Both the position numbers and the translations under genes were made by a program. Below the pieces are notes generated by a model. That model did not search any database, was not told the DNA's origin, and saw only the letters and a program-made list of their open reading frames with translations. DNA of 64,000 nucleotides from Sphingorhabdus sp. 109 (GTDB taxonomy: Bacteria; Pseudomonadota; Alphaproteobacteria; Sphingomonadales; Sphingomonadaceae), in contig NZ_LR732707.1 of assembly GCF_902506555.1 (NCBI RefSeq), positions 3,460,422-3,524,421 of the forward strand, in the 5' to 3' direction. Positions 1-64,000 of this stretch are shown here, one piece after another. The first letter of the stretch is position 1. Every line of letters begins with the position of its first letter.

Positions 1-22
1 CTACAATCAAGTGTTCTCTGTC

Positions 23-688
23 CTACAGTCCCGATTCTGTCCAGCGCGCTAGAACCTTCTTCACGTAGTCGCGGGTTTCCCGATATCGAGGAATACCTTT
101 GGCTCGCTGCACCGCATTCGGTCCGGCATTATATGCCGCTAGCGCCAAGTGAATTCCGCCAAATTTGTCCAACATTTGCCTTAAATAGCGGGCACCGCCG
201 TTAATGTTGGCCACAGGGTCATAGCGATTGCGTACCCCAAGGTCCGAAGCTGTTCCTGGCATAAGTTGGGCCAGACCAACAGCACCCGCTGGGCTTACAG
301 CCATTGGATTATACCGTGATTCCTGCCAAATTAGAGCGTCGAGCAACCCAAAGGGGAGGGCGTGTTTCCTTTCCGCTGCCCGGATGGAGGATATATAGAT
401 AGTCCGCCTGGACGAAGCAGTTCGGCTGAGCCTTGAAAGCTTTCTCTTTTGTAGATTGGTTCTGGCATCATCATGAACTGCAGATGTTCTGGGGATGGTT
501 TGCAATGGATTTGCTGGCTGCCAAATTCCATGCTGGAATAGCTGAAACGTTGAATTTTCATCGGCCTGCTGATCCCCAAGTTCCGTTGTAGGACCGCCAT
601 TGCTTTCCTGTAAACTCACATCTTGTGCCCATGCCACGCTCGAGCACAGCGTAATCGTAAGCAGCCCTATTGATAGCATCTTTGCCAA
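23..688 (-). CDS. Lytic transglycosylase (SLT family), intact copy
   Basis: Periplasmic soluble lytic transglycosylase of the kind that opens peptidoglycan for a conjugation apparatus. The N-terminus looks like a Sec signal peptide ending near AWAQ. The C-terminal half carries the SLT signatures: catalytic Glu in WQESRYNP, then GAVGLAQLMPGTA and the AYNAGPNAV motif. The start is a TTG preceded by GGAG seven bases upstream; an ATG lies three codons further in. A diverged second copy lies at 17,070-17,522, cut off after GTASDLGV, so this one is the complete gene. It is divergent from a remnant of the primase gene whose full version is divergent from the second copy. Assignment to conjugation is inference from the plasmid setting. 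Confidence 0.85.
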   Translation of the reverse strand: MAKMLSIGLLTITLCSSVAWAQDVSLQESNGGPTTELGDQQADENSTFQLFQHGIWQPANPLQTIPRTSAVHDDARTNLQKRKLSRLSRTASSRRTIYISSIRAAERKHALPFGLLDALIWQESRYNPMAVSPAGAVGLAQLMPGTASDLGVRNRYDPVANINGGARYLRQMLDKFGGIHLALAAYNAGPNAVQRAKGIPRYRETRDYVKKVLARWTESGL

Positions 689-824
689 AATTCATCTCCA
701 TCTTGTATCGAATCGGATGAGAACATAAATAGAACATATAGCTGTAGGAAAGTGTTTTCTTACGTGTTGAAGAGGGGAGGCTGCCGGGAAGGGGAGAACT
801 GGCGCAGATGCAAGGAACTCCTCA
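689..824. promoter_or_regulatory. Duplicated slt/primase divergent intergenic region (left copy)
   Basis: This spacer separates the lytic transglycosylase gene (leftward) from a primase-gene remnant (rightward). It matches the spacer at 17,523-17,658 with only four mismatches that I can find by eye, although the neighbouring transglycosylase coding sequence differs much more. It should hold two divergent promoters. It contains one copy of the purine-rich leader (769-802) and the AAGGA ribosome-binding site of the primase start. Confidence 0.7.
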
Positions 825-914
825 ATGTCCCGTAACGTCCTAACTAATCCCACATCATCCATCGAGAATACAGAGGTGGCTCGGTTTGTTTGCACAGCGA
901 TTGGCAAAAGATAA
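825..914 (+). pseudogene. Remnant of toprim primase gene (5' end only)
   Basis: The first 16 or so codons (MSRNVLTNPTSS then ENT) match the start of the intact primase at 17,659. Similarity then ends and a TAA closes the frame after 29 residues. It is the 5' stub left at the left boundary of the IS-rich block, with the same upstream spacer as the full gene. It is not expected to be functional. Confidence 0.7.
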
Positions 915-946
915 GCGGATCGTCTGCCGTTTGTTTCCTCAATATT

Positions 947-1005
947 CCGATATGGGGTGTCATGCAGGGAGGGCGTAGCCCGACCGGAATGACACCCCAT
1001 ATCGG
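947..1005. repeat. Long hairpin with GGGCGTAGCCC loop core
   Basis: A perfect 17-bp inverted repeat (947-963 with 989-1005) encloses a 25-base loop that contains GGGCGTAGCCCG. It lies just downstream of the stop codon of the first IS3-type orfB. The same loop core, read on the other strand, is found in an unrelated hairpin at 15,921-15,977. It could be a mobile palindromic repeat or a transcription stop; there is no T-run to favour a terminator. Confidence 0.6.
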
Positions 1006-1014
1006 TTGCCAAAT

Positions 1015-1161
1015 TCATGCTGCCATTTTCACAGGTAGGTTGTCAAAATATGTTTGATCGGGCGTCTTGGCGGCAAGGCTCGAATGCGGTCTTCTCCCAT
1101 TGTAAAAGCCCAGATACCTGCCGATCGACGACCGGGCTTCGCTGACCCCGCCATAGGCGTG
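1015..1161 (-). pseudogene. IS3-family transposase OrfB, C-terminal fragment
   Basis: Read on the minus strand this gives the typical end of an IS3 OrfB: HAYGGVSEARSS, then YNGRRPHSSL, KTPDQTYFDNLP and a TGA stop at 1015-1017. It continues directly from the VKYEEVYL that ends the inverted block on the plus strand, so the two pieces were once contiguous. Confidence 0.85.
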
Positions 1162-1462
1162 CAAGGGTTTTGTCTATCTCGTTGCCATCGTCGACTGGTT
1201 CAGTCGCAAGGTTCTCTCATGGCGACTATCGATCACGATGGAGGCTGATTTTTGCGTCGAGGCCCTGGAAGAAGCACTGGCCCGCTATGGCAACCCTGAG
1301 ATATTCAACACCGACCAGGGCAGTCAGTTCACCAGCATGGCTTTCACCAGCGTGCTGCTGCGCGAAAAAATCGCCATCAGCATGGACGGCAGGGGTGCAT
1401 GGCGCGGCAACGTCATTGTAGAACGGCTCTGGCGTTCAGTGAAGTATGAGGAGGTTTACCTG
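1162..1462 (+). pseudogene. IS3-family OrfB catalytic core, inverted segment
   Basis: The plus strand here encodes the middle of the integrase core: GFVYLVAIVDWFSRKV with a catalytic Asp, then FNTDQGSQFTS with the second Asp, and WRGNVIVERLW with the Glu. Both neighbours encode the remaining parts of the same protein on the minus strand. The block begins CAAGGG and ends TACCTG; turned round, it joins TYIPMA on one side to HAYGG on the other. It is the clearest rearrangement in the window. Confidence 0.85.
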
Positions 1463-1842
1463 GCCATCGGGATGTAGGTGATGTCTGTAGCCCACACCTG
1501 ACCCGGCCGCACGATCGGCAGTCCTCGCAGCAAATAGGGGTAGATCTTATGCCCTGGAGCCGGCTTCGAAGTGTTCGGGCGGCGGTAGATGGCTTCGATC
1601 GCCATCTTCTTCATCAAGCTGGCGACATGCAGGCGGCCGATCTTGATGCCCTCCTGGCGCAGAAGATCGCGCAGCATTCGGCTGCCTGCATACGGGAACT
1701 CCAGGTGCAGCTCATCGATCCGCCGCATGATCGCCAGATCGGCAGGCGATACCGGCCGAGGCAGGTAATACACGCTGCCACGGCTGATCCTCAATTCCCG
1801 GGCCTGCCGCACGAGCGGCAATGCGTGCTTGCGATCGATCAT
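1463..1842 (-). pseudogene. IS3-family transposase OrfB, N-terminal fragment
   Basis: Encodes the OrfB N-terminal domain (HTH_21-like, with YAGSRMLRDLL and GRLHVASLMKKM) up to the first Asp of the DDE core in VWATDITYIPM. It overlaps the end of orfA in a different frame, as usual for IS3 elements, which make OrfAB by frameshifting. The frame runs into the inverted block and ends shortly after. Confidence 0.85.
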
Positions 1843-2153
1843 CGTTTTGCGCCCGGCAACAGTCCGGCTTTCCCGAGCGCTCCGGCCAAAAAATCATTCA
1901 CCAGCGTCAACTCGCCAATCTTGGCGTGCATCGTCTTTACGTCGATCGCCGGCTCTGCCGCTGCGCTACCGCCGTCCGATCCGAAAACACCCGCAGCCCC
2001 TTCCAGCAACTGAGTGCGCCAGGCCGTGATCTGGTTTGCGTGAACGTCAAACTGCTGCACTAACTCAGCCAGCGTCTTCTCACCCTTCACCGCAGCCAAT
2101 GCCACCTTTGCTTTAAATGCCGGACTGTGGTTCCGGCGTGGTCGTCTGCTCAT
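1839..2153 (-). CDS. IS3-family transposase OrfA
   Basis: About 104 residues, with an N-terminal helix-turn-helix of the transposase_8 type (FKAKVALAAVKGEKT, then LAELVQQFDVHANQI) and a C-terminal leucine-zipper-like stretch (IGELTLVNDFLAGAL). The start ATG at 2151-2153 has AGGAG five bases upstream, better than the longer alternatives. OrfA binds the element ends and fuses to OrfB by frameshift. Here OrfB is broken, so this protein could at most act as a repressor. Confidence 0.8.
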   Translation of the reverse strand: MSRRPRRNHSPAFKAKVALAAVKGEKTLAELVQQFDVHANQITAWRTQLLEGAAGVFGSDGGSAAAEPAIDVKTMHAKIGELTLVNDFLAGALGKAGLLPGAKR

Positions 2154-2420
2154 ATACGCTCCTGTCATGCGGCCGCCTTGGCCGCCGTTAGACAGAAAAT
2201 CCACTTATCCCGCTGTGCAGTTTTCCCGAGCCACCTCTCCCCTCTTCAACACCCGTCAGGTGACAAGTGCGTAAAGAGAAACCTCCAGTTTTGTCTGGAA
2301 AACGAATCCCATATTCGTTTTCAATCCGGATCGGTTGCGGCAAACATTGCGATGCCGTTTCGGCAAAGGAGAAATGTAATATTTACTTAGCAGCCCGACC
2401 CGGAAATCAATGCTATCGCA

Positions 2421-4745
2421 TCAAAAGCTATTCAACCTCAACTCGATGCCAAATGTCCTTCCGCGAGAAAGCGGCGCAAGTGTGCCGCCGAGCGGTACCG
2501 GCCCCAAGATGTCCGGAAGCAGCGTATCGCCGCCATGCTGCACATCGTTGGTCAGGTTCTTACCATAGAGTGTGAAAGTCATATCCCCATCCATGAGCGC
2601 GAACGAAACGCTGGCATCAATCCGGTCAGATGGGTTTAAAAAACCGAGATTATTGTCGGTAAGCGCCGCACCATCACGATGTGAATAGGCGACCCGGCCA
2701 GTTAGGGTACCAAAGTCCATTTCTTGTTCGGCGATCAGCCCGATATTACCGGTCCAGTTAGCGAGGCGCGGAATCTGCAGAGAAGCATCATCTGTATCAA
2801 TTACTCCGTCGCCATTGAGGTCAAACACCACGTTTTTATAGTCACCGTCGACATATCCGAGAGAACCTTCAAGCAATAAGCCAGGAAGAATTTCAATCTG
2901 GCCGTCGATCTCAACGCCCCAGATGGTAGCATCGGCAGTGTTCCGAATAACCTGAACGATACCCGCAATCGGATCAGTCAAGAGAATTTCACGCTGCAGG
3001 CTTTCCATTTGGTTATAGAAGACCGCAAAGTTCAGACGCGAGCGCGGCATGGGCTCAGACTTAAAGCCCAACTCAAAGGAATCGATCTGTTCATCCTGAA
3101 ACGGACCAGGTCCAAAATTAACCTTATCAGCGGCTGTATTACGCAAGTTGAAACCACCGGCCCGATAGGCCCGCGCCCAATGCGCGTACATTCGTGCATC
3201 CGGACTGAATTCATAGCCAATACCGATCTTGGGTGACCAGTTCGACGTTTGGAATATATCCACGAAATCGAATGCGCAAGTTCCCGCGATGACATTACAA
3301 GGGGTATTCACATTATTAACGAGTGATGCGACTTGGGCATCTTTTGTTTCGTCAGCATAGCGGATACCGGCGTTGATCGAAAAACTATCGGTCAGGTCTA
3401 TGTCAACCGCGGCGAAGACGCCGAATGTCTCCTGATCTACTATACCACCGCCATGCTGTGTCAGTGCCGGTACGCCTGTTGGCGTCAGCGCACCAAGCAG
3501 ATCGCGTCCTTCTGTATATACCAGTTTCTGTGAGAAATAATAGATACCTGTCGTCAAATCGACCATGTCGCCAAAGCGTCCATTAAATCGCAGTTCGTTC
3601 GATATCTGGTTCTGCTTTGTTGCAAAGTCCCCATGAAACAGTGACAGTGGAGTGCCGTCAATGTCGCTGCGAGCCGTCTGTTCATATTCGCGCCAACCGA
3701 AAACATTGACAATAGAACCGCCATCACCAATATTGACATCAACGTTGATCGTAGCAATCACTTGGTTCCAACTTGTATCGAAAAAGCCGAGCTCATCAAT
3801 GGAGAAATCAAAGCTCTCACGGCTGAACCTTCCGGAAGTGCCCGGAGGATTTAAAGGTGCCGCCTCTACCCCACGTCCGTTTATATGGTTTTGGTTGGCA
3901 GGTCCCTGACCATCGGCTTCACCGTGCTCAAATTTCAAGGTGAAATTACCAATATCGTTAGGTGTTACTTTGATTGCGGCGCGTACGATAACTGTTTCAG
4001 ACTCACCAAAAGTCTCTGTTTCGCCGGAGGCCAACGTATTTTTGAACCAACCATCATCCTTATTGTAATAGAGTGCCAATTTGGCGGACAGCTTGTCTTC
4101 AACAATCGGGCCGGTGACCGTGCCCATGGCATAATAATTTCCGCCTGTCCCGCGGAGACCAGATTCGGCGATTAGTTTTGCTGTTGTCTGAAATTCATTC
4201 TTAGGGTCAGCGGTATTTAGCAATACTGCGCCACCAGTCACGTTCCTCCCAAACAAAATGCCCTGTGGACCGCGCAGTACTTCCACGCTTTCCAGATCAA
4301 ATGTGTCAAATACAACGCCTCCATTTATCCCCAGATAGACGCCGTCGACAAATACACCGACAGCTGGATCGATCGAAGGAATCGATGAATTCACTCCGAG
4401 GCCGCGTATAGCAAAATTCGCAACGCCTTTCGTAGTGCCGACCTCATCAAGTGCAACATTCGGCATTTTGAAACTAAGACTAGAAATGTCGCGTACTTGC
4501 AGAGCATCCAATGTTTCTGAGCCATAGGCTGTAATTGCCAACGCGGCATCCTGCACATTCTCACCGCCAGCCTTTTTAGTGCCGGTGACAACAATCACAT
4601 CGTCCAGAAAAGTAAAACCGCCGGATGACTGATCTTGATCAGAGGTTAACTGATCTGTTTCCTGAGCTTGTGCCATTCCTGCCGTCGACAGAGCCAGCGC
4701 AGCTATTACAATAACGGACGCACTGCGCAAATAAACAAATCGCAT
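2421..4745 (-). CDS. TonB-dependent receptor
   Basis: Outer-membrane, energy-coupled uptake channel of 774 residues. The start ATG at 4745 follows GGGGG and gives a clear signal peptide (MRFVYLRSASVIVIAALALS...AQAQE); the frame is open further upstream but without a good start. A plug domain follows (VIVVTG, then FAIRGLGVN, VFVDGVYLG, VEVLRGPQGILFGRN), then a long beta-barrel ending in FGIELRLNSF with the C-terminal Phe expected of barrel proteins. It lies 84 bp downstream of the racemase-like gene in the same direction. It probably imports the substrate of that pathway, a common arrangement in sphingomonads for sterols, terpenoids and aromatic compounds. The substrate itself is not readable from the sequence. 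Confidence 0.92.
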   Translation of the reverse strand: MRFVYLRSASVIVIAALALSTAGMAQAQETDQLTSDQDQSSGGFTFLDDVIVVTGTKKAGGENVQDAALAITAYGSETLDALQVRDISSLSFKMPNVALDEVGTTKGVANFAIRGLGVNSSIPSIDPAVGVFVDGVYLGINGGVVFDTFDLESVEVLRGPQGILFGRNVTGGAVLLNTADPKNEFQTTAKLIAESGLRGTGGNYYAMGTVTGPIVEDKLSAKLALYYNKDDGWFKNTLASGETETFGESETVIVRAAIKVTPNDIGNFTLKFEHGEADGQGPANQNHINGRGVEAAPLNPPGTSGRFSRESFDFSIDELGFFDTSWNQVIATINVDVNIGDGGSIVNVFGWREYEQTARSDIDGTPLSLFHGDFATKQNQISNELRFNGRFGDMVDLTTGIYYFSQKLVYTEGRDLLGALTPTGVPALTQHGGGIVDQETFGVFAAVDIDLTDSFSINAGIRYADETKDAQVASLVNNVNTPCNVIAGTCAFDFVDIFQTSNWSPKIGIGYEFSPDARMYAHWARAYRAGGFNLRNTAADKVNFGPGPFQDEQIDSFELGFKSEPMPRSRLNFAVFYNQMESLQREILLTDPIAGIVQVIRNTADATIWGVEIDGQIEILPGLLLEGSLGYVDGDYKNVVFDLNGDGVIDTDDASLQIPRLANWTGNIGLIAEQEMDFGTLTGRVAYSHRDGAALTDNNLGFLNPSDRIDASVSFALMDGDMTFTLYGKNLTNDVQHGGDTLLPDILGPVPLGGTLAPLSRGRTFGIELRLNSF

Positions 4746-4829
4746 GATTTTTCCCCCTAATACACTTTTATAATCTTCTAAGATGCAGAACTTAAACAAA
4801 CTGATCAGCGGTGCAACTGATGCCACTAT

Positions 4830-5975
4830 TCAATGAGCGCCAATCCACCGTCTTTGCTCACTAACCATTTCGTCAATCAATTCCTGCCGATGTTCATTAT
4901 GTAAAGGTGCCTCACCAAGAAAATCGTTGGACACAGACGCAAAACGTGGTGCAGCAATGGCTTGTCTAAAGCCGAGACTGTCATCAAATATGCCGCGTTC
5001 CTTATTATGAGGGTGATCCGCAGCGTCGGTAGGGCTTGTCACCAAACCAAAACAGGCATCGCTTCCTTCCAAAAGTTCGCACCAATGCGCGCTCGGTTGA
5101 GAAGCAAACAAATCGCTTAGCCGTTTGGCTTGATTGGCCCATGCGTTCTTATCGAACTGGTGTTCATACACGGGATCGTCTGTAAGGTTCAACAGATCCA
5201 GTAGCACCGAATAGAATTTTGGTTCGAGACTTCCTAACGTTATATATCGACCATCAGCACATCGGTAACTGTTATACCAGGGCGCTCCGTCCAGAGCGCT
5301 TTGGCCTCGTTCCGGTTGCATCAAACCCTTCGGCAAAAGGTCGAACACCAAATTCATCATATGAGCCGACCCGTCCACAATCGCCGCATCAATGACATCG
5401 CCCTTGCCAGTTGTGCGCGCCCGGATAATCCCTGCCAGAAGACCAATGGTCAGGTAATTGGCACCGCCGCCGACATCCCCGACAAGGCCGGGCGGCGGCA
5501 GGGGCTTTCCGCCCGCAGGGCTAGCATACCACATGGCGGAACTGACAGCCACATAGTTGAGATCGTGACCGGCCGCCTGTGCCAATGGTCCATCCTGTCC
5601 CCATCCGGTAATTCGGCCATAGACCAGCCGAGGATTGCGTTTCATACAGGCATCGGGACCAAGGTTCAGACGCTCCATTACACCAGGACGCATCCCCTCA
5701 ATCAGAGCGTCCGCTCCCTCGATCAGATTCATCAACAGCTCTTGGTCATCCGAATTCTTGAGATCAAGCGCAATGGAACGTTTCCCGCGTTTCAATATAC
5801 CAATCGGCATTGTCGAGCCGGGATCACTACCTTTTTCCTTGCGCTCGATCAGTACGACATCGGCGCCAAGATCGGCCAGATGCATACCACTAAAGGGCCC
5901 CGGTCCGATCCCCTCCATTTCAATTATCCTGATGCCGCTGAGCGGCCCCTGTCCCATTGTCATTGTCCCATTCAC
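4830..5975 (-). CDS. CaiB/BaiF family protein, alpha-methylacyl-CoA racemase-like
   Basis: Class III CoA-transferase fold, 381 residues. Two features favour a racemase over a transferase: GHDLNY (His137, Asp138) and GDVGGGANYL (Asp167), which match the His/Asp pair used by alpha-methylacyl-CoA racemases to invert the 2-methyl centre. A racemase makes the 2S-methylacyl-CoA that acyl-CoA dehydrogenases accept. Its start ATG overlaps the TGA of the upstream acyl-CoA dehydrogenase gene by four bases, so the two are probably translationally coupled. A CoA transferase acting on a carboxylic acid remains possible. Confidence 0.8.
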   Translation of the reverse strand: MNGTMTMGQGPLSGIRIIEMEGIGPGPFSGMHLADLGADVVLIERKEKGSDPGSTMPIGILKRGKRSIALDLKNSDDQELLMNLIEGADALIEGMRPGVMERLNLGPDACMKRNPRLVYGRITGWGQDGPLAQAAGHDLNYVAVSSAMWYASPAGGKPLPPPGLVGDVGGGANYLTIGLLAGIIRARTTGKGDVIDAAIVDGSAHMMNLVFDLLPKGLMQPERGQSALDGAPWYNSYRCADGRYITLGSLEPKFYSVLLDLLNLTDDPVYEHQFDKNAWANQAKRLSDLFASQPSAHWCELLEGSDACFGLVTSPTDAADHPHNKERGIFDDSLGFRQAIAAPRFASVSNDFLGEAPLHNEHRQELIDEMVSEQRRWIGAH

Positions 5976-7126
5976 CGGAATGCGGAAATGCCGGTCAAAC
6001 CCCGAGCGATCAAGAGCTTCTGAATTTCCGTAGTGCCGTCAGGAATGGGTGTAATCATGGCTTCGCGGGCCAATCTCTCGACGATGAATTCCTTCGTTAG
6101 GCCATTGCCGCCATGTATCTGAACCGCCTGGCGCGTAGCCTCCACTGCTATTTCCGTGCCGTACCATTTCGCCATAGCGCATTCGACATCACAGCGCTGA
6201 CCTGCGTCAATCATAGATGCCGCCCGAAGCGCAAGCAATCGCGCAGCATCAATCTGGGTTGCCATGGTCGCAATCTTGTCGGCGATCAGTTGATGTCCGG
6301 CAATTTGTTTGCCATGCTGGACGCGATCCTGTGCATATTTAATGGATTCTTCCAGTGCCCGTCTGGCAATGCCATAGCCCCAAGCCGCGACATGGATGCG
6401 CGCCCGTTCAAACAGGGTCAGTGTATTTTTCAACCCGCTACCAATTTCGCCGATTGTATTGCTGACCGGCACCCGCACATCATTCAGAAATATCTGTGAA
6501 GTTGACTGGCTGTTCAGTGCTATTTTGGGAATGCCGCGCACCTCATAGGGATGCTCTTCCCGATCAAGCAAAATGTGCGTCAGCTGATTTTCATCCGAGC
6601 GGCATGTACAGATGAAAAAGTCAGAATATTCTCCATTTGTGATCCAGGTTTTCTCTCCGTTTATAATCCAGTCATTGCCATCACGCACGGCGCGGGTCTT
6701 GACGCCCGACACATCCGATCCGATATCTGGTTCCGATATGCCAACCGCACCTATTATCTCACCGCGCAGCATCGGGCCGGCATATCGTGATTTAATATGA
6801 TCCGGCGCGAGCCTCAGGAGCATCGACGTGGCAGCGGCATTAACCAGCGCGACGATCGCCAAATCGCCGGAGGAATATGCCAGCTCTTCAATCAGCTGTA
6901 CATGCAGGCGCCAGGACAGGCCCAGCCCGCCATCCGATTCCGGCTGGGGCGCGTTGACAATGCCAAATTCCCCTAGCTGCATCATCCATTCACGGATATT
7001 TTCCTTGGGATAGAAAACATCGCCTAGCTCCTTCAACTCCGGCTCAAGCCGCTCATCCAGAAAACGCCGCAGACCGTCTATCGCAAGACGTTCATCTTCA
7101 TTGAACATGAAACCAATGTTGCTCAT
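5972..7126 (-). CDS. Acyl-CoA dehydrogenase
   Basis: FAD flavoprotein of 384 residues that introduces the 2,3-double bond into acyl-CoA. The N-terminal helical domain, the central motif VGISEPDIGSDVSGVKTRA with WITNGEYSD, and the C-terminal QIHGGNGLTKEF are all present. In the place where medium-chain enzymes carry the catalytic Glu (YEGT), this protein has PDGTTEIQ, so Asp363 would be the base or the base lies elsewhere. Both cases are known in the superfamily. The gene overlaps its neighbours on both sides (TAATG with the thiolase, ATGA with the racemase), so it sits inside one operon. Confidence 0.9.
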   Translation of the reverse strand: MSNIGFMFNEDERLAIDGLRRFLDERLEPELKELGDVFYPKENIREWMMQLGEFGIVNAPQPESDGGLGLSWRLHVQLIEELAYSSGDLAIVALVNAAATSMLLRLAPDHIKSRYAGPMLRGEIIGAVGISEPDIGSDVSGVKTRAVRDGNDWIINGEKTWITNGEYSDFFICTCRSDENQLTHILLDREEHPYEVRGIPKIALNSQSTSQIFLNDVRVPVSNTIGEIGSGLKNTLTLFERARIHVAAWGYGIARRALEESIKYAQDRVQHGKQIAGHQLIADKIATMATQIDAARLLALRAASMIDAGQRCDVECAMAKWYGTEIAVEATRQAVQIHGGNGLTKEFIVERLAREAMITPIPDGTTEIQKLLIARGLTGISAFR

Positions 7127-8376
7127 TATGCTTCCACCTTTCCCAAAATATTGATTACAGCTGCGCCTTCTTCGATACCGACCAGGCCGCCGCTATTTTC
7201 GTGAATGGCGTGCCGCGCATTTTCGACTTGCCGTTTGCCCGCCTCTCCGCGCAATTGCGTAACCAGTTCGTGAAGTTGTCCAAGGCCCGTCGCGCCGATC
7301 GGATGTCCTTTTGATTCCAATCCACCCGACGGGTTGATGGGTATCCTGCCGCCTACCGTAAAATCGCCGCGTTCCGCCGCCGGACCCGCCTCACCCAGAG
7401 GAGCAAGCATCAGGTTCTCCGCATGCATCAACTCTCCGATAGCAGTCGCATCATGGACTTCGGCGACATCCATATCATCGGGGGAACGGCCAGCCATCTG
7501 ATAGGCTTTTTGCGCCGCCAGCCGGGCCATGTGGTTTTCCGGTTCGTCAGCGGTCCTTTCGGCATTGCCGCTCATCGATACGCTAGCTAGGATTTCCACA
7601 GCGCGGGACTTGTCCATGCCCAGCTTCTTCAGCCCCTCTTCATTGCAAATAACCGCGGCAGCAGCACCATCGGAAATGGGTGCGCACATTGGCAAGGTCA
7701 GCGGATAGGTAATAGGCGGCGCAGCCAGCACCTCCTCAATCGAATAGGCCTGACGATATTGCGAATATTCATTATGCACCGAATGTTCATGGTTTTTGGC
7801 AGCGATGGCCGCGATCTGCCGCTGCGTCGTTCCATTACGCTTCATGTGGTTGAGCCCAAAGGCCGCATAGACCTTCATGAAAATACTATAGGGCCGTTCC
7901 GATTCGGACCCTTCGGGGCATTCCATGCCTTTGCCAAGACTAACAAGGCGCTCAATATTTTCATCGACCGTGGCCACGTCCCAAGCGCCATCAAACACCG
8001 CAAACATTTTTTTCTTGTCAGGAACATTCATTTTCTCAACACCGGCGGCCAAAATAATGTCGTGCATGCCGGAGCCAACCCCCTGCACGGCCAGATGGAA
8101 GGAAGACGAGCTCGACGCGCAAGCATTCTCTATGTTGAAGACAGGTATTCCAGACAGGCCAATCTGGCCCAGCGCCACCTGCCCGGGAATGAATGTTTGC
8201 CCTTGCAGGAAACCTTGTGTCGAGCTTGAATGATAAACCGCTTCAACGTCAGACTTATGGCCGCCCGCATCACCGAGAGCAGTGCTAATGGCCGTGTCAA
8301 GCAACTGCCTTATGCTTTGGTCAGGGTGTCGGCCGAATTTTGTCATGCCCACACCGACTATATATGCCTTTTCCAT
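7126..8376 (-). CDS. Thiolase, SCPx/lipid-transfer type
   Basis: 416 residues, thiolase fold. The nucleophilic Cys is Cys86 in NIENACASSSSS. The C-terminal half has GGLESKGHPIGATGLGQLHEL with the active-site His, and HENSGG where ordinary thiolases have a CxG motif. That replacement is typical of the sterol-carrier-protein-x type thiolases, which cleave 3-ketoacyl-CoA from branched or sterol side chains. Together with the racemase-like enzyme this suggests a methyl-branched substrate. It lies 44 bp downstream of the enoyl-CoA hydratase gene. Confidence 0.87.
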   Translation of the reverse strand: MEKAYIVGVGMTKFGRHPDQSIRQLLDTAISTALGDAGGHKSDVEAVYHSSSTQGFLQGQTFIPGQVALGQIGLSGIPVFNIENACASSSSSFHLAVQGVGSGMHDIILAAGVEKMNVPDKKKMFAVFDGAWDVATVDENIERLVSLGKGMECPEGSESERPYSIFMKVYAAFGLNHMKRNGTTQRQIAAIAAKNHEHSVHNEYSQYRQAYSIEEVLAAPPITYPLTLPMCAPISDGAAAAVICNEEGLKKLGMDKSRAVEILASVSMSGNAERTADEPENHMARLAAQKAYQMAGRSPDDMDVAEVHDATAIGELMHAENLMLAPLGEAGPAAERGDFTVGGRIPINPSGGLESKGHPIGATGLGQLHELVTQLRGEAGKRQVENARHAIHENSGGLVGIEEGAAVINILGKVEA

Positions 8377-8420
8377 TGTCGAAAGTTCCCTCTAATCTTT
8401 TTTCCGGAAAACCGGCGCGA

Positions 8421-9212
8421 TCATTTTCCCGTATATTCTGGTGCCCGTTTCTCGCTAAAGGCAGACAGGCCCTCTAGAAAATCGGCGGATTTGGAATGCT
8501 CTGCTAATAGCCGGGTTTCCAGCGTCAGCGCATCGCGCGGATTGAGCTGACGACCATCCGCCACCATCTGTTTCATGCGATGCAGAACCAAGGGACTTTT
8601 CTGCGCCAGATTATCGGCGAGCTTCATTGCTTCGTCCATCAGGCTCTCATCGTCATGGACGGCGCTGACGAAGCCAAGGTTTTCAAATTCCTCCGCTGGC
8701 CAGTTTTCACCTGAAAAAAGCAGCAGATTAGCCTTCTTCTCACCAATAAGCCGCGGCATGATCGTGCCCCCACCACCACCCGGCAGCACACCGAAATTGG
8801 AATGGCTGTCGCCCAATCGTGCGCTACGGGCGGCAAGGACGATATCGCAGGCAATAGCCATTTCCAGACCTCCGGCAAGCGTGAATCCATTCAGCGCCGC
8901 AATTGTTGGTTTAGGCAGTTCCCGCAATTGGTGGAATATCTCCTGGATAGTACCAAGAAAGGATAAAAATTCCTTCGCATTGCCTGCCTGGGCTTCGGCA
9001 AGAACGCCTTTCAGATCCGCCCCGCAACAAAAGGCACGCCCCGCTCCCGTTATGATTAGCACACGCAAACCGTCATCTTCTGCAACGACGGAAACCGCAC
9101 TGGAAAGTTCGTCCACCATTGCCCCCGAAAGCGCATTCATCGCCTTAGGCCGGTTCAATGTTATGCAGGCAATGGCATCGCGAGTTTCAAATTTTATTGT
9201 TTCATAAGCCAT
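8421..9212 (-). CDS. Enoyl-CoA hydratase/isomerase
   Basis: Crotonase-family protein of 263 residues that hydrates 2-enoyl-CoA. It shows the oxyanion-hole motifs FCCGADLKG and NGFTLAGGLEMAIACDIVLA, followed by FGVLPGGGGGTIMPRLIG. It is the first gene of the minus-strand operon behind the regulator gene. The C-terminal SAFSEKRAPEYTGK resembles the CoA-contacting tail of the family. Confidence 0.9.
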   Translation of the reverse strand: MAYETIKFETRDAIACITLNRPKAMNALSGAMVDELSSAVSVVAEDDGLRVLIITGAGRAFCCGADLKGVLAEAQAGNAKEFLSFLGTIQEIFHQLRELPKPTIAALNGFTLAGGLEMAIACDIVLAARSARLGDSHSNFGVLPGGGGGTIMPRLIGEKKANLLLFSGENWPAEEFENLGFVSAVHDDESLMDEAMKLADNLAQKSPLVLHRMKQMVADGRQLNPRDALTLETRLLAEHSKSADFLEGLSAFSEKRAPEYTGK

Positions 9213-9370
9213 CGGTCATCATATCCCGTCCATGATAAGGCAAAAGACGCATTCAACTGCGCTGCCGAATACTGACAATTATAGCGAAAGCCTGCGTTTG
9301 ACATGCGATTGACTCGCCATTGCACGCCAAAATAGCGTCAACAAAACCATCGGACGATTGAAACTTGCTG

Positions 9371-10411
9371 TTATTCGGATTTCAGCTTTGATTTTTCGAG
9401 ATACTCGTGCGGTGACCGACCGGTCAATCTTCGAAATGCACGCGAAAAGTTGCTGGAGTCGTTATATCCTAAAAGATAGGACATTTCCTTGATCGAATGA
9501 CGTCCGGAACGCAAATACCGGATAGCGAGATATTTACGCATACCGTCAAGCACCGCGTTAAAAGTTGAACCTTCATTCTGTAACTGCCGTTGGAGGCTTC
9601 GATTGCTCATACCAAGTGCGCTTGCAATTGTGCGGATCGACACGTCACCATCGGGCAGCATATTTACAATGGCTGACTGAATCCGAGGAATGATTTGCTC
9701 ATCATCAAATCGGGCGATATATTCCGTTGCAATCTGATCATGAGCACGGACAAACTCTGGATTGAACCCTCGCAATCGTTGGTTAGAATCGGATTCGGAG
9801 ACGTGCAGTTCGAGCCGTTCGCACCCATATTCGATGGGACAGCAAAAATAATCATCAAACTCGGCAGATGCGAATTTAGGTTTAGGTCGGGGCATACGCA
9901 CCAAAATCGGCGAAAAGTTTGACCGATAAACCATCCTTGCAAATCGCAGAACAGTTGCCAAAAATGCATCCTCCCTCGTCGGAGGCAGTTTTTCTCGTAT
10001 TGTTAACGAAAAAACTAACCGCTTATCACGGATCTGTGTGCTGGCATTACCCGCCTGCGAAATTAATTGGAAAAACCGTTCGTATCTTACGAAGAAAGAA
10101 TTCAGAGTGCGACTGGCAAACAGTGAATATCCTAATGCGTGCATGGAGCCCGGTGTAAGGCGTGCGCCGAGCTTCAAGCCAATCGCTTCATCGCCTGTAA
10201 TTCTCTGAATAATCTCGTAAAACTTGCTCACCTGCCACGAAGGAACACGCGCATTGGGATCATTCAAAAGCTCAGGATTGATTCCTACTTCTTGCAGAAT
10301 TTCATTGGTGTCAAACTCCGAATAGAACTCGTCAACAATCGCAACCAAGTGGATCAGCCACGTAGCAATGACTGTCACTTTAGCTGTCGGGAATTCCGCT
10401 TCGCCCTCCAA
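9371..10411 (-). CDS. AraC-family transcriptional regulator
   Basis: 346 residues: an N-terminal arabinose-binding-like domain of the OruR/ArgR type (residues about 20-200) and a C-terminal AraC DNA-binding domain with two helix-turn-helices (TIASALGMSNRSLQRQL; IKEMSYLLGYNDSSNFSRAFRRLTG followed by SPHEYL). The start appears to be a TTG six bases behind AGGAG. It lies 158 bp upstream of the enoyl-CoA hydratase gene in the same direction and is the obvious candidate controller of the catabolic operon. The ligand is probably a pathway substrate or acyl-CoA (inference). Confidence 0.88.
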   Translation of the reverse strand: MEGEAEFPTAKVTVIATWLIHLVAIVDEFYSEFDTNEILQEVGINPELLNDPNARVPSWQVSKFYEIIQRITGDEAIGLKLGARLTPGSMHALGYSLFASRTLNSFFVRYERFFQLISQAGNASTQIRDKRLVFSLTIREKLPPTREDAFLATVLRFARMVYRSNFSPILVRMPRPKPKFASAEFDDYFCCPIEYGCERLELHVSESDSNQRLRGFNPEFVRAHDQIATEYIARFDDEQIIPRIQSAIVNMLPDGDVSIRTIASALGMSNRSLQRQLQNEGSTFNAVLDGMRKYLAIRYLRSGRHSIKEMSYLLGYNDSSNFSRAFRRLTGRSPHEYLEKSKLKSE

Positions 10412-10536
10412 TTTTTCTCTCCTATTTCAAGCACTAGATTTTTTATTGAGATTGATACGAGTTTTTCAAACGACATAATAAGCAAGCATATGTCCTCGGG
10501 CGGATACTCGTACCCTAAAAACAATGCGCTGACACT

Positions 10537-10572
10537 ATACTATACCCCGTCTACATACTATACCCCGTCTAC
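10537..10572. repeat. Tandem 18-bp duplication at an IS630 end
   Basis: The unit ATACTATACCCCGTCTAC occurs twice in direct tandem (10,537-10,554 and 10,555-10,572). The second unit runs into the left terminal repeat of the IS630-family element, so the outermost bases of the IS are duplicated outside it. Confidence 0.8.
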
Positions 10573-11703
10573 CTCAGGATCCGAAAATCTGCGGGATTGA
10601 TGACGCGAAAGTTGTTGGTGACCTGATCGCGGAAGGCGTGCCATTGTTTCGGCACGTTTTGAGTTAGGAACCCCAGGATCGCTGCCCTAAATTCGCGCGC
10701 CGTTGCGTAGCCTTGGTTATGGGTGATGTTTTAGTGCATCACTCCCCAGAGTCGCTCGATCGGATTGAGGTGGGGGCTGTAGGTCGGCACGAAGTGGAGC
10801 CTGATCCGCTGGCCTTTTCGGACCAGCCATTCCTGCGCCAGCCGGGCATGATGGTAGCGGGCGTTGTCGAGGAAGACGTGGATCAACCGCCGCGACGGAT
10901 GGGTGGCAAGGATCGCCATGAGCAGCAGGATCGTGCTTTGCGCATCGACGGTGAGGACATCGAGCATCTGGGTCTTGCCGGTCTCGAGGTCGATGGCGCC
11001 ATGAATATTCACCCGGTCACGACCGCTGCTGGGCGTGATCGCTACCGCCTCGCCCGTGGGTGCCCAGCAGCCCACCGCACGGACCTGATGGGTCGGATGA
11101 ACGGCGTCGACGAACGCTACTGCCTCGTCGTTCTTAAGGCCGCACATCAGCCGGTCATAGTCTGCGATGAACGTCGCTTGCTTGGCCGCGTCCAGCTTGC
11201 CCGACACCATCGCAGGCTTGCGGTACGAAAGCTTCAGCCGATGCAGCAGCGCGATCAGCCCCGCGTGGCTGTACTCAATGCCAAAACTGTCGACGATCCA
11301 CGCGCCGATCGTGCGCGCGTTGCGTGGCAGGCTGGCGCTGACCCACGTAAACAGCGCATCTTCCTGTTCCGCAGAAAGCCGGCTGTGACTGCCCCCAACA
11401 TCGAAGACCACAAGGCCGGTCAGGCCATGCTCGTCATAAAGTCTGTGCCAGGAGCGAGCCGTGTCATCGTCGATCAACAAAGCCTCCGCCACCTCCTGGC
11501 AGCTCCATCCCTTGTCCAGCAGAATGATCGCATTGGCACGGCGCGCCGCGCGCGCTTCACTCAGCCCATCCCGCGCCAGAGCTCGTAGCTCAAGCCGTTC
11601 TGCTTTGCTCAGAAAACCACTGCGGATCATGCCCCAATACAGAATCGCTTCCCGACTATAACGCAACCGCTATTTTTTCGGATACTCAAGGAGTCGGGGT
11701 ATA
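10559..11703. mobile_element. IS630-family insertion sequence (about 1.15 kb), transposase inactivated
   Basis: The ends form imperfect inverted repeats. The left begins TATACCCCGTCTACCTCAGG and continues ATCCGAAAA; the right, read inward, begins TATACCCCGACTCCTTGAGT and also continues ATCCGAAAA. TA dinucleotides flank both ends, as expected for the IS630/Tc1 superfamily. The single gene inside carries a premature stop codon. The element separates the minus-strand catabolic operon from the plus-strand SDR and ligase genes. Confidence 0.85.
10569..11666 (-). pseudogene. IS630-family transposase with one nonsense codon
   Basis: HTH domain at the N-terminus, then a DDE core with FVDAVHPTHQV, VFLDNARYHHARLA and SPHLNPIERLW. 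The frame ends at TAA (10,731-10,733) directly after GVMH. Reading through gives a natural continuation (NITHNQGYATAREF, then AILGFLTQNVPKQW) to a TAG at 10,569-10,571. The usual family sequence has Lys at the stop position, so one AAA-to-TAA change explains it. Confidence 0.85.
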
Positions 11704-12055
11704 TCGTTCTGAAATTATGAGCATAGCGTTGCGTGCCCGAAGACGACAGATTGGCACAGTCTGACCAATGTTACACCAAGATTTTTTGTGCCAAAGCTCC
11801 TAAATTTAATCGAGTTTGGAGGCGGGCAAACTGGAGTGCGCCTAACAATTTCAGCGAAAGCTCTAATGATAATGTCAATCGGTAAAAATTTTAAATTGCT
11901 GGGTAGGGAAGGCAAATTAATATCCAGCTCTACGGCGAGATCGTGTCAATCGGCATTGGTCATAAAGTCGGCATTCGACTTCCCGGGTGCTATATCTAAA
12001 ACAAGTGGAAATATAAAAATGGACCGTTTCGATAATTTAGCGAGGGTGATGACTA
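11704..12055. other. Non-coding stretch upstream of the SDR gene
   Basis: AT-rich DNA between the IS630 element and the dehydrogenase gene. No reading frame here looks like a protein. It presumably carries the promoter of the plus-strand SDR-ligase pair; GAGGG about ten bases before the ATG at 12,056 is a plausible ribosome-binding site. I see no clear operator. Confidence 0.5.
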
Positions 12056-12829
12056 ATGCAACTTAAACGGAAGATAGTAGTCATTACGGGTGGGGCATCC
12101 GGTCTCGGCGCCGCTACTGCACGATACTTTGTTGAACATGGTGCCAAAGTTTCACTTTTCGATCTGAACGAGGAAGCAGGCCAGAGTCTGTGTGCAGAAC
12201 TGGGGGCGGAAAACGCCATATTTCATAATGTTGACGTAACTAATGATACCCAGGCGAAGGAGGCGATCGAAAAGACCGCTGCAAAATTTGGCACTATTCA
12301 CATCAACATTAACGCGGCCGGGATACCAGCACCAACAAAAATTCTCGACCGCGAAGGCAATGCCTGCGACCTTTCAAAATTTGCCAAAGTGGTAAATGTC
12401 AACCTTATCGGCTTGTTCAACGTCATGAGCAAATGCGTTGCTGTGATGGTCAAAAACCCTACAGAAAATGACGGGGAGCGTGGAGTCGTTATCAATGTCT
12501 CTTCCGGTGCGGCCTATGAAGGCCAGATCGGGCAAGCTGGCTATTCGGCATCCAAGGCCGGTGTCATTGGCCTCAATTTACCCGCCGCGCGGGAACTGGG
12601 TGCCCACGGTATCCGAGTCAATGCTATCGCCCCGGGTTTGTTCGGGACGCCCATGATTATGGGATTGGGAGGAAAGATTGTTTCTTCACTCATCGAAATG
12701 GTGGAGGCGCCCAAGCGGCTTGGCGATATGCGTGAATTCGCCCATAGTTGCCAGTATATCGTCGAAAATGCCTATTTAAACGGTGAGACCATCCGGCTTG
12801 ATGCTGCAACGCGCCTGAGGGCCAGATAA
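12056..12829 (+). CDS. Short-chain dehydrogenase, 3-hydroxyacyl-CoA dehydrogenase type
   Basis: 257 residues, classical SDR. The NAD-binding motif GGASGLG (12-18) is followed by Asp36, which suggests NAD rather than NADP preference. NAAG (86-89) and the Ser150-Tyr163-Lys167 catalytic residues in YSASK are all present. The overall sequence resembles the HSD17B10/type 2 3-hydroxyacyl-CoA dehydrogenases. It would oxidise the 3-hydroxyacyl-CoA made by the hydratase and so completes the beta-oxidation set. The ligase gene follows after 16 bp. Confidence 0.88.
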   Translation: MQLKRKIVVITGGASGLGAATARYFVEHGAKVSLFDLNEEAGQSLCAELGAENAIFHNVDVTNDTQAKEAIEKTAAKFGTIHININAAGIPAPTKILDREGNACDLSKFAKVVNVNLIGLFNVMSKCVAVMVKNPTENDGERGVVINVSSGAAYEGQIGQAGYSASKAGVIGLNLPAARELGAHGIRVNAIAPGLFGTPMIMGLGGKIVSSLIEMVEAPKRLGDMREFAHSCQYIVENAYLNGETIRLDAATRLRAR

Positions 12830-12845
12830 CATCGGAAACTTTGAA

Positions 12846-14465
12846 ATGAAATCGAAACTCACTCCATCAAATACACAAACGCTTTCTACTGGGTCTTTCA
12901 ACTACAGCCGGATCATGCAAGGACTGGTCGACACATTCGGTGATCGCGAAGCGATCGTGAATATCGAACGCGGGCGCCGATTAACCTTTCGCGAATATCA
13001 CGAGTTGACCAACCGATTTGCTCACGTCTTACATGGTCCGTTGGGATTGGGCACTGGCGACCGATACGTCTGTTTGCTCGACAATGACAATCTGTCACTT
13101 TTCCATTGGGGGTCGGCAGCCAAAGCTTTGGCCACCTGCTGCCATGGTAATTTCCGTGACAGCTTAGAAACCCACATGAGACAGGTCGAGATAACTGGTC
13201 CTAAAGTTGCTTTCATCGAAAATTCCTTAGTCGAAACCCACGCTGAGCTACTTACGCAACGCGGCATTCAAGTGGTGGTGGTTGATCGACTGGAAGAAAA
13301 AAGGGATGGTATATTGGAACTGCCGAGCTTGTTGGCAGAGGCTCCAACACATAATACAGACGTAGAAATTGATGATAGAACGCATATTGTTTTGATGCGC
13401 TTTACCGGCGGCACGACAGGCGATAGCAAATGCGCAAAATATACTGCAGACAATATTATGGCCTGTTCAGAGAGCTTTCTAACATTGCCAGGTCATGATT
13501 TTGATCCAGACAGCCGGATGCTCCATATCGCACCGTTGAGTCATGCCAGCGGTATGATGTTGCAGCCAACCTTGTTTCGCGGCGGTTGTACGGTGACTAT
13601 GAACCAGCCCGATCTGGAGCGCTGGTGTGAGCACATTGAAAAAGAACGGATCACTCATGCGTTTGTTGTGCCAACAATCGCTTATCGCTTGCTGGAGATG
13701 CCGGAGGCTGAGAGATATGATCTCTCGACGCTTAAAACAATTTTCTATGGAGCCGCGCCAATGAGTCCGGCCAAGGCCAAGAAATTAGTTGCCAAATTTG
13801 GTCCGCTTTTCATGCAAGTATATGGTTCCACCGAACATCTCGTGGCGACCCTGTTTTTGGGCAAGGCAGAACATGTCGGAGATACGCAGACGGAAAAGAG
13901 GCTGGCATCGGCCGGACGGCGGAACGCGGGGGTTGAGGTGACCATTTGCGATGATGACGGCAACCCCGTGCTGCAGGGTGAAGTTGGCGAATTATATCTC
14001 CGGTCCCGGGGTACATGCCAGGGTTATGAAGGCAATCCAGAAAAAACAGCGGAAGAATTTTTCCAAGGTTACTGGAAGTCTGGCGATCTAGGCTATTCCG
14101 ATGAAGCTGGATATTGCTATCTGGTTGACCGAAAAAAAGACCTGATAATCACAGGTGGATTCAACGTCTATGCGAACGAGGTGGAAGCCGCAATTAATTC
14201 TCATCCCTGTGTAACAATGTCAGCCGTGGTCGGCATCCCTGACGAAGAATGGGGGGAGGCTGTCCACGCAGAAGTCATCCGAAATGGAGTGACGGAAGTG
14301 CACGAGCAAGAACTGATCGACCATGCAAAAAGTCTGATCGGTTCGGTTAAGGCTCCCAAAACGGTCACTTTTGTGGATGAATTGCCAACCACTACGGTTG
14401 GTAAGGTTCTCCGCAAAAATGTGAGGGCTAAATATTGGGAAAAGCATACTCGGCAGATAGCCTAG
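12846..14465 (+). CDS. Acyl-CoA synthetase (AMP-binding)
   Basis: ANL-superfamily ligase of 539 residues that activates a carboxylic acid to acyl-CoA through an acyl-AMP. Motifs: [17 protein letters not shown] (P-loop), [26 protein letters not shown] with the conserved Asp and Arg, FNVYANEVE, and the C-terminal [14 protein letters not shown] with the catalytic Lys. It would supply the CoA ester to the dehydrogenase and racemase. The stop TAG lies exactly at the TA target of an IS630-family insertion, so its 3' end is intact but any downstream genes are cut off. Confidence 0.9.
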
Positions 14466-15565
14466 TCACCTGAATCTGAAGTTCGGCTCATTGTTTTTTG
14501 ACAGAAGCGTTTGACGGCGGCGAGGATTTCGTCGGCGGATTTGACCCATTTGTAGGGTTTGGGATTTTCATTATGTGCTGCGATGAAGGCGACAATGTCG
14601 GCTTCGAGTTCTGCCGTTGATCGATGGACACCGCGTTGCAACTGCTTGCGCGTCAACTCTGCAAACCAGCGTTCGACCTGATTGATCCAGGATGCCGATG
14701 TCGGCGTGAAGTGAACATGCCAATGCGGGCGGCGCGCCAGCCAGGCCTTGACCTTTGGCGTCTTGTGGGTGGCGTAGTTGTCCATCACGAGGTGTATGTC
14801 CGGTCCTTCGGGTATCTCGGCGTCGATTCTCTTGAGGAAGTCGAGGAACTCGGTGGCCCGGTGCCGCTTGTAGCATTTGCCGATCACGGCGCCGGTGGCG
14901 ATGTCGAGCGCAGCGAACAAGGACGTCGTACCATTGCGGATGTAGGTATGTGTTCTGCGTTCGGCCACACCGGGTGCCATAGGCAAGACCGGTTGCTCAC
15001 GGTCCAGCGCCTGGATCTGGGATTTTTCGTCTACGCACAGCACGACCGCCCGGTTTGGCGGCGACAAATAGAGGCCGACAATATCCTGCACCTTATCGAC
15101 GAACAAAGGGTCGGTAGACAGTTTGAACGTCTGTGAGCGGTGCGGTTGCAGGCCAAAGGCAGACCAGATCCGCCGGATGGTAGTGTGCGACAGCCCGGTC
15201 TCGGCTGCCATCGTGCGGATTGACCAATGGGTGGCATCCTTCGGCGTGCTGTTCAGCGTGCGCTCGATCACCTGAGCCACCTGCGCATCTGATACCGTTC
15301 GTGGTCGTCCCGAACGATATTCGTCGGTCAGCCCTTCAATGCCATCCTGTACAAACCGCCGTCGCCATTTGCCAACTGTGTGCTCGTGGACACCGAGGCG
15401 TTGCGCAACTTCCTTGCTCTGCAATCCCTCCGCGCATAGCAGAATCATCCGGCATCGATCCGACAACGAGCGCGGCACCTTGTGCCTGCGAACCTGCCCT
15501 TCAAGAAAAAAGCGGTCCTCGCCGCTCAATACGACCAAACCCGCCTGCCTGCCTACCATTACCAA
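14462..15565 (-). CDS. IS630-family transposase, intact
   Basis: 367 residues, full length for the family. N-terminal winged HTH region ([20 protein letters not shown]), second HTH near [22 protein letters not shown], and a DDE core: [30 protein letters not shown] and [16 protein letters not shown]. The stop TAG is made of the TA target plus one host base, so the frame uses the element to its very end. It is the only IS transposase in the window that looks undamaged. Confidence 0.9.
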
Positions 15566-15625
15566 TGCTCCTGTCTGTTCAAACAGAGCATATACAATGA
15601 TACTTACTTCAATTCCAGATGACTA
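14463..15625. mobile_element. IS630-family insertion sequence, intact
   Basis: Left end CTAGTCACCTGAATCTGAAG and right end (read inward) CTAGTCATCTGGAATTGAAG form inverted repeats. The flanking TA is shared at both sides. The element stands directly behind the acyl-CoA ligase and directly against the IS5-family element, whose outer TA it appears to have used as its target. Confidence 0.85.
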
Positions 15626-15638
15626 GGGTCAGGACTCA

Positions 15639-16195
15639 TTAATTGAGCCAGAAGATGACGGTAGCTGCGATAGCGATGGCGGACATGAAGGTGTGCGCGC
15701 ATCGGTCATAGCGGGTGTGGATACGCCTCCAGTCCTTGAGGCGCCCGAACATATTCTCGATTTTGTGACGCTGCCGGTAGAGGGTTTTGTCGAAGTCAGC
15801 GGGTAATATTCGCCCCTTTCGCGGCGGGATACACGGCGTGATGCCTTTGGCCTGCAGGGCGGCGCGATACTCGTCGCTGTCATAGCCTTTGTCCCCGATC
15901 GGTCCCTAAAGATCGCGCCGTCACCTTTGAGGATGTTGCCTGCGGGCTACGCCCGCAGGCAACATCCTCAAAGGTGAGTTCTTATCCTGATTGACGGCGC
16001 TTTTTCACCTAGATTGTCGCGCGACACCGATCATGTAGGTGGCATGATCCGGCAGCGCGGGATAGGTAAGTTTTGCACCGATATGATCGCTCATCTGACC
16101 TTCGCTTAAACACAGGACCAGCGGCCTACCGATCCCGTCACACACGGCATGGAGCTTGCTATTCAAGCCGCCCTTGGTGCGTCCGATATATCTGG
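15639..16195 (-). pseudogene. IS5-family transposase, catalytic part, interrupted
   Basis: Continues the frame of the N-terminal ORF after an A6 slip: IGRTKGGLNSKLHAVCDG and GRPLVLCLSEGQMSDHIGA, up to TYMI. Then comes the 126-bp insertion. After it the frame resumes with GDKGYDSDEYRAALQAKG and ENMFGRLKDWRRI and ends at TAA (15,639-15,641). Removing the insert restores TYMIGDKGYDSD exactly, with the catalytic Asp. The element is therefore dead in cis. Confidence 0.82.
15901..16026. mobile_element. 126-bp palindromic insertion with 6-bp direct repeats (MITE-like)
   Basis: CCGATC stands on both sides (15,895-15,900 and 16,027-16,032), consistent with a target duplication. The core is a perfect 27-bp inverted repeat (15,921-15,947 with 15,951-15,977) around a 3-base loop, and a second pair of arms, GCGCCGTCA and TGACGGCGC, encloses it (15,915-15,923 and 15,992-16,000). 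No protein is encoded. The centre reads CGGGCTACGCCC, as in the hairpin at 947-1005. It resembles a non-autonomous palindromic element; the enzyme that moved it is unknown. Confidence 0.7.
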
Positions 16196-16531
16196 AAACA
16201 GATCCTTTTTTAAAAGGCTGGCAGCGGTACGATGTGCTTTGAGATGCGTGGCATCGATCATCAGCACATCATCGGCATCGCTGGTAGCGGCCAGCGCAGC
16301 AAATATCTTGTTGAACACACCCATGCGGCTCCAGCGAATGAAGCGATTATAGATCGTTTTATGTGGCCCGTAAGCAGCGGGGGCATCGCGCCAGCGCAGA
16401 CCACCCTGGATGACAAAGATGATCCCGCTTAATATCCGCCGGTCATCGACCCTGGGAACCCCGTGCGATAACGGAAAATACGGCTCTATCCGGCGCATCT
16501 GCGCCTTGCTCAATATAAACAGATCACTCAT
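16163..16531 (-). CDS. IS5-family transposase, N-terminal ORF
   Basis: About 122 residues. The start ATG at 16,531 follows AAGGAGGTGCCACTG, a strong ribosome-binding site. It has the DUF4096-like N-terminal domain (RRIEPYFPLSHGVPRVDDRR, GGLRWRDAPAAYG) and reaches the first catalytic Asp in VLMIDATHLKAHRTA. It then meets TTTTAAAAAAGG, where slippage would pass ribosomes into the catalytic frame, as in the IS427 group. Confidence 0.8.
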   Translation of the reverse strand: MSDLFILSKAQMRRIEPYFPLSHGVPRVDDRRILSGIIFVIQGGLRWRDAPAAYGPHKTIYNRFIRWSRMGVFNKIFAALAATSDADDVLMIDATHLKAHRTAASLLKKDLFPDISDAPRAA

Positions 16532-16695
16532 CAGTGGCACCTCCTTTGAGGCCACCATTGAATCACAAAAATACCGCGGTGGGAATCCCTTTAATAGGTC
16601 CTGACCCTAATGTTTCGTGACGTCCTCCCTGTTTTTTCCTCCAGTTTGAATGAGAGTTTTCCGGTATTGTAACCCTGATTATGAAGGAGCGTGCC

Positions 16696-16962
16696 ATGAA
16701 GAAGAGTCGATATACTGAGGAACAAATTGCCTACGCGATGAAGCAGGCGGAGACGGGAACGCCGGTGGCGGAGGTAATCCGCCGGATGGGGATTTCGGAG
16801 CAGACGTTTTACCGCTGGAAGAAGCTTTACGGCGGGCTGGGTGTTGGTGAGTTGAGACGGCTCAAGCAGTTGGAGGACGAGAACCGGCAGCTCAAACGAT
16901 TGGTTGCTGATCTCAGCCTGGACAAGCATATTTTGCAGGATGTTCTGTCAAAAAAAGTCTGA
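16696..16962 (+). CDS. IS3-family transposase OrfA (second, different element)
   Basis: 88 residues: transposase_8-type HTH (YTEEQIAYAMKQAETG, then VIRRMGISEQTFYRWKKLYG) and a coiled-coil tail (LRRLKQLEDENRQLKRLVAD, DKHILQDVL). It is clearly not the same element as the IS3 relic at 1,015-2,153. OrfB is truncated just downstream, so the element is a remnant. Confidence 0.82.
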   Translation: MKKSRYTEEQIAYAMKQAETGTPVAEVIRRMGISEQTFYRWKKLYGGLGVGELRRLKQLEDENRQLKRLVADLSLDKHILQDVLSKKV

Positions 16963-17069
16963 GGCCTGATCGGCAGCGCGAGATCGCCCGGTACGTCCAG
17001 TCGAGTCATGCGGTCAGTGAGCGCCGGAGCTGCGCCATACTGACCTTCGACCGGCGGAGCATAAGATAC
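16959..17069 (+). pseudogene. IS3-family OrfB, 5' fragment
   Basis: The plus strand continues with LRPDRQREIARYVQSSHAVS and ERRSCAILTFDRRS, the start of an IS3 OrfB, then passes abruptly into the reverse strand of the transglycosylase gene near 17,070. This point is the right-hand junction of the accessory block. Confidence 0.75.
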
Positions 17070-17522
17070 CCCAAGGTCCGAAGCTGTCCCTGGCATGAGT
17101 TGGGCAAGACCAACCGCACCCGCTGGACTAACAGCCATCGGATTATACCGCGATTCCTGCCAAATTAGCGCATCTAGCAACCCAAAGGGAAGGGCATGTT
17201 TCCTTTCGGCTGCCCGGATCGAGGTTAGGTAAATAGACCGTCTGGAGGAGGTTGTTCGGCTAAGCCGCGTAAGTTTTCTCTTTTGTAGATTGGTTCTGGC
17301 ACCGTCATGAACTGCCGATGTTTTGGGGACAGGTTGTAATGGATTTTCTGGATGCCAAATTCCGTGTTGGAATAGCTGGAACGTTGAATTTCCATCTGCC
17401 TGATTGTCGGGAGTTTCTGTTTCGGGAGTACCGCTGCTTTCCGGTAAACTTGCTTCTTGTGCCCAAGCCGTGCTGGAACACAACACTATTGCTAGCAGTC
17501 CCATTGAGAGCTTCTTTGCCAA
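17070..17522 (-). pseudogene. Lytic transglycosylase, second copy, 3'-truncated
   Basis: Starts with TTG behind GGAG, as in the copy at 23-688, and has a diverged signal peptide ending AWAQ. The catalytic WQESRYNP and the LAQLMPGTASDLGV stretch remain, but the last 70 or so residues (RYLRQMLDKFGG onward) are lost where IS3 sequence begins. The two copies differ at many codons, so this is not a recent duplication. Without the AYNAG motif region it is unlikely to be active. Confidence 0.82.
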
Positions 17523-17658
17523 AATTCATCTCCATCTTGCATCGAATCGGATGAGAACATAAATAGAACATACAGCTGTAGGAAAGCGTTTTCTTACGTG
17601 TTGAAGAGGGGAGGCTGCCGGGAAGGGGAGAACTGGCGCAGATGCAAGGAACTCCTCG
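17523..17658. promoter_or_regulatory. Divergent slt/primase intergenic region (right copy)
   Basis: Spacer between the truncated transglycosylase gene and the intact primase gene. It is nearly identical to 689-824 (four differences seen). It includes the purine-rich leader at 17,603-17,636 and AAGGA before the primase ATG. Its conservation above that of the adjacent coding sequence suggests a constrained control region. Confidence 0.65.
17603..17636 (+). promoter_or_regulatory. Purine-rich leader motif (primase)
   Basis: Reads GAAGAGGGGAGGCTGCCGGG and ends AGAACTGG, 22 bases before the primase start. It belongs to the family of leaders also seen at 18,588, 22,974, 26,359, 29,758 and 49,483, of which it is the most diverged member; a copy lies at 769-802. 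Confidence 0.5.
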
Positions 17659-18567
17659 ATGTCCCGTAACGTCCTAACTAATCCCACGTCATCCCTCGAG
17701 AATACCGCCAGACAGATTTGTGAAAAATTTTCAGGCTATTGGAAAAATAGCAAAGGAATGTGCTGCTGCCCGGCACATGATGACAATACCCCATCGCTTG
17801 GAGTTAGCATCGGCCGGAATGCGATTCTTTTTCACTGTTTCGCGGGATGTCCGCAGAAAGACGTGCTTGCGGGACTTGAGCGCCAAGGTGTGCCCGCACG
17901 CAGTCTGTTCAGCGGGAGCTCCGTTTCAATTCCCGCAGCAAACCCCAAAGAGATAAAACCAAGCGCCAATGCACAGCGGCTCTGGCGGCAGGCTCAGCGC
18001 CTGCAGGGAAGCATAGCCCGGACTTATCTCCAAAAGCGCCTGATTAGTATTACTTCCCCAGAATTGCGCTTCCTCGAACGCACGCCGCTTCGCCCCAAAG
18101 GCCATGTCCGCTTTTTACCGGCAATGCTGGCAGCGGTGCGCACAGACGCTGAAATCATGGCCATTCACCGCACTTTCCTGCTTGCCGATGGTTCAGGCCA
18201 GGCCGATTTCATAAAACCCAAACGCGCGCTGGGATCCCTCGGCACCGGGGCCGTGCGCCTTTTTCCACCCAAAAATGGAGTTCTGGGATTAGCGGAAGGC
18301 ACAGAAAGCGCCATGTCCGCGACGCAGCTTACCGGCATTCCGACCTGGGCGACGCTGGGCAATGAGCGTTTCGGGATCGTTACCATCCCGGAAAGCGTGA
18401 AGCGGCTTTATCTCTTCGTGGATCATGACGCTGGCGGCGACCTTGCCGAAGCCAAGGCCCGTGAACATTTTCAGATGCCCGACCGGTCGATTATAGCGCG
18501 CCGACCCGGTCAGCGCGGCGATGACTGGAATAACGAATTGTTTCGAGCAATCGCAGCTTCCACTTAA
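17659..18567 (+). CDS. Toprim-domain DNA primase-like protein
   Basis: 302 residues. The N-terminal part has a CHC2-type zinc motif (CCCPAHDDNTPSLGV, then FHCFAGC), a middle DUF7146-like region, and a C-terminal toprim domain with the Glu in GLAEGTESAMSA and the Asp pair in LFVDHDAGGDLAEAKAREHF. Such proteins prime lagging-strand synthesis of plasmid DNA after conjugative entry. On related plasmids it stands, as here, just before a strawberry-notch helicase gene and a ParB-like gene. Confidence 0.87.
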   Translation: MSRNVLTNPTSSLENTARQICEKFSGYWKNSKGMCCCPAHDDNTPSLGVSIGRNAILFHCFAGCPQKDVLAGLERQGVPARSLFSGSSVSIPAANPKEIKPSANAQRLWRQAQRLQGSIARTYLQKRLISITSPELRFLERTPLRPKGHVRFLPAMLAAVRTDAEIMAIHRTFLLADGSGQADFIKPKRALGSLGTGAVRLFPPKNGVLGLAEGTESAMSATQLTGIPTWATLGNERFGIVTIPESVKRLYLFVDHDAGGDLAEAKAREHFQMPDRSIIARRPGQRGDDWNNELFRAIAAST

Positions 18568-18587
18568 CCCGGTCCACCCGTGACCCA

Positions 18588-18612
18588 GAGGAAAGGGGGC
18601 TTTTCCCTGATT
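18588..18612 (+). promoter_or_regulatory. Purine-rich leader motif (helicase gene)
   Basis: GAGGAAAGGGGGCTTTTCCC, 53 bases before the ATG at 18,666. It can fold as AGGG/CCCT around GGCTTTT. Member of the recurring leader family. Confidence 0.55.
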
Positions 18613-18665
18613 ATGCACGAGATGGCCGTCTGAGGTCTGTCCGTGCCTAACGGAGGAAAACCATC

Positions 18666-21600
18666 ATGACTCTACAAAACGCACAGTTGCAACTTGACGA
18701 TACACAGGATCTGGCCAGCGAAATAATAATCAAGGCCGCTCAGGAAATAACAGGTCGCCTCGGAACAGGTTCCCAAGTCACACGAAAAGACATCAACGCT
18801 ATTTTCGAAACCCTCACCGGAAGCAGCGATGCGACCGATGGCTGGTCGGTAAAAATGACTGGCTGTGCCATCGAGCTGGCAGAGCTAATATGGCTTCGCG
18901 AACATTCCGGTATTTCACTCAATTCCGATTTTGCTGAAGTCGACAAATGCTTCATGGCCCTTGAGCAAGTTCTTCCGCCACAACATAACCGGCATGATGA
19001 CCAGATTGCCCTCCAGCAATTTTCGACCCCTACCCGGCTTGCCTGGGCGATGGCTTTGGCAGCGGGCATTTCGCGCGACGATATCGTGCTCGAGCCATCT
19101 GCCGGAACGGGAATTCTCGCCATTTGGCCGCATCTTGTCGGCGCGAAGCTGATCCTCAATGAGATTGATGACCTGCGTAGTGCTTGTCTAAGCGAGCTGT
19201 TTCCGGGCGCTGTGCTCTCCTCACACGATGGCGAGCTGATCAATGAGTTGCTTCCATCCCGCCACAATCCAAATCTCGTGCTTATGAACCCGCCATTTGC
19301 GTGTAGCGCCGAACGCGGAAAAGATGGTCGCTCGGCTCTGCGGCACTTGCGTTCTGCATGGCGGCGTATGGCAGTTGGCGGCCGGCTTGTGGCGATCATG
19401 CCCGAGGGATTCAGCGCCGCCAAATTTGCCAAAAGCGAACCGGCACCATGTGCACTGCGCCTTGATGTGCGCATCATACGATCTTTTACACGCCGGGGAA
19501 CCGGCATCACCGTGCGTCTTGTTGTCATCGACAAAATTGCTGCCGAACAATGCGCAGCGCCAATCGACATCGCTGATTTTGAGGGTTTGTACGACGCCTG
19601 CTGCGCTTTGCCCGAGCGCGCCGCCTCAAAATCCACTGCGCAAACTTCCAGACCCAAAGCAAACCCACTCGCGCTTGTGTCGAGCTACCGTTCCAAACGC
19701 CCGGTCGCGCAAGTTTCAAAATCCTCACCAGACATGCAAATATTCGAAAAGCTCATCTTTGAAGTTCTCGACGATGCGGCACCAACGCCGGAGCAAAAAG
19801 GCATTTATCTAGCCTACCGGCCAAGCCGGATAACAATCGAAAATGCTCCTGTTCACCCGACACCGCTGGTGGAATCGGTGGCGATGGGGTCTGTTGCTGC
19901 ACCAATCCCGCAGCACCAGCCGGTGGTTCCAGCTGACTGGCGGGAGAAACAGCTACTTTCCGATGCCCAGTGCGAAACGCTTATTTATGCAGTGAATGCC
20001 TTCGCCCGCGATTTGCCCGGAACTTACAGGCCAATCAACGAAGGCTCCGGGCTGGAACCGTCCGAAGAGGGTTTTCGCTACCGTACGGGCTTCTTTCTCG
20101 GAGACGGTACCGGAGCGGGCAAGGGTCGTGAGATTGCCAGCGTTATCATGGACAGATGGCTGCAGGGCCATTGCCGCCATATCTGGGTCACCAAGAACGA
20201 AACCTTGCTCGAGGACGCCCGCCGGGACTGGTCAGCCCTTGGCGGCCTGCCGCTCGATATCCAGTCGCTTTCGAGTTGGAAACTGGGAAGGTCGGTTTCA
20301 ATGTCAGGCGGGATTTTATTCGTCACTTATCCAACGCTGCGTTCGGGCCGGATGGATACGACAAGGCTCGCTCAAATATTGGAATGGGCAGGGGACGAAT
20401 TTGACGGCGTCATCGCTTTTGACGAAGCCCATGCAATGGCGAATGCACTGGGAGGAACAGGAAGCCGAGGCAAGGTCAGAGGATCGGAGCAAGGCATCGC
20501 TGGTCTGCGGCTCCAAAATCTTTTGCCCCGAGCGCGGATAATATATGCATCGGCAACCGGTGCATCCGATATTGCAAATCTTGGCTATGCGGCGCGCCTT
20601 GGGCTCTGGGGGCCGGAAACCGCCTTTCCAAATTATGATAAGTTTCTATGCGATATCCGCGCCGGCGGCATATCTGCGATGGAACTGGTCGTGCGCGATC
20701 TTAAATCCCAAGGGCTTTATCTGGCCCGCGCCTTGTCCTTTGCGGGCGTTGAATATGAACTTCTCGAGCATGAACTTACCACAGAGCAGATATCGGTCTA
20801 CGATAGTTATGCCGAGGCTTGGGCGATTATTCACAAAAATCTCGAGGCGGCCCTCGAAGCTACGCGGATCGTTGATGAGGATAGCGGCGATACGCTTAAC
20901 CGAAATGCAAAAGCAGCGGCGCTTTCGATATTCGAGGGAACCAAGCAGCGTTTCTTCGCGCAGCTGCTGCTATCGATGAAACTTCCCAGCCTGCTCCCAG
21001 CGATCGAACAGGCATTGGAAGACAGACATTCCGCCGTTGTGCAGCTTGTCTCGACCGCCGAGGCCATGCTCAACCGCAGACTTGCCGATCTCAGCGCCGA
21101 AGAACGCGAACAGCTCGATATCGACCTGTCGCCGCGCGAATATGTGATTGATTATCTGGCCAAAAGTTTTCCGGTCCGTTTGATGCAGGTGTTCCGCGAT
21201 GATGACGGCAACTTGCGATCAGAGCCTATGTCCACTTCTGAAGGCCATCCGGTGCTTTGCCCGCGCGCCGTTCAGGCGAGAGACGCGATGATCGAAAAGC
21301 TTTGTGCGCTTCCGCCCATTTGGGCGGCGCTTGATGCGGTAATCGAACGTTTTGGAACAGACCATGTTGCCGAAGTGACGGGCCGGACCCGCAGGCTTGT
21401 CAATGGCAGCGACGGACGTCAACGCCTTGAACGCCGTACGGCGCGGTCGAATTTAGTCGAAGCTCAGAGTTTCATGGACGGCGAGAAGCGCGTGCTGGTA
21501 TTTTCTGATGCGGGCGGGACAGGCCGGTCCTATCATGCCGATCTGGACGTACAAAACCAGCAGCGCCGCGTGCATTTCCTTCTCGAACCGGGATGGCGGG

Positions 21601-22913
21601 CAGACAATGCCATACAAGGACTTGGCCGCACCAACCGCACCAACCAGGCATCCGCGCCGCTCTTTCGGCCCGTAACCACTGACGTCAAAGGCGAACGGCG
21701 GTTTATCTCCACGATCGCCCGGCGGCTCGATAGCCTTGGCGCATTGACCCGCGGCCAAAGGCAGACCGGCGGGCAAAACCTGTTTAATCCGGCTGATAAT
21801 CTTGAAAGCGAATATGCTCGCGACGCGCTCACTAGCTGGTTCCACCTGCTCTATGCAGGTAAATTGGATGCCGTATCACTGGACCGTTTTCAGGATGTCA
21901 CGGGCCTTAAGCTTGAAACACCCGATGGTGATCTGGCTGAAAAACTGCCAACCATCCAGCGCTGGCTAAACCGGATACTCGCGCTGCCCATCGCTTTGCA
22001 GAATGCAATATTTGATGAATATCTCTCGCTGATTGAAGCCCGCGTGGAAGCAGCGCGCGAAGCGGGAACCTTGGATCTCGGCGTTGAAACGATTGCGGTT
22101 GATACATTTGAAATTATGTCGGACAAGCTGCTCCGAACGGACAGCGTCTCTGGGGCAACCACGCATCTTGTGACGTTGAAAACACAGCGCCCGCTCAAAC
22201 CGCTTCGCTTCAAGCGGCTTTACAAGCTTTACGATTTCAGCCTGCCGCAAGTTCAATTATTACGCAATGCGCGCTCCGGGGGTGTCGCCCTTTCTGTTCC
22301 GACCCGGCGTATGATCACCGATGAGGGAGAGACGATCGAACGTCGCCGGCTGATCAGGCCGCTAAAAACGGTAAACTGGACACTCGAAGCTTTGTCGGAA
22401 AGTCTCTGGGAGCGGGTTGATTTCAAAATCTTTCGAAAAGGCTGGTTGGAGGAGGAAGAACAAGCGGCGTCCGAAACGGCCCATGAACGCGTTCATCTTG
22501 CCACCGGATTGCTACTGCCAGTTTGGAATAAAATTCCAGGAGAGTTTGTCCGTGTCACCCGTATTGCTGCGAGCGACGGGTGTTCGATCATTGGCCGCGA
22601 AATTTCCGAACTCGATATGGCTGATCTCGCACGGGCCTTTGGTCTCGATCTTGATCAGACAATCAATCCCTCCCGGATTGCGGAAATGGTGATGCAAAGC
22701 GGCAAGCCGTTTTCAGTTCAATGCCATGATGACCTTATGGCCAAACGCTCACTGGTCAATGGCAGCCAGCGACTGGAACTGACGGGCTTTTCAGCCGAGC
22801 GTCTCAACTGGTATAAATCCAAAGGCTGTTTCACCGAGATTATCCGCTACCGCACGCGTCTATTCGTGCCGGTCAATGAAGCAGCGCAGATACTGGAAAA
22901 ACTGGCGACCTAA
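18666..22913 (+). CDS. Methyltransferase-like/strawberry-notch helicase fusion
   Basis: 1,415 residues, an unusually long plasmid protein. Residues about 115-260 form a Rossmann methyltransferase-like domain with EPSAGTGIL (143-151) and NPPF (208-211), the N6-adenine type motif IV. An SF2 helicase follows: GDGTGAGKGRE (from 479), DEAHAM (586) and a C-terminal strawberry-notch helicase region with LVFSDAGGTGRSYHADL and IQGLGRTNRTNQ, which contributes the arginine finger. Strawberry-notch-like proteins of this size are a backbone marker of alphaproteobacterial conjugative plasmids. The role is not established; suggestions include protection of incoming DNA and anti-restriction. It lies between the primase and ParB-like genes in the same direction. 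Confidence 0.85.
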   Translation: MTLQNAQLQLDDTQDLASEIIIKAAQEITGRLGTGSQVTRKDINAIFETLTGSSDATDGWSVKMTGCAIELAELIWLREHSGISLNSDFAEVDKCFMALEQVLPPQHNRHDDQIALQQFSTPTRLAWAMALAAGISRDDIVLEPSAGTGILAIWPHLVGAKLILNEIDDLRSACLSELFPGAVLSSHDGELINELLPSRHNPNLVLMNPPFACSAERGKDGRSALRHLRSAWRRMAVGGRLVAIMPEGFSAAKFAKSEPAPCALRLDVRIIRSFTRRGTGITVRLVVIDKIAAEQCAAPIDIADFEGLYDACCALPERAASKSTAQTSRPKANPLALVSSYRSKRPVAQVSKSSPDMQIFEKLIFEVLDDAAPTPEQKGIYLAYRPSRITIENAPVHPTPLVESVAMGSVAAPIPQHQPVVPADWREKQLLSDAQCETLIYAVNAFARDLPGTYRPINEGSGLEPSEEGFRYRTGFFLGDGTGAGKGREIASVIMDRWLQGHCRHIWVTKNETLLEDARRDWSALGGLPLDIQSLSSWKLGRSVSMSGGILFVTYPTLRSGRMDTTRLAQILEWAGDEFDGVIAFDEAHAMANALGGTGSRGKVRGSEQGIAGLRLQNLLPRARIIYASATGASDIANLGYAARLGLWGPETAFPNYDKFLCDIRAGGISAMELVVRDLKSQGLYLARALSFAGVEYELLEHELTTEQISVYDSYAEAWAIIHKNLEAALEATRIVDEDSGDTLNRNAKAAALSIFEGTKQRFFAQLLLSMKLPSLLPAIEQALEDRHSAVVQLVSTAEAMLNRRLADLSAEEREQLDIDLSPREYVIDYLAKSFPVRLMQVFRDDDGNLRSEPMSTSEGHPVLCPRAVQARDAMIEKLCALPPIWAALDAVIERFGTDHVAEVTGRTRRLVNGSDGRQRLERRTARSNLVEAQSFMDGEKRVLVFSDAGGTGRSYHADLDVQNQQRRVHFLLEPGWRADNAIQGLGRTNRTNQASAPLFRPVTTDVKGERRFISTIARRLDSLGALTRGQRQTGGQNLFNPADNLESEYARDALTSWFHLLYAGKLDAVSLDRFQDVTGLKLETPDGDLAEKLPTIQRWLNRILALPIALQNAIFDEYLSLIEARVEAAREAGTLDLGVETIAVDTFEIMSDKLLRTDSVSGATTHLVTLKTQRPLKPLRFKRLYKLYDFSLPQVQLLRNARSGGVALSVPTRRMITDEGETIERRRLIRPLKTVNWTLEALSESLWERVDFKIFRKGWLEEEEQAASETAHERVHLATGLLLPVWNKIPGEFVRVTRIAASDGCSIIGREISELDMADLARAFGLDLDQTINPSRIAEMVMQSGKPFSVQCHDDLMAKRSLVNGSQRLELTGFSAERLNWYKSKGCFTEIIRYRTRLFVPVNEAAQILEKLAT

Positions 22914-22973
22914 GTGCTGCCGCTCTCCCCCAATTTCAAACCACCAGAAAGCGAACGCGTGATCCCTAGCAAT

Positions 22974-23007
22974 GAGAGGGGAGGAGGCTTGGCTCTTTTG
23001 AACCCGG
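22974..23007 (+). promoter_or_regulatory. Purine-rich leader motif (parB-like gene)
   Basis: Begins GAGAGGGGAGGAGGCTTGGC and ends TGAACCCGG, 52 bases before the ATG at 23,060. It shares GGCTTGG and the GAACC tail with the leaders at 26,359 and 49,483. Confidence 0.6.
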
Positions 23008-23059
23008 TTTTGGCGATGGTCGCAGAAAATCGTTGGTTCGTTTCTTCAGGAGTTATAAA

Positions 23060-25039
23060 ATGTTCAAATCTATTCCACTCAACAAGCTCGTTGAATCCAA
23101 GAAAAATGTCCGCAAGCGGTCTGATCCCGCAACCGATGCATGGCTGAAGGCGGACATTGCAGCGCGTGGATTGTTACAAAATCTGGTCGTTAACGCGATT
23201 GCTCGGGGCAAATTTGAGGTCACGGCAGGTGGCCGGCGTCTCAAACAGTTGAAGGCTCTTGCCAAGGACAAGGCGATTAAGAAAAACGAGCCGATTACAT
23301 GCCTCGTTAAAAACGGCGAAGCACATGAGATCCGCGAAATCAGTCTGGCCGAGAATTTCCAACGCGTAAAACTCAACCCTGCCGATGAAGCCGAAGCGTT
23401 TCAAGATATTGTGAACGATGGCGCCAGTGTTGAAGACGTCGCCATTCGCTTTGGTCAGACGGTTCGCTTTGTCGAAGGGCGTTTGCGGCTCGCCAAGCTC
23501 GCACCAGTGGTTTTTGAGGCTTTGGCAAGCGGCGACATCACGCTTGATATTGCGAAAGCTTACGGCGCAACCTCGGATGTCGAACGCCAGGCACAGATAT
23601 TCGAGGAAGTGTCGGGAGGATATTACAGCGTAAATTCCGACAGCATCCGGCGCATGGTTCTGGACGCCTGTGTCCGGGCTAGCGATCCCCGTGCCGTTCT
23701 GGTCGGACGCGATGCTTATCTTGAGGCAGGCGGCAAAATCGACCGGGAACTCTTCGATGATGATGACAGTGAAAGCTGGGTTGACGTTGCTCTTCTTGAA
23801 CGTCTCGCCGCTGAGAAAATGGAATGGCGGGCCGATGAGGTCAAAGACCAGTATGGTCTTGCCTGGGTAAAGCCAACGCTCGACTGTTATGTCTCGCATG
23901 ATCTCGTCGAGGGCTTGAACCGGCTTCCTACAGAGTTTGAACCGCTTAGCGATGAAGCAATCGCGCGTCTGTCTGAATTGGAAATCGAATATGATGGTGA
24001 AGCCGTCATACTCGAAAATGAGGACAGTAGCGAAGATGATGTGTTCGCAGCCGAGAAACGCGTGTCGGAAATCGAACAGGAAATGCGCGCGCTCAACAAT
24101 CGCAAGCCAATTCTGGCCGACGTGCTTCGCAGCGAAGCGGGCGCTTTTCTGGCGCTTGGCAATGACGGAGTACCGACATTGGTTCCGCAATATTATACGG
24201 ACAAGGTTGATGCCCCTATCGAAGATGAAGGCGTCGAACTGGTCGAGGAAGGCGAGCCCGCCAAACCCAAGCGTGCAGCTCTTTCCAAACGACTGGTCGA
24301 TGAACTGGCGATGCAGAGGCGCGATATTTTGTCGCTTCATGTGGCAAGCGATCCGGCGCTCGCGCTCGACTTTATGATCTTCACGCTTGCTGACGCTGAA
24401 AGTCATGATTGGCAGGCTCAGGAGGCATCGACGCTCAAGGGCCCCGTAGCACATGGTCCGGCGCATAATTTTGAGGCAAAGGACGCACCAGCAAGTGCAG
24501 CATTGGCGGAATTGCGCGGGTCTCTGGATGAAAGCTGGAAAGCAGGCACCACCGATGTTGAGCGTTTCATGGCATTTCGGGAGCTAAGCGATGACGCGCG
24601 CAGCGCCTGGCTCGGCCATGTCGTGTCGCGAACGCTCGTTGCAAGCCTGAATGTTGAAGGCGACCGGCAAGTCTCACTGCACGATTATCTGGGCGGTATC
24701 TTGGAAATCGATATGGCGGCTTGGTGGCGTCCGACTGCGGCCAATTATTTTGACCGTGTACCCAAGGCCAAAACGCTTGGCGGCATGCAAGAGGTTGGCG
24801 GTCTGGAACTTTCAAACCGCTACGGCGCATCCAAAAAGGCCGATCTTGCAGCAACGGCCGAGCGTATCTTCTCCGGAAACTTCATTGCTGAGGCTGAAGT
24901 CAAACAAGCTGCTGCGCGGTGGGTTCCCGATGCGATGCGCTTTGCTGATTTGTCTGCGGCTGATGAAGTTTTGGAAGATGAAGCTTCGGAAGCCGGCGCA
25001 TCAGAAGATATTCCAGAGATAGCCGACAAGGCTGCCTGA
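23060..25039 (+). CDS. ParB/RepB/Spo0J-domain protein, long form
   Basis: 659 residues when started at the ATG at 23,060, which has AGGAG behind it; a frame-open ATG nine codons earlier lacks such a site. The N-terminal ParB domain has TAGGRRLKQLKAL, ISLAENFQRVKLNPADEAEA and an HTH (SVEDVAIRFGQTVRFVEGRL). The rest, about 400 residues, is acidic and ends with GASEDIPEIADKAA. True partition ParB proteins are about half this length. No ParA is present next to it, so a role in plasmid gene control or DNA processing is as likely as segregation. Confidence 0.82.
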   Translation: MFKSIPLNKLVESKKNVRKRSDPATDAWLKADIAARGLLQNLVVNAIARGKFEVTAGGRRLKQLKALAKDKAIKKNEPITCLVKNGEAHEIREISLAENFQRVKLNPADEAEAFQDIVNDGASVEDVAIRFGQTVRFVEGRLRLAKLAPVVFEALASGDITLDIAKAYGATSDVERQAQIFEEVSGGYYSVNSDSIRRMVLDACVRASDPRAVLVGRDAYLEAGGKIDRELFDDDDSESWVDVALLERLAAEKMEWRADEVKDQYGLAWVKPTLDCYVSHDLVEGLNRLPTEFEPLSDEAIARLSELEIEYDGEAVILENEDSSEDDVFAAEKRVSEIEQEMRALNNRKPILADVLRSEAGAFLALGNDGVPTLVPQYYTDKVDAPIEDEGVELVEEGEPAKPKRAALSKRLVDELAMQRRDILSLHVASDPALALDFMIFTLADAESHDWQAQEASTLKGPVAHGPAHNFEAKDAPASAALAELRGSLDESWKAGTTDVERFMAFRELSDDARSAWLGHVVSRTLVASLNVEGDRQVSLHDYLGGILEIDMAAWWRPTAANYFDRVPKAKTLGGMQEVGGLELSNRYGASKKADLAATAERIFSGNFIAEAEVKQAAARWVPDAMRFADLSAADEVLEDEASEAGASEDIPEIADKAA

Positions 25040-25068
25040 TCCTCCTCCTGACAGGTGGTCTTCTGGCT

Positions 25069-25105
25069 GAAGCGGCTTGCCTTTTTAAGGCAAGCCGCTT
25101 CTTTT
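25069..25105 (+). terminator. Rho-independent terminator after parB-like gene
   Basis: A perfect 15-bp stem (25,069-25,083 with 25,087-25,101) with a very small loop is followed by TTTTC. It closes the primase-helicase-ParB run and faces the convergent ATPase gene that ends at 25,130. Confidence 0.85.
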
Positions 25106-25129
25106 CATCAAAATCATGGCAGTAGGCGG

Positions 25130-26296
25130 TTACCGGATCGCGGCCAGTTGACCGGCAACTTCCGGGAGTGATGCAATTTCAATGTCCTCAGAATGGGGAT
25201 AGCTTTCGGAACCTGGATATATCACAAGCTTCCGGTCCGGCTGTATGTCATCGCAGGCATTATAAAAGCCTCTTTCCAATTTTGGCGTCAAGCTTCGCTT
25301 GATCTCAATCGCCCACCGTTTGCCTGTGGGCAGCGTCAGAAGGAGATCGATTTCTGCTCCTGCCGATGTCCTGTAAAAATTAGCCAGCGTAGCTTCAGGT
25401 GCGGCAGCGATCAGGCTTTCGATGACAAATCCTTCCCAGCTGGCTCCGGCGACCGGATGGCCAAGCAGGGCTTCGAGATTGTCTATGCCCAGTAGCGCGT
25501 GAACAATGCCGCTATCACGTACATAAACACGCGGAGATTTGACCAGTCTTTTGCCGGTATTATTGTGCCAGGGTTCAAGACGACGAACGAGCAACAGATC
25601 AACCATCAAGTCAAGATAGGAGGCAACCGTCTTTCCATCGACCCCCAGTGATCTTGCGAAATCGGCAGCGTTTAATAGGCCGGACTGATGATGTGCGAGC
25701 ATGACCCAGAAACGTCTGAGTGTTTCAGCGGCAATTCTCGGCCCCAATTGCGGGATGTCCCGCTCCAGATAGCTGCGGATAAAATCCCTGCGCCAGCGCA
25801 TGCTCGTCTGATTGCTTTTGGCAAGGTAACTGTCCGGGAATCCACCCCTTACCCAAAGTTCATTCAAGTCACCTGAATCGATTTCAAGAGGGTCAAGTGG
25901 CCGCATTTCCAGATAGGAGATGCGGCCCGCCAGACTTTCGCCCGACTGGCGCATCAGGTCCAGAGATGCTGATCCTAACAGGAGGAACCGGCCCGTTCTC
26001 CTTCCCTTTTTACGACCTTTGTCAATCAATCCGCGCAAGTTCTGGAAAAGGTCCGGAACACGGTGAACTTCATCGAGGATTACAAGCTTGTCTTCATGGT
26101 TACCAAGATAAAGCTCCGGTTCTCTAATTCGGGATCGGTCAGCATCCGATTCCAGATCGAGATAGAGGGAAGGACCGCTTTCACCAATTTCCTGCGCTAG
26201 AGTCGTTTTACCCACCTGACGCGGCCCCAGCAAGGCAACTGCGGGGCTTTCAGCCAGTCTTTCAAGCAAAATATCGTGAATTCGGCGGTCAATCAT
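25130..26296 (-). CDS. AAA ATPase with DUF4143 domain
   Basis: 388 residues from the ATG at 26,296 (MIDRRIHDILLERL); the longer open frame upstream overlaps the leader of the opposite gene and does not look coding. Walker A is GPRQVGKTTLA, Walker B LVILDEVHRVPDL. The C-terminal DUF4143 part contains a PD-(D/E)XK-like patch (AEIDLLLTLPTGKRWAIEIKR). Such ATPases are widespread solitary genes of uncertain function. The orientation opposes all neighbouring backbone genes, so it may be a separate acquisition. Confidence 0.85.
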   Translation of the reverse strand: MIDRRIHDILLERLAESPAVALLGPRQVGKTTLAQEIGESGPSLYLDLESDADRSRIREPELYLGNHEDKLVILDEVHRVPDLFQNLRGLIDKGRKKGRRTGRFLLLGSASLDLMRQSGESLAGRISYLEMRPLDPLEIDSGDLNELWVRGGFPDSYLAKSNQTSMRWRRDFIRSYLERDIPQLGPRIAAETLRRFWVMLAHHQSGLLNAADFARSLGVDGKTVASYLDLMVDLLLVRRLEPWHNNTGKRLVKSPRVYVRDSGIVHALLGIDNLEALLGHPVAGASWEGFVIESLIAAAPEATLANFYRTSAGAEIDLLLTLPTGKRWAIEIKRSLTPKLERGFYNACDDIQPDRKLVIYPGSESYPHSEDIEIASLPEVAGQLAAIR

Positions 26297-26358
26297 CCTT
26301 GTATTTATGGAGTAGAGTTCCAGAATTGCAAGATATATTGAGAGCCTGACTTCCGAAT

Positions 26359-26394
26359 GAGAGAGGATAGGGGGCTTGGGCCTGTCTGATCCAG
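26359..26394 (+). promoter_or_regulatory. Purine-rich leader motif (ardC-like gene)
   Basis: Begins GAGAGAGGATAGGGGGCTTG and ends TGATCCAG, 32 bases before the ATG at 26,427. AGG and CCT can pair around GGGCTTGGG. Confidence 0.6.
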
Positions 26395-26426
26395 TAATTT
26401 CGCTGGAGATATTCAGGAGAAAACAC

Positions 26427-27353
26427 ATGCCCCGGAAACAAAGCCAATCCCCCAAAATATCGCCCGCAGCGCGAATTACAGCAACCATCATTGAAAAACT
26501 GGAAGTTGGAACAAAACCCTGGATACAGCCTTGGAGAGGACTTCCAGTCTCACGGCCCTTGCGCAGTTGCGGTACGCCCTATCGCGGAATGAATGTATTC
26601 TGGCTCTGGATGATGGCTCAGGAAAGTGGCTTTAATTCTCCTTACTGGATGACTTACCGGCAATGCGCATCGCTTGGCGGTCAGGTTCGCAAGGGCGAAA
26701 AATCGTCCATCGCCATATTCTACAAAAGCTATACCAAAGAAATCGAAGCTGCGGATCATGGTGAAGCGCAGGAGGAAACCCGTCGCGTGCTCAAATCCTA
26801 TGCTATATTCAATGCCGATCAATGCGACGGTCTGCCCGAACGCTACCATCCCAAGGCTGAAGTATTGGATATCGAACCGGAGGGACGAACGGAAAAGCTC
26901 GACCAGTTCTTTGGGGATATCGGTGCCAATATCCGCGAGCATGGCAGCAGCGCCTACTATGAACCGGTAGCTGACCGTATTACGATGCCGCCCATCAGTC
27001 TGTTTGATGGCTATGACCAATTTTGTGCGACCCTTTCTCATGAACTTGGTCACTGGTCAGGCCATAAGTCGCGCCTGAATCGTGATCTCAAGAACCGTTT
27101 TGGCAGTGCTGCTTATGCCGCCGAGGAGCTGGTCGCAGAGCTTTCCAGTGCCATATTGGGCGCGGAGCTTGGCCTTCCGGTCGGACATCTGGATAATCAT
27201 GCAAGCTATATCGCCAGTTGGCTAAAGCTGCTCAAAACAGATGATCGCGCTATACTAACAGCGGCGGCGCGCGCGGAAGAGGCGTCAAATCTGCTGTTGA
27301 GCCTTGGCGGTTATGTGCAACAAGAGCCTGGTGAATTATCCGATGCCGCATGA
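26427..27353 (+). CDS. ArdC-like antirestriction protein with zincin domain
   Basis: 308 residues from the ATG at 26,427, preceded by AGGAG. The N-terminal ArdC-type single-strand-DNA-binding domain (ITATIIEKLEVGTKPWIQPW, GTPYRGMNVFWLWM, GGQVRKGEKSS) is followed by a metallopeptidase domain with HELGHWSGH and a downstream EELVAELSSA that supplies the third zinc ligand. ArdC-type proteins shield incoming plasmid DNA from restriction. That fits a leading-region gene of a conjugative plasmid. Confidence 0.85.
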   Translation: MPRKQSQSPKISPAARITATIIEKLEVGTKPWIQPWRGLPVSRPLRSCGTPYRGMNVFWLWMMAQESGFNSPYWMTYRQCASLGGQVRKGEKSSIAIFYKSYTKEIEAADHGEAQEETRRVLKSYAIFNADQCDGLPERYHPKAEVLDIEPEGRTEKLDQFFGDIGANIREHGSSAYYEPVADRITMPPISLFDGYDQFCATLSHELGHWSGHKSRLNRDLKNRFGSAAYAAEELVAELSSAILGAELGLPVGHLDNHASYIASWLKLLKTDDRAILTAAARAEEASNLLLSLGGYVQQEPGELSDAA

Positions 27354-27366
27354 TTGAGCAAAAAAC

Positions 27367-27380
27367 TTGCAATCTTGCAA
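27367..27380. promoter_or_regulatory. Candidate operator of the toxin-antitoxin pair
   Basis: TTGCAATCTTGCAA: two self-complementary TTGCAA half-sites two bases apart, 38 bp before the antitoxin start and just upstream of a TAAAAT -10-like hexamer. Xre-type antitoxins usually repress their own promoter at such palindromes. Confidence 0.45.
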
Positions 27381-27417
27381 ATGAAAGATTATTGTAAAAT
27401 ACATTCATTAGAAAGAA

Positions 27418-27801
27418 ATGAAAATGACTGAACGGGCACTCAAAATAGAACGAAGCGATGATAGGTTGCTAAGTTCTGCAATTGGTAGAATTGCAGAATT
27501 CTGGAGCCTGAGCAATGTCAAATTAAGTGCGGTACTAGGTCTATCGGAAGCAACTATTTCCCGGCTTCGTTCGGGAAAAACATTTCTTGATCCTGCCTCC
27601 AAATCTTTTGAAGCCGGACAGTTTCTCCTGCGGCTGTTCCGCAGTCTGGACGCGCTCATGGGCAGTGACGATGATGCAGCCACATCCTGGCTGACATCGC
27701 ATAATCTTGATCTTGAAGCGCGGCCGATTGATCTCATCGACAGTTTCAAGGGACTTTTGACGGTATGTGACTATGTGGACGCCCACCGCGCTCGCGTCTG
27801 A
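27418..27801 (+). CDS. Xre/MbcA/ParS-family antitoxin
   Basis: 127 residues. N-terminal HTH (KLSAVLGLSEATISRLRSGK) and a C-terminal DUF2384 domain (FLRSLDALMGSDDDAATSW-like stretch, then PIDLIDSFKGLLTVCDYVDA), which plugs the active site of RES toxins. It overlaps the start of the RES gene, the usual arrangement of this pair. It probably stabilises the plasmid by post-segregational killing. Confidence 0.88.
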   Translation: MKMTERALKIERSDDRLLSSAIGRIAEFWSLSNVKLSAVLGLSEATISRLRSGKTFLDPASKSFEAGQFLLRLFRSLDALMGSDDDAATSWLTSHNLDLEARPIDLIDSFKGLLTVCDYVDAHRARV

Positions 27802-28510
27802 ATTTCGCCGCTACCGCAAAACCGTTTGGCGGGTGGTTGAAGCGCAGCACCGTATATCGACCAATCGTCTAGCAGAAAACTTCGAAGATCAGGCACGCCT
27901 TGAAGAGCTTGCCGAAGTAGCAAAACCTGACCTTCCGAAGTCTGCACAAGGTCTGCACTATCTTCTCGCTTCACCCTTTCGATACGGTCATAAAAGCCCA
28001 AGCCGGTTCCGGCGCGCGAATGAGCGTCCTGGTATTTTCTACGCCAGTGAGGCCGAAGCCACAGCGATTGCAGAGACTGCCTATTGGCGATTGCGCTTTT
28101 TCAGCCGGTCGCCGGGTTTTGTTCCTGGGAACCGGACCAGCGAGCATCTGAGTTTTTCCGTTGCCGTTTCGACCTCACGCGCGGTTGATCTTTCCAGGCC
28201 GCCATTTGACGCGCAAGCATCAGACTGGACGCATCTGGATGACTATAAAGCCTGTCAGGATTTCGCTGATGTGGCTCGCAAAGCAGATGCGCAGCTTATC
28301 CGCACAGTCTCGGTGCGTGATCCGGATGCTGGATATAATAGCGCCATATTTGATCCATCCATATTCGCCGGGAAGACACCGGATTATCGCCAGACTTGGC
28401 ATTTTCGGTTCGAGCAGGGGCGACTAAACGCCATTGCGGCTTTTCCGGGCGGAGGAAGTCATGCCTTTGAACCGGAGATTTTCGGCCTACCAAACATGCC
28501 CCAACACTGA
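27773..28510 (+). CDS. RES-domain toxin
   Basis: 245 residues. The RES fold is shown by FRRANERPGIFYASEAEATAIAE with the Arg and Tyr of the NAD-binding site and by the distal NSAIFDPSIFAGKTP with its Ser. Known RES toxins degrade NAD+ when released from their antitoxin. The start is uncertain: ATG at 27,773, or GTG two codons earlier; either overlaps the antitoxin gene by about 30 bases, which couples their translation. It is the second gene of a complete Xre-RES module. Confidence 0.88.
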   Translation: MWTPTALASEFRRYRKTVWRVVEAQHRISTNRLAENFEDQARLEELAEVAKPDLPKSAQGLHYLLASPFRYGHKSPSRFRRANERPGIFYASEAEATAIAETAYWRLRFFSRSPGFVPGNRTSEHLSFSVAVSTSRAVDLSRPPFDAQASDWTHLDDYKACQDFADVARKADAQLIRTVSVRDPDAGYNSAIFDPSIFAGKTPDYRQTWHFRFEQGRLNAIAAFPGGGSHAFEPEIFGLPNMPQH

Positions 28511-28753
28511 TTCCATAATCTCCTAATTGTAGACGTAACTACTGACCGCTTTTTCTCCCCGCAAGAGAGGCCCTGGCCCATCAGGGCTGCGGCGCAACCC
28601 CGCGAGGACTGCGGCCCGTGTGGCCCGCGCCAGCCTTGTCTCGCGAGGTTCCCCGCCTGTCGGCGGTGCGCCATGCACCCTGACGGTCCTTTCGGGCTCT
28701 TGCGGGATAAAGCGGCAAGGTGCCGAACATCTCCCGCATATCAGGAGAACATC
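28511..28753. other. GC-rich non-coding leader of the DUF2493 gene
   Basis: No convincing frame. It contains several short inverted repeats, for example GCCCTG/CAGGGC, and GAGAGGCCCTGG near 28,555, a weak relative of the purine-rich leaders. AGGAG stands eight bases before the ATG at 28,754. A structured 5' untranslated region is likely. Confidence 0.45.
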
Positions 28754-29710
28754 ATGGACAATTTATTCAAACAGCAACTTGCTGGTCTTGACCTTTCCGG
28801 TCTCACAATCAGCAATTCCCCATTTATATCATCGGATTTTCCAGCCCAGGATGCTATTTCGCAGACACTTGCAGCTGTTTGGTCGGATTTATTCGCTGTC
28901 TTTACCGATACCGCGCTTGAAGCCGACGCTGAAGATCTTGCATGGGGCTTCGTCAATCTCTTCCACCGCGCTGCGCAGCGTAAATCAAAGCAGCTTGACC
29001 GTGCATCGGATGAGGTCCGGGCACTCATCGCATCTGCTGATGGATCAGAAGTGCATACCAGTAACCTGGAAGAGCAGATTGAACGCGCGCAAGCGGCAGA
29101 AGCCTCTATGGTCGCCTTTGAAGAAATGCGCGAAGTTGCAGCAGCGCTCTACCTCGATGAAACACATAGCTCCTGGAAGCCGGTTTCCAGTTCGCGTGCC
29201 AATCATGGGGCGATGCTGACCTCTGCCGTCATTCAGGGCCGCGATTTTCTGCAAGCACGCAGCCAGTCCAGACGCAAAGCGCTCATGCCCGAAGGTACGC
29301 CAATCATCTTTGCAGGTGGCCGCACCAAGCAGAATTGCACCGAAGATGCGAAGGCCTTTGCAAACAACGTCTGGGCCACGCTCGACAAAGTGCATAATTC
29401 CGTTGGTGACATGGTGCTGGTCCACGGAGGCGATGGCAAGGGTGCCGACCGTCTAGCTGCATCTTGGGCCGAGCGTCGCGGCGTTGCTCAACTTACCTTT
29501 TCACTGGATCGCCATCTGGGTGCAAGAGCTGGGTTCAAACGCAACGAACAGATGCTAGGCCTCGCACCTCGCTATGTCATTGCCTTTCCAGGGAGCGGCG
29601 TATTGGAACGTCTCGTCATCGAAGCCAAGAGACGGCGTATCACGGTCGTTGATCGGCGCGGGCCTCTTGGCGTCAGCCCCAAGACAAAGCCAACCGATAC
29701 AGGCAGCTAG
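28754..29710 (+). CDS. DUF2493 (SLOG-superfamily) protein
   Basis: 318 residues. The C-terminal 110 residues carry the YspA-type DUF2493 domain: FAGGRT, HGGDGKGADRLAASWA and FKRNEQMLGLAPRYVIAFPG. SLOG folds bind nucleotide-derived ligands. The N-terminal part is helical and unassigned. It is a common backbone gene on sphingomonad plasmids, usually near DUF6878 and DUF6915 genes, as here. The start is chosen for AGGAG upstream. Confidence 0.8.
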   Translation: MDNLFKQQLAGLDLSGLTISNSPFISSDFPAQDAISQTLAAVWSDLFAVFTDTALEADAEDLAWGFVNLFHRAAQRKSKQLDRASDEVRALIASADGSEVHTSNLEEQIERAQAAEASMVAFEEMREVAAALYLDETHSSWKPVSSSRANHGAMLTSAVIQGRDFLQARSQSRRKALMPEGTPIIFAGGRTKQNCTEDAKAFANNVWATLDKVHNSVGDMVLVHGGDGKGADRLAASWAERRGVAQLTFSLDRHLGARAGFKRNEQMLGLAPRYVIAFPGSGVLERLVIEAKRRRITVVDRRGPLGVSPKTKPTDTGS

Positions 29711-29757
29711 GCTGTCCGAGCCAGCGCCGCAGCCGCGGTGCTGGCTTTCTTCAGTAA

Positions 29758-29789
29758 GAGGAAAGGAGGCTCGGGTTTCCCTGAACCGG
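29758..29789 (+). promoter_or_regulatory. Purine-rich leader motif (DUF6878 gene)
   Basis: GAGGAAAGGAGGCTCGGGTT followed by TCCCTGAACCGG, 43 bases before the ATG at 29,833. It shares GAGGAAAGG and TTTCCCTGA-like parts with the copy at 18,588. Confidence 0.6.
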
Positions 29790-29832
29790 ACACACGGTGT
29801 GATCGGCTAAAACAGAACCGGAGGTATTTATC

Positions 29833-30297
29833 ATGGAACCGAGTGAATGGATGACGGACTATTTTGACAAACAGAAGAGCCGCAGCGCGCGTTTGATCCA
29901 GTCTTTTCAGCGCAACAAGCCAGCTATTCTTGATGCGCTGCGAGAGGCAAATATCGCGAGTGTTGAACTCAACTATGATGGCATGGGTGACAGCGGTTGT
30001 CTGGAAGCTGCTACGTACTATTCGAACGATAACAAGCCAGTCGATTGGTCCGATGCCAAAGTCGCAATTGAAACATTTGAGATCGGCTCAACAATGATCA
30101 TGCGTAAATCCATGCCTCTGTCGGAAGCACTTGAAACCGTCGCTTATGATGCTCTGGAAGTGCATCATCCGGGATGGGAAATCAATGAAGGGGCCTATGG
30201 CCTCTTTAGGATTGAGGTCGAAGAAGGAACAATGGCGCTGTGCTGCAGTCTCCGTGCGACCGAATATTTTGAAACCGAAATTTGGGGAGAGGAATAA
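29833..30297 (+). CDS. DUF6878-type plasmid protein
   Basis: 154 residues, acidic, no signal peptide or membrane segment. The stretch VELNYDGMGDSGCLE and the region HHPGWEINEGAYGLF match what I recall of the DUF6878 family; that assignment rests on memory of the family pattern. It overlaps the next gene by one base (TAATG), so both are made together. Function unknown. Confidence 0.7.
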   Translation: MEPSEWMTDYFDKQKSRSARLIQSFQRNKPAILDALREANIASVELNYDGMGDSGCLEAATYYSNDNKPVDWSDAKVAIETFEIGSTMIMRKSMPLSEALETVAYDALEVHHPGWEINEGAYGLFRIEVEEGTMALCCSLRATEYFETEIWGEE

Positions 30298-30656
30298 TGT
30301 CGCATTGTCATTATCATGCGCTTTCTTCGGTCCGTAAATGGGGCGGCGAGGCAGGCGATTATCTGCCCCTACATCAATGGTTCGATAAATCGAAAGGAAT
30401 ACTGGCGGACCCGAGGCACCGGGCGCTTCGGCATCATGCCGAAGGCATATTCATGCTGGAATCACTCTTTGGTACGGTCATTGTTAACGCCGATGGCCGC
30501 GAGGTTCCAGTCCGCCTGATCGGCGAACAGCATGTCATCGAAGATTTGGGAACTATCCCCTCGTTTGCGGATTGGGCGCGCCTGATCGAACCACAGACCT
30601 GGATGATGCGGGAGCAACCCAAACTTGTTGCCATTGACGCGAATATGGCGGCGTAA
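30297..30656 (+). CDS. DUF6915-type plasmid protein
   Basis: 119 residues. The N-terminal HCHYHALSSVRKWGG and central RALRHHAEGIFMLESLFG resemble the DUF6915 family. Histidine-rich start suggests metal binding, which I cannot confirm. It is the second gene of a pair with the DUF6878 gene. Function unknown. Confidence 0.7.
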   Translation: MSHCHYHALSSVRKWGGEAGDYLPLHQWFDKSKGILADPRHRALRHHAEGIFMLESLFGTVIVNADGREVPVRLIGEQHVIEDLGTIPSFADWARLIEPQTWMMREQPKLVAIDANMAA

Positions 30657-31047
30657 GCTTCGTTCTCGAGCAGCCTGTTCCGTCCTAGGTATTGCCAATG
30701 TTGCGGGCGCGTTCCCAACATATGACCATCAGGCCAGCCGTTAAACATTCTTGCATCAACCGCGATTGACGGATCCAATACGAGGCTTGTCAGTGTCTCC
30801 TGAAGTCCAAATCAGCCGCGACCAAATCGGCTTTTTCGCGAACCTTCCTGAACCAGGTCAGCAACATTGCAACCAGCTTTGTTACCGGCCGTGTTGCACC
30901 TTTCAGGTGCTGCCCGCACCACCCGGACAAAGCGGGTTTCCCTTCGGCGCTACGCGCCTCCCGGTGCAATGCCGCTTCTCCCTGTTTCTTTCGTCAGTTC
31001 GCAAGCCGGAATGGTTCCGGTTTGAAGATTAAATCAGGAGAATAACA
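30657..31047. other. Non-coding region upstream of ssb
   Basis: No solid gene on either strand. Part of the minus strand (30,660-30,778) gives a protein-like stretch (MFNGWPDGHMLGTRP) with no start or context, perhaps a relic. The right half is GC-rich with short repeats, resembling the structured leader before the DUF2493 gene, and ends in AGGAGAATAAC before the ssb ATG. Confidence 0.4.
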
Positions 31048-31437
31048 ATGACAAATATCGTAGTTTTGGTTGGACGTGTCACTCGCGATCCAGAAAGCCG
31101 GGAAACAACCGGCGGCACAACGGTTACAAATCTTTCAGTCGTAACCGACCGTCCCGCCCGCAACAGTGAAGGCAAAACCTACAAGGATGAAAAAGGCTTT
31201 ACGGTCAAAGATGCAGAATTCCACCGCATCACTTGCTTCAACGGTCTGGGCAAAAACGTTGCCCAATATTGCACCAAGGGCCAGATGGTTTCGATCGAGG
31301 GGCGCCTGCATTATACGCAGTGGGAAGATGCCGACAAAATCAAACGTTATGGCTGCGAAATCCTTGCCGACAAGGTGGACTTTCTCACCCGTGGTGCGTC
31401 TCAGGATAACAAGGATGCACCCGACATCGATGAATGA
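31048..31437 (+). CDS. ssb: Single-stranded DNA-binding protein
   Basis: 129 residues with the OB-fold pattern of bacterial SSB: MTNIVVLVGRVTRDPESRET, VVTDRPARNSEGK, and FNGLGKNVAQYCTKGQMVSIEGRLHY. It ends with DAPDIDE, an acidic tail but without the usual hydrophobic DDIPF tip, so its contact with host repair proteins may differ. Plasmid SSBs coat DNA that enters as a single strand. AGGAG precedes the ATG. Confidence 0.92.
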   Translation: MTNIVVLVGRVTRDPESRETTGGTTVTNLSVVTDRPARNSEGKTYKDEKGFTVKDAEFHRITCFNGLGKNVAQYCTKGQMVSIEGRLHYTQWEDADKIKRYGCEILADKVDFLTRGASQDNKDAPDIDE

Positions 31438-31465
31438 TCCTTGATCTTCATCCTGCAAACAATCA

Positions 31466-31497
31466 GGCCTCGCCGGTTTCCCGGCGGGGCCTTTTTT
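31466..31497 (+). terminator. Rho-independent terminator after ssb
   Basis: GGCCTCGCCGG and CCGGCGGGGCC form an 11-bp stem with one mismatch around TTTC and are followed by six T. It lies between ssb and the convergent small gene that ends at 31,523. Confidence 0.88.
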
Positions 31498-31522
31498 ATG
31501 TTCTTGTACGTGAAGGTTGATG

Positions 31523-31768
31523 TTAACGCGCTAAACTGGAACCTCCAATTTTGAGTATGGCCAGCGCCTGTTCTTCATTCATTTTTCCAAGCGCAGTTCC
31601 TATGCGCTTGAGGCTTTTCGCGCTAAACGCTTCGACGCCGCTTCCCAAAAACATCCGTCCTAGTTCGGCTGCCGCCTTGGCCTCCAGTTCCTGCTGTTTT
31701 GTGTCGAGTTTTGCGCGTTCGCTTTCAAGCTTTTTGAGCGCTGCCAGCGCACCTGTTTTTCTGGTCAT
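31523..31768 (-). CDS. Small coiled-coil plasmid protein (DUF6437-like)
   Basis: 81 residues: LAALKKLESERAKLDTKQQE is a predicted coiled coil, followed by AAAELGRMFLGSGVEAFSAK and a short helical end. It resembles the small DUF6437/TraC-like proteins encoded near mobilisation genes of alphaproteobacterial plasmids; the link is from memory and the function unknown. AAAGGAAATCTC precedes the ATG. Confidence 0.65.
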   Translation of the reverse strand: MTRKTGALAALKKLESERAKLDTKQQELEAKAAAELGRMFLGSGVEAFSAKSLKRIGTALGKMNEEQALAILKIGGSSLAR

Positions 31769-32106
31769 GAGATTTCCTTTTTCTCAGTGTTGACCCCTTG
31801 AAACTCCGTAATTGCATATTGTCCCACCTGTAGGAAAATGATTTTTGCGAATGTAATCTGGATGTGGAATACGAATTTGGGGAGGGGTTGCTCACTTGAA
31901 GTCCAAGTATGATGCGCGAAGGGCCACCGCGTAAAGGACGACGGGGCCCCACCATTTTACCGCTCCGGCGGCTGGGCCGCCTTACACGATAAAATCGTTT
32001 CCCCCATCGCCGCTTCGCGGCCGCCTGTTCCAGCCGGTCCTGTGACCCGGTAGCCCTCCACGCATCACGAGACTTGTCGTCATTTTGACAAATTTCAGGA
32101 GGTAGT
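31769..32106. other. Non-coding divergent region
   Basis: Lies between two divergent small genes, so it should hold two promoters. The middle part is GC-rich with repeats around GGCGGCTGGGCCGCC and has no plausible frame. AGGAGG precedes the ATG at 32,107. Confidence 0.45.
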
Positions 32107-32328
32107 ATGACACAGGTTATAGATACGGTATTTGATGCACAAAGCTATTTTGCGGCAGTAGAAACAGCGGAACGAAGGGCTCTACACAGCTTCTTTGATC
32201 AGCATGTCGTTGAGGACGACGACCAGGGTTATGTAGCACTGGATGAAGGAGATTATAACGCGCTACCGACATGGGCAATGAACCGGGTTGTCCATACTGT
32301 CCATGGGGCGCTGCTGGATGAATTCTAA
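32107..32328 (+). CDS. Hypothetical 73-residue acidic protein
   Basis: Acidic, soluble, no recognisable domain (VVEDDDQGYVALDEGDYNAL in the middle). A good AGGAGG site and the terminator directly behind it support that it is a real gene with its own transcript. Function unknown. Confidence 0.6.
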   Translation: MTQVIDTVFDAQSYFAAVETAERRALHSFFDQHVVEDDDQGYVALDEGDYNALPTWAMNRVVHTVHGALLDEF

Positions 32329-32341
32329 GGACGGCACACAG

Positions 32342-32376
32342 GGCAGGGGCCGGAAACGGTCTCTGCCTTTATTTTT
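32342..32376 (+). terminator. Rho-independent terminator
   Basis: GGCAG and CTGCC with inner CCGGAAACGG form a hairpin followed by TTTATTTTT, directly after the 73-residue gene. Confidence 0.8.
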
Positions 32377-32401
32377 GTTCGCTTCAGAAAGTGGTAGCGC
32401 C

Positions 32402-32453
32402 GAAAATGTCTTTCAAACCTAGCCTCCCGACCGTCGGCCTGAAAGACATTTTC
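32402..32453. repeat. 14-bp perfect inverted repeat
   Basis: GAAAATGTCTTTCA (32,402-32,415) and TGAAAGACATTTTC (32,440-32,453) pair perfectly around 24 bases. There is no T-run, so it is not a normal terminator. It could be a protein-binding site or part of an untranslated RNA. Confidence 0.65.
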
Positions 32454-32647
32454 TGCACTGTCGGTTGGCTTAAACCTAACAGGGAGAAACACAAGGTACT
32501 TTGCCGAAAGTCGATTCTATACAATCATTGTGGGAATCGAGTTGCTAACTATCAGGAATAAAGATTATTCAGAATTTCCGTATCGATTCTGGCCATTTGC
32601 GACCCGGGCTGGCGTTGATATGGAAAACACCCAAATCGGGTGACATA

Positions 32648-32683
32648 GGGGCAGCGGAATCCCCATTCTGCTGCCCTTATTTT
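32648..32683 (+). terminator. Rho-independent terminator without an upstream gene
   Basis: GGGCAGCGGAAT and ATTCTGCTGCCC form a stem with one mismatch around CCCC, followed by TTATTTTTT. A second small hairpin (CACCC/GGGTG) stands just before it. No coding frame ends here, so it may end a small RNA transcribed from about 32,460. Confidence 0.7.
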
Positions 32684-32729
32684 TTGCTCGTGCTTTAGTT
32701 TGAAATTCTAGCCATCGGGTAATTGTGGA

Positions 32730-32760
32730 GCGCTGATGTCAAGCATCAGCGCGCGTTTTT
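32730..32760 (+). terminator. Terminator-like hairpin
   Basis: GCGCTGATG and CATCAGCGC pair perfectly around TCAAG; GCG and five T follow. With no gene before it, it may end the small RNA suspected at 32,460-32,680 or be one of the oriT repeats. Confidence 0.55.
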
Positions 32761-32935
32761 ATCCATGCTATCCACGTGGCATAACGCCACATGATGTAAT
32801 CGAGAAAATTCCTGGAAATTTACTGCCGAGCTGGGAACAAAAGAGTGCACACCGTACGCAGCTCGCTGCCTTGGTTATCTTCATTGATATCAACTGGTTA
32901 AGTCCCAAAATCGCCCGATGTAACAGATAAATCCT

Positions 32936-32967
32936 CTAAGACTTGGTGGGTTTTTGGCAAGTCTTAG
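32936..32967. repeat. 9-bp inverted repeat in the oriT candidate
   Basis: CTAAGACTT and AAGTCTTAG flank a 14-base GT-rich spacer. Geometry of this sort is often found at relaxase recognition sites. Confidence 0.55.
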
Positions 32968-33068
32968 CCCAATCACATCGCCGCAAAGCATTGATAAATA
33001 ATGAAATATAACCGATTGACTTAGACTTGTTCACGATTTATTCTTATTGGGCTTTTCGAAGGGTGAAC

Positions 33069-33094
33069 CAGGTTCTTGAACGTCAAGGAACCTG
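33069..33094. promoter_or_regulatory. Inverted repeat just before the RHH-like gene
   Basis: CAGGTTCTTG and CAAGGAACCTG pair with one bulged base and end four bases before the ATG at 33,098, so the hairpin covers the ribosome-binding region. It may serve as an autoregulatory site or as a translational hairpin. Confidence 0.5.
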
Positions 33095-33097
33095 AGT

Positions 33098-33430
33098 ATG
33101 ACCAACCATATTTGTTTACAAACCTATCTTTCTTATCCGCTTGCACAGTGGGTCAGATCGGAAGCTGATGACCACGGCGAATGTGTCAGCGTATTCATTC
33201 GCGATCTTGTCATGGCGGCATATATTGCGCAGGATGAAGGTCATAATGATACTCTAAAAGGCCTCGACAAAGCCCGCGAGATTGTATTTTCCTCCGTAGC
33301 GCTTGATGCCATTTTAAGCGCCCACCCGGACAGCTCACTTCGGCAAAAAACCCATGATGCATATGGTCGTCGCTTACAGCGATTGGGGCTTGCTCCAGCC
33401 TCTTCGAATGGAGGCCGTGATGAAGCGTAA
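33098..33430 (+). CDS. Small putative ribbon-helix-helix relaxosome protein
   Basis: 110 residues. The first 50 residues (LSYPLAQWVRSEADDHGECV, SVFIRDLVMAAYIAQD) fit a ribbon-helix-helix pattern of a short strand followed by two helices, as in TrwA/TraY-type accessory proteins; the similarity is weak and judged by eye. It overlaps the coupling-protein gene by 11 bases and stands next to the oriT candidate, a typical place for such a factor. Confidence 0.6.
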   Translation: MTNHICLQTYLSYPLAQWVRSEADDHGECVSVFIRDLVMAAYIAQDEGHNDTLKGLDKAREIVFSSVALDAILSAHPDSSLRQKTHDAYGRRLQRLGLAPASSNGGRDEA

Positions 33431-35693
33431 TATTGTAAACTTCACGCGCGGTAGCCAGCTTCTCGGACACTTTGGTTTCATGTTCGCAAGTGGGCTTAAA
33501 GCTCCTCTGATCATTGCTGCCGTTCTCTTGGTAGGCATCTCCTATTGGATGGTGACATCGGGTCTTACCGACCATCAGCGCTACCTTGCGGGTATGAACC
33601 TTTATGCTTTGTTTTATGGGTTCATGGAGTTTGATCCTACCAAGCCGGTTAATCTTGATCTTGCGGGCGGCGCGAGCATGGAAATGGCGATTTCAGCGGT
33701 TCAGAACTTCCCTCCGGTCGAGCGTGCAATGGAAGCATTATGGACAGCCCTCCGCACAGCTTTGGCCATTTCTGCATTGCTGTTCCTGCCTGCCTTTATA
33801 ATATTTTATTGGGTGGCAGAATATTTTGGCGGCCGGTCGAAAGAAAGCAAACATGAACGCGGCGCGCAACTTGCAACATTGCCCGAACTGAAAGCGGAAA
33901 TAACTCGTCATAATGCTAGCGAGCAGGCACGGGAAATGAAAGCAGAACTGGGCTGGCGCTGGCGTTTAGCGGGGCAAGAACGTCTTGCTGCGGCAGGCTA
34001 TTACCAGCCCTCCAAACTTGCAGGCGTTCGTTATCCGTGGCGGCTTGAACAGAGCCATGCGATGCTGATCGGAACCACCGGAACCGGTAAAACCGTTGCC
34101 CTGCTGGAGATGATAGATGAGGCCCGCAGAAAGGGACAGCGCGCCGTCATATTCGATCTGACCGGCGCTTTTATCGAACATTTCTATGACGCCTCGCGCG
34201 ATGTCATATTAAACCCGCTTGATGCCCGCTGTCCGCAATGGAGCGTGTTCAATGATTGCAGCACCATTGCCGAATTCCACAGCGCCGCTGAAGCGATAGT
34301 ACCGCAGGATGGCGGCGGCGAAGATCAGTTCTGGGTTATCGGTGCGCGCTCGCTGTTTGTGCAATCGTGCATGCAGCTGATGAAAGCCGGAACGCCGACC
34401 AATGAGGCGCTGGCCGAGAAGCTCATTACTGCTGACCTGACAGATGTGCACAAGCTTTTGAAAGGCACAGTAGCGGAGCAATTAACCGCGCCCAAAGCGG
34501 CCCGCATGGCAACTTCGATCCGGGCTGTGTTTAATGCAAACGCCGAGGCCCTAATGCTGCTGCCCAAACATGGTCCGCAGTTTTCAATCCGCGACTGGAT
34601 AAAAGATGAATCCGCGCGTGGTGGGATCATATTTATATCCGCGCGCTATGTCGACATGAGTATCTGTTCCAAGCTGCTTACCTTGTGGATGGACACCGCG
34701 ATGAATACCCTTATGTCGATGAGCCGGACATCCGATTTGCGGGTGTGGTTCATGATTGACGAACTGGGCGCATTGCACCGGCTGCCAGCACTGGAAAAAG
34801 GTTTGCAAACGGCCCGAAATTTTGGCGGCGCTATCGTCACTGGCATCCACGCATTTGCCAAACTTAAAGAAGTCTACGGTGAAAATATGGCGATGACATT
34901 GTCTTCGCTTGCGCGCACCAAATTAATCCTGGCGACGGCTGACCGGGAAACGGCAACATGGTGTTCGGACTTTATCGGTCACCGGCAAATACGCGACATG
35001 GAAGAAGGCTATAGTTACGGCTATAACAATGCCCGTGATGCGGTCAGCCTGACCCCAAGAAGGCAGATCGAGCCATTGCTGCTACCCGATCAGTTTATGA
35101 ACTTGCCGCGCCTCAATGGTTACATAAAATTTCCCGATGGCTTCCCCGCTGCACCGGTTAAACTGATCCCGCAATCCTGGCCCAGTCTAGCCGAAGGATA
35201 TATTGCGCGGGCATTTGATGAACCCGATGAAACCGGACAATCCTATGTACCTCGTCAAGAACCTCTGCCGTCTTCGAAGCCTGATGGGACAGATAAAAAT
35301 AGCCACGGCGGGGAGGTAGAACCAGCAGCGGACTCCGATGACAACGAAGAAGGCGTCAAACAATCTGCGGCCGATCAGAAGGAGTTTGCCTTTCGGGAAC
35401 CCGAAGAAATCACCGACGTCCAGTTGCCCGATGAGCCTCGAGATAAAATACTCAAGGATGGCACGGTGGATCCCGCTACCGATGGTCCAGGTAATTCGCT
35501 CGGCAAGGATGAGCAGGCGCCATCACCGTCTCCCGAAGATGACAAACAGCAGCGCTCTGATCTGCCTGATCCATCCGATCCTGCAAACAAGGCCCGGTCG
35601 CTGAGCAGTCTGCCGCGTGATGCTGGCCGGGATCTTCGCGAGGGCGCTGTGCGTGATGAGCCGGACCGCGATATCGGCGAATATGACATGTGA
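33420..35693 (+). CDS. traD: Type IV coupling protein, TraD/VirD4 family
   Basis: 757 residues from the ATG at 33,420; a longer frame exists but lies within the upstream gene. Two N-terminal membrane segments (about residues 20-40 and 110-135) are followed by the ATPase: Walker A LIGTTGTGKTVALLEM (about 216-231), Walker B WFMIDELGALHRLPALEKGL (about 442-461) and TATWCSDFIGHRQI. The C-terminal 150 residues are acidic and low-complexity (DDNEEGVKQSAADQ, then DEPDRDIGEYDM), the expected place for docking the relaxase. The protein brings the relaxosome to the secretion channel. Confidence 0.9.
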   Translation: MKRNIVNFTRGSQLLGHFGFMFASGLKAPLIIAAVLLVGISYWMVTSGLTDHQRYLAGMNLYALFYGFMEFDPTKPVNLDLAGGASMEMAISAVQNFPPVERAMEALWTALRTALAISALLFLPAFIIFYWVAEYFGGRSKESKHERGAQLATLPELKAEITRHNASEQAREMKAELGWRWRLAGQERLAAAGYYQPSKLAGVRYPWRLEQSHAMLIGTTGTGKTVALLEMIDEARRKGQRAVIFDLTGAFIEHFYDASRDVILNPLDARCPQWSVFNDCSTIAEFHSAAEAIVPQDGGGEDQFWVIGARSLFVQSCMQLMKAGTPTNEALAEKLITADLTDVHKLLKGTVAEQLTAPKAARMATSIRAVFNANAEALMLLPKHGPQFSIRDWIKDESARGGIIFISARYVDMSICSKLLTLWMDTAMNTLMSMSRTSDLRVWFMIDELGALHRLPALEKGLQTARNFGGAIVTGIHAFAKLKEVYGENMAMTLSSLARTKLILATADRETATWCSDFIGHRQIRDMEEGYSYGYNNARDAVSLTPRRQIEPLLLPDQFMNLPRLNGYIKFPDGFPAAPVKLIPQSWPSLAEGYIARAFDEPDETGQSYVPRQEPLPSSKPDGTDKNSHGGEVEPAADSDDNEEGVKQSAADQKEFAFREPEEITDVQLPDEPRDKILKDGTVDPATDGPGNSLGKDEQAPSPSPEDDKQQRSDLPDPSDPANKARSLSSLPRDAGRDLREGAVRDEPDRDIGEYDM

Positions 35694-35736
35694 AACCTGC
35701 GCGGTGGAGGGCGCGTCCAAATGATGGGAATTGACT

Positions 35737-38664
35737 ATGCTCTCTGCCTCAAATGTTCGCTCTGCGGGCGGCGCTGCAACTTATTTTGCGGCGGATAACT
35801 ATTATACCAAAGCTGATGCCGACCGGTCCGGTCAGTGGATTGGAGAAGGAGCGGAGCGGTTAGGTTTAAAAGGTCAAGTAGATGCGCCAGCCTTTGAAGC
35901 TCTGCTGCGCGGTGAATTGCCAAATGGCGAGCGAGTGGGCAGCGATAAACAATATCACCGCGCCGGAACCGATCTTACCTTCTCGCTACCCAAAAGCTGG
36001 TCGCTGATCGCTCTGGTTGGCGGCGATAAAAGGATTATCGATGCGTACCGGACAGCGGTCACAGATACGCTGCAATGGGCCGAGAAAAATGTCGCCGAAA
36101 CGCGGGTTTTTTCCCGAGGCAAGATCAAGCCCATTGGAACGGGCAATCTGACGATTGGACTGTTTCAGCATGACACCAATCGCAATTCTGAACCCAATGT
36201 TCATTTTCACGCGGTTGTCGCCAATGTGACGCAAGGCCCGGACGCAAAATGGCGGGCGCTGCATAATGACAAGCTCTGGTCGAACAACACGCTTCTAAAT
36301 AGCATGACGATGGCGCGCTTTCGTCTTGAAATCGAAAAGCTTGGCTATCAGCCTGCCCATCAGGGCAAGCACGGTAATTTTGAAGCCGCAGGTATATCGC
36401 GCGAAGCGGTTATGGCCTTTTCTACGCGCCGACAGGAGGTACTTGATGCGCGCCGGGGACCAGGACTGGAAGCTGGCAAGATTGCCGCTCTGGCAACGCG
36501 CGCACCCAAAGAAGCCATAAAGGACAGGGATGCCTTGTCTGCAACATGGCAGGAAGCTGCAAAGGCGATGGAGCTCGATCTTGGCGGATTGATCGACAAA
36601 GCCAATATTCGCGCAGCAGGACTGGAGATTGATCAAAACCCCAATCTATCACTGGCGCAAAAAGGAATGATTTTTCTCAGGGCGTTTGCAGAAAAAATTC
36701 AAGGATTTGGGCCAAAGCCCTCCGCAGATCCTTTGGTGCCAGCGCATATCCTCAATAAACCCCGCGAAGAGATAGCCGCAGCGCAGGCGGCCGCTTCAGC
36801 CATTCGCCATCTGAGCCAGCGCGAAGCAGCATTTGGGGTATATGATGTTTATAAGACTGCTTTGGATTTTGGCCTCCCGACATCCATTGCTCATGTTGAA
36901 CGCCGCGTCAGGGCACTTGTCAGGGAAGGTGAGCTTGTTCGGGGCAAAGGACGCGACCGGGATTTTGTCACCACGCGCGATGCCTTGCAGATCGAGCAGC
37001 GCATAATTGGACAGGTGGAAGCGGGCAGGGGCAAGGCGGAGCCGCTTTTGTCATCAGAATTGGCTGGCGAGCAGTTGCAGGCGGTCGCGGGTCTCAATTT
37101 TGGGATGACACTTAACAAAGGCCAGGAATCCGCCGGCCAGATGATATTATCATCGTCCAATCGCATTATCGCGGTGCAGGGCATTGCAGGGGCAGGCAAA
37201 AGCAGCCTTCTCAAACCTGTCTCGCAGCTTCTTGGCGAGAATGGCAAAACGGTTCTGGGTCTCGCCGTCCAGAATACGCTCGTCCAGATGCTCGAACGCG
37301 ATACCGGGATTGCGTCGATGACCTTGGCGCGCTTCATTGGAAGCCACAAAAACCTCCTCAAGGAGGGAGCCGATAAAAAGGCTCTTACGGAAGCCAAAGC
37401 CGCCATGAAAAACCATGTGCTGGTTCTCGACGAGGCCTCGATGGTCTCCAATGTTGAAAAAGAAAAACTGGTCCGGCTCGCAAACCTGCTCGAGGTCGAC
37501 CGTCTGGTTATGATCGGGGACAAGAAGCAGCTGGGTGCTGTCGATGCCGGCAAGCCCTTCGCGCTTGTGCAAGCCTCGGGCATTGATACCGCAAAAATGA
37601 TCACCAATTTGCGCGCGCGTGATAAAATATTACGCCGCGCGCAATATTCAGCCCAGGCCGGAAATATCGGCGAGGCTATGTCCTATTTGAAAGACCATAT
37701 TACCGAAACCAAAGAGGGTAGCGCCCTAATCGCCGCCGAACGCTGGTTAGCGCTTTCTCCACAAGACCGGCAATCCACCGCCATCTATGCATCAGGACGA
37801 GCGCTGCGCACAGCCGTCAATGAAGCGGTCCAGGCCGGGCTTAAACAAAACGGTGAACTGGGAAAACGAGGGCAAAAACTGGACACCTTCTCCCGCGTCA
37901 ACAGCACCCGCGAGGAACTGCGCTATATTCACAGCTACAAACCCGGCATGATGATTGAACTTAAAGCTCCGGACAGAAGTCAGCGCCTTGGCAAGGGGCA
38001 ATATGATGTGGTCTCGGTCGATGAGCGCGCAAAGCAGCTTGTCCTGAAAGATCGTGGGGGCAGGGAGCGGAGCTTTCAGGTGAGCAAGCTTCGCGCAAAT
38101 GCATCTGAAGACCAGATCGCTCTCTATGAAAAGAAGCAGCTCGATATTTATGCGGGTGATAAAATTCGCTGGACCGACAGCGATCACAAACGCGGGTTGT
38201 TCAACGCGGATCAGGCAAATATTACAGCAATTGATGCTGGGCATGTTCACTTGCGAACATCTTCCGGCATCGAGCATCGTCTGCCCCATAGCGATCCCAT
38301 GCTAAAACGTATTGATCTGGCTTACGCGCTCAATGCGCATATGGCGCAGGGGCTTACTTCTGATCGCGGGATTGCGGTCATGGATAGCCGCGAGCGCAAT
38401 CTTTCCAACAAGCAGACATTTCTGGTTACGATTACGAGATTGCGGGATGGTTTGACGCTCATCGTTGATAACCGCGAGAAACTGGAAGCAGCAGTCGAGA
38501 AAAATGACGGCGCAAAAAGATCGGCGCTTGAAGTGACACAGCGTCTCGGCAAAGCCGCAGCGACTGGGCTTGCGAAAGGAAATGAAATTGCGCCCAAAGA
38601 ACCGCAAAAGGACCAGCGAGAACTTGAAAAAGAACACAGCAAGCCGTTGGATATGGGGATTTAG
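35737..38664 (+). CDS. traI: MobF-family conjugative relaxase/helicase (TraI/TrwC)
   Basis: 975 residues. Residues 1-300 form the relaxase: tandem Tyr in YFAADNYYTK, and the metal-binding histidines in HDTNRNSEPNVHFHAVV. It cuts oriT and stays joined to the 5' end. The C-terminal part is an SF1B helicase of the RecD/TraI type: GIAGAGKSSLLKPV (Walker A, about 481), VLDEASMVSNVEKE and GDKKQLGAVDAGKPFALVQ, with YALNAHMAQGLTSDRGIAVM near the end. It follows the coupling-protein gene after 43 bases. I chose the ATG at 35,737 over the TTG two codons upstream. Confidence 0.92.
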   Translation: MLSASNVRSAGGAATYFAADNYYTKADADRSGQWIGEGAERLGLKGQVDAPAFEALLRGELPNGERVGSDKQYHRAGTDLTFSLPKSWSLIALVGGDKRIIDAYRTAVTDTLQWAEKNVAETRVFSRGKIKPIGTGNLTIGLFQHDTNRNSEPNVHFHAVVANVTQGPDAKWRALHNDKLWSNNTLLNSMTMARFRLEIEKLGYQPAHQGKHGNFEAAGISREAVMAFSTRRQEVLDARRGPGLEAGKIAALATRAPKEAIKDRDALSATWQEAAKAMELDLGGLIDKANIRAAGLEIDQNPNLSLAQKGMIFLRAFAEKIQGFGPKPSADPLVPAHILNKPREEIAAAQAAASAIRHLSQREAAFGVYDVYKTALDFGLPTSIAHVERRVRALVREGELVRGKGRDRDFVTTRDALQIEQRIIGQVEAGRGKAEPLLSSELAGEQLQAVAGLNFGMTLNKGQESAGQMILSSSNRIIAVQGIAGAGKSSLLKPVSQLLGENGKTVLGLAVQNTLVQMLERDTGIASMTLARFIGSHKNLLKEGADKKALTEAKAAMKNHVLVLDEASMVSNVEKEKLVRLANLLEVDRLVMIGDKKQLGAVDAGKPFALVQASGIDTAKMITNLRARDKILRRAQYSAQAGNIGEAMSYLKDHITETKEGSALIAAERWLALSPQDRQSTAIYASGRALRTAVNEAVQAGLKQNGELGKRGQKLDTFSRVNSTREELRYIHSYKPGMMIELKAPDRSQRLGKGQYDVVSVDERAKQLVLKDRGGRERSFQVSKLRANASEDQIALYEKKQLDIYAGDKIRWTDSDHKRGLFNADQANITAIDAGHVHLRTSSGIEHRLPHSDPMLKRIDLAYALNAHMAQGLTSDRGIAVMDSRERNLSNKQTFLVTITRLRDGLTLIVDNREKLEAAVEKNDGAKRSALEVTQRLGKAAATGLAKGNEIAPKEPQKDQRELEKEHSKPLDMGI

Positions 38665-38687
38665 ATGATCTCAGGGCAAACCTCTGA

Positions 38688-39323
38688 TCAAAGCGCGCGA
38701 CCAAACCAAAGCACGCGGCCTGCGATATGGACCGTGCTGCGATCAATATCCTCCCAGGTCGGATAGGTCGGGTTGTCGCTGGCAATGGTAATGAACGGGC
38801 TATCGGGCCTTAGTGCAATGCGTTTGACCACCAGCGTATCATCGATCCGCATAACATAAACACCATCGCGCAGCCGCGAACCATGGTCAGAGGCATCCAC
38901 CAGAACGTCATCGCCGTCCGACAGGGTTGGTTCCATGGAATCGCCCATAACGCGGACCACAGAGAGGCTGACGCCCCTAGCCGGAGTCAGTTTGCGCAGC
39001 CAGCGTTCATCGAACGAAAAACGCGTTTTCCTATCCTCGCTTGTCGCCAGAGCGCCATGTCCTGCAGAAACATTGACATCGAGTACGGGGACTTCGACCA
39101 TGCCGTCACTGCCAGTTGGCGGCGGCCCGCCCAATAGTTGTTCGTCAATACCGTAAAAGCTCGCCAGCCTAAGTCTGTCCTCAGGGTCCAGCTTGCGCGG
39201 TGTACCGCGCTTTATGAACTGCTGGATATAAGCTGCATTACGGCCAAGCATTTTTGAAAGACCGGAATAATCATCCCCGTTTTCGCGGATCAACCGATCC
39301 AGAGTTTCTCGTACATCATCCAT
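38688..39323 (-). CDS. LexA/CI-like self-cleaving repressor (XRE-S24)
   Basis: 211 residues from the ATG at 39,323. The N-terminal HTH (YSGLSKMLGRNAAYIQQFIK) is followed by a peptidase S24 domain with the catalytic Ser in MGDSMEPTLSDGDDV and Lys in TLVVKRIALR. Such repressors cut themselves when RecA is activated, so SOS damage would release the genes they hold. It is convergent with the relaxase gene and divergent from a small gene, with two palindromes in between. It might control mobilisation or transfer in the manner of the SetR/CI repressors of other mobile elements (inference). Confidence 0.85.
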   Translation of the reverse strand: MDDVRETLDRLIRENGDDYSGLSKMLGRNAAYIQQFIKRGTPRKLDPEDRLRLASFYGIDEQLLGGPPPTGSDGMVEVPVLDVNVSAGHGALATSEDRKTRFSFDERWLRKLTPARGVSLSVVRVMGDSMEPTLSDGDDVLVDASDHGSRLRDGVYVMRIDDTLVVKRIALRPDSPFITIASDNPTYPTWEDIDRSTVHIAGRVLWFGRAL

Positions 39324-39347
39324 CTTTTGTGCCTTTTGACCCCTCAA

Positions 39348-39361
39348 TAGGAATTATCCTA
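39348..39361. promoter_or_regulatory. Palindromic operator 1 of the S24 repressor
   Basis: TAGGAATTATCCTA: perfect TAGGA/TCCTA half-sites with a 4-base centre, 25 bp upstream of the repressor ATG. The TTCCTA/TAGGAA-type half-site is shared with the second operator. Confidence 0.65.
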
Positions 39362-39375
39362 GACAATATGCAATC

Positions 39376-39388
39376 TTCCTACTAGGAA
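39376..39388. promoter_or_regulatory. Palindromic operator 2 of the S24 repressor
   Basis: TTCCTACTAGGAA: a perfect palindrome of 6-bp arms around one base, about 28 bp centre to centre from operator 1, in front of the divergent gene at 39,432. Confidence 0.65.
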
Positions 39389-39431
39389 CATAACAAGAAC
39401 ACAAGCAATTTATGATTCGAGGAGGCCTCAT

Positions 39432-39644
39432 ATGAAACTGTTGGATCGTATCGAAAAGCATCTCAAGCAGACACATATGTCGCCGACGCGGTTTGGCAGG
39501 CGCGCTGTCGGTGATCCGCGGTTTGTTCTGGATTTGAGGGAAGGGCGTAGGCCGCGGGCTAGGACGTTGAGGAGGGTGGAAGCCTACTTGGCTAGTTCCG
39601 ATGAGAAGACCCGAGACGAGAACATTGTTCCGTCGACAAGTTAG
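39432..39644 (+). CDS. Small basic protein divergent from the repressor
   Basis: 70 residues, strongly basic in the middle (FVLDLREGRRPRARTLRRVE). The layout (LLDRIEKHLKQTHMSPTRFG, then GDPRFVLDLREGRRP) suggests a small XRE-like DNA-binding protein of the kind common in sphingomonads. Its position opposite an S24 repressor with two operators in between recalls a Cro-like partner. AGGAGG precedes the ATG. Confidence 0.6.
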   Translation: MKLLDRIEKHLKQTHMSPTRFGRRAVGDPRFVLDLREGRRPRARTLRRVEAYLASSDEKTRDENIVPSTS

Positions 39645-39704
39645 GGAATCCACTACGACATAATTTTTGAATTTGTTACTTTTTGTTGGTCCCGGATATT
39701 TTCA

Positions 39705-40406
39705 TTACATCCGCTTGAGGGTTAAGCGGCCAGCCGTATTCATCGCTCGCCGCCATTGACGTTCTGTCCAGAAAGTCCCTTCAAGAATATCTCTCTTATA
39801 GTCGTAGGACAGGCACGCAGACGCGCTGAATTCCGGATCATCCGCCTGATTGTCGGTGTCGTTAGTTTGATCGTAGAAATAGCATAGCGATGACGGCTGA
39901 CCTTCGCTCTTCTTGCGAGGTATGACAATATTAGTCTGAGATTCTTTGATGGGAGTATCCTGTCTCGGATTTGTCACGGTGATTTTGATCGACCACCAGC
40001 TTTGCTCGATCTCGGCTTTGAGGCCCACCTGCATCAACGGCTCCAAATCATTCTGATCGCAGGATTTGATATCGAAAGAACGTCGCCCGTCTTTAGCAGC
40101 CTCCAAAATCTGTTCCTGACGTGACCAATTGCTCTCCAGGAGCATTTCCCATTCACCGTTTAAATCAGGGAAAATCTTGTCATTCAGATCTGGAATGAAC
40201 GGGATTTTGGCGCTCCACGACCATATTTTTCGCCAGATCGGATTGAATGCAAAACCAAGCAAAATTACCCAGACAATGCCGGGAATAGCAAGCAATCTGA
40301 CCTCGAATCCAAAAGCGTCCGTTGCCAACTCGATTACGAGGAAAACCGTCAAGGTCAGGAACGAAATCAAGTAGGTCAATGACCTGAGCGGGAAAATTTT
40401 GTACAT
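39705..40406 (-). CDS. cap15: CBASS effector, Cap15-like (2TM plus beta-barrel)
   Basis: 233 residues. Two transmembrane helices lie at the N-terminus (about 10-28 and 35-52). A soluble beta-rich domain follows that opens with PDLNGEWEMLLESNW and contains IEQSWWSIKITVTNP, LCYFYDQTND, CLSYDYKRDILEGTFWTER and GRLTLKRM. These positions match the S-2TMbeta/Cap15 pattern, in which a cyclic dinucleotide binds the barrel, the protein oligomerises and the inner membrane is disrupted. It is transcribed away from the cyclase gene across a 78-bp spacer, whereas CBASS effectors are usually co-directional. Recognition is by pattern, not by search. Confidence 0.75.
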   Translation of the reverse strand: MYKIFPLRSLTYLISFLTLTVFLVIELATDAFGFEVRLLAIPGIVWVILLGFAFNPIWRKIWSWSAKIPFIPDLNDKIFPDLNGEWEMLLESNWSRQEQILEAAKDGRRSFDIKSCDQNDLEPLMQVGLKAEIEQSWWSIKITVTNPRQDTPIKESQTNIVIPRKKSEGQPSSLCYFYDQTNDTDNQADDPEFSASACLSYDYKRDILEGTFWTERQWRRAMNTAGRLTLKRM

Positions 40407-40484
40407 ATTTTGTTCACGTCCCTTGAAATTGGCTAATTATGCACCAAGTGGATTGGAAAAGCACGAATTTTTGAGGATTTGCCT
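40407..40484. promoter_or_regulatory. Divergent CBASS promoter region
   Basis: Spacer of 78 bp from which the effector is read leftward and the cyclase-Cap2-Cap3 operon rightward. GAGG stands eight bases before the cyclase ATG. Any shared control of effector and cyclase must lie here. Confidence 0.55.
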
Positions 40485-41675
40485 ATGACGCTTGCCAACG
40501 CTCACCCGATCTTTGTCGGCCTGAAGAAAAACCTCAGCTATCTGGCACAACTCAACATTGAAGATGAAGAGCATCACAAGCTGATGGAGGCGCGAACGAT
40601 CATCAGGAAAGCGTTGCGTGACGCATCATCAAGACTAGAAAATGAAAAACGCTTCTGGCGTGACTCGACTGTTTTCGCGGCGGCAAAACAAGTCGCCGAA
40701 ACAGTAGCGGTCAAATTTCTGATGCAAGGCAGCTTCGCATATCGAACATTAAACTCGCCCGCTAAGCCGAACTGCCAAGAAATCGATCTTGATGACGGTA
40801 TGTATGTACCCGTTCGATTTATGCAGGACAGCCATCCGGCTTTGGCAGCTGGATCCCTTTTCACATTTGTTGAGGAAACGTTGAGCCCAGTATGCAATGA
40901 AAATGGGTGGGAGCTTGACAGTTCAAAGAACACCTGCGCGCGTGTTCGACTTTGGAAAGGGGCACATGTTGATATTCCGATTTATTCGGTCCCTGAAGAC
41001 AAGTATCGGTTGATGAAGAGTGCAATCGCTGATGCGCGGATGGCGTCGATATCTTTTACGGCCGACAAGTTCCCATCAATGGCCGCGATACCAACCAATT
41101 TGGTGATGCTGGCGCAGCGTGATGGGAAATGGATTCAGTCTGATCCCAAGCAGCTTCACGATTGGGTGGAAGCCCGCTCTGCGCGCTATGGACCAGTCTT
41201 TCGCCGTCTTTGCAGGTTCTTCAAAGGATGGCGCGATCATACATGGGAAAATTCGCCACTGTCATCGATCTGCTTGATGTGCGCGATAGACGCTGCCTTG
41301 ATTGAACTCGGCGGCAATCCGGTTGATGACCGCGATGATATGCAAATTATGGAAGTGGCCAAGCTTCTCCCTGACATTTTCCGAGGAGAGATCAACAACC
41401 CGGTCGTCGAGGGGAGTTGTCTCAACGGCTGGAGCGATGCTGATCGAAACGAAATATTAAAGTCAACCGAAGCGCTTGCCGATGAAATGGAGGGCGCGCT
41501 CGAACGTACAGGCCATCCCGATATCGTGATTGATCACCTTCGAAACGTCTTTGGTCGCCGTATTCCGAACCGTCCTGATATTATTACGATTGCCAATGAT
41601 ACTGCATCAAGCGTTCGCGCTTTTCCGGCAGCAACTGTTCCAACACCCAAAATTATCAATTCCAACTCAGGGTGA
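40485..41675 (+). CDS. cdnA: CD-NTase (DncV-like cyclic dinucleotide synthase)
   Basis: 396 residues. Catalytic residues: QGSF (81-84) of the nucleotidyltransferase G-S motif, DLD (101-103) in EIDLDDGMYVP, and Asp163 in HVDIPIY. The DDGxYxP and HxDIPxY contexts are those of Vibrio DncV (clade A), whose product is 3'3'-cGAMP, so that is the likely signal here. The product cannot be proven from sequence. The ATG at 40,485 is preferred because GAGG lies at the right distance. Its stop overlaps the Cap2 start (TGATG). When phage infection is sensed, the product would open the Cap15-like effector. Confidence 0.87.
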   Translation: MTLANAHPIFVGLKKNLSYLAQLNIEDEEHHKLMEARTIIRKALRDASSRLENEKRFWRDSTVFAAAKQVAETVAVKFLMQGSFAYRTLNSPAKPNCQEIDLDDGMYVPVRFMQDSHPALAAGSLFTFVEETLSPVCNENGWELDSSKNTCARVRLWKGAHVDIPIYSVPEDKYRLMKSAIADARMASISFTADKFPSMAAIPTNLVMLAQRDGKWIQSDPKQLHDWVEARSARYGPVFRRLCRFFKGWRDHTWENSPLSSICLMCAIDAALIELGGNPVDDRDDMQIMEVAKLLPDIFRGEINNPVVEGSCLNGWSDADRNEILKSTEALADEMEGALERTGHPDIVIDHLRNVFGRRIPNRPDIITIANDTASSVRAFPAATVPTPKIINSNSG

Positions 41676-43354
41676 TGAACCGGCGAGAGGCGCTGGGTAA
41701 GATTAACGCAACGCTAAAGGAACAAGGCTTCAGCGAAAAATCAGCGATTGTACTAGAATTCGAAGGACGGATAAGCGTTCATGGCAAACCAATCGATGTT
41801 GCGATTGAAATTCCTGACATTACATTTGTTAAACTTCCCAAAGTGAAATTGAAGGACCCGGCGCAACTCGACCCGGAAATCGTGGGGCATCTTTTTAACC
41901 GGGGCGACGGCGATTCAGGTATCTGCTATGCATCTGCTGTGGGACTACCCCTCGATATCTATGACCCGGGTGGATCGGTCTTACGCGTGCTAGAGCAAGC
42001 GAAAGTGGCAATGGAGGTTAATTACAAAGGCCGCGGTGTTGCAGAGGTCGCAGCTGAATATCAGGACTACTGGCGCGATGGTATTGAGTCATTTCGAATT
42101 CTGATCAAACGACCAACGAGTGATACTGCGACCCTCAAAACTAACTTTTATCGATTCAAAGCGAAAGGGATGACGCCGTTTTTGGGGTTACGAGATGTTG
42201 CGGAGTTTGGCGGCTTTTCGGCTGAAGAATTTTCCCATGGCCTACTCATTTTTAGCAATGAACCGCTTTCTCCCGTTGGAAAAATCAAGGTGCCACTCAC
42301 ACTTGAGCAATTTGAAATCTGGTTCCGAGGCCAACCTGGCTTCACGGACGCCGAGTATAGCCAAGCATTCGCTGCACTGGCAGCACGCAACATTGTGGCG
42401 ATAGACGCACCAAATTGCGTTTTGGGCGTCCGGCTGGATTTTCCAAGGGGACTAGAAATAGCCCTAAACACGATAAAAACTAGGAAGGCGAAGATCCCGG
42501 AGTTGATTGCCAATCGCAAATCAGAAATAAATCTAACGCGTTTTGGTGGCTTTTGGTGTGATCAAAAGACTTTGGCCGAAAGGAATCTTGTAGGTATGAA
42601 CACTTTGGCTGGGAAAAAGATTGCTCTAATTGGATGTGGTACACTCGGGAGCCATCTGGCCAAATTTCTTGTCCAAAGCGGGGCCGGGTTTGATGCTCCG
42701 TTATACCTTTTTGATGGTCAAGGGCTATCAGCAGGCAACGTCGGTCGCCACTACCTTGGTATTGGACAAATAGACAAAGCTAAAGCAGAAGCCCTGTGTG
42801 ATGAATTGAAGCGGTTTCATCCGGATATCGACGTTCGTGCGATTTGCCGAGACGTATTCGATGACTGGAATACGGCAAAAGATTGCGACTTGATTATTGA
42901 TGCGACCGGAGACTGGAATACCCAAAATGCTGTCAATGAAGCCTTTCTGAACGGCGAAGACGTCAAAGCTGAGGCGGTCTTATATAGCTGGATTTGTGGA
43001 AACGGAGCGGCCGCCCAAGGTTTCCTGAGCATCGTTGGCGATGGTTATTGTTTTCGCTGTCTCCGCCCGGATGCGGGCAAGAATTGGCGCTATACTGCTC
43101 TCAAGCCCAAATATGAGGAAATTATTGAGGAGGCTACTTGCGGGGACGGTGCATATTATCCTTATTCGGTAGCTGCACCGGCAATCGCCGCAGGACTATC
43201 TACCGAAATGATATTGGGATGGGCAAATGGTAAGCCCGGATCACGGCTTAAGACAATCGTGATTGATCATGAACGGGGCGCAGAGCGGCAGCCCACAACA
43301 CCTTCGCCTGCTGCGGCCTGCCCAGCCTGCGCTGCGAGGGATAGTGATGATTGA
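41675..43354 (+). CDS. cap2: CBASS Cap2: fused E2/E1 ubiquitin-transfer-like enzyme
   Basis: 559 residues. The N-terminal E2-like part has Cys84 in DSGICYASAVG. The C-terminal ThiF/E1 domain shows IGCGTLGSHLAKFLVQSGAG (ATP-binding, from about 319), FDGQGLSAGNVGRHYLG, LIIDATGDWNTQNAVNEAF and a second catalytic-type Cys489 in EEATCGDGAYYPYS. In type II CBASS, Cap2 joins the C-terminus of the cyclase to a target, which primes it. The middle of the protein (about residues 150-300) is less familiar and may be a linker specific to this branch. It overlaps Cap3 by eight bases. Confidence 0.87.
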   Translation: MNRREALGKINATLKEQGFSEKSAIVLEFEGRISVHGKPIDVAIEIPDITFVKLPKVKLKDPAQLDPEIVGHLFNRGDGDSGICYASAVGLPLDIYDPGGSVLRVLEQAKVAMEVNYKGRGVAEVAAEYQDYWRDGIESFRILIKRPTSDTATLKTNFYRFKAKGMTPFLGLRDVAEFGGFSAEEFSHGLLIFSNEPLSPVGKIKVPLTLEQFEIWFRGQPGFTDAEYSQAFAALAARNIVAIDAPNCVLGVRLDFPRGLEIALNTIKTRKAKIPELIANRKSEINLTRFGGFWCDQKTLAERNLVGMNTLAGKKIALIGCGTLGSHLAKFLVQSGAGFDAPLYLFDGQGLSAGNVGRHYLGIGQIDKAKAEALCDELKRFHPDIDVRAICRDVFDDWNTAKDCDLIIDATGDWNTQNAVNEAFLNGEDVKAEAVLYSWICGNGAAAQGFLSIVGDGYCFRCLRPDAGKNWRYTALKPKYEEIIEEATCGDGAYYPYSVAAPAIAAGLSTEMILGWANGKPGSRLKTIVIDHERGAERQPTTPSPAAACPACAARDSDD

Positions 43355-43814
43355 TGGCGTTTTGTTCGATCACCAAGTTTTGGAAATTATGCTGAAAGCG
43401 ACACGGCGCTATTCGCCCTTAGAAGCGGGTGGTTTGTTGCTGGGATTTCGAAAAGGGCGGCATCTCCATGTCATTGAGGCTACCACCCCTTATGCATGGG
43501 ACAGCCAGAGCAGAGTTTCGTTCATACGTTCACCCAAAGCACATCGAATGCGTGCGCTACGACTTTGGAAAGAGTCACATAAGCGCGTAGATTGGCTTGG
43601 CGAATGGCATAGTCATCCGGGTTTTTCTCCAAACCCGTCGGGTATTGATAATAGGAACTGGAAACAGCTTGTAAGGCATCACAAAGCACCAATGGTGTTT
43701 CCGATTTGCAACGGACGAACAACGGCTATTTGGCTTCAGCAATCAGTTAGATTTCGGCCTATTCGCTTCGAATTCACTCATCAAGACGCAAATGGTCAGC
43801 TGTTCGCTTCCTGA
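43347..43814 (+). CDS. cap3: CBASS Cap3: JAMM/MPN isopeptidase
   Basis: 155 residues from the ATG at 43,347 with GAGGG in front. The JAMM zinc-protease motif is complete: Glu26 in LEAGGLLLG, then HSHP (His88, His90), Ser98 and Asp101 in SPNPSGID. Cap3 cuts the cyclase from its conjugates and so reverses Cap2. Together with Cap2 and the cyclase it makes this a full type II CBASS operon. The C-terminal half continues in beta strands (MVFPICNGRTTAIWLQQ). Confidence 0.88.
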   Translation: MIDGVLFDHQVLEIMLKATRRYSPLEAGGLLLGFRKGRHLHVIEATTPYAWDSQSRVSFIRSPKAHRMRALRLWKESHKRVDWLGEWHSHPGFSPNPSGIDNRNWKQLVRHHKAPMVFPICNGRTTAIWLQQSVRFRPIRFEFTHQDANGQLFAS

Positions 43815-44089
43815 CTTCTCGTTTCAGAAACATCTTCGAATAAGGAAGGTCTAAACAGGGCTCTAGCGCTGTGTAAGTCCCAGACTTTTCGTTTGTTGAT
43901 CAAAGATTTGGGAGTTGACGAAGGTGGAAGATCAATTGGCAAATATCGACATTAAAATGCACAGATCAGGATCAAGATCTGCCCGGAAAAAACCGACGGA
44001 GTTACATGCTGCCGATTGACCGAGTTGTATTATTAAATTGAACAGTTACAGTCGGTTTCTTTGTAGTTCGTTAGGGGTGGATTCTTGGA
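43815..44089. other. Spacer between CBASS and HXS operons
   Basis: AT-rich spacer of 275 bp. I looked for a small gene like hxsD here and found no frame with a convincing start. It probably carries the HXS promoter; AGGGGTGG lies 13 bases before the ATG at 44,090. Confidence 0.5.
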
Positions 44090-45502
44090 ATGGAGGAATT
44101 GGACGGTCTTCCGAATTTAAGATCGCGCACAGTTTCCGATCGTCACATTTTTGCAAATGAAGAAGGTCGTTTTTTTAAAGGTCAACATGACCTGCTGAGC
44201 CGGATCGGTAGCAATGAGTTATCTGATCAGGAACTGAAGTTCCTGCAAAAGCGACATCTTATAAAAAGCAGTAAGTTGGTAAAGCATGCGTCGCTATTCG
44301 CTCAGGCACGTCGCAAGACAAACGTTGAAGGTTTGGAATATCTTATTTTGGTCCCCACGTTACGTTGTAACCTCGCTTGCAGCTATTGTCAGGTTTCGCG
44401 GGCCAATGAGAATGCCGAAGGCTATGATTGGGATGAAGCGACACTCGGACAAATAACTGGCTTGATCAAACAGTTTTCAGGGCGGTCACTCAAGATCGAG
44501 TTTCAGGGCGGTGAACCCACATTGAGACCGGATCTTATAAGTGCAGTCCTAGACGCAGGATCACATATTCCCGACATGACAGCCGTGATATGTACCAATT
44601 TGCAGCGACTTGATGAAGAAATCTTGACTATTTTCAATAGAGAGAATGTACAAATTAGCACGTCGTTGGATGGTTCGTTAATTACTCACAAGGCTCAAAG
44701 AACTCAAGATGATGCATCCACTTCACAATTCGAAAGAAACTTGAGTTTAGTTCTCAAGCGATATGGCCCAGGCAAAATTTCCGCGTTACCAACTGTCAAT
44801 CCGAATGATCCTCCCGAGATTGATAGCCTTGTAGAGGCATTCGTTTCGCGCGGTTTTACGAGCATTTATCTGCGACCAATCAACTATCAAGGCTTTGCCA
44901 GAAAACAACACCCGGAATCCATCGAACAATCAGGTCATTGGGGTGCGTATTATTCAAAATTCATCCACAGGCTCATTGCGAGAAATTGGGACAATCGCGA
45001 TCAAGTGATTGAAGAGACTTATTTCAGTCATTGTTTGAATCGAATTTTCAAGCCAGGCCTTGATAGACATGTGGACCTGCGTAGCCCCAATCCCGTCGGC
45101 GTAGATTATATTGTCGTTGATTTTGATGGCAAGATTTACCCAACAGATGAGGCTCGCATGCTTTCACGATCGGGGATTATTGATTTGACCATAGGCGATA
45201 TAGCTACCGGCTGGGATTCTCCAGAACGACGAGCACTCAACGAAGCATCGACAAATGCAGATGATCCAGATTGTCAAAATTGCGTCTACCAGCCCTATTG
45301 TGGACGCGACATAATCGACGATATTTCAAGATATGGCCGGATCGACCTACGCAGACACGAGACAAACTTCTGCAAGCGCCACATGAGTATTTTCGATTTG
45401 GCTTTTTCTCTGATTTATTCAAATGAAGATGCAGTCCAATATTCGTTGCGTCACTGGCTAGGGTTGAGTGGAGATTCAATTACATTGGGCGAGTCAATAT
45501 GA
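44090..45502 (+). CDS. hxsB: His-Xaa-Ser system radical SAM maturase HxsB
   Basis: 470 residues. The radical SAM cluster motif CNLACSYC (Cys93, Cys97, Cys100) is followed by GGEPTLRPDL and by the SAM-binding beta strands of the TIM barrel. The C-terminal part has further cysteines, DCQNCVYQPYCG and CKRH, that resemble a SPASM/Twitch auxiliary cluster domain, the hallmark of enzymes that modify ribosomally made peptides. The pairing with HxsC and an HXS-repeat protein identifies the family. It overlaps hxsC by four bases (ATGA). The chemistry of HXS enzymes is not known to me. Confidence 0.85.
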   Translation: MEELDGLPNLRSRTVSDRHIFANEEGRFFKGQHDLLSRIGSNELSDQELKFLQKRHLIKSSKLVKHASLFAQARRKTNVEGLEYLILVPTLRCNLACSYCQVSRANENAEGYDWDEATLGQITGLIKQFSGRSLKIEFQGGEPTLRPDLISAVLDAGSHIPDMTAVICTNLQRLDEEILTIFNRENVQISTSLDGSLITHKAQRTQDDASTSQFERNLSLVLKRYGPGKISALPTVNPNDPPEIDSLVEAFVSRGFTSIYLRPINYQGFARKQHPESIEQSGHWGAYYSKFIHRLIARNWDNRDQVIEETYFSHCLNRIFKPGLDRHVDLRSPNPVGVDYIVVDFDGKIYPTDEARMLSRSGIIDLTIGDIATGWDSPERRALNEASTNADDPDCQNCVYQPYCGRDIIDDISRYGRIDLRRHETNFCKRHMSIFDLAFSLIYSNEDAVQYSLRHWLGLSGDSITLGESI

Positions 45503-46575
45503 TCCCGCTAATGCTTCCCGCAGTTTCGGATGCCGAGAAACCATTCGTAACTCGATTGTCGAAAAACCGGACAGATTCTCCATGGGAAAGTTGGTGCATC
45601 GAAAGTAGCGAGAGTCAATCGGTGTTCAGCGGCGAGAACGGATTGTTCCAGATCGTTGGACCCGGAATTCAAGACTTGGATGGTGATATCGTAATTGTGA
45701 CGCCTGCTGCGGGCAATGCAGAGCGCATTATAAGGGCTGGTTCCACTCAAAATTCACTGTTAGTCACCGAACGCTGTGATCAACTATGTGTGATGTGCTC
45801 CCAGCCGCCAAAGAAAACCCATCACGACCGCTTCGGTCTATTTGTTCAGGCCTGTCTTTTAGCTGACAACGGCATAACAATCGGAATTACCGGCGGGGAA
45901 CCGACGTTGTATAAACAGGAGGTTTTTCAACTTCTCGAAACGGTGTTGAAAGCACGTCCGGATTTGAAATTTCATGTCCTTACCAATGGCCAACATTTTG
46001 AAACAAGCGACATCAGTCAATTGCGTCAGGAACTGTTCCGAAAGGTTGTTTGGGGAATCCCGTTATATTCCAATGATGCCGCTGAACATGATGAAATCGT
46101 TGCTAAAACAGGAGCGTATGAGCGATTGCATCAGAGTTTTGATACGTTGCTTTTGTCCGGCGCTAAAATTGAACTTAGAACTGTTGTGCTTCAAACCAAT
46201 CTCAATTCGTTCCCCGCTCTCGCGCGGCATATTGCAGGCTTGCTGCACTTTATCGAGCAATGGTCCGTGATGCAGCTAGAAAATATCGGTTTTGCAAGAA
46301 ATAGATGGGACTCTCTTTACGTCGACTTTCGTAAGAGTTTCAATCCAATTGCCCAATCACTGGATGTCGCTTCTTTATTCGGTATACCAACAAAGCTATT
46401 CAACGTGCCGCTTTGTCATTTGCCAGAATTTCATCGCAATTTTGCTGTAAATTCAATATCTGACTGGAAACAGCGTTTTGGGGAAAAGTGTTTGATGTGC
46501 AGCAAGAAGGAAACTTGTTCTGGATTTTTTGAATGGCATCCTGCCGAAATGCTCGATGAAGTTTCTCCATTATGA
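45499..46575 (+). CDS. hxsC: His-Xaa-Ser system radical SAM maturase HxsC
   Basis: 358 residues. The cluster motif is CDQLCVMC (Cys93, Cys97, Cys100), then GITGGEPTLYKQEVF and FHVLTNGQHFE. Near the C-terminus lies another cysteine group, CLMCSKKETC, possibly for a second cluster. The first 80 residues are unlike common radical SAM proteins. It overlaps hxsB and hxsA by four bases each, so the three are made in step. Its partner HxsB is a second radical SAM enzyme, and the pair probably acts on the same target protein. Confidence 0.85.
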   Translation: MIPLMLPAVSDAEKPFVTRLSKNRTDSPWESWCIESSESQSVFSGENGLFQIVGPGIQDLDGDIVIVTPAAGNAERIIRAGSTQNSLLVTERCDQLCVMCSQPPKKTHHDRFGLFVQACLLADNGITIGITGGEPTLYKQEVFQLLETVLKARPDLKFHVLTNGQHFETSDISQLRQELFRKVVWGIPLYSNDAAEHDEIVAKTGAYERLHQSFDTLLLSGAKIELRTVVLQTNLNSFPALARHIAGLLHFIEQWSVMQLENIGFARNRWDSLYVDFRKSFNPIAQSLDVASLFGIPTKLFNVPLCHLPEFHRNFAVNSISDWKQRFGEKCLMCSKKETCSGFFEWHPAEMLDEVSPL

Positions 46576-47147
46576 GTAAACGAAAGTTTCTGATTTCCTC
46601 GTTGGCAATGGCCGGCATTATGCCTTTTCCAACTGCACAATCTGCTGCAACTAACAATATCGCTTCCGGTGGAAAAGATCCTGAAGGCGATGCTGTTATC
46701 AAGAGGTTTGCACAAGAACATTCTTTCCAGCTAGCACAGCATAGATCCCACTCAAGCCATTCGTCGCATAGTAGCCATCGGTCCGGGGCCAGCGGTAGGG
46801 TTAAGTCTCCAGTATATACACCTCCCCCGATCCGCCGTCCGAAAACGACCCCTGCGCCTAAGCCATCGCGCAATACGAGGAGTACGCCGCCAAGTTCGGT
46901 GCTTCCTCAATCTCCCGCAATTGCTCCAAATACGTTCTTTAAACCCCAGGATGACGCGATAAAAAACGTTGTAAGACGCGTTCAGATTGGCCTGAAATCC
47001 TATGGATACTATACCGGGTTAATCGACGGAATTGCAGGTTCGGGAACTCGCGCTGCGTTGGTTAAATTCCAGACAGACTTTGACCTCAAGGTAACAGGCA
47101 CAATCACTCCAGAAGTTTTGGATGCATTTAAAATTGTTGCGGAATAG
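46572..47147 (+). CDS. hxsA: HxsA: His-Xaa-Ser repeat protein, putative target of modification
   Basis: 191 residues. An N-terminal signal peptide (MSKRKFLISSLAMAGIMPFP) is followed by the repeat HRSHSSHSSHSSHRS, five H-x-S units encoded at 46,740-46,784, then a Pro/Thr-rich linker and a C-terminal peptidoglycan-binding domain (VQIGLKSYGYYTGLIDGIAG, then LVKFQTDFDLKVTGTITPEV). The repeats use different Ser codons (TCC, AGC, TCG, TCA, AGT), which points to selection on the protein rather than DNA slippage. The His-rich strip could bind metal after modification. Its export and wall anchoring indicate that it acts in the periplasm. Confidence 0.87.
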   Translation: MSKRKFLISSLAMAGIMPFPTAQSAATNNIASGGKDPEGDAVIKRFAQEHSFQLAQHRSHSSHSSHSSHRSGASGRVKSPVYTPPPIRRPKTTPAPKPSRNTRSTPPSSVLPQSPAIAPNTFFKPQDDAIKNVVRRVQIGLKSYGYYTGLIDGIAGSGTRAALVKFQTDFDLKVTGTITPEVLDAFKIVAE

Positions 47148-47520
47148 AATTACTACTCATTTGATCGTGCTTCTCATTGGTGTCGCAATGGCCTGGGTAG
47201 CTATGCCGATTTGGCGTCAGGCAGTGATGTTTGCAAATCAATCGGAATATGGAGCGCTTGTGGAAAAATGCGACGTTGCCATGAGAGATCATTTACAAGC
47301 GCGGCAACGTAGCGCCCAAAGGTCTTCGGATGATGTTGGCAGCGAACTCTATTCAGCTGAAGTTGGATTGCTCATCTGTCAGGACTACGATTTATATCAG
47401 AAACGTTTGATGCAGTGGGGTTTGAGGGAAAATGAGTTAGCTAAAATGCGATTGTTAGCCGTAGAAGAGCGAAGTACCGATCTGGAAGAAGTTGTCGCAA
47501 CCCATGAAATTCGATTTTAA
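47122..47520 (+). CDS. Small membrane-anchored HXS-associated protein
   Basis: 132 residues: an N-terminal membrane helix (HLIVLLIGVAMAWVAMPIW), then a soluble helical part with two cysteines (VEKCDVAM and LICQDYDLYQ) and WGLRENELAKMRLLAVEERS. It matches my recollection of the small protein family assigned to HXS loci (TIGR03982), which I cannot check. It overlaps hxsA by 26 bases and the MauG-like gene by 17. Possible electron-transfer or assembly partner. Confidence 0.7.
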   Translation: MHLKLLRNRITTHLIVLLIGVAMAWVAMPIWRQAVMFANQSEYGALVEKCDVAMRDHLQARQRSAQRSSDDVGSELYSAEVGLLICQDYDLYQKRLMQWGLRENELAKMRLLAVEERSTDLEEVVATHEIRF

Positions 47521-48760
47521 GTTACTTTTCTACCTGCTGCTCATTCCATTGACCAGCGCTTGTGAACAACAATCATCTGGAAGCTATACTCAAGAAAAAA
47601 TGGGTCCGGCAACGGACACGCTGAGAATCGAAACTTTGCGGAAAGCCTCAATTCAAAATGGTTTTGTATCTGTTGGCGCACTGCAATCGAAGACAGATAG
47701 TGCCAAACGTAGTATTGGCGGAAAGCTATTTGCTTCAAAAACGCTAAGTTTAAATGGCAATATTTCTTGCCAGGACTGCCATCTAGATAAATTCGGGTCA
47801 GTCGACGGTCTGCCCAATGCAGTTGGTGCAGGTGCATCGGGCGAAGGCGGTGCTCGAATGGCAAGCGGTGGCCAGATTATTCCGCGCAATGTTTTGCCGC
47901 TTTGGGGGCGTGGCGGACCTAACTTTGATACTTTTTTCTGGGATGGCAAAGTACAATCTGAAAACGGGGTAGTGGTGAGCCAGTTTGGTGATTTTGCTCC
48001 ATCTTCTGACCCTTTGGTAGTGGCTGTGCACCTCCCTTTTGTAGAGCTTCGCGAAATGATAGCCGATACCCCGGAGGTTCGTAAAGACCTAGTGACGGAG
48101 GATGTTGGATCGGCAGAAGTGGTTTTCAATACACTTGCCGGTAGAGTCAGACAAGATCCAGACTTGGGCATTCAATTGGCAAAGGCTTACCAAAAACCGT
48201 TAGAAAACCTTACCTTTAGTGAAATCGGTGATGCTGTAGCTCAGTTCATTCGGCATAATTTCCGAGTTAAGAAAACGAAACTCCATCGGTTTGTATTTGA
48301 AAATGGCCCAATCACGCAAAATGAATTGAACGGCGGCATAACTTTCTATGGAAGAGGTCGATGTGCATCGTGTCACAACGGCCCGTACTTTTCGGATTTT
48401 GATTTCCATTCAATTCCATTTCCTCAATTAGGCTTTGGAAAAAACGGCTTTGGCAATGATGAGGGGCGTTACAATGTGACGTTTAACCCTTCTGATCGTT
48501 TTTTGTTTCGGACGCCACCTCTTTACAACGCGACCAAGACTTCTCCTTATGGCCATTCCGGATCGCTTCGAACTTTGGATGAGGCAATTGTCGCTCACTT
48601 TGATCCACTGAGAGTGGCGAACTTTCAAAAAATGAGCATCCAAGAGCGATCAAATTTTTACCGAAGAATGAAAGCTGCTCCCGAAGATACTGTCCCAACG
48701 ACATTATCCGATACTGAGGTCAAAGAACTGGTAGCGTTTATCTCAATGCTCGATTTTTGA
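47504..48760 (+). CDS. MauG-like di-haem cytochrome c peroxidase, lipoprotein
   Basis: 418 residues from the ATG at 47,504. A lipobox-like sequence, LTSAC, follows the signal helix. Two haem c motifs are present: CQDCH at about residues 87-91 and CASCHNG further on, with FTHHNFRVK-like and FRTPPLYNATKTSPYGHSGS regions as in bacterial di-haem peroxidases. The MauG branch of this family oxidises protein residues after translation, for instance making a tryptophan-derived quinone. Its place as the last gene of the operon suggests that it completes the modification of HxsA (inference). Confidence 0.85.
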   Translation: MKFDFKLLFYLLLIPLTSACEQQSSGSYTQEKMGPATDTLRIETLRKASIQNGFVSVGALQSKTDSAKRSIGGKLFASKTLSLNGNISCQDCHLDKFGSVDGLPNAVGAGASGEGGARMASGGQIIPRNVLPLWGRGGPNFDTFFWDGKVQSENGVVVSQFGDFAPSSDPLVVAVHLPFVELREMIADTPEVRKDLVTEDVGSAEVVFNTLAGRVRQDPDLGIQLAKAYQKPLENLTFSEIGDAVAQFIRHNFRVKKTKLHRFVFENGPITQNELNGGITFYGRGRCASCHNGPYFSDFDFHSIPFPQLGFGKNGFGNDEGRYNVTFNPSDRFLFRTPPLYNATKTSPYGHSGSLRTLDEAIVAHFDPLRVANFQKMSIQERSNFYRRMKAAPEDTVPTTLSDTEVKELVAFISMLDF

Positions 48761-48785
48761 AATAGCATACATCCCACCTGCGAGA

Positions 48786-48878
48786 TTAAAGCAATTTTTG
48801 AACCAGGTTACAAAGCGGCCAGCCGATAATCATCCAGGCGAAGAAGCAAACTTCCGTGCTAAACAATAAATTTGCCAT
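48786..48878 (-). CDS. Possible 30-residue hydrophobic micropeptide
   Basis: A short frame, starting MANLLFSTEVCFFAWM and ending NLVQKLL, would form one membrane helix. There is no strong ribosome-binding site and it lies 22 bp behind the nuclease gene. Such a frame can arise by chance; I list it because the segment is otherwise empty. Confidence 0.15.
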   Translation of the reverse strand: MANLLFSTEVCFFAWMIIGWPLCNLVQKLL

Positions 48879-48900
48879 TCTTGTTTGCAAGGAGACCCGA

Positions 48901-49335
48901 CTATCCATCACAGCGGTGCGTCTTCCAATATTTGTCCCATCGCAGCGCCCAACCACCTTTAGTCATCGCACACGAAAGATCTCCAGATTTGGGTGATATG
49001 CACCAGGCAGCGGTTCGAGAACCCCCTGCGCGACCATCGGAACGGCAAATCATCTTGGGACCGGACACCAGGATATGTCCTTCTCTTGATTTTCCGGTGG
49101 GTTTTCCCACCAGTTTTACTAGTGCATCCCTTGCGGCAATAGCGCTCGACTCGGGGCAAGGATGACCGCTTGTGCAAGAACCATCCATCTCACGCGCAGC
49201 GATGCCAGACAATCTCACTCTAGGTCCTTCCGCACACCAGATAGGTCCATCACCGTCCCAGACACGGATGGGCGTACATTCAAAGGTTTCGCCAGCCGCG
49301 ACGATGCTTGCGCCAAGTAAAAGTAGTTCAATCAA
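48901..49335 (-). CDS. Secreted thermonuclease-like (SNase) protein
   Basis: 144 residues. Begins with a TTG after an in-frame stop codon, giving a short signal sequence (ELLLLGASIVAAG). The SNase pattern is visible in IRVWDGDGPIWC, RVRLSGIAAREMD and the C-terminal GWALRWDKYWKTHRC. Six or more cysteines indicate a disulfide-bonded periplasmic form. Such small nucleases are frequent in conjugative regions of sphingomonads, where they may clear DNA at the cell surface; the role is inferred. Confidence 0.75.
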   Translation of the reverse strand: MIELLLLGASIVAAGETFECTPIRVWDGDGPIWCAEGPRVRLSGIAAREMDGSCTSGHPCPESSAIAARDALVKLVGKPTGKSREGHILVSGPKMICRSDGRAGGSRTAAWCISPKSGDLSCAMTKGGWALRWDKYWKTHRCDG

Positions 49336-49482
49336 TTCCAGATGTCTCCGTCGCGGTGCTCAATGGCAGGTAAGTTTCTGGATAATGAGGCGTTCGGCCA
49401 CAAACTCAAGTCTCATTATGTTGTTGGCCGCTTTTGCACAGTGCTTTTTCAAAATGACTATCCTCTCGTTTTCGGTTATGCT

Positions 49483-49518
49483 GAAGAGAAGAGGGGGCTT
49501 GGTCCTTACCGAACCAAG
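49483..49518 (+). promoter_or_regulatory. Purine-rich leader motif (71-residue gene)
   Basis: Begins GAAGAGAAGAGGGGGCTTGG and ends CGAACCAAG, 17 bases before the ATG at 49,536. It has the core GGGGCTTGG as in the copy at 26,359. Confidence 0.6.
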
Positions 49519-49535
49519 AACTTGGAGTAGGAAAA

Positions 49536-49751
49536 ATGACCGAGGATAAAAAGACTCAATCTGTTGACGAAAAAAACTGGCCCGGCTTATCGGAGCTTGA
49601 TCGTGCACTCGCGGAGGACAGCTTGACCGCTTATACTTGGAAAAAGACTTGGCGTGATCCTTGGGGACGTTTTGGATTGATCGTATTCTTCATAGCTTTC
49701 CTAGCTTTCGCAATATTTGTCGCAATTTACGATGGTCTCATCCAAATCTAA
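49536..49751 (+). CDS. Small single-span membrane protein
   Basis: 71 residues: a charged N-terminal half (TEDKKTQSVDEKNWPGLSEL) and one C-terminal transmembrane helix (GLIVFFIAFLAFAIFVAIYD). It is convergent with traG and ends two bases from it. A leader of the recurring type is found in front, so it probably belongs to the plasmid backbone regulon. Function unknown; entry exclusion or T4SS assembly are possibilities suggested only by location. Confidence 0.65.
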   Translation: MTEDKKTQSVDEKNWPGLSELDRALAEDSLTAYTWKKTWRDPWGRFGLIVFFIAFLAFAIFVAIYDGLIQI

Positions 49752-49752
49752 A

Positions 49753-52458
49753 TCACTTCCATTCCTTAACATCATCGGCTGCTTCAGCGCTAGCTCCGCG
49801 AGCATTGCGGGTGCGTTTCTGTAGCGCATCTTGAACCGTCCCAACCCGTTTTTTGCCTCGCGATTGAGCGCCGGATACTTCGTCCCGAATACCATCAACA
49901 TCAGGCGGCGCAGACACTGACCCGCTTCCTGATCCTCCGAGTGGAACACTACCTCTTACGGCATCGGCGCTGCCCACACTTGGTTTTTGCACCGGCGCAA
50001 ACTCGGGAAGTGTCAGCTTATCTTCAATATCATCATGCAACCGATCCGCATATCCTGCCACAAACCGCGTTTGCAGCTCCTGTCCTTCTGCACTGAGCTG
50101 GAAGTTCACATCATCAAACCGCGCATTGCCATAAAAATCTCGGTTGGAGTCCATTTCAGCCATACCCCATTCACGGTACGTCTGGCTGAGGTTCAAAGAT
50201 CCGGCAGCACTATTGGTTTCATACCATGTCGCTTGGTTTTCGAGGCGGCTGGCAAGCTCCTCTGCACGTCTCGCTTCGACGGTATAGCTTTGCGCTTCAG
50301 AAAGTGAGCTGGTCAGGCCCGACGCGCTGTTGGAGATGGCGGAACTGCTGCTGGAACTGACACTGCGGACAAAACCATCGCGGGTATTGGACCAGTTACG
50401 GCTATCAGAAATCTGGTTCAGGCTTCCCATGATCCGGTTGCGGTCTTCCGAAGCAATTCCGATATCACTATCGGTCCAGCTGTGATTTCGTCCACCTTTG
50501 AGTCCGAGGTTCGCTCCTAGCGCTCCTTTCTCACCTTTTACGCCGAGACCACCTTCGCCGTTCAGGAACCATGATACTGTTATGTCATCGGCGGCGCGTC
50601 GCGACAGACCATATTGCTGCTGCAAGTTTCTCGACGCTGAATCCACCTCGCTGAACGCCTTGTTGACGCTGTTGCTTTCGTTGGTGCCGACTGCGGTTTC
50701 TGAAGAATTTCCCTGACTGTATGTATTTCTGAGCTCGTTAAACCGGGTGACGGCAGAACTGGTCGATTGCTGGGCAAGGTTTGAAAACGTTTCACTTTGT
50801 GATCGACTGCTGGACGCCAACGTGGAAAGCCTAGAAGTAAAATCCTGCCCCAATGTCGGTGTGAACGGATAGGCAGAATTGGGAACTTGGTCAAAACTGT
50901 TGTCGGGGAAACTGGTAGTCTGCGTTCCGCTTGCGCTAAACCCGCGTGTCTGCGCCGCGCCATAGGAAATGTTCGGCGCAATAGACCCTTGGGCAAATTG
51001 CTTCGAAAACACGCTCGAATTTTCAATATTACTGTTGCCAAGCGACACATTGCCAGTGCTGGCTTCTCGCGCCGCTTCTTCTGCTGCATTTTGCGATGGA
51101 TTGAGATAAGAAGTGGCTTGACCCGAAATCGCAAGCGCGCCTCTGGCGATCCCGCCAGCGAGAAAGGGAATAGAGGCAACCAGATATCCTGCCAGCACGC
51201 CAATATCATTATTTACATCAACCATACCGGAGAAGTTTGCTAGACTTAGCCCAGTCCCGCCTGCGGCACCGCCAACGTCAGATGCACCTTTGAACATCAA
51301 GATCATGTGCAAAATAACAAACAATGGCCCCCATGCCGCGAGATAGAAGAAGCCGGTAATATAACCCCGCAGTGCCGTTGGTCCGGTTCTTGGCATCAGG
51401 AATAGCGGGAAAAGCACCGGAAACAGTGCGTAGAATACCACTGTCAGCACGATATTGAGGATGGGTACCCATTTCATCGCATTTTGGGCAATCGAACTAT
51501 AAGTACGCTCAGTCTGGATGTCGGCGCGGGTCTGGGCAAAAACATCAACGCTTGATGTGCCGCTAGAGCCCGCCATTCCGTGCATCGCCTGTTTCATAGC
51601 GTTGATAGTCAGCACTTGCCGGAATATCTCGCTGGCGTTTTTGGAAACCCCGCTCAAATAACTATACGCAATGGGTAGATCAGCAAATAGCTTGGCTTTT
51701 GCTAGCGCAGCGGTTTGTTTGGGATAGAGCTGACGGCCAAAGATGGTCCCCATCTCATCGATCATCGCGGTCCATTGGCTATTCAGATCATTATAGGCCG
51801 CGCGGCAGGTTATGATATTGGCGCTGACACTATCATCGGGATTGCGGGTCAGGAACTTTTGCGCGCGCGCTACGCTTCCCGGCGCAATCACCGCCCAGAT
51901 GTCATCGCTTGCCGACAGTTCCTTCATCGAATAGCGACCGAGAAGCAGATCATAGAAGACGCATTGACGGAAATGCTCGTCGAGATTGGCGGCAAATTCA
52001 GGATCGGAAATACGCAAACTGCGCGTCGAATCAAATAGCCGCGAGCCATAGATCATTCCATTTTTTGAATAATCCAGATCAGTTGGCAGCCCGAACACAG
52101 TCTCGGAGGAGCGCACCAGATAGTCGCCGACCTGACTGGTAAAGCTTGCCATCAGTGCCAGCCCCAAGGGAACGTTGGCAACTTCGGCTGGTGCCAGTGA
52201 TGGATTGATCCTGTCGGTGACATGGACATCGAGACGCGGCACCATCAGGCACATGTAGATCAGCGTTGCGCCTAAAAACCAGTGAAGCCATGCGCGCCAG
52301 TCCTGATTGAACGCGACCACTATCACCGACAATGCAAGCCCCATCACCATGGCGACCTGGATCAGACTTTTATAGCCGCCTGCACCGGTCCACGCTGCAA
52401 CGGCATTGAGGACATTGACGATATATTCGCCGCCGCCAATTGTGAATATCTCGACCAT
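49753..52458 (-). CDS. traG: Conjugal transfer protein TraG (F-type)
   Basis: 901 residues, the last gene of the F-type operon. The N-terminal 460 residues contain several membrane segments (SLIQVAMVMGLALSVIVVAF, LHWFLGATLIYMCLMV, and others near 340-450) as in TraG_N, needed for pilus assembly. The C-terminal half is Ser/Gln/Asn-rich and periplasmic, the region that in F stabilises mating pairs and meets the exclusion protein TraS. It starts 16 bases after traH. Confidence 0.9.
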   Translation of the reverse strand: MVEIFTIGGGEYIVNVLNAVAAWTGAGGYKSLIQVAMVMGLALSVIVVAFNQDWRAWLHWFLGATLIYMCLMVPRLDVHVTDRINPSLAPAEVANVPLGLALMASFTSQVGDYLVRSSETVFGLPTDLDYSKNGMIYGSRLFDSTRSLRISDPEFAANLDEHFRQCVFYDLLLGRYSMKELSASDDIWAVIAPGSVARAQKFLTRNPDDSVSANIITCRAAYNDLNSQWTAMIDEMGTIFGRQLYPKQTAALAKAKLFADLPIAYSYLSGVSKNASEIFRQVLTINAMKQAMHGMAGSSGTSSVDVFAQTRADIQTERTYSSIAQNAMKWVPILNIVLTVVFYALFPVLFPLFLMPRTGPTALRGYITGFFYLAAWGPLFVILHMILMFKGASDVGGAAGGTGLSLANFSGMVDVNNDIGVLAGYLVASIPFLAGGIARGALAISGQATSYLNPSQNAAEEAAREASTGNVSLGNSNIENSSVFSKQFAQGSIAPNISYGAAQTRGFSASGTQTTSFPDNSFDQVPNSAYPFTPTLGQDFTSRLSTLASSSRSQSETFSNLAQQSTSSAVTRFNELRNTYSQGNSSETAVGTNESNSVNKAFSEVDSASRNLQQQYGLSRRAADDITVSWFLNGEGGLGVKGEKGALGANLGLKGGRNHSWTDSDIGIASEDRNRIMGSLNQISDSRNWSNTRDGFVRSVSSSSSSAISNSASGLTSSLSEAQSYTVEARRAEELASRLENQATWYETNSAAGSLNLSQTYREWGMAEMDSNRDFYGNARFDDVNFQLSAEGQELQTRFVAGYADRLHDDIEDKLTLPEFAPVQKPSVGSADAVRGSVPLGGSGSGSVSAPPDVDGIRDEVSGAQSRGKKRVGTVQDALQKRTRNARGASAEAADDVKEWK

Positions 52459-52473
52459 CTGCCTATGCCCAAC

Positions 52474-53904
52474 TCAAGGTGTCAGCGAGCGGTTTTGAAC
52501 CGCGCGCGACCAGTCGAGGGCTGCTGCCATGGATGGCGACATGGAAGCGGAGAGCATATTCTCGATCATCGCAGTCTTTTCAATGATCTGCATGATAGCG
52601 CTGACTTTGGCCTGACTGTTAGATTGTCTATCCGCCAAGGCGCGGCGCACTTCGCTCATCTGACCTTGCCACATCGCGAGTTTTGCTTCATCCGCCCCAA
52701 TGAAGGTGGACATCGAACGACCCGCTTCGCCAACAATCCGTTCAAGCACCGCAAACAGCAGATCAACCGAGGCAATTTCAGCGAGAGTCTCGCGGTCATC
52801 GGTTGGCATGCCGCGACCGTAAGCCGCCTGAACGGTAAGGATTTTATAGAGCGGCACCGATGCAACCTGCAGCAATTCTTTTTCGGCATTGCCGATCGCC
52901 GTGTCGGCGCGAATAGCCTCGACCATGCTGGTGATCAGTGCAGCGACACGAGGGCGAATGGCCTTAGAGCTAGCAAGGCTCATATTGCGAAACGTTGGAT
53001 CGAGGCATTGATCGGCTTCATCGCAATCAAACACCTTGATGGTCTGTCCCGATGTGCCGTCCAGCAATGCAGTTACTAATGTCGAGGAGGCATCGCCGGC
53101 GAACGGCACAAATTTTCCAGGAGATGCGTCTTTGGGCGGTACATATATAATAGTGCCAATGAGCGTCATCGCATATTCTGCGAGTTCGCGGTCAAAGCTG
53201 CCGCCAGGATTGAAGAAGGCGGATTTCTTGAGGATATGCCATGTGTAGTTGCGCGCGACGCCAGGATTTACATCGGCGTAATCACTGCCAGCACCGGCGT
53301 TTGTGGAATCGCGCTGGCCTTTGGTACCGCAACCATGTTTGGCGGCAGCATAATCTGTGAAAATGCCTTCCGAATTACCAATCGCCTCGCAGATTGCCTT
53401 GTCAGCTAGATCACCCTTTGGCCAGATACCGCCCACCAGTCCCTGCGCCATTTCGCAGCTATTAATATTGAGATTGTTCATGAGCTGCGCTTTTTGCGAA
53501 AACTCCTGCATGATCTTCGAGCATTCCGGGCAAACCGTGTCGATGGCGAGGCTGAAGGCAAAGCCGACCGCGTTGTTCGCCACGGCTTTGAGCATCGCGA
53601 CAATTTCGCTGGCGTTGATGAATGAAAACGAACCTGCAAAAATATCAATACCGCCGCAGCCTGCTTTGGCAGAGGGTAGCTGCAAGTTTGCAATATTGGT
53701 CGTCTTCTGGGGAAAGCGCGTCCAGACATTACCGAGACTATAATAGCCCGCCGACTGGCCCTCGAATGCGGTAGGTCCGGTGACATTGGCAGCGCCGCCC
53801 ATATCATCCATGAACCGGTCCATACTGTCTCCGACATTGGCAGAAAGGGGAGCGATGATTAGACTTGCGGCTGCAATCGTAGCGATTGCTTTTTTAATAA
53901 TCAT
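52474..53904 (-). CDS. traH: Conjugal transfer protein TraH (F-type)
   Basis: 476 residues from the ATG at 53,904, which follows AGGAAG and gives a clean signal peptide (MIIKKAIATIAAASLIIAPL); the longer frame lies within traF. Typical TraH features: MDRFMDDMGGAANVTGPTAF near the start, GGIDIFAGSFSFINASE, and a central paired-cysteine region (CPECSKIMQEF). TraH is a periplasmic protein of pilus extension and retraction, working with TraF, TraW, TraU and TrbC. Confidence 0.92.
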   Translation of the reverse strand: MIIKKAIATIAAASLIIAPLSANVGDSMDRFMDDMGGAANVTGPTAFEGQSAGYYSLGNVWTRFPQKTTNIANLQLPSAKAGCGGIDIFAGSFSFINASEIVAMLKAVANNAVGFAFSLAIDTVCPECSKIMQEFSQKAQLMNNLNINSCEMAQGLVGGIWPKGDLADKAICEAIGNSEGIFTDYAAAKHGCGTKGQRDSTNAGAGSDYADVNPGVARNYTWHILKKSAFFNPGGSFDRELAEYAMTLIGTIIYVPPKDASPGKFVPFAGDASSTLVTALLDGTSGQTIKVFDCDEADQCLDPTFRNMSLASSKAIRPRVAALITSMVEAIRADTAIGNAEKELLQVASVPLYKILTVQAAYGRGMPTDDRETLAEIASVDLLFAVLERIVGEAGRSMSTFIGADEAKLAMWQGQMSEVRRALADRQSNSQAKVSAIMQIIEKTAMIENMLSASMSPSMAAALDWSRAVQNRSLTP

Positions 53905-54769
53905 GTCCGGCTTCCTTTGATGTGAGCAAATAAATACGGTCCTGCAGTTCATCCGCTGAGATGATGCCGTAGCCAATCGGGATGGCCCGGCTTTGCGCGC
54001 TATCCCAAAGCACCAGGGCAGGGGTAATTTTAGGCTTCAATCCCATGCGCACGCGTTGCCCGGTCTCGACGGTGTAATTTTGGAAATGCTTCGATGGTCC
54101 GCCATCGGTTGAGATGGCGCGGACCGTCAGTTTCCAGCGACCCGATACTGATTTTACGATTGGCGACATGACCTCACAGGCTCCGCAGCTCTGAGCAAAA
54201 AAGTAAAACAGCCCGTAGCGTTTCCCCAGATTGGCCATGACGGTATCACGCGAAGCGCTTCGCGCATCTTGCCACTGTCTTTTGGCCAGCGTGGAAACCG
54301 GGCGCTCGAGCGTGTAATCCAGATCGGGTTGCTGCCAGATCGCGCGCTGCCAAACGTCCGAAAACAGCGACGCGCGGTCGAGCTGTTCGCGTTGGAAGCG
54401 TATATAAGCGATAACATTCTCGCGGGTTGGTTCGAGAATGGCTTTGGCTTTAAGCTCGCGCAATTCCTTCGTGACCGCATCGAGTTTCTCGCTTGCGCTT
54501 GTCTGTGGTTCTGGCGGCAGCGCTTCCATTTCAGGCGGCTTTGGTTTGGTGCAATAGAACCAGTAGCCTAGCCGGCGCTTCTCGCAGTAGAGTTCATCCG
54601 CGCTGGTTCGCGCGGTATTGGTTGGTGGGTCAATTGGATTGGATGTTGCGCCTTGCGCAAATGCCGGACTGATGGCGGCGTCAATAAGAAACACGATTGC
54701 AAGGACAAGCACGGCCAAGCCGCCGAGCGCTAAGGGCAGGGGAAACCTTCGGGCTAAGTTGTTCTTCAT
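53894..54769 (-). CDS. traF: Conjugal transfer pilus assembly protein TraF (thioredoxin-like)
   Basis: 291 residues. Signal helix, then a helical stretch, then a thioredoxin-like fold with FFAQSCGACEVMSPIVKSVS: the CGAC motif could be redox active, unlike in F where the cysteines are missing. It supports disulfide formation in cysteine-rich transfer proteins such as TraN and TraU. It overlaps traN by four bases and traH by 11. Confidence 0.9.
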   Translation of the reverse strand: MKNNLARRFPLPLALGGLAVLVLAIVFLIDAAISPAFAQGATSNPIDPPTNTARTSADELYCEKRRLGYWFYCTKPKPPEMEALPPEPQTSASEKLDAVTKELRELKAKAILEPTRENVIAYIRFQREQLDRASLFSDVWQRAIWQQPDLDYTLERPVSTLAKRQWQDARSASRDTVMANLGKRYGLFYFFAQSCGACEVMSPIVKSVSGRWKLTVRAISTDGGPSKHFQNYTVETGQRVRMGLKPKITPALVLWDSAQSRAIPIGYGIISADELQDRIYLLTSKEAGHDY

Positions 54770-56499
54770 GGGCCTGATCTCTCGTAGAAGTTTTGAATTT
54801 TCTGCTGGATGTCATTGGCCGCTTCGAGTTCATCGGGCAGGCGGGCAGCTTCGGTAAATTCAGAGTAGATTTCGGAAAAATCCATTTTTGAAAGATCAAG
54901 CTGCGCGAATTCCTCAATCGAGAATCCATGACATTGTTCGTCTTTCGCGCGTGCCCAGGGCTTGGGAAGCTGCGCGCGGCCTTGCTCCTGCAAAATACGC
55001 GATAATTTCGAGGTGAAGCAGCAATATGCCTTCTTCTTGGTGATGCAGATGCCGAGGATCTTCTTCGAGCAATAGCTGCCGACATAGGCACACAGTCCAT
55101 TTGCATCGCGTTGGTGAAGGAGGATCTCTTGCGTGTTGCAGCCCAGCGCAACCAGCAGACTGATACCGGGAATAAGCGGAAAGCCTTTCCCCTTGCAGCA
55201 GTTAAGTACGCCAAAGACTTTCGAGCCGCACGTTTCGCGCTCGCCTTTGAAAAGCGTCAATGTGTCCGGATCAAATTGTCCCCGCGCATCGTCCATCGCA
55301 TGGAGGGCAACAGCGGCATCTTTGAACTCATCATTGGGCGTACGTTCGATTGTCTCGCATGATCCGTCGATGCAATAGACATCGCCGTCACAAATATACT
55401 GGTTGCCTGAGCCTTGCGTATCTGGAAGCGGGCAATCATAAACGCGCTCTATCGTTGAACAGGGATTATCTTCGCTCAGGCAATCTTGCCGCAGCAACTG
55501 GCAAGCCGGATCATTGTCGAGTTCCTCGCAATCATTGGCAGCGCGCCGCGCATTGCATTGATAGGCCCGCTCCCATGCCCAACAGGGTTTTGTCACCGGC
55601 ACTCCGTCTATGATGCGGGTTTCCGGGTCGCTGTCGCTACAAGTTTCGGCTGTTTGCTCGCAATCTGCATCTTCGGCGAAAGTCCGGCATGCGGCATCAT
55701 TTTTGTTTTCCTGAATAATGTTCTCAGATGATGTCGCGTAGGGCGTTTCTCCCGCGACAGGCGCGCTGCAGCTCATTTCAACATAGGGCTCGCCGGGTTC
55801 AACGCAGTATCTCGGGCCATATCCGTTGTCATGCCACTGCAAACATGGTCCTGGACGTAATCCGGTCCTACGGCATCCATTTGCGTTAAATATCTCGCAA
55901 GAAGGGACGCCGCCAAAACCATATGGGCTGATGTAGCTGCACAGATAATGATATTGGGTCCGCGCTTCGACGCTTACATCCAGATAGATGCTGCAGCTCT
56001 CGTTTGTTTCTTCCAGCGCCACCCCGCTATTGCAGGTTGCTGTATAACGGCCCGGCGATCCGGGAGAAGGTGGAAGCGGAACGCAGCGCCCCTCCGCTCC
56101 GCTAACTTCCATATCGCTGGTATAGGCAAGCGGGTCTTCGTTGATCGATTTAGACCGAGCAGTGACCGCTTTGATTTCATCTATCTCAAACTTAGCCCGC
56201 CGGGTATTGGAATCCTTAATCGCTTTCATGCCTTCGTGGCTGCGCGCTGCAGCCCGCGCATCGCCTTCAATACGTTCCGGATTATTGGCATAATCGGCCT
56301 CAGCTGGATTTGATGTGTAGCCGGGAATACGCGAAGCATCAGGCTGCGTGCTTGCATTTGCGCGCGCGCGTTTCTGCTGTTTGCCAGCAAAAGCTTTTCC
56401 TTCTTCTCTCGCCGCCTCACGGTCCTGCGCGGCCAGTAGTGATCCTGCGGAGAAACTGATGATCATGACGGCGAGTAGAATTGTGTTCAAAAACTTCAT
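54766..56499 (-). CDS. traN: Conjugal transfer mating-pair stabilisation protein TraN
   Basis: 577 residues, very rich in cysteine (for instance CNARRAANDCEELDNDPACQ and GVLNCCKGKGFPLIPGISLL), with a signal peptide. TraN is the outer-membrane protein that contacts the recipient. The cysteine-rich middle part and the C-terminal CCFTSKLSRILQEQGRAQLP are standard for the family. The variable N-terminal third would determine which recipient protein is bound. Confidence 0.9.
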   Translation of the reverse strand: MKFLNTILLAVMIISFSAGSLLAAQDREAAREEGKAFAGKQQKRARANASTQPDASRIPGYTSNPAEADYANNPERIEGDARAAARSHEGMKAIKDSNTRRAKFEIDEIKAVTARSKSINEDPLAYTSDMEVSGAEGRCVPLPPSPGSPGRYTATCNSGVALEETNESCSIYLDVSVEARTQYHYLCSYISPYGFGGVPSCEIFNANGCRRTGLRPGPCLQWHDNGYGPRYCVEPGEPYVEMSCSAPVAGETPYATSSENIIQENKNDAACRTFAEDADCEQTAETCSDSDPETRIIDGVPVTKPCWAWERAYQCNARRAANDCEELDNDPACQLLRQDCLSEDNPCSTIERVYDCPLPDTQGSGNQYICDGDVYCIDGSCETIERTPNDEFKDAAVALHAMDDARGQFDPDTLTLFKGERETCGSKVFGVLNCCKGKGFPLIPGISLLVALGCNTQEILLHQRDANGLCAYVGSYCSKKILGICITKKKAYCCFTSKLSRILQEQGRAQLPKPWARAKDEQCHGFSIEEFAQLDLSKMDFSEIYSEFTEAARLPDELEAANDIQQKIQNFYERSGP

Positions 56500-56502
56500 C
56501 GC

Positions 56503-57270
56503 TCAGCGCTCCTTCTTCAGGCGGGCAAGGTGCAGCGCAGCGAGACGCGATCCCGGACCAGCGCCGCCCGCAAATGTTTCCAGCGCATATTCTACGCTGA
56601 CATTGCCGGTCATCCGGTCATGGGGTGGGACCGCACCTTTGCAGTCAAAGCCGTCGCACAGAGTAAAATCGGAGGAGACCATGACGAAACTGGGCGCAGC
56701 CTTGACATCGAAAGCGCGAAATAGCCTGGGATCAATACCGAGCGCGGATAATTGCTCGCCGTTTGATGCCATGGCGGTGAGCATTTTTGTCAGCTGTTTG
56801 GCGCTGCCTCCGGGGAAACCGCGCAGCACCGTGACCCCGCCTGCCGCTGATGTGTCGTGAACGAGTTTTTTCAAAGACTGGGGCGGCATCGACAGACTTG
56901 CAAAGGCAATGAAACGCGGTGCGTCGCCGAGATTGGCCTGGGCCATTTTTGCATGGTCCGAAATCATCCGCTCGAAATCAAAGACTTCGTCTTTTTTGTT
57001 GTCGTTGTTTCTGTGTTTCCGCTGGACAGTCTTCGTATATCGCTCGCCATTAGCCCTTGCCTGGTCTTGGGTCTGACGGGCTTCATCTCGCAAATCTCCG
57101 CTGCGCATGCGGACATTTTCAGCCAGCGCTTCTGCCTCGGCGGAATAGGATTTGGCCGAAGCACGAATGGACTCAATATCGAGGGCTTCCGAGTTTTGAT
57201 TTTGCGCGGCGGCGAAACCCGCCGTGCAAGTGGCCCCGAACAAAAGGAAAAAGGAAATTGTGTTTCTCAT
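56503..57270 (-). CDS. trbC: Conjugal transfer pilus assembly protein TrbC
   Basis: 255 residues from the ATG at 57,270, which overlaps the stop of traU (ATGA); the longer open frame is traU in another register. A signal peptide (MRNTISFFLLFGATCTAGFA) precedes a helical stretch and a thioredoxin-like TrbC domain (FIAFASLSMPPQSLKKLVHD, VTVLRGFPGGS, AAPSFVMVSSDF). It acts with TraW and TraU in the periplasm. Confidence 0.88.
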   Translation of the reverse strand: MRNTISFFLLFGATCTAGFAAAQNQNSEALDIESIRASAKSYSAEAEALAENVRMRSGDLRDEARQTQDQARANGERYTKTVQRKHRNNDNKKDEVFDFERMISDHAKMAQANLGDAPRFIAFASLSMPPQSLKKLVHDTSAAGGVTVLRGFPGGSAKQLTKMLTAMASNGEQLSALGIDPRLFRAFDVKAAPSFVMVSSDFTLCDGFDCKGAVPPHDRMTGNVSVEYALETFAGGAGPGSRLAALHLARLKKER

Positions 57271-58301
57271 AGCGCGCAGCAATTCCGTTTGCGCCAGACG
57301 AGATAGCCCATGTCCTCGCCAATGGCGGGAATGACCTGTCCGGCAGATTGAAAGGTGGTGGAGGCTCCGATGGGCGGGCAGGCATAGCGGCCCTTGGTCG
57401 CAGGATTGGGATTGGTTGCCTGCAGGCGGTATTGCTGCTTGCGCATGATCGGCATCAGATATTTGCCGCACAGACCCTTTTTGCCCATGGTTCCCCAGGA
57501 CACCAGTTGGCGGTGTAATTTGAAAGCAAAGCGCGACAGTACGAGCCGCGAGGCCTGGACATGGCCAATGCTGGCCGAGACATTGCCGTTCATTGGATAC
57601 ATGGATCCCTGACAGCCAGCGCACCAGAAGAGTTCATCGCGCGGCAGATTGACCGTGGCAGAAACACAATCGGCAGCGCAGGCAGCCAGTGCGAGCGGAT
57701 TGGCAAACAGCACTGCTTCGGGATTAATAATCGCGGTGAGTTCACTGTCTTGCCAGAGCGGATCAATCTCGGAAATATAGAGAATGTCGACAGAGCCAGC
57801 TTCGAGACAGAGAAAATCGGCAACAATCTCCATCCAGTAGATCAGCGGATAGGCATACCAGTGGACATGCCAGCTTGAATAATATTGGCTGGCCCCACCA
57901 ATTGCCGATGGCCCGGAGATGGATCGATAGCCAATGTCAAATCCGGGATCGATCTTGAGCCCGCCGAGATTGACAAAGCACCAGGGCTTCATGCTGACAT
58001 CGGCAAGCCGGACCGGCTCCCAGAACCCCATGGCAATGCCCGGGCGCAAACCGCAAAGACAGACGGGCAGGGTTGGGTTTTTAGGATCAGGTCTGCTTGA
58101 TGGCCAGATATCCAGGCCGCCAATGGACAGCGGAAAAAGACACGACCAGCAGATATCGGTGATCGGATTGACAAATTTACCGGTGCAGCGGCCAGGGCCG
58201 GCATCAGCGCGCGCCGGGGCTGAGGCGAGCAGGCTGACTGCCAGCAGACATAATAGCAAAGCGGATTTTGTTCCGAACAGTTTTGAAAAGCCCTTTATCA
58301 T
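57267..58301 (-). CDS. traU: Conjugal transfer protein TraU
   Basis: 344 residues with a signal peptide (LLLCLLAVSLLASAPARADA). Typical TraU: FVNPITDICWSCLFPLSIGG, LPVCLCGLRPGIAMGFWEPV and a set of cysteines that would be closed by TraF and DsbC. TraU is needed for pilus formation and DNA transfer. It overlaps the upstream traW and the downstream trbC genes by four bases each. Confidence 0.93.
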   Translation of the reverse strand: MIKGFSKLFGTKSALLLCLLAVSLLASAPARADAGPGRCTGKFVNPITDICWSCLFPLSIGGLDIWPSSRPDPKNPTLPVCLCGLRPGIAMGFWEPVRLADVSMKPWCFVNLGGLKIDPGFDIGYRSISGPSAIGGASQYYSSWHVHWYAYPLIYWMEIVADFLCLEAGSVDILYISEIDPLWQDSELTAIINPEAVLFANPLALAACAADCVSATVNLPRDELFWCAGCQGSMYPMNGNVSASIGHVQASRLVLSRFAFKLHRQLVSWGTMGKKGLCGKYLMPIMRKQQYRLQATNPNPATKGRYACPPIGASTTFQSAGQVIPAIGEDMGYLVWRKRNCCAL

Positions 58302-58933
58302 TGGGTTGGCCTCCGCTTTTCGGACAGCGTAAATTCGCGGATCCGCAGCATCCGGCCCTGTTGATCGACCATCGCCGGCAGTGCTTTAATATCGAAATGC
58401 GCGGTCAGCTTGCCGCCCTGATCAAAATAGAAACGTCTTTGGCGCGCTTTCATAAGTTTTAGCGGCGCGCCGTTTGTCAGAATGAGTTTTGTTGTCTTTG
58501 GTTTTTGCGCAAACGCCCATTCGAGCTGGGCCGGATCATCGCCGTCTAAAAAAACCAACGCCGCGCGCAATGGAACGGTATCGAGAGGATTGACCCTGGT
58601 TCCTTTGGCCCAGATCCTGCGCCCATCATGATCAAATATATCGGCCTGCAAAGTGATCGTCGGATCGAACATCTGCGTGGTGGCTTTTGTCGCCCTCACC
58701 AATCCTGCGACAGGCTTGGGCCTGTTCACCCTCGCGATGGTGCGGGATTTGAGTTTCTGGTTGAGCCCGTCAATGTCGCCATTCTTGTCCATGGCCTGAA
58801 GGCGCGACTGAATTTGCTTAAGCAGGTCCAACTCGATAATCGGGAAATGTGTACCCTGTTGGCCATAGTCGCGCGCCAAAGCTGATGACGACAGCAAGGC
58901 TGCAATGAGAAAAGGCAAAGATAGTCTGTTCAC
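58298..58933 (-). CDS. traW: Conjugal transfer protein TraW
   Basis: 211 residues. The start is taken as the GTG at 58,933, which overlaps the TGA of the preceding peptidase gene (GTGA) and gives a signal peptide (NRLSLPFLIAALLSSSALA); a longer frame lacks one. The start of the mature protein, QGTHFPIIELDLLKQIQSRL, and the end, FDIKALPAMVDQQGRMLRIR, match the TraW family. It links pilin and channel assembly with TrbC. Confidence 0.9.
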   Translation of the reverse strand: MNRLSLPFLIAALLSSSALARDYGQQGTHFPIIELDLLKQIQSRLQAMDKNGDIDGLNQKLKSRTIARVNRPKPVAGLVRATKATTQMFDPTITLQADIFDHDGRRIWAKGTRVNPLDTVPLRAALVFLDGDDPAQLEWAFAQKPKTTKLILTNGAPLKLMKARQRRFYFDQGGKLTAHFDIKALPAMVDQQGRMLRIREFTLSEKRRPTQ

Positions 58934-59439
58934 AATATTGCCCTCCCGGTACCAATAATCCGGGGCGCGCAAATGAACCCGATCTCGCCATAGCGGCTAT
59001 CAAAGCCATGTTTATGGGTCGTCCCGACATAATAGCAGCCGTTCGGAATTATCCCTTCAGGGCCTTTGGTTAGCGCGGCCCCTTTGCGGGTTTTGGGTTT
59101 TGTTCGCGCCACAAACGTATTGTTGATGAGGACTTTTTTGCCGTCATGGCGAACCTGATCGCCGGGCATGCCCAGTATTCGTTTGCCAAAAATCTGCGGT
59201 TTCTCGCCGAAATGGTTGATGAGCAATTTCGAGCGTGGCGGCTCGAAAAATATCAAGGTACCGCGGGAAGGTATAAAATTCTTGTTCAGCCAAAATGCCC
59301 AGTTGGGCAGGCTGGGACTGGCATTGATCAAGAGCGCATGGTTGTCGCTGAATTTGGCAATCGGCGCATAGAGAAGCGGGATCGCTACCAGCAAGGCCAG
59401 AACAAGCGGGCGTTTGAGACGGGATTTGAGCACGTTCAT
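58930..59439 (-). CDS. traF: Conjugative transfer signal peptidase TraF (S26 family)
   Basis: 169 residues with one N-terminal membrane anchor. S26 signature residues: Ser in INASPSLPNWAFWL and Lys in FGKRILGMPGDQV, followed by PNGCYYVGTTHKHGFDSRY. Such enzymes mature or cyclise the pilin of conjugation systems. Note that its usual name is the same as that of the thioredoxin-like protein at 53,894-54,769. It overlaps trbI and traW by four bases. Confidence 0.88.
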   Translation of the reverse strand: MNVLKSRLKRPLVLALLVAIPLLYAPIAKFSDNHALLINASPSLPNWAFWLNKNFIPSRGTLIFFEPPRSKLLINHFGEKPQIFGKRILGMPGDQVRHDGKKVLINNTFVARTKPKTRKGAALTKGPEGIIPNGCYYVGTTHKHGFDSRYGEIGFICAPRIIGTGRAIL

Positions 59440-59828
59440 TGCGGCTTTTCCTCGCTAGCGCTTTCCAGTTTTTGGGCAATTTTGGTTTTGAGCTGCAGCG
59501 TGGCATCCGGCGTATTTTTTGAAAGCACGGCTTCAGCAACCAAAATCACATGTCCACTACGGCCCAAATCATCCACCGCCGCTTCGGTTGCTTGGAGATA
59601 CCGGGCAATTTCTTGCCGGGTGACTTCGGGATCAGCATCACCCTTTGCTTCTGCGTCAACGAAATCGCGCATGATCTCGGACATATGGACCTGAACAATT
59701 TGTTGTCCATTGGGCTGGGTCAGACGCAAGCTGACCCAGATGATCCACAAAACCAAAGCCGTTACCAGTAGGACCATGATAACGGATCGCCCGCTTGGTA
59801 GATGCTCTAATAGTGCTGATTTGGTCAT
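59436..59828 (-). CDS. trbI: Conjugal transfer protein TrbI (F-type)
   Basis: 130 residues: one membrane helix near the N-terminus (VIMVLLVTALVLWIIWVSLR) followed by a short periplasmic part that begins QIVQVHMSEIMRDFVD. It matches F-type TrbI by size and placement between traC and traW. In F it affects pilus retraction and length. Confidence 0.82.
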   Translation of the reverse strand: MTKSALLEHLPSGRSVIMVLLVTALVLWIIWVSLRLTQPNGQQIVQVHMSEIMRDFVDAEAKGDADPEVTRQEIARYLQATEAAVDDLGRSGHVILVAEAVLSKNTPDATLQLKTKIAQKLESASEEKPQ

Positions 59829-60226
59829 CCCTCCCTCCCTTCGGGAAAATCATCGGTAATCCGGGCAATGAATCTCGGTATCCGAAGCGCCGCGATCAGA
59901 GCAGTAGACCCAAAGAACATGATTTTAAGATCGCTGGAAAACGCCAATCTGCGCACCCCGTCCGCTTCGAGGTAGCGGCTGCTCAAATTGTCCAGATGCG
60001 CGAACAGCCCGAGCAAATCCCAACCGGATAGCAGCAGGAAAAAGCACAGCGGCAGGCCGAGGGCCATCAGGACCGAGCTTATTGCGAATAGCGATGCTTC
60101 CAGCATAATGTAGCAAGAGGTTTGAAAACACTGTCGCACCGGAAACGGCGAACCTTTGCAGCGCAAGTCCTTGCTTGTCCCAAGGAAAAGATAAGAATCA
60201 AACAGCGTATCGGTTTTGTCAGGCAT
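59825..60226 (-). CDS. Membrane protein between traC and trbI
   Basis: 133 residues from the ATG at 60,226 (MPDKTDTLFDSY), directly after traC. Two or three membrane segments are visible (SLFAISSVLMALGLPLCFFL, LKIMFFGSTALIAALRI). I do not recognise a family; the longer frame upstream overlaps traC and is not coding. Its place within an unbroken chain of overlapping tra genes argues that it is part of the transfer machine. Confidence 0.7.
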   Translation of the reverse strand: MPDKTDTLFDSYLFLGTSKDLRCKGSPFPVRQCFQTSCYIMLEASLFAISSVLMALGLPLCFFLLLSGWDLLGLFAHLDNLSSRYLEADGVRRLAFSSDLKIMFFGSTALIAALRIPRFIARITDDFPEGREG

Positions 60227-60227
60227 T

Positions 60228-62789
60228 TTAAGTACCCTTCCGATTGTCGGCGCCGACACCGGACACGCGGGCAATCGCCTGTGCCAGAGAAGCACCCGCT
60301 TCCTGCTCAGCTTCGATCGCAGCATAAACATCGGGCGAAGAAGAATAGATACAGGCGGAATAAGGATCAAGAACTAGCCTGCCGATCGCTTGCGTTTCCG
60401 GGCCTTTGATAAAGACCTCGCTATATTCCTCGCCCGAACGTTTCAAACTGCGGATCAGCGTTTCAGTGCGATCATCCATGTCGAGGCGGTCGTTCTTGCG
60501 GAAATCAGCAATGGTTTCCGGCTTTTGCTGGAGCACCAGCATCCAGTCGCTATTTTCGAGCGCTGCGGTTGCGCCGTCCGATTTATAATAATCATTGAGT
60601 GACTGCGTGGCGGTAGCCAGCGCGCCGCCATATTTGCGCGCAGTACGCGCATAGGTTTCAACAAACTCTCCCATCGAGCCGCCTTTGAGGAGCGACCAGG
60701 CTTCATCGATGAGAAGTAATTTCTTGGTGCTGCGCGGGCTCTGGGTCATCGCCTGGCTGGTCATGAACATGATAGCGCACAGAATGACCGATCTCAGCTC
60801 CTCGCGCGTTGCTAGATCAGACATCTCAAATACGGTAAAATCATCATCGAGCGCGATACTGGCCTGACCTTCAAAAAAGCCGCCATAGCTACCCCCGCTC
60901 ATATAGGGTCCGATGGCAACGCCCAGATCATCGGCGACAGGATTGGAAATGCCCGCGAATGCTGCTGCCACGTCATTGATCGTGCCGCCGCTGCCAAGCG
61001 CTTCCCAAACTGTTGTAACCGCCTGATCGATCAGACCGCGTTCGGTATCGGTAAGCCGGTCGCTGTGCCGCGCCATTTGACCGACAATCGCTTTGATCAT
61101 TGCGATGCAGTCGAGTTTATAATCATCGTCTTCGGCAGCGCGCACATCATCAATCATCGAGAAGGGATTGAGCGAGAAACCGGATTTGAGGGTAAATTCT
61201 ACAAATCGCCCGCCCTGCAATTTAACCGAATGTTCAAACGAGCGCCCGTCATCGATAACAACAACTTTTGCGCCGGCGCCGCGCAGGCTTGCGCACATTT
61301 CCTGAAGCAGCACCGATTTACCCGAACCGGATTTGCCGCAGATCGCCACATTATGATTGCCCGCGTCATTCTCGAACGGCGACCAGTAGAATGGCTGCCC
61401 GCGCCTACCGACCAGCAGCAGATGCGGGAGCGGCCCGCCCAGAAATTCGCCCTGCAACGGGGCAATATGAGCCGCGCTAGTCGAAAGCATGGTTTTAAGC
61501 CGCTTTAGACGTTTAAGATCATGGGCAAGACCATCGGCCAGTGTCATGGGCATGGCGGCGATCAGACCTTGGAGCTGGAGAAAGCGCTCGTCGGCCAAAT
61601 CCCAACCAGCGGCCTTATAGATCGCTTTGATCGAGCGTTCATGAGCATCGCCAAGGCCAAGCGGCGAATAGCTGGTGACGCCATAAAACAGTTGCACGAG
61701 GCGTTTGCCAGCCTGCAATTCTGCCTGGACATGGCTCCATTCGGACGATTGCTGGGCGAGCTTGGGCAGAAACCGCGCGCTCTTGGATTGGCTGAGGCTG
61801 GTTGTGCGCATGAATTTGAAACCGGCTTTTGCCGAGGCACCCTCGCGGTCGGGGTAGACCAGACAAAGCATGGTCGCAGCCGGGCAGGGGAAGCGCAATT
61901 TGTCGGTGAACATGTCGCCGATGAGCCGCGCGCATTCCCAAGGCGCCCATCGTTCAGGCATTTGCCTGACGCCAAAATGCCGGATGTCAAAGGCATCGGG
62001 ATAGATTGCGCCAATTTCCGGCGTGCCATCAGCGCTTCGGCCAATTTCCCGGAACCTTTCGGTGCGCAGGATCATCCGGTCATCTTCAACTTCGAGCTCA
62101 ATATCCCGGCGGATGGCTTGGCTGGCAATATCATCGAGCGGATTGTAAACGGTTCGGTCTTCTTGCGGCGCTGTGGTGGGGGAAGTCAGGTCATCAACGA
62201 GCGCGATGAGTTCCTGCGGTTCCATTTCACCCGCATCAATGCCAAGAGACGTCAGTACGCCGACAAGCCCGTCGCGGCACTGCGCAAGTTCATTGTCATC
62301 AATGTTTGCGGTGTCTGGAACGCCCAGCGAGATAACCAAATTATGGCAGCGGGCATGAAACGGCGCATGGGCAGATCCGCTTTCCCAGACCAGATCATAA
62401 AGCCTTTTTGATCTGTGGCGCGCCATTGCTTCATATACGCCGCCCTGTGCGTAGCGCTTGGCAAACCACGGGGCGACTACCTGGCCAATGCGCGGGCTGG
62501 CAAAATGTAAAATCTGCAAGCACGCGCCTTCGGGCATGCCTTCTGAAAAAAACTGCCCCAATATTTCACCGGTGCGTTCATCCGCGCCAATCAGTGGCGC
62601 GGCCGACAATATAAACCCCTTGGAACGCGCGTTGCGATACAGCCGCGGTCCGGTATCAAACACCCGGTACGGCAGCCAGTCTGAAAGCATGTCGAGCGCG
62701 ATGCTCGGTCTTTGATGGTCAGCGGTTTGCTGATCACCAAACAGGCCCGATAACAGTTTTGCGCGCGCAGATGGAATGGAGAAGTTCAT
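60228..62789 (-). CDS. traC: Type IV secretion ATPase TraC (VirB4-like)
   Basis: 853 residues. Walker A in ICGKSGSGKSVLLQEMC (about residue 480), Walker B in KLLLIDEAWSLLKGGSMGEF (about 690), then GGALATATQSLNDYY, the switch region. The N-terminal half is the TraC_F_IV domain. TraC is a cytoplasmic energiser of pilus assembly attached to the inner membrane. It starts four bases inside the end of traV. Confidence 0.94.
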   Translation of the reverse strand: MNFSIPSARAKLLSGLFGDQQTADHQRPSIALDMLSDWLPYRVFDTGPRLYRNARSKGFILSAAPLIGADERTGEILGQFFSEGMPEGACLQILHFASPRIGQVVAPWFAKRYAQGGVYEAMARHRSKRLYDLVWESGSAHAPFHARCHNLVISLGVPDTANIDDNELAQCRDGLVGVLTSLGIDAGEMEPQELIALVDDLTSPTTAPQEDRTVYNPLDDIASQAIRRDIELEVEDDRMILRTERFREIGRSADGTPEIGAIYPDAFDIRHFGVRQMPERWAPWECARLIGDMFTDKLRFPCPAATMLCLVYPDREGASAKAGFKFMRTTSLSQSKSARFLPKLAQQSSEWSHVQAELQAGKRLVQLFYGVTSYSPLGLGDAHERSIKAIYKAAGWDLADERFLQLQGLIAAMPMTLADGLAHDLKRLKRLKTMLSTSAAHIAPLQGEFLGGPLPHLLLVGRRGQPFYWSPFENDAGNHNVAICGKSGSGKSVLLQEMCASLRGAGAKVVVIDDGRSFEHSVKLQGGRFVEFTLKSGFSLNPFSMIDDVRAAEDDDYKLDCIAMIKAIVGQMARHSDRLTDTERGLIDQAVTTVWEALGSGGTINDVAAAFAGISNPVADDLGVAIGPYMSGGSYGGFFEGQASIALDDDFTVFEMSDLATREELRSVILCAIMFMTSQAMTQSPRSTKKLLLIDEAWSLLKGGSMGEFVETYARTARKYGGALATATQSLNDYYKSDGATAALENSDWMLVLQQKPETIADFRKNDRLDMDDRTETLIRSLKRSGEEYSEVFIKGPETQAIGRLVLDPYSACIYSSSPDVYAAIEAEQEAGASLAQAIARVSGVGADNRKGT

Positions 62790-63520
62790 CGTCCCTTCTC
62801 CTCGCCAGGCCGTTTTTGGGCCCCGCGTATCTTGGCGGCTTCGATGGCTTCAATGCTCGGAAAACCATCTTTCGTGATTGCTCTCAAAACAGGGTGAGGG
62901 GTTCGACTTGCTGGGGGAGGGAGCCCATCGAACCCCTCGATTGCCGGCATGTTTGCCCCGGCAATTGCCTCTCGCACGGTCAAGGGGTACGAACCACGCG
63001 AGGGCAAATTGTATGAACTTTTGAGAAATGGATCAACGGCGCTTGTAATGTCCGGCTGCGTTTCGACGGTGCTATCGTCTGCGTTAAGAACGCCACTGAT
63101 ATTGTCTTTGGATGCTTGCTTGGCTTGATCTGAGATATCGCGTGCCATTTGCTTGGCGATATTAGTATCACCACTAGCCAATGTGGCAGCCCAGTCGGGA
63201 GATCTTGCGACGACGTGCACGCTGCGGGCTTCATGCAAATTGCCCGATGCATCGACAAATCCGGGAAAGACAATTTTCAGAACACGCTCGCCGGTCCGCG
63301 AGGTTTGCGCCGCCGATATCAGACTCCGCCTGCCATTTGGCTGAGGTTGATCGAGCATTGCGGCACTCGCCGCTGCATCAATTTGCGACGTTGGCGTGCA
63401 GCTACCGCCCGGCGCCTTGCAATCAAAACTGCCGCTAATATTGCTGCCCAGACTAGCACAGGATGACAGTGAGACGCATGAAAACGCAAACAAGCCCAAT
63501 GGAAAGCGCGCGCGCGTCAT
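62786..63520 (-). CDS. traV: Conjugal transfer lipoprotein TraV
   Basis: 244 residues. The signal peptide ends in LSSCASLG, a lipobox-like site, followed by GSFDCKAPGGSCTPTSQI with the paired cysteines typical of TraV. The rest is longer than in F and rich in Ser and Asp. It anchors the outer-membrane core (with TraK and TraB, which must lie beyond the right edge). It overlaps dsbC and traC by four bases each. Confidence 0.9.
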   Translation of the reverse strand: MTRARFPLGLFAFSCVSLSSCASLGSNISGSFDCKAPGGSCTPTSQIDAAASAAMLDQPQPNGRRSLISAAQTSRTGERVLKIVFPGFVDASGNLHEARSVHVVARSPDWAATLASGDTNIAKQMARDISDQAKQASKDNISGVLNADDSTVETQPDITSAVDPFLKSSYNLPSRGSYPLTVREAIAGANMPAIEGFDGLPPPASRTPHPVLRAITKDGFPSIEAIEAAKIRGAQKRPGEEKGR

Positions 63521-64000
63521 TTTGCACCTTTTGCATTTGAGCCAAGGAACGCGCGGATTTCGGCAGCGCTGCGATACCCTTCGAGCACCGCGCCGTCACT
63601 TGCGCGCACCATGACCGGCGTCCCGGAAAAACCGTGGCTGCTTGCAAAGGCCTCATTGGCATCGAGACCCGATGTGTCGCATGATTTTTGTGGTTTTGGC
63701 GTTTCGCCGGAATAGGCTTGATGCAGCGCCTTTGCAGGATCACGCGAACAAATCACCGCTTCGGCCAGTCTCCGGCTCTTCTCGCCAAAAATCGAAATGG
63801 GCCGCTCTTCGACGCGCACGCGTGCTTTTTTGAGTTCAGCCGTCAGCCGCTTGCAATAGCTGCAATTGAAATCCGAAAAGACGATGAGTTTGGGGCCGGA
63901 TTTGGCCCCCCAATGGATGGCTCCCAATGGCTTTAAGTCTGCGACGGGAACTTTGGATGCGCGTTCTTTAGCTGGCTGTTTTGAGGCCGTTGGTCCACTG
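63517..64000 (-). CDS. dsbC: DsbC-like disulfide isomerase, partial at window edge
   Basis: The frame is open to the right edge, so the N-terminus with its signal peptide and dimerisation domain is missing. The visible part is a thioredoxin fold with the active site FSDFNCSYCKRLTAEL and the cis-Pro loop GFSGTPVMVRASDG. It would repair disulfides in TraN, TraU and TraH. It is the most upstream tra gene visible; traA, traL, traE, traK and traB are expected further right. Confidence 0.88.
   Translation of the reverse strand, partial: SGPTASKQPAKERASKVPVADLKPLGAIHWGAKSGPKLIVFSDFNCSYCKRLTAELKKARVRVEERPISIFGEKSRRLAEAVICSRDPAKALHQAYSGETPKPQKSCDTSGLDANEAFASSHGFSGTPVMVRASDGAVLEGYRSAAEIRAFLGSNAKGAK

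What the first reader, a model, noticed from the sequence alone, without database searches (positions are those of the whole stretch)
44090..48760. Plasmid-borne His-Xaa-Ser (HXS) system with two radical SAM enzymes and a MauG-like haem protein
Seen: five overlapping genes, two with CxxxCxxC radical SAM motifs, a secreted protein with five H-x-S units and a peptidoglycan-binding domain, a small membrane protein, and a di-haem lipoprotein with CQDCH and CASCH. Known: HxsA/B/C are named families whose chemistry is, to my knowledge, unsolved; MauG relatives oxidise protein side chains. Inference: radical SAM enzymes first alter the His/Ser strip in the cytoplasm and the haem enzyme finishes it in the periplasm, giving a metal- or redox-active wall protein. 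The usual small partner HxsD is not found in or near the operon. Location on a conjugative plasmid implies a selectable benefit.
Basis: partly seen in the sequence, partly recalled or inferred. Interest (0 to 1): 0.8.

Follow-up and report, generated by a model that had tools for sequence, protein, structure and literature searches.

The report
HXS peptide operon with di-haem enzyme
A bacterium of the order Sphingomonadales carries an unstudied set of genes that seems to rewrite a repeated histidine-serine stretch of a cell-wall protein; such sets sit on mobile DNA, sometimes beside virus-defence genes, and this one has an extra two-haem enzyme and lacks a usual partner.

Summary
The five genes are real: all five proteins pass NCBI's curated cut-offs as HxsB, HxsC, HxsA, TIGR03982 and the HXS-associated MauG-like protein. 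HxsD is absent from the operon and, by its profile, from the genome. The plasmid claim fails: the window lies in a 3.56-Mb chromosomal contig, among conjugation genes. The TIGR03982+MauG pair is a cassette behind hxsA in 10 of 64 HXS loci. The MauG-like protein has His where solved relatives have Met or Tyr (10 of 10), and this HxsA has no Trp or Cys, so a TTQ-type product on HxsA is unlikely. The H-x-S strip suggests triceptide-like His(i)-Ser(i+2) cross-links (inferred). New here: the place behind hxsA is interchangeable. Near-identical HXS cores at one integration site carry DUF6119 or Gabija, parting exactly at the hxsA stop; in one further pair the break lies inside hxsA. Eleven of 64 loci have a recognised multi-gene defence system within 8 kb, including CBASS beside this operon; but HsdM (0 of 17) and OLD-TOPRIM (1 of 15) hits gave no clear enrichment near HXS. 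Chemistry and function remain untested.

The parts
44090..45502 (+). hxsB, radical SAM/SPASM maturase (470 aa)
   Evidence: TIGR03978 386.6 bits, cut-off 370; C93, C97, C100 and the SPASM-like C395, C398, C404, C428 are invariant in 20 aligned HxsB
45499..46575 (+). hxsC, second radical SAM maturase (358 aa), overlaps hxsB by 4 bases
   Evidence: TIGR03977 308.1 bits, cut-off 267.9
46572..47147 (+). hxsA, exported substrate (signal by eye): five H-x-S units, linker, peptidoglycan-binding domain; no Trp, no Cys
   Evidence: TIGR03979 123.7 bits, cut-off 121.65; PF01471; sequence; strip
47122..47520 (+). TIGR03982 gene: N-terminal membrane helix (by eye) plus a helical hairpin with two invariant Cys (C50, C86); starts 26 bases inside hxsA
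   Evidence: TIGR03982 80.6 bits, cut-off 40; invariant in 9 of 9 and in a tenth; AlphaFold2 model, mean pLDDT 77.4
47492..48760 (+). MauG-like di-haem protein (probable start ATG 47504), lipoprotein-like N-terminus, haem motifs CQDCH and CASCH, predicted second axial His H369
   Evidence: TIGR03981 380.0 bits, cut-off 340; PF03150; alignments
43910..44089 (+). hxsB upstream region, conserved with the nearest relative L011 (inside a 767-base blastn piece at 78.6%); no HxsD ORF; possible promoter/leader
   Evidence: blastn window 43910-44673 to L011 9822-10584; ORF checks
39705..43814 (.). neighbouring type II CBASS: Cap15-like 2TM effector (39705-40406, -), CD-NTase (40479-41675), Cap2 (41672-43354), Cap3 (43341-43814); in L011 a ResIII/DEAD helicase gene lies there instead
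   Evidence: L011 comparison

Best explanation
This is a member of the HXS (His-Xaa-Ser) post-translational modification systems, of a subtype hxsB-hxsC-hxsA-TIGR03982-TIGR03981 without HxsD, carried in chromosomal DNA that holds conjugation genes (shown). Most likely mechanism (inferred): in the cytoplasm HxsB and HxsC make radical C-C cross-links between each His and the Ser two residues on, as triceptide enzymes do for His/Tyr/Phe/Trp(i) to residue i+2. This turns the five H-x-S units into a rigid strip. HxsA is exported and held on peptidoglycan by its C-terminal domain. In this subtype TIGR03982 (membrane-anchored, two cysteines) and the di-haem protein act at the envelope as a cassette attached to HxsA. 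The di-haem protein probably works as a peroxidase or electron-transfer partner with a bis-His second haem, not as a TTQ-forming MauG. Rough odds: HXS membership 0.97; H-to-S(i+2) cross-link 0.45; cassette working on or with HxsA 0.6; second haem bis-His 0.7.
For: Membership. Strip: in 48 HxsA (some closely related) I took the longest in-phase run of H-x-(S or T), 277 units in all; every third residue was Ser and never Thr, while the free middle residue varied (S 115, R 91, A 42, Y 11, others). The pattern itself fixed His and allowed only Ser or Thr at the third place, so the count shows Ser over Thr and a free middle residue, no more. Precedent for His(C2)-Cbeta(i+2) bonds (HaaB, YhhB, ScaB) and Phe-Cbeta(Ser) (MscB): PMC11002830, passages seen. 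HxsB gives sub-threshold matches to cyclophane-forming YhhB, AmcB, FxsB and XyeB and to DynA. Cassette: TIGR03982 and the MauG-like gene follow hxsA in 10 of 64 loci, even in a far relative (L135, HxsB 29% identical) where the small gene still overlaps hxsA. Sixth-ligand position: H369 aligns with Met of 3o5c and 1zzh and with Tyr of 6e1c and is invariant in 9 of 9 and in L135; that those residues are haem ligands is recalled. Against L011, protein identity is 64-82% with synonymous sites saturated in four of five genes, so the genes are kept.
Against: No chemistry of any HXS enzyme was found in the papers searched. HxsB is far from the characterised cyclophane families (48 bits or less against cut-offs of 370-450), so the cross-link is by analogy of motif only. 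The AlphaFold2 model of the di-haem protein failed (mean pLDDT 31.3), so the bis-His reading rests on alignment alone. MauG structures were matched by the profile but their alignment was not displayed. A lipoprotein-like cysteine is present in only 5 of 9 homologues. Cassette presence and HxsD loss do not track each other strictly.
Confidence: 0.5

Rival explanations
1. HXS is a modular anti-phage or anti-plasmid system: the modified wall protein is the constant sensor or barrier, and the gene behind hxsA is an interchangeable effector (here the di-haem pair; elsewhere patatin, trypsin-like protease, SIR2, DUF6119 and so on).
For: Close 3' neighbours on the same strand: patatin 15 bp (L042), trypsin-like 44 bp (L039), DUF6119 19-69 bp (L045, L049, L125, L127, L128, L145, by Pfam, annotation or sequence cluster), SIR2/PDC-S65 311 bp (L048), Gabija gajA+gajB 64-91 bp (L131, L132). 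Near-identical cores carry different 3' DNA: of eight pairs compared, five end within 3 bases of the hxsA stop (L045/L132, L125/L132, L045/L086, L125/L045, L126/L125); L125/L132 share 3612 bases at 97.7% and identity resumes at the integrase. Eleven of 64 loci have a recognised multi-gene defence system within 8 kb.
Against: Gabija, Thoeris, retrons and CBASS are known to work without HXS (recalled), so many neighbours may only share mobile DNA. In 24 HXS genomes HsdM lay within 10 kb of HXS in 0 of 17 hits and the OLD TOPRIM domain in 1 of 15. In one of the eight pairs (L127/L131) the break lies 336-372 bases before the hxsA end, in another (L087/L088) inside hxsA, and one pair (L133/L126) runs on. 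PADLOC has no model for the HXS genes beyond generic viperin matches. Neighbours scanned with PADLOC were hand-picked (38 proteins). Several loci have only metabolic, phage-tail or transposon neighbours (L086, L108, L110, L126).
Confidence: 0.25
2. Metal- or redox-active wall protein: the (modified) His strip binds copper, iron or haem, and the di-haem protein oxidises or reduces it.
For: Four to nine closely spaced His per HxsA strip; a CCP/MauG-family enzyme in the same operon in 10 of 64 loci; in Sphingobium pTK1 a siderophore receptor and a PepSY gene lie within 5 kb upstream.
Against: No metal transport gene among the named genes within about 6 kb of the window's operon or in the stretch of L011 scanned; 54 of 64 loci lack the di-haem cassette. 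Other redox partners were not looked for systematically.
Confidence: 0.2
3. Element-borne surface trait of the host, such as exclusion of other elements or phages by a modified wall protein, without a toxic effector.
For: HXS on conjugative or integrative DNA: 330 of 419 plasmid records with an HxsB match are typed conjugative; E. coli islands with integrase and relaxase genes; the window lies among coupling-protein, MOBF relaxase and T4SS genes.
Against: None of the HXS proteins matched a surface-exclusion family; whether all chromosomal HXS loci lie on conjugative DNA was not examined.
Confidence: 0.15

Closest known systems
HXS (His-Xaa-Ser) system of NCBIfam TIGR03976-TIGR03979 (HxsD, HxsC, HxsB, HxsA), with TIGR03981 and TIGR03982
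   Same: All five proteins pass curated cut-offs; same gene order B-C-A as annotated loci
   Different: No HxsD; the TIGR03982+TIGR03981 cassette is attached; beside a type II CBASS
HXS loci of Tritonibacter and Thioclava plasmids (L084, L085)
   Same: Same cassette hxsA-TIGR03982-MauG-like, annotated as such in the records
   Different: HxsB of L084 is 45% identical; the Thioclava hxsB is truncated
MauG / MbnH / BthA / bacterial di-haem cytochrome c peroxidases
   Same: PF03150, two CxxCH haem sites, FWDG region; profile matches to MauG structures
   Different: 56.3 bits to TIGR03791 against a cut-off of 443.85; His at the Met/Tyr ligand position
Triceptides (three-residue cyclophanes made by radical SAM enzymes such as HaaB, YhhB, MscB)
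   Same: Aromatic residue and partner two residues on, with a free middle residue; SPASM-type radical SAM enzyme
   Different: Two radical SAM enzymes; substrate is an exported peptidoglycan-binding protein; no bond shown; no match to those families at cut-off
Type II CBASS with Cap15 effector
   Same: Neighbouring genes 39705-43814
   Different: A separate system; in L011 the same place holds a helicase gene instead

Membership tests
HXS system | HxsB, HxsC and HxsA over curated cut-offs and adjacent | tested here: met
   order and overlaps
HXS system | HxsD present | tested here: not met
   no TIGR03976 match in the genome at E<=10; no ORF before hxsB. My HxsD profiles found one in 53 of 66 loci; it is also missing in L011, L084, L121, L122 but present together with the cassette in L054, L123, L124, so it is not obligatory
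HXS system | H-x-S strip in phase, exported, wall-binding domain | tested here: met
   export signal by eye only
HXS system | radical SAM modification of the strip | not testable with these tools
   needs mass spectrometry
MauG proper (TTQ-forming) | TIGR03791 over cut-off | tested here: not met
   56.3 bits, cut-off 443.85
MauG proper (TTQ-forming) | Tyr as sixth ligand of the second haem | tested here: not met
   His in 10 of 10 by alignment to Met/Tyr positions of solved relatives; MauG's own alignment was not displayed
MauG proper (TTQ-forming) | Trp-containing protein substrate in the operon | tested here: inconclusive
   window HxsA has no Trp, as 8 of 10 cassette-type HxsA; TIGR03982 has Trp but it is not invariant
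Triceptide (3-CyFE) pathways | C-C bond between residue i and Cbeta of i+2 | not testable with these tools
   motif agrees; precedent read in passages of PMC11002830
Conjugative plasmid | separate replicon | tested here: not met
   3.56-Mb contig; same in G024; left flank with genes read by eye as hemC, gpsA, tsaD
Known anti-phage system | PADLOC model for the HXS genes themselves | tested here: not met
   only generic viperin matches for HxsB and HxsC and one 11-bit match for the MauG-like protein
Defence-island gene | neighbourhood enriched in defence genes over comparable DNA | tested here: inconclusive
   11 of 64 loci with a recognised multi-gene system within 8 kb (hand-picked genes scanned) against 0 of 17 HsdM and 1 of 15 OLD-TOPRIM hits within 10 kb in 24 genomes; no matched cargo control

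The most novel reading that the evidence does not exclude
HXS is a modular envelope immunity system. A radical-SAM-stiffened His-Ser strip anchored in the cell wall is the constant part, and an interchangeable 3' cassette (patatin, protease, SIR2, DUF6119, or here a membrane protein plus a bis-His di-haem enzyme) is the variable effector. The cores travel on mobile DNA and exchange what follows at the hxsA stop codon.
Probability: 0.22. Interest if true: 0.9.

Novelty: new variant of a known kind. Interest (0 to 1): 0.58.

Why it matters
An HXS core close to the Klebsiella one covers at least 80% of the query in 147 of 5,426 complete E. coli genomes (154 with any match), and 317 Klebsiella plasmid records hold an HxsB match, yet no functional study turned up in the papers searched. 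An H-x-S substrate with a published chemical precedent makes the modification directly testable by mass spectrometry. The exchange of partners at the hxsA stop gives natural pairs of near-identical cores with different neighbours, a clean way to ask what the core does. The HxsD-less, di-haem subtype shows which part is dispensable and offers an enzyme with an unusual predicted ligand set.

Tried and rejected
Plasmid location: rejected. A hidden HxsD just upstream of hxsB: no suitable ORF. Caution: rhizobial HxsD-like genes are annotated only as 'hypothetical', so TIGR03976 alone may miss divergent forms. MauG-like gene replacing HxsD: rejected, because L054, L123 and L124 have both. TTQ/CTQ-like cofactor on HxsA: rejected for this protein (no Trp, no Cys). 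My note said that all nine cassette-type HxsA lack Trp; one search gives 8 of 10 (L085 and L123 have one).

AlphaFold2 of the di-haem protein with three sequences failed (mean pLDDT 31.3); no fold search was run on either model. TIGR03982 has no clear relative among solved structures (one hit, E 0.79). HxsB had no PDB match by phmmer at 1e-5. The one genome-contig scan gave one relative. Integrase genes lay within about 12 kb of HXS in three of 24 genomes (G990, G714, G586). The ends of the integrated element were not located; a tRNA-Thr beside a G+C drop is only a candidate. dS was saturated, so no dN/dS for four genes. Haft and Basu's paper on HXS is recalled; it is not held.

Full report
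Observation. One search gives five + strand ORFs that overlap in a chain: 44090-45502, 45499-46575, 46572-47147, 47122-47520 and 47492-48760. NCBIfam names all five as HXS parts, each over its curated cut-off: HxsB TIGR03978, HxsC TIGR03977, HxsA TIGR03979, TIGR03982, and the HXS-associated MauG-like TIGR03981. Pfam agrees on radical SAM (twice), PG_binding_1 and CCP_MauG. This is far beyond chance.

Setting. The window is part of a 3,564,916-base contig of a 3.62-Mb genome. The 104 kb from the window's start to near the contig end are 99.99% identical to a stretch of a 3.48-Mb contig of genome G024, apart from an inverted 15.9-kb segment. To the left, genes that I read by eye as hemC, gpsA and tsaD mark the chromosome. 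The operon lies between conjugation genes: a coupling protein and MOBF relaxase on one side, named by Pfam in the relative L011 and homologous to window 33293-39580, and a run of T4SS genes on the other (TraV by Pfam; the TraG-like 901-aa ORF by eye). So this looks like integrated conjugative DNA; its ends were not found. The host belongs to the same genus as a Sphingomonadales MAG (UBA2683) whose HxsB is 76% identical.

Neighbour. Directly upstream (275 bases between the genes) lies a type II CBASS: Cap15-like 2TM effector, CD-NTase, Cap2 and Cap3. In L011 the same place, between the relaxase region and hxsB, holds a 1107-aa ResIII/DEAD helicase gene instead, while HXS and the following two genes are kept. 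In these two elements HXS is the constant cargo and the neighbour changes.

Distribution (counts include the window's own genome). HxsB at E<=1e-50: 8 of 385 genomes of the class, 6 over the cut-off; 15 of 398 of the phylum, 14 over the cut-off. The MauG-like family over its cut-off: 1 of 398, the window's own genome, though 19 of 398 have weaker relatives at E<=1e-40. TIGR03982: 4 of 246 genomes of the order and 1 of 295 of another family of the class. A tblastn HxsB match at E<=1e-20 is in 419 of 72,556 plasmid records, 317 of them Klebsiella, 330 typed conjugative. The Klebsiella core matches 154 of 5,426 complete E. coli genomes, 147 of them over at least 80% of its length, all on chromosomes.

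HxsD. My HxsD profiles found a small gene near hxsB in 53 of 66 loci. The 13 without a hit are the window, L011, L084, L121 and L122 (all with the cassette and no candidate ORF); L037 and L135 (a candidate small ORF ends at the hxsB start); L129 and L142 (no candidate); L085 (hxsB truncated); L134 and L143 (hxsB at the edge of the fetched stretch); and L055 (a weak HxsB match only). HxsD is present together with the cassette in L054, L123 and L124. So HxsD is dispensable for the subtype, and the cassette does not simply replace it. The HxsB tree (56 rows) puts the window, L011, L121 and L122 in one supported clade with L037 and L129, which have no cassette within 600 bases. The cassette therefore comes or goes within close kin.

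The strip. In 48 HxsA proteins (some closely related) I took the longest in-phase run of H-x-(S or T). The 277 units all end in Ser, none in Thr; the middle residue is S 115, R 91, A 42, Y 11 and a few others. The pattern itself fixed the His and allowed only Ser or Thr, so this shows Ser over Thr and a free middle residue. A free residue between two fixed ones is what radical SAM triceptide enzymes act on. Passages of the review PMC11002830 report C2(His)-Cbeta(Ala) bonds at i,i+2 by HaaB and ScaB, His and Tyr to Arg by YhhB, and Phe-Cbeta(Ser) by MscB. I infer a His-Ser(i+2) cross-link. No paper found through searches reports HXS chemistry. PMC9062424 (passages) names HxsB and HxsC as putative maturases. 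PMC8446631 and PMC6537148 (passages) mention HXS among genes of mobile or island regions.

The cassette. TIGR03982 and the MauG-like gene follow hxsA in 10 of 64 loci; in the window the small gene starts 26 bases inside hxsA. The pair is kept in L135, an IMG/VR contig whose HxsB is 29% identical. TIGR03982 has a long N-terminal helix and a helical hairpin (AlphaFold2, mean pLDDT 77.4); C50 and C86 are invariant in 9 of 9 and in L135. The MauG-like protein keeps both haem sites and, in 10 of 10, a His (H369) where alignments show Met in 3o5c and 1zzh and Tyr in 6e1c. That the Met and Tyr are haem ligands is recalled knowledge. A bis-His second haem is thus predicted; the structure model of this protein failed. 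The window's HxsA has no Trp and no Cys, and 8 of 10 cassette-type HxsA lack Trp, which speaks against a TTQ-like product on HxsA.

The place behind hxsA. Same-strand neighbours differ widely: the di-haem cassette (10 loci), DUF6119 (6, by Pfam, annotation or sequence cluster; absent in L126), VWA and PP2C genes, mostly with a kinase and an SH3 gene, in rhizobia, patatin (15 bp), trypsin-like (44 bp), SIR2/PDC-S65 (311 bp), Gabija (64 and 91 bp), a retron II-A-like RT and NDT gene pair (512 bp; its RNA not checked), IetAS (143 bp, behind a truncated hxsA). The clearest case: L125 (E. coli chromosome, at ssrA) and L132 (IMG/VR) share 3612 bases at 97.7% identity, ending exactly at the last base of hxsA. 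L125 goes on with DUF6119 and L132 with gajA and gajB; identity resumes at the integrase. Of the eight pairs compared, five end within 3 bases of the hxsA stop. L127/L131 part 336-372 bases before the end of hxsA, L087/L088 inside hxsA, and L133/L126 run on. The E. coli tmRNA locus is a published defence hotspot (PMC10121019, passages).

Defence neighbourhood, for and against. Recognised multi-gene systems within 8 kb: CBASS in the window, L033 and L106; Gabija in L034, L054, L131 and L132; Thoeris in L046; retron II-A-like in L037; IetAS in L087 and L089. That is 11 of 64 loci, some of them related; L033 and L106 rest on the records' annotation and my phmmer (L033 only). I scanned only 38 hand-picked neighbour proteins with PADLOC besides ten window proteins, so the true number may be higher. 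Single-gene, partial or candidate cases: L048 (PDC-S65), L088/L115 (MkoC; only L088 scanned), L123 (MkoC-like), L038 (Cap2/Cap3-like at a contig end), L125/L128 (ABC three-component, by annotation). Against this: in 24 HXS genomes HsdM was within 10 kb of HXS in 0 of 17 hits and the OLD TOPRIM in 1 of 15. Some loci have only metabolic, phage-tail or transposon neighbours (L108, L110, L126, L086). Mobile DNA is rich in defence genes anyway, and no matched control with other cargo was made. I hold the immunity reading at about one in four to five.

Verdict. Its parts are known families; the chemistry and role are open. The added points are a concrete cross-link hypothesis for the strip, the predicted bis-His haem, and the exchange of what follows at the hxsA stop.

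Noticed in passing
39705-43814: Type II CBASS (Cap15-like 2TM effector, CD-NTase, Cap2, Cap3) directly upstream of hxsB; a ResIII/DEAD helicase gene lies there in L011.
   Followed up: yes
window 1-15900, 233-871, 17067-17705: A 15.9-kb segment is inverted between the window's genome and the near-identical genome G024; two SLT-domain gene stretches (86% identical) lie near its ends.
   Followed up: partly
L125 12343-16034 versus L132 3770-7791: At the ssrA site near-identical HXS cores are followed by DUF6119 in one and by Gabija in the other, parting exactly at the hxsA stop.
   Followed up: yes
L034 11130-15157; L112 17082-21105; L114 17093-21116: Rhizobial HXS operons are followed by VWA, PP2C, protein kinase and SH3-domain genes and preceded by an unnamed gene of about 380 aa without Pfam match.
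   Followed up: partly
L086 (Klebsiella pKPN-498): HXS core on an IncF plasmid between insertion elements and resistance genes, without the DUF6119 gene seen behind 3 of 4 E. coli cores read; 317 Klebsiella plasmid records hold an HxsB match.
   Followed up: no
L091 4643-4717 (C2 about 3405065): tRNA-Thr gene beside a fall in G+C (0.59 to 0.52), followed by a recombinase-like ORF (by eye): a candidate left end of the integrated element.
   Followed up: partly
L085 8950-9900; L087 10477-10752: hxsB of Thioclava p5 and hxsA of A. leguminum p1 are truncated, so these loci are probably decaying.
   Followed up: no
window 48901-49335: Thermonuclease-like ORF (by eye; no Pfam match) after the HXS operon, conserved in L011 and L121.
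   Followed up: no
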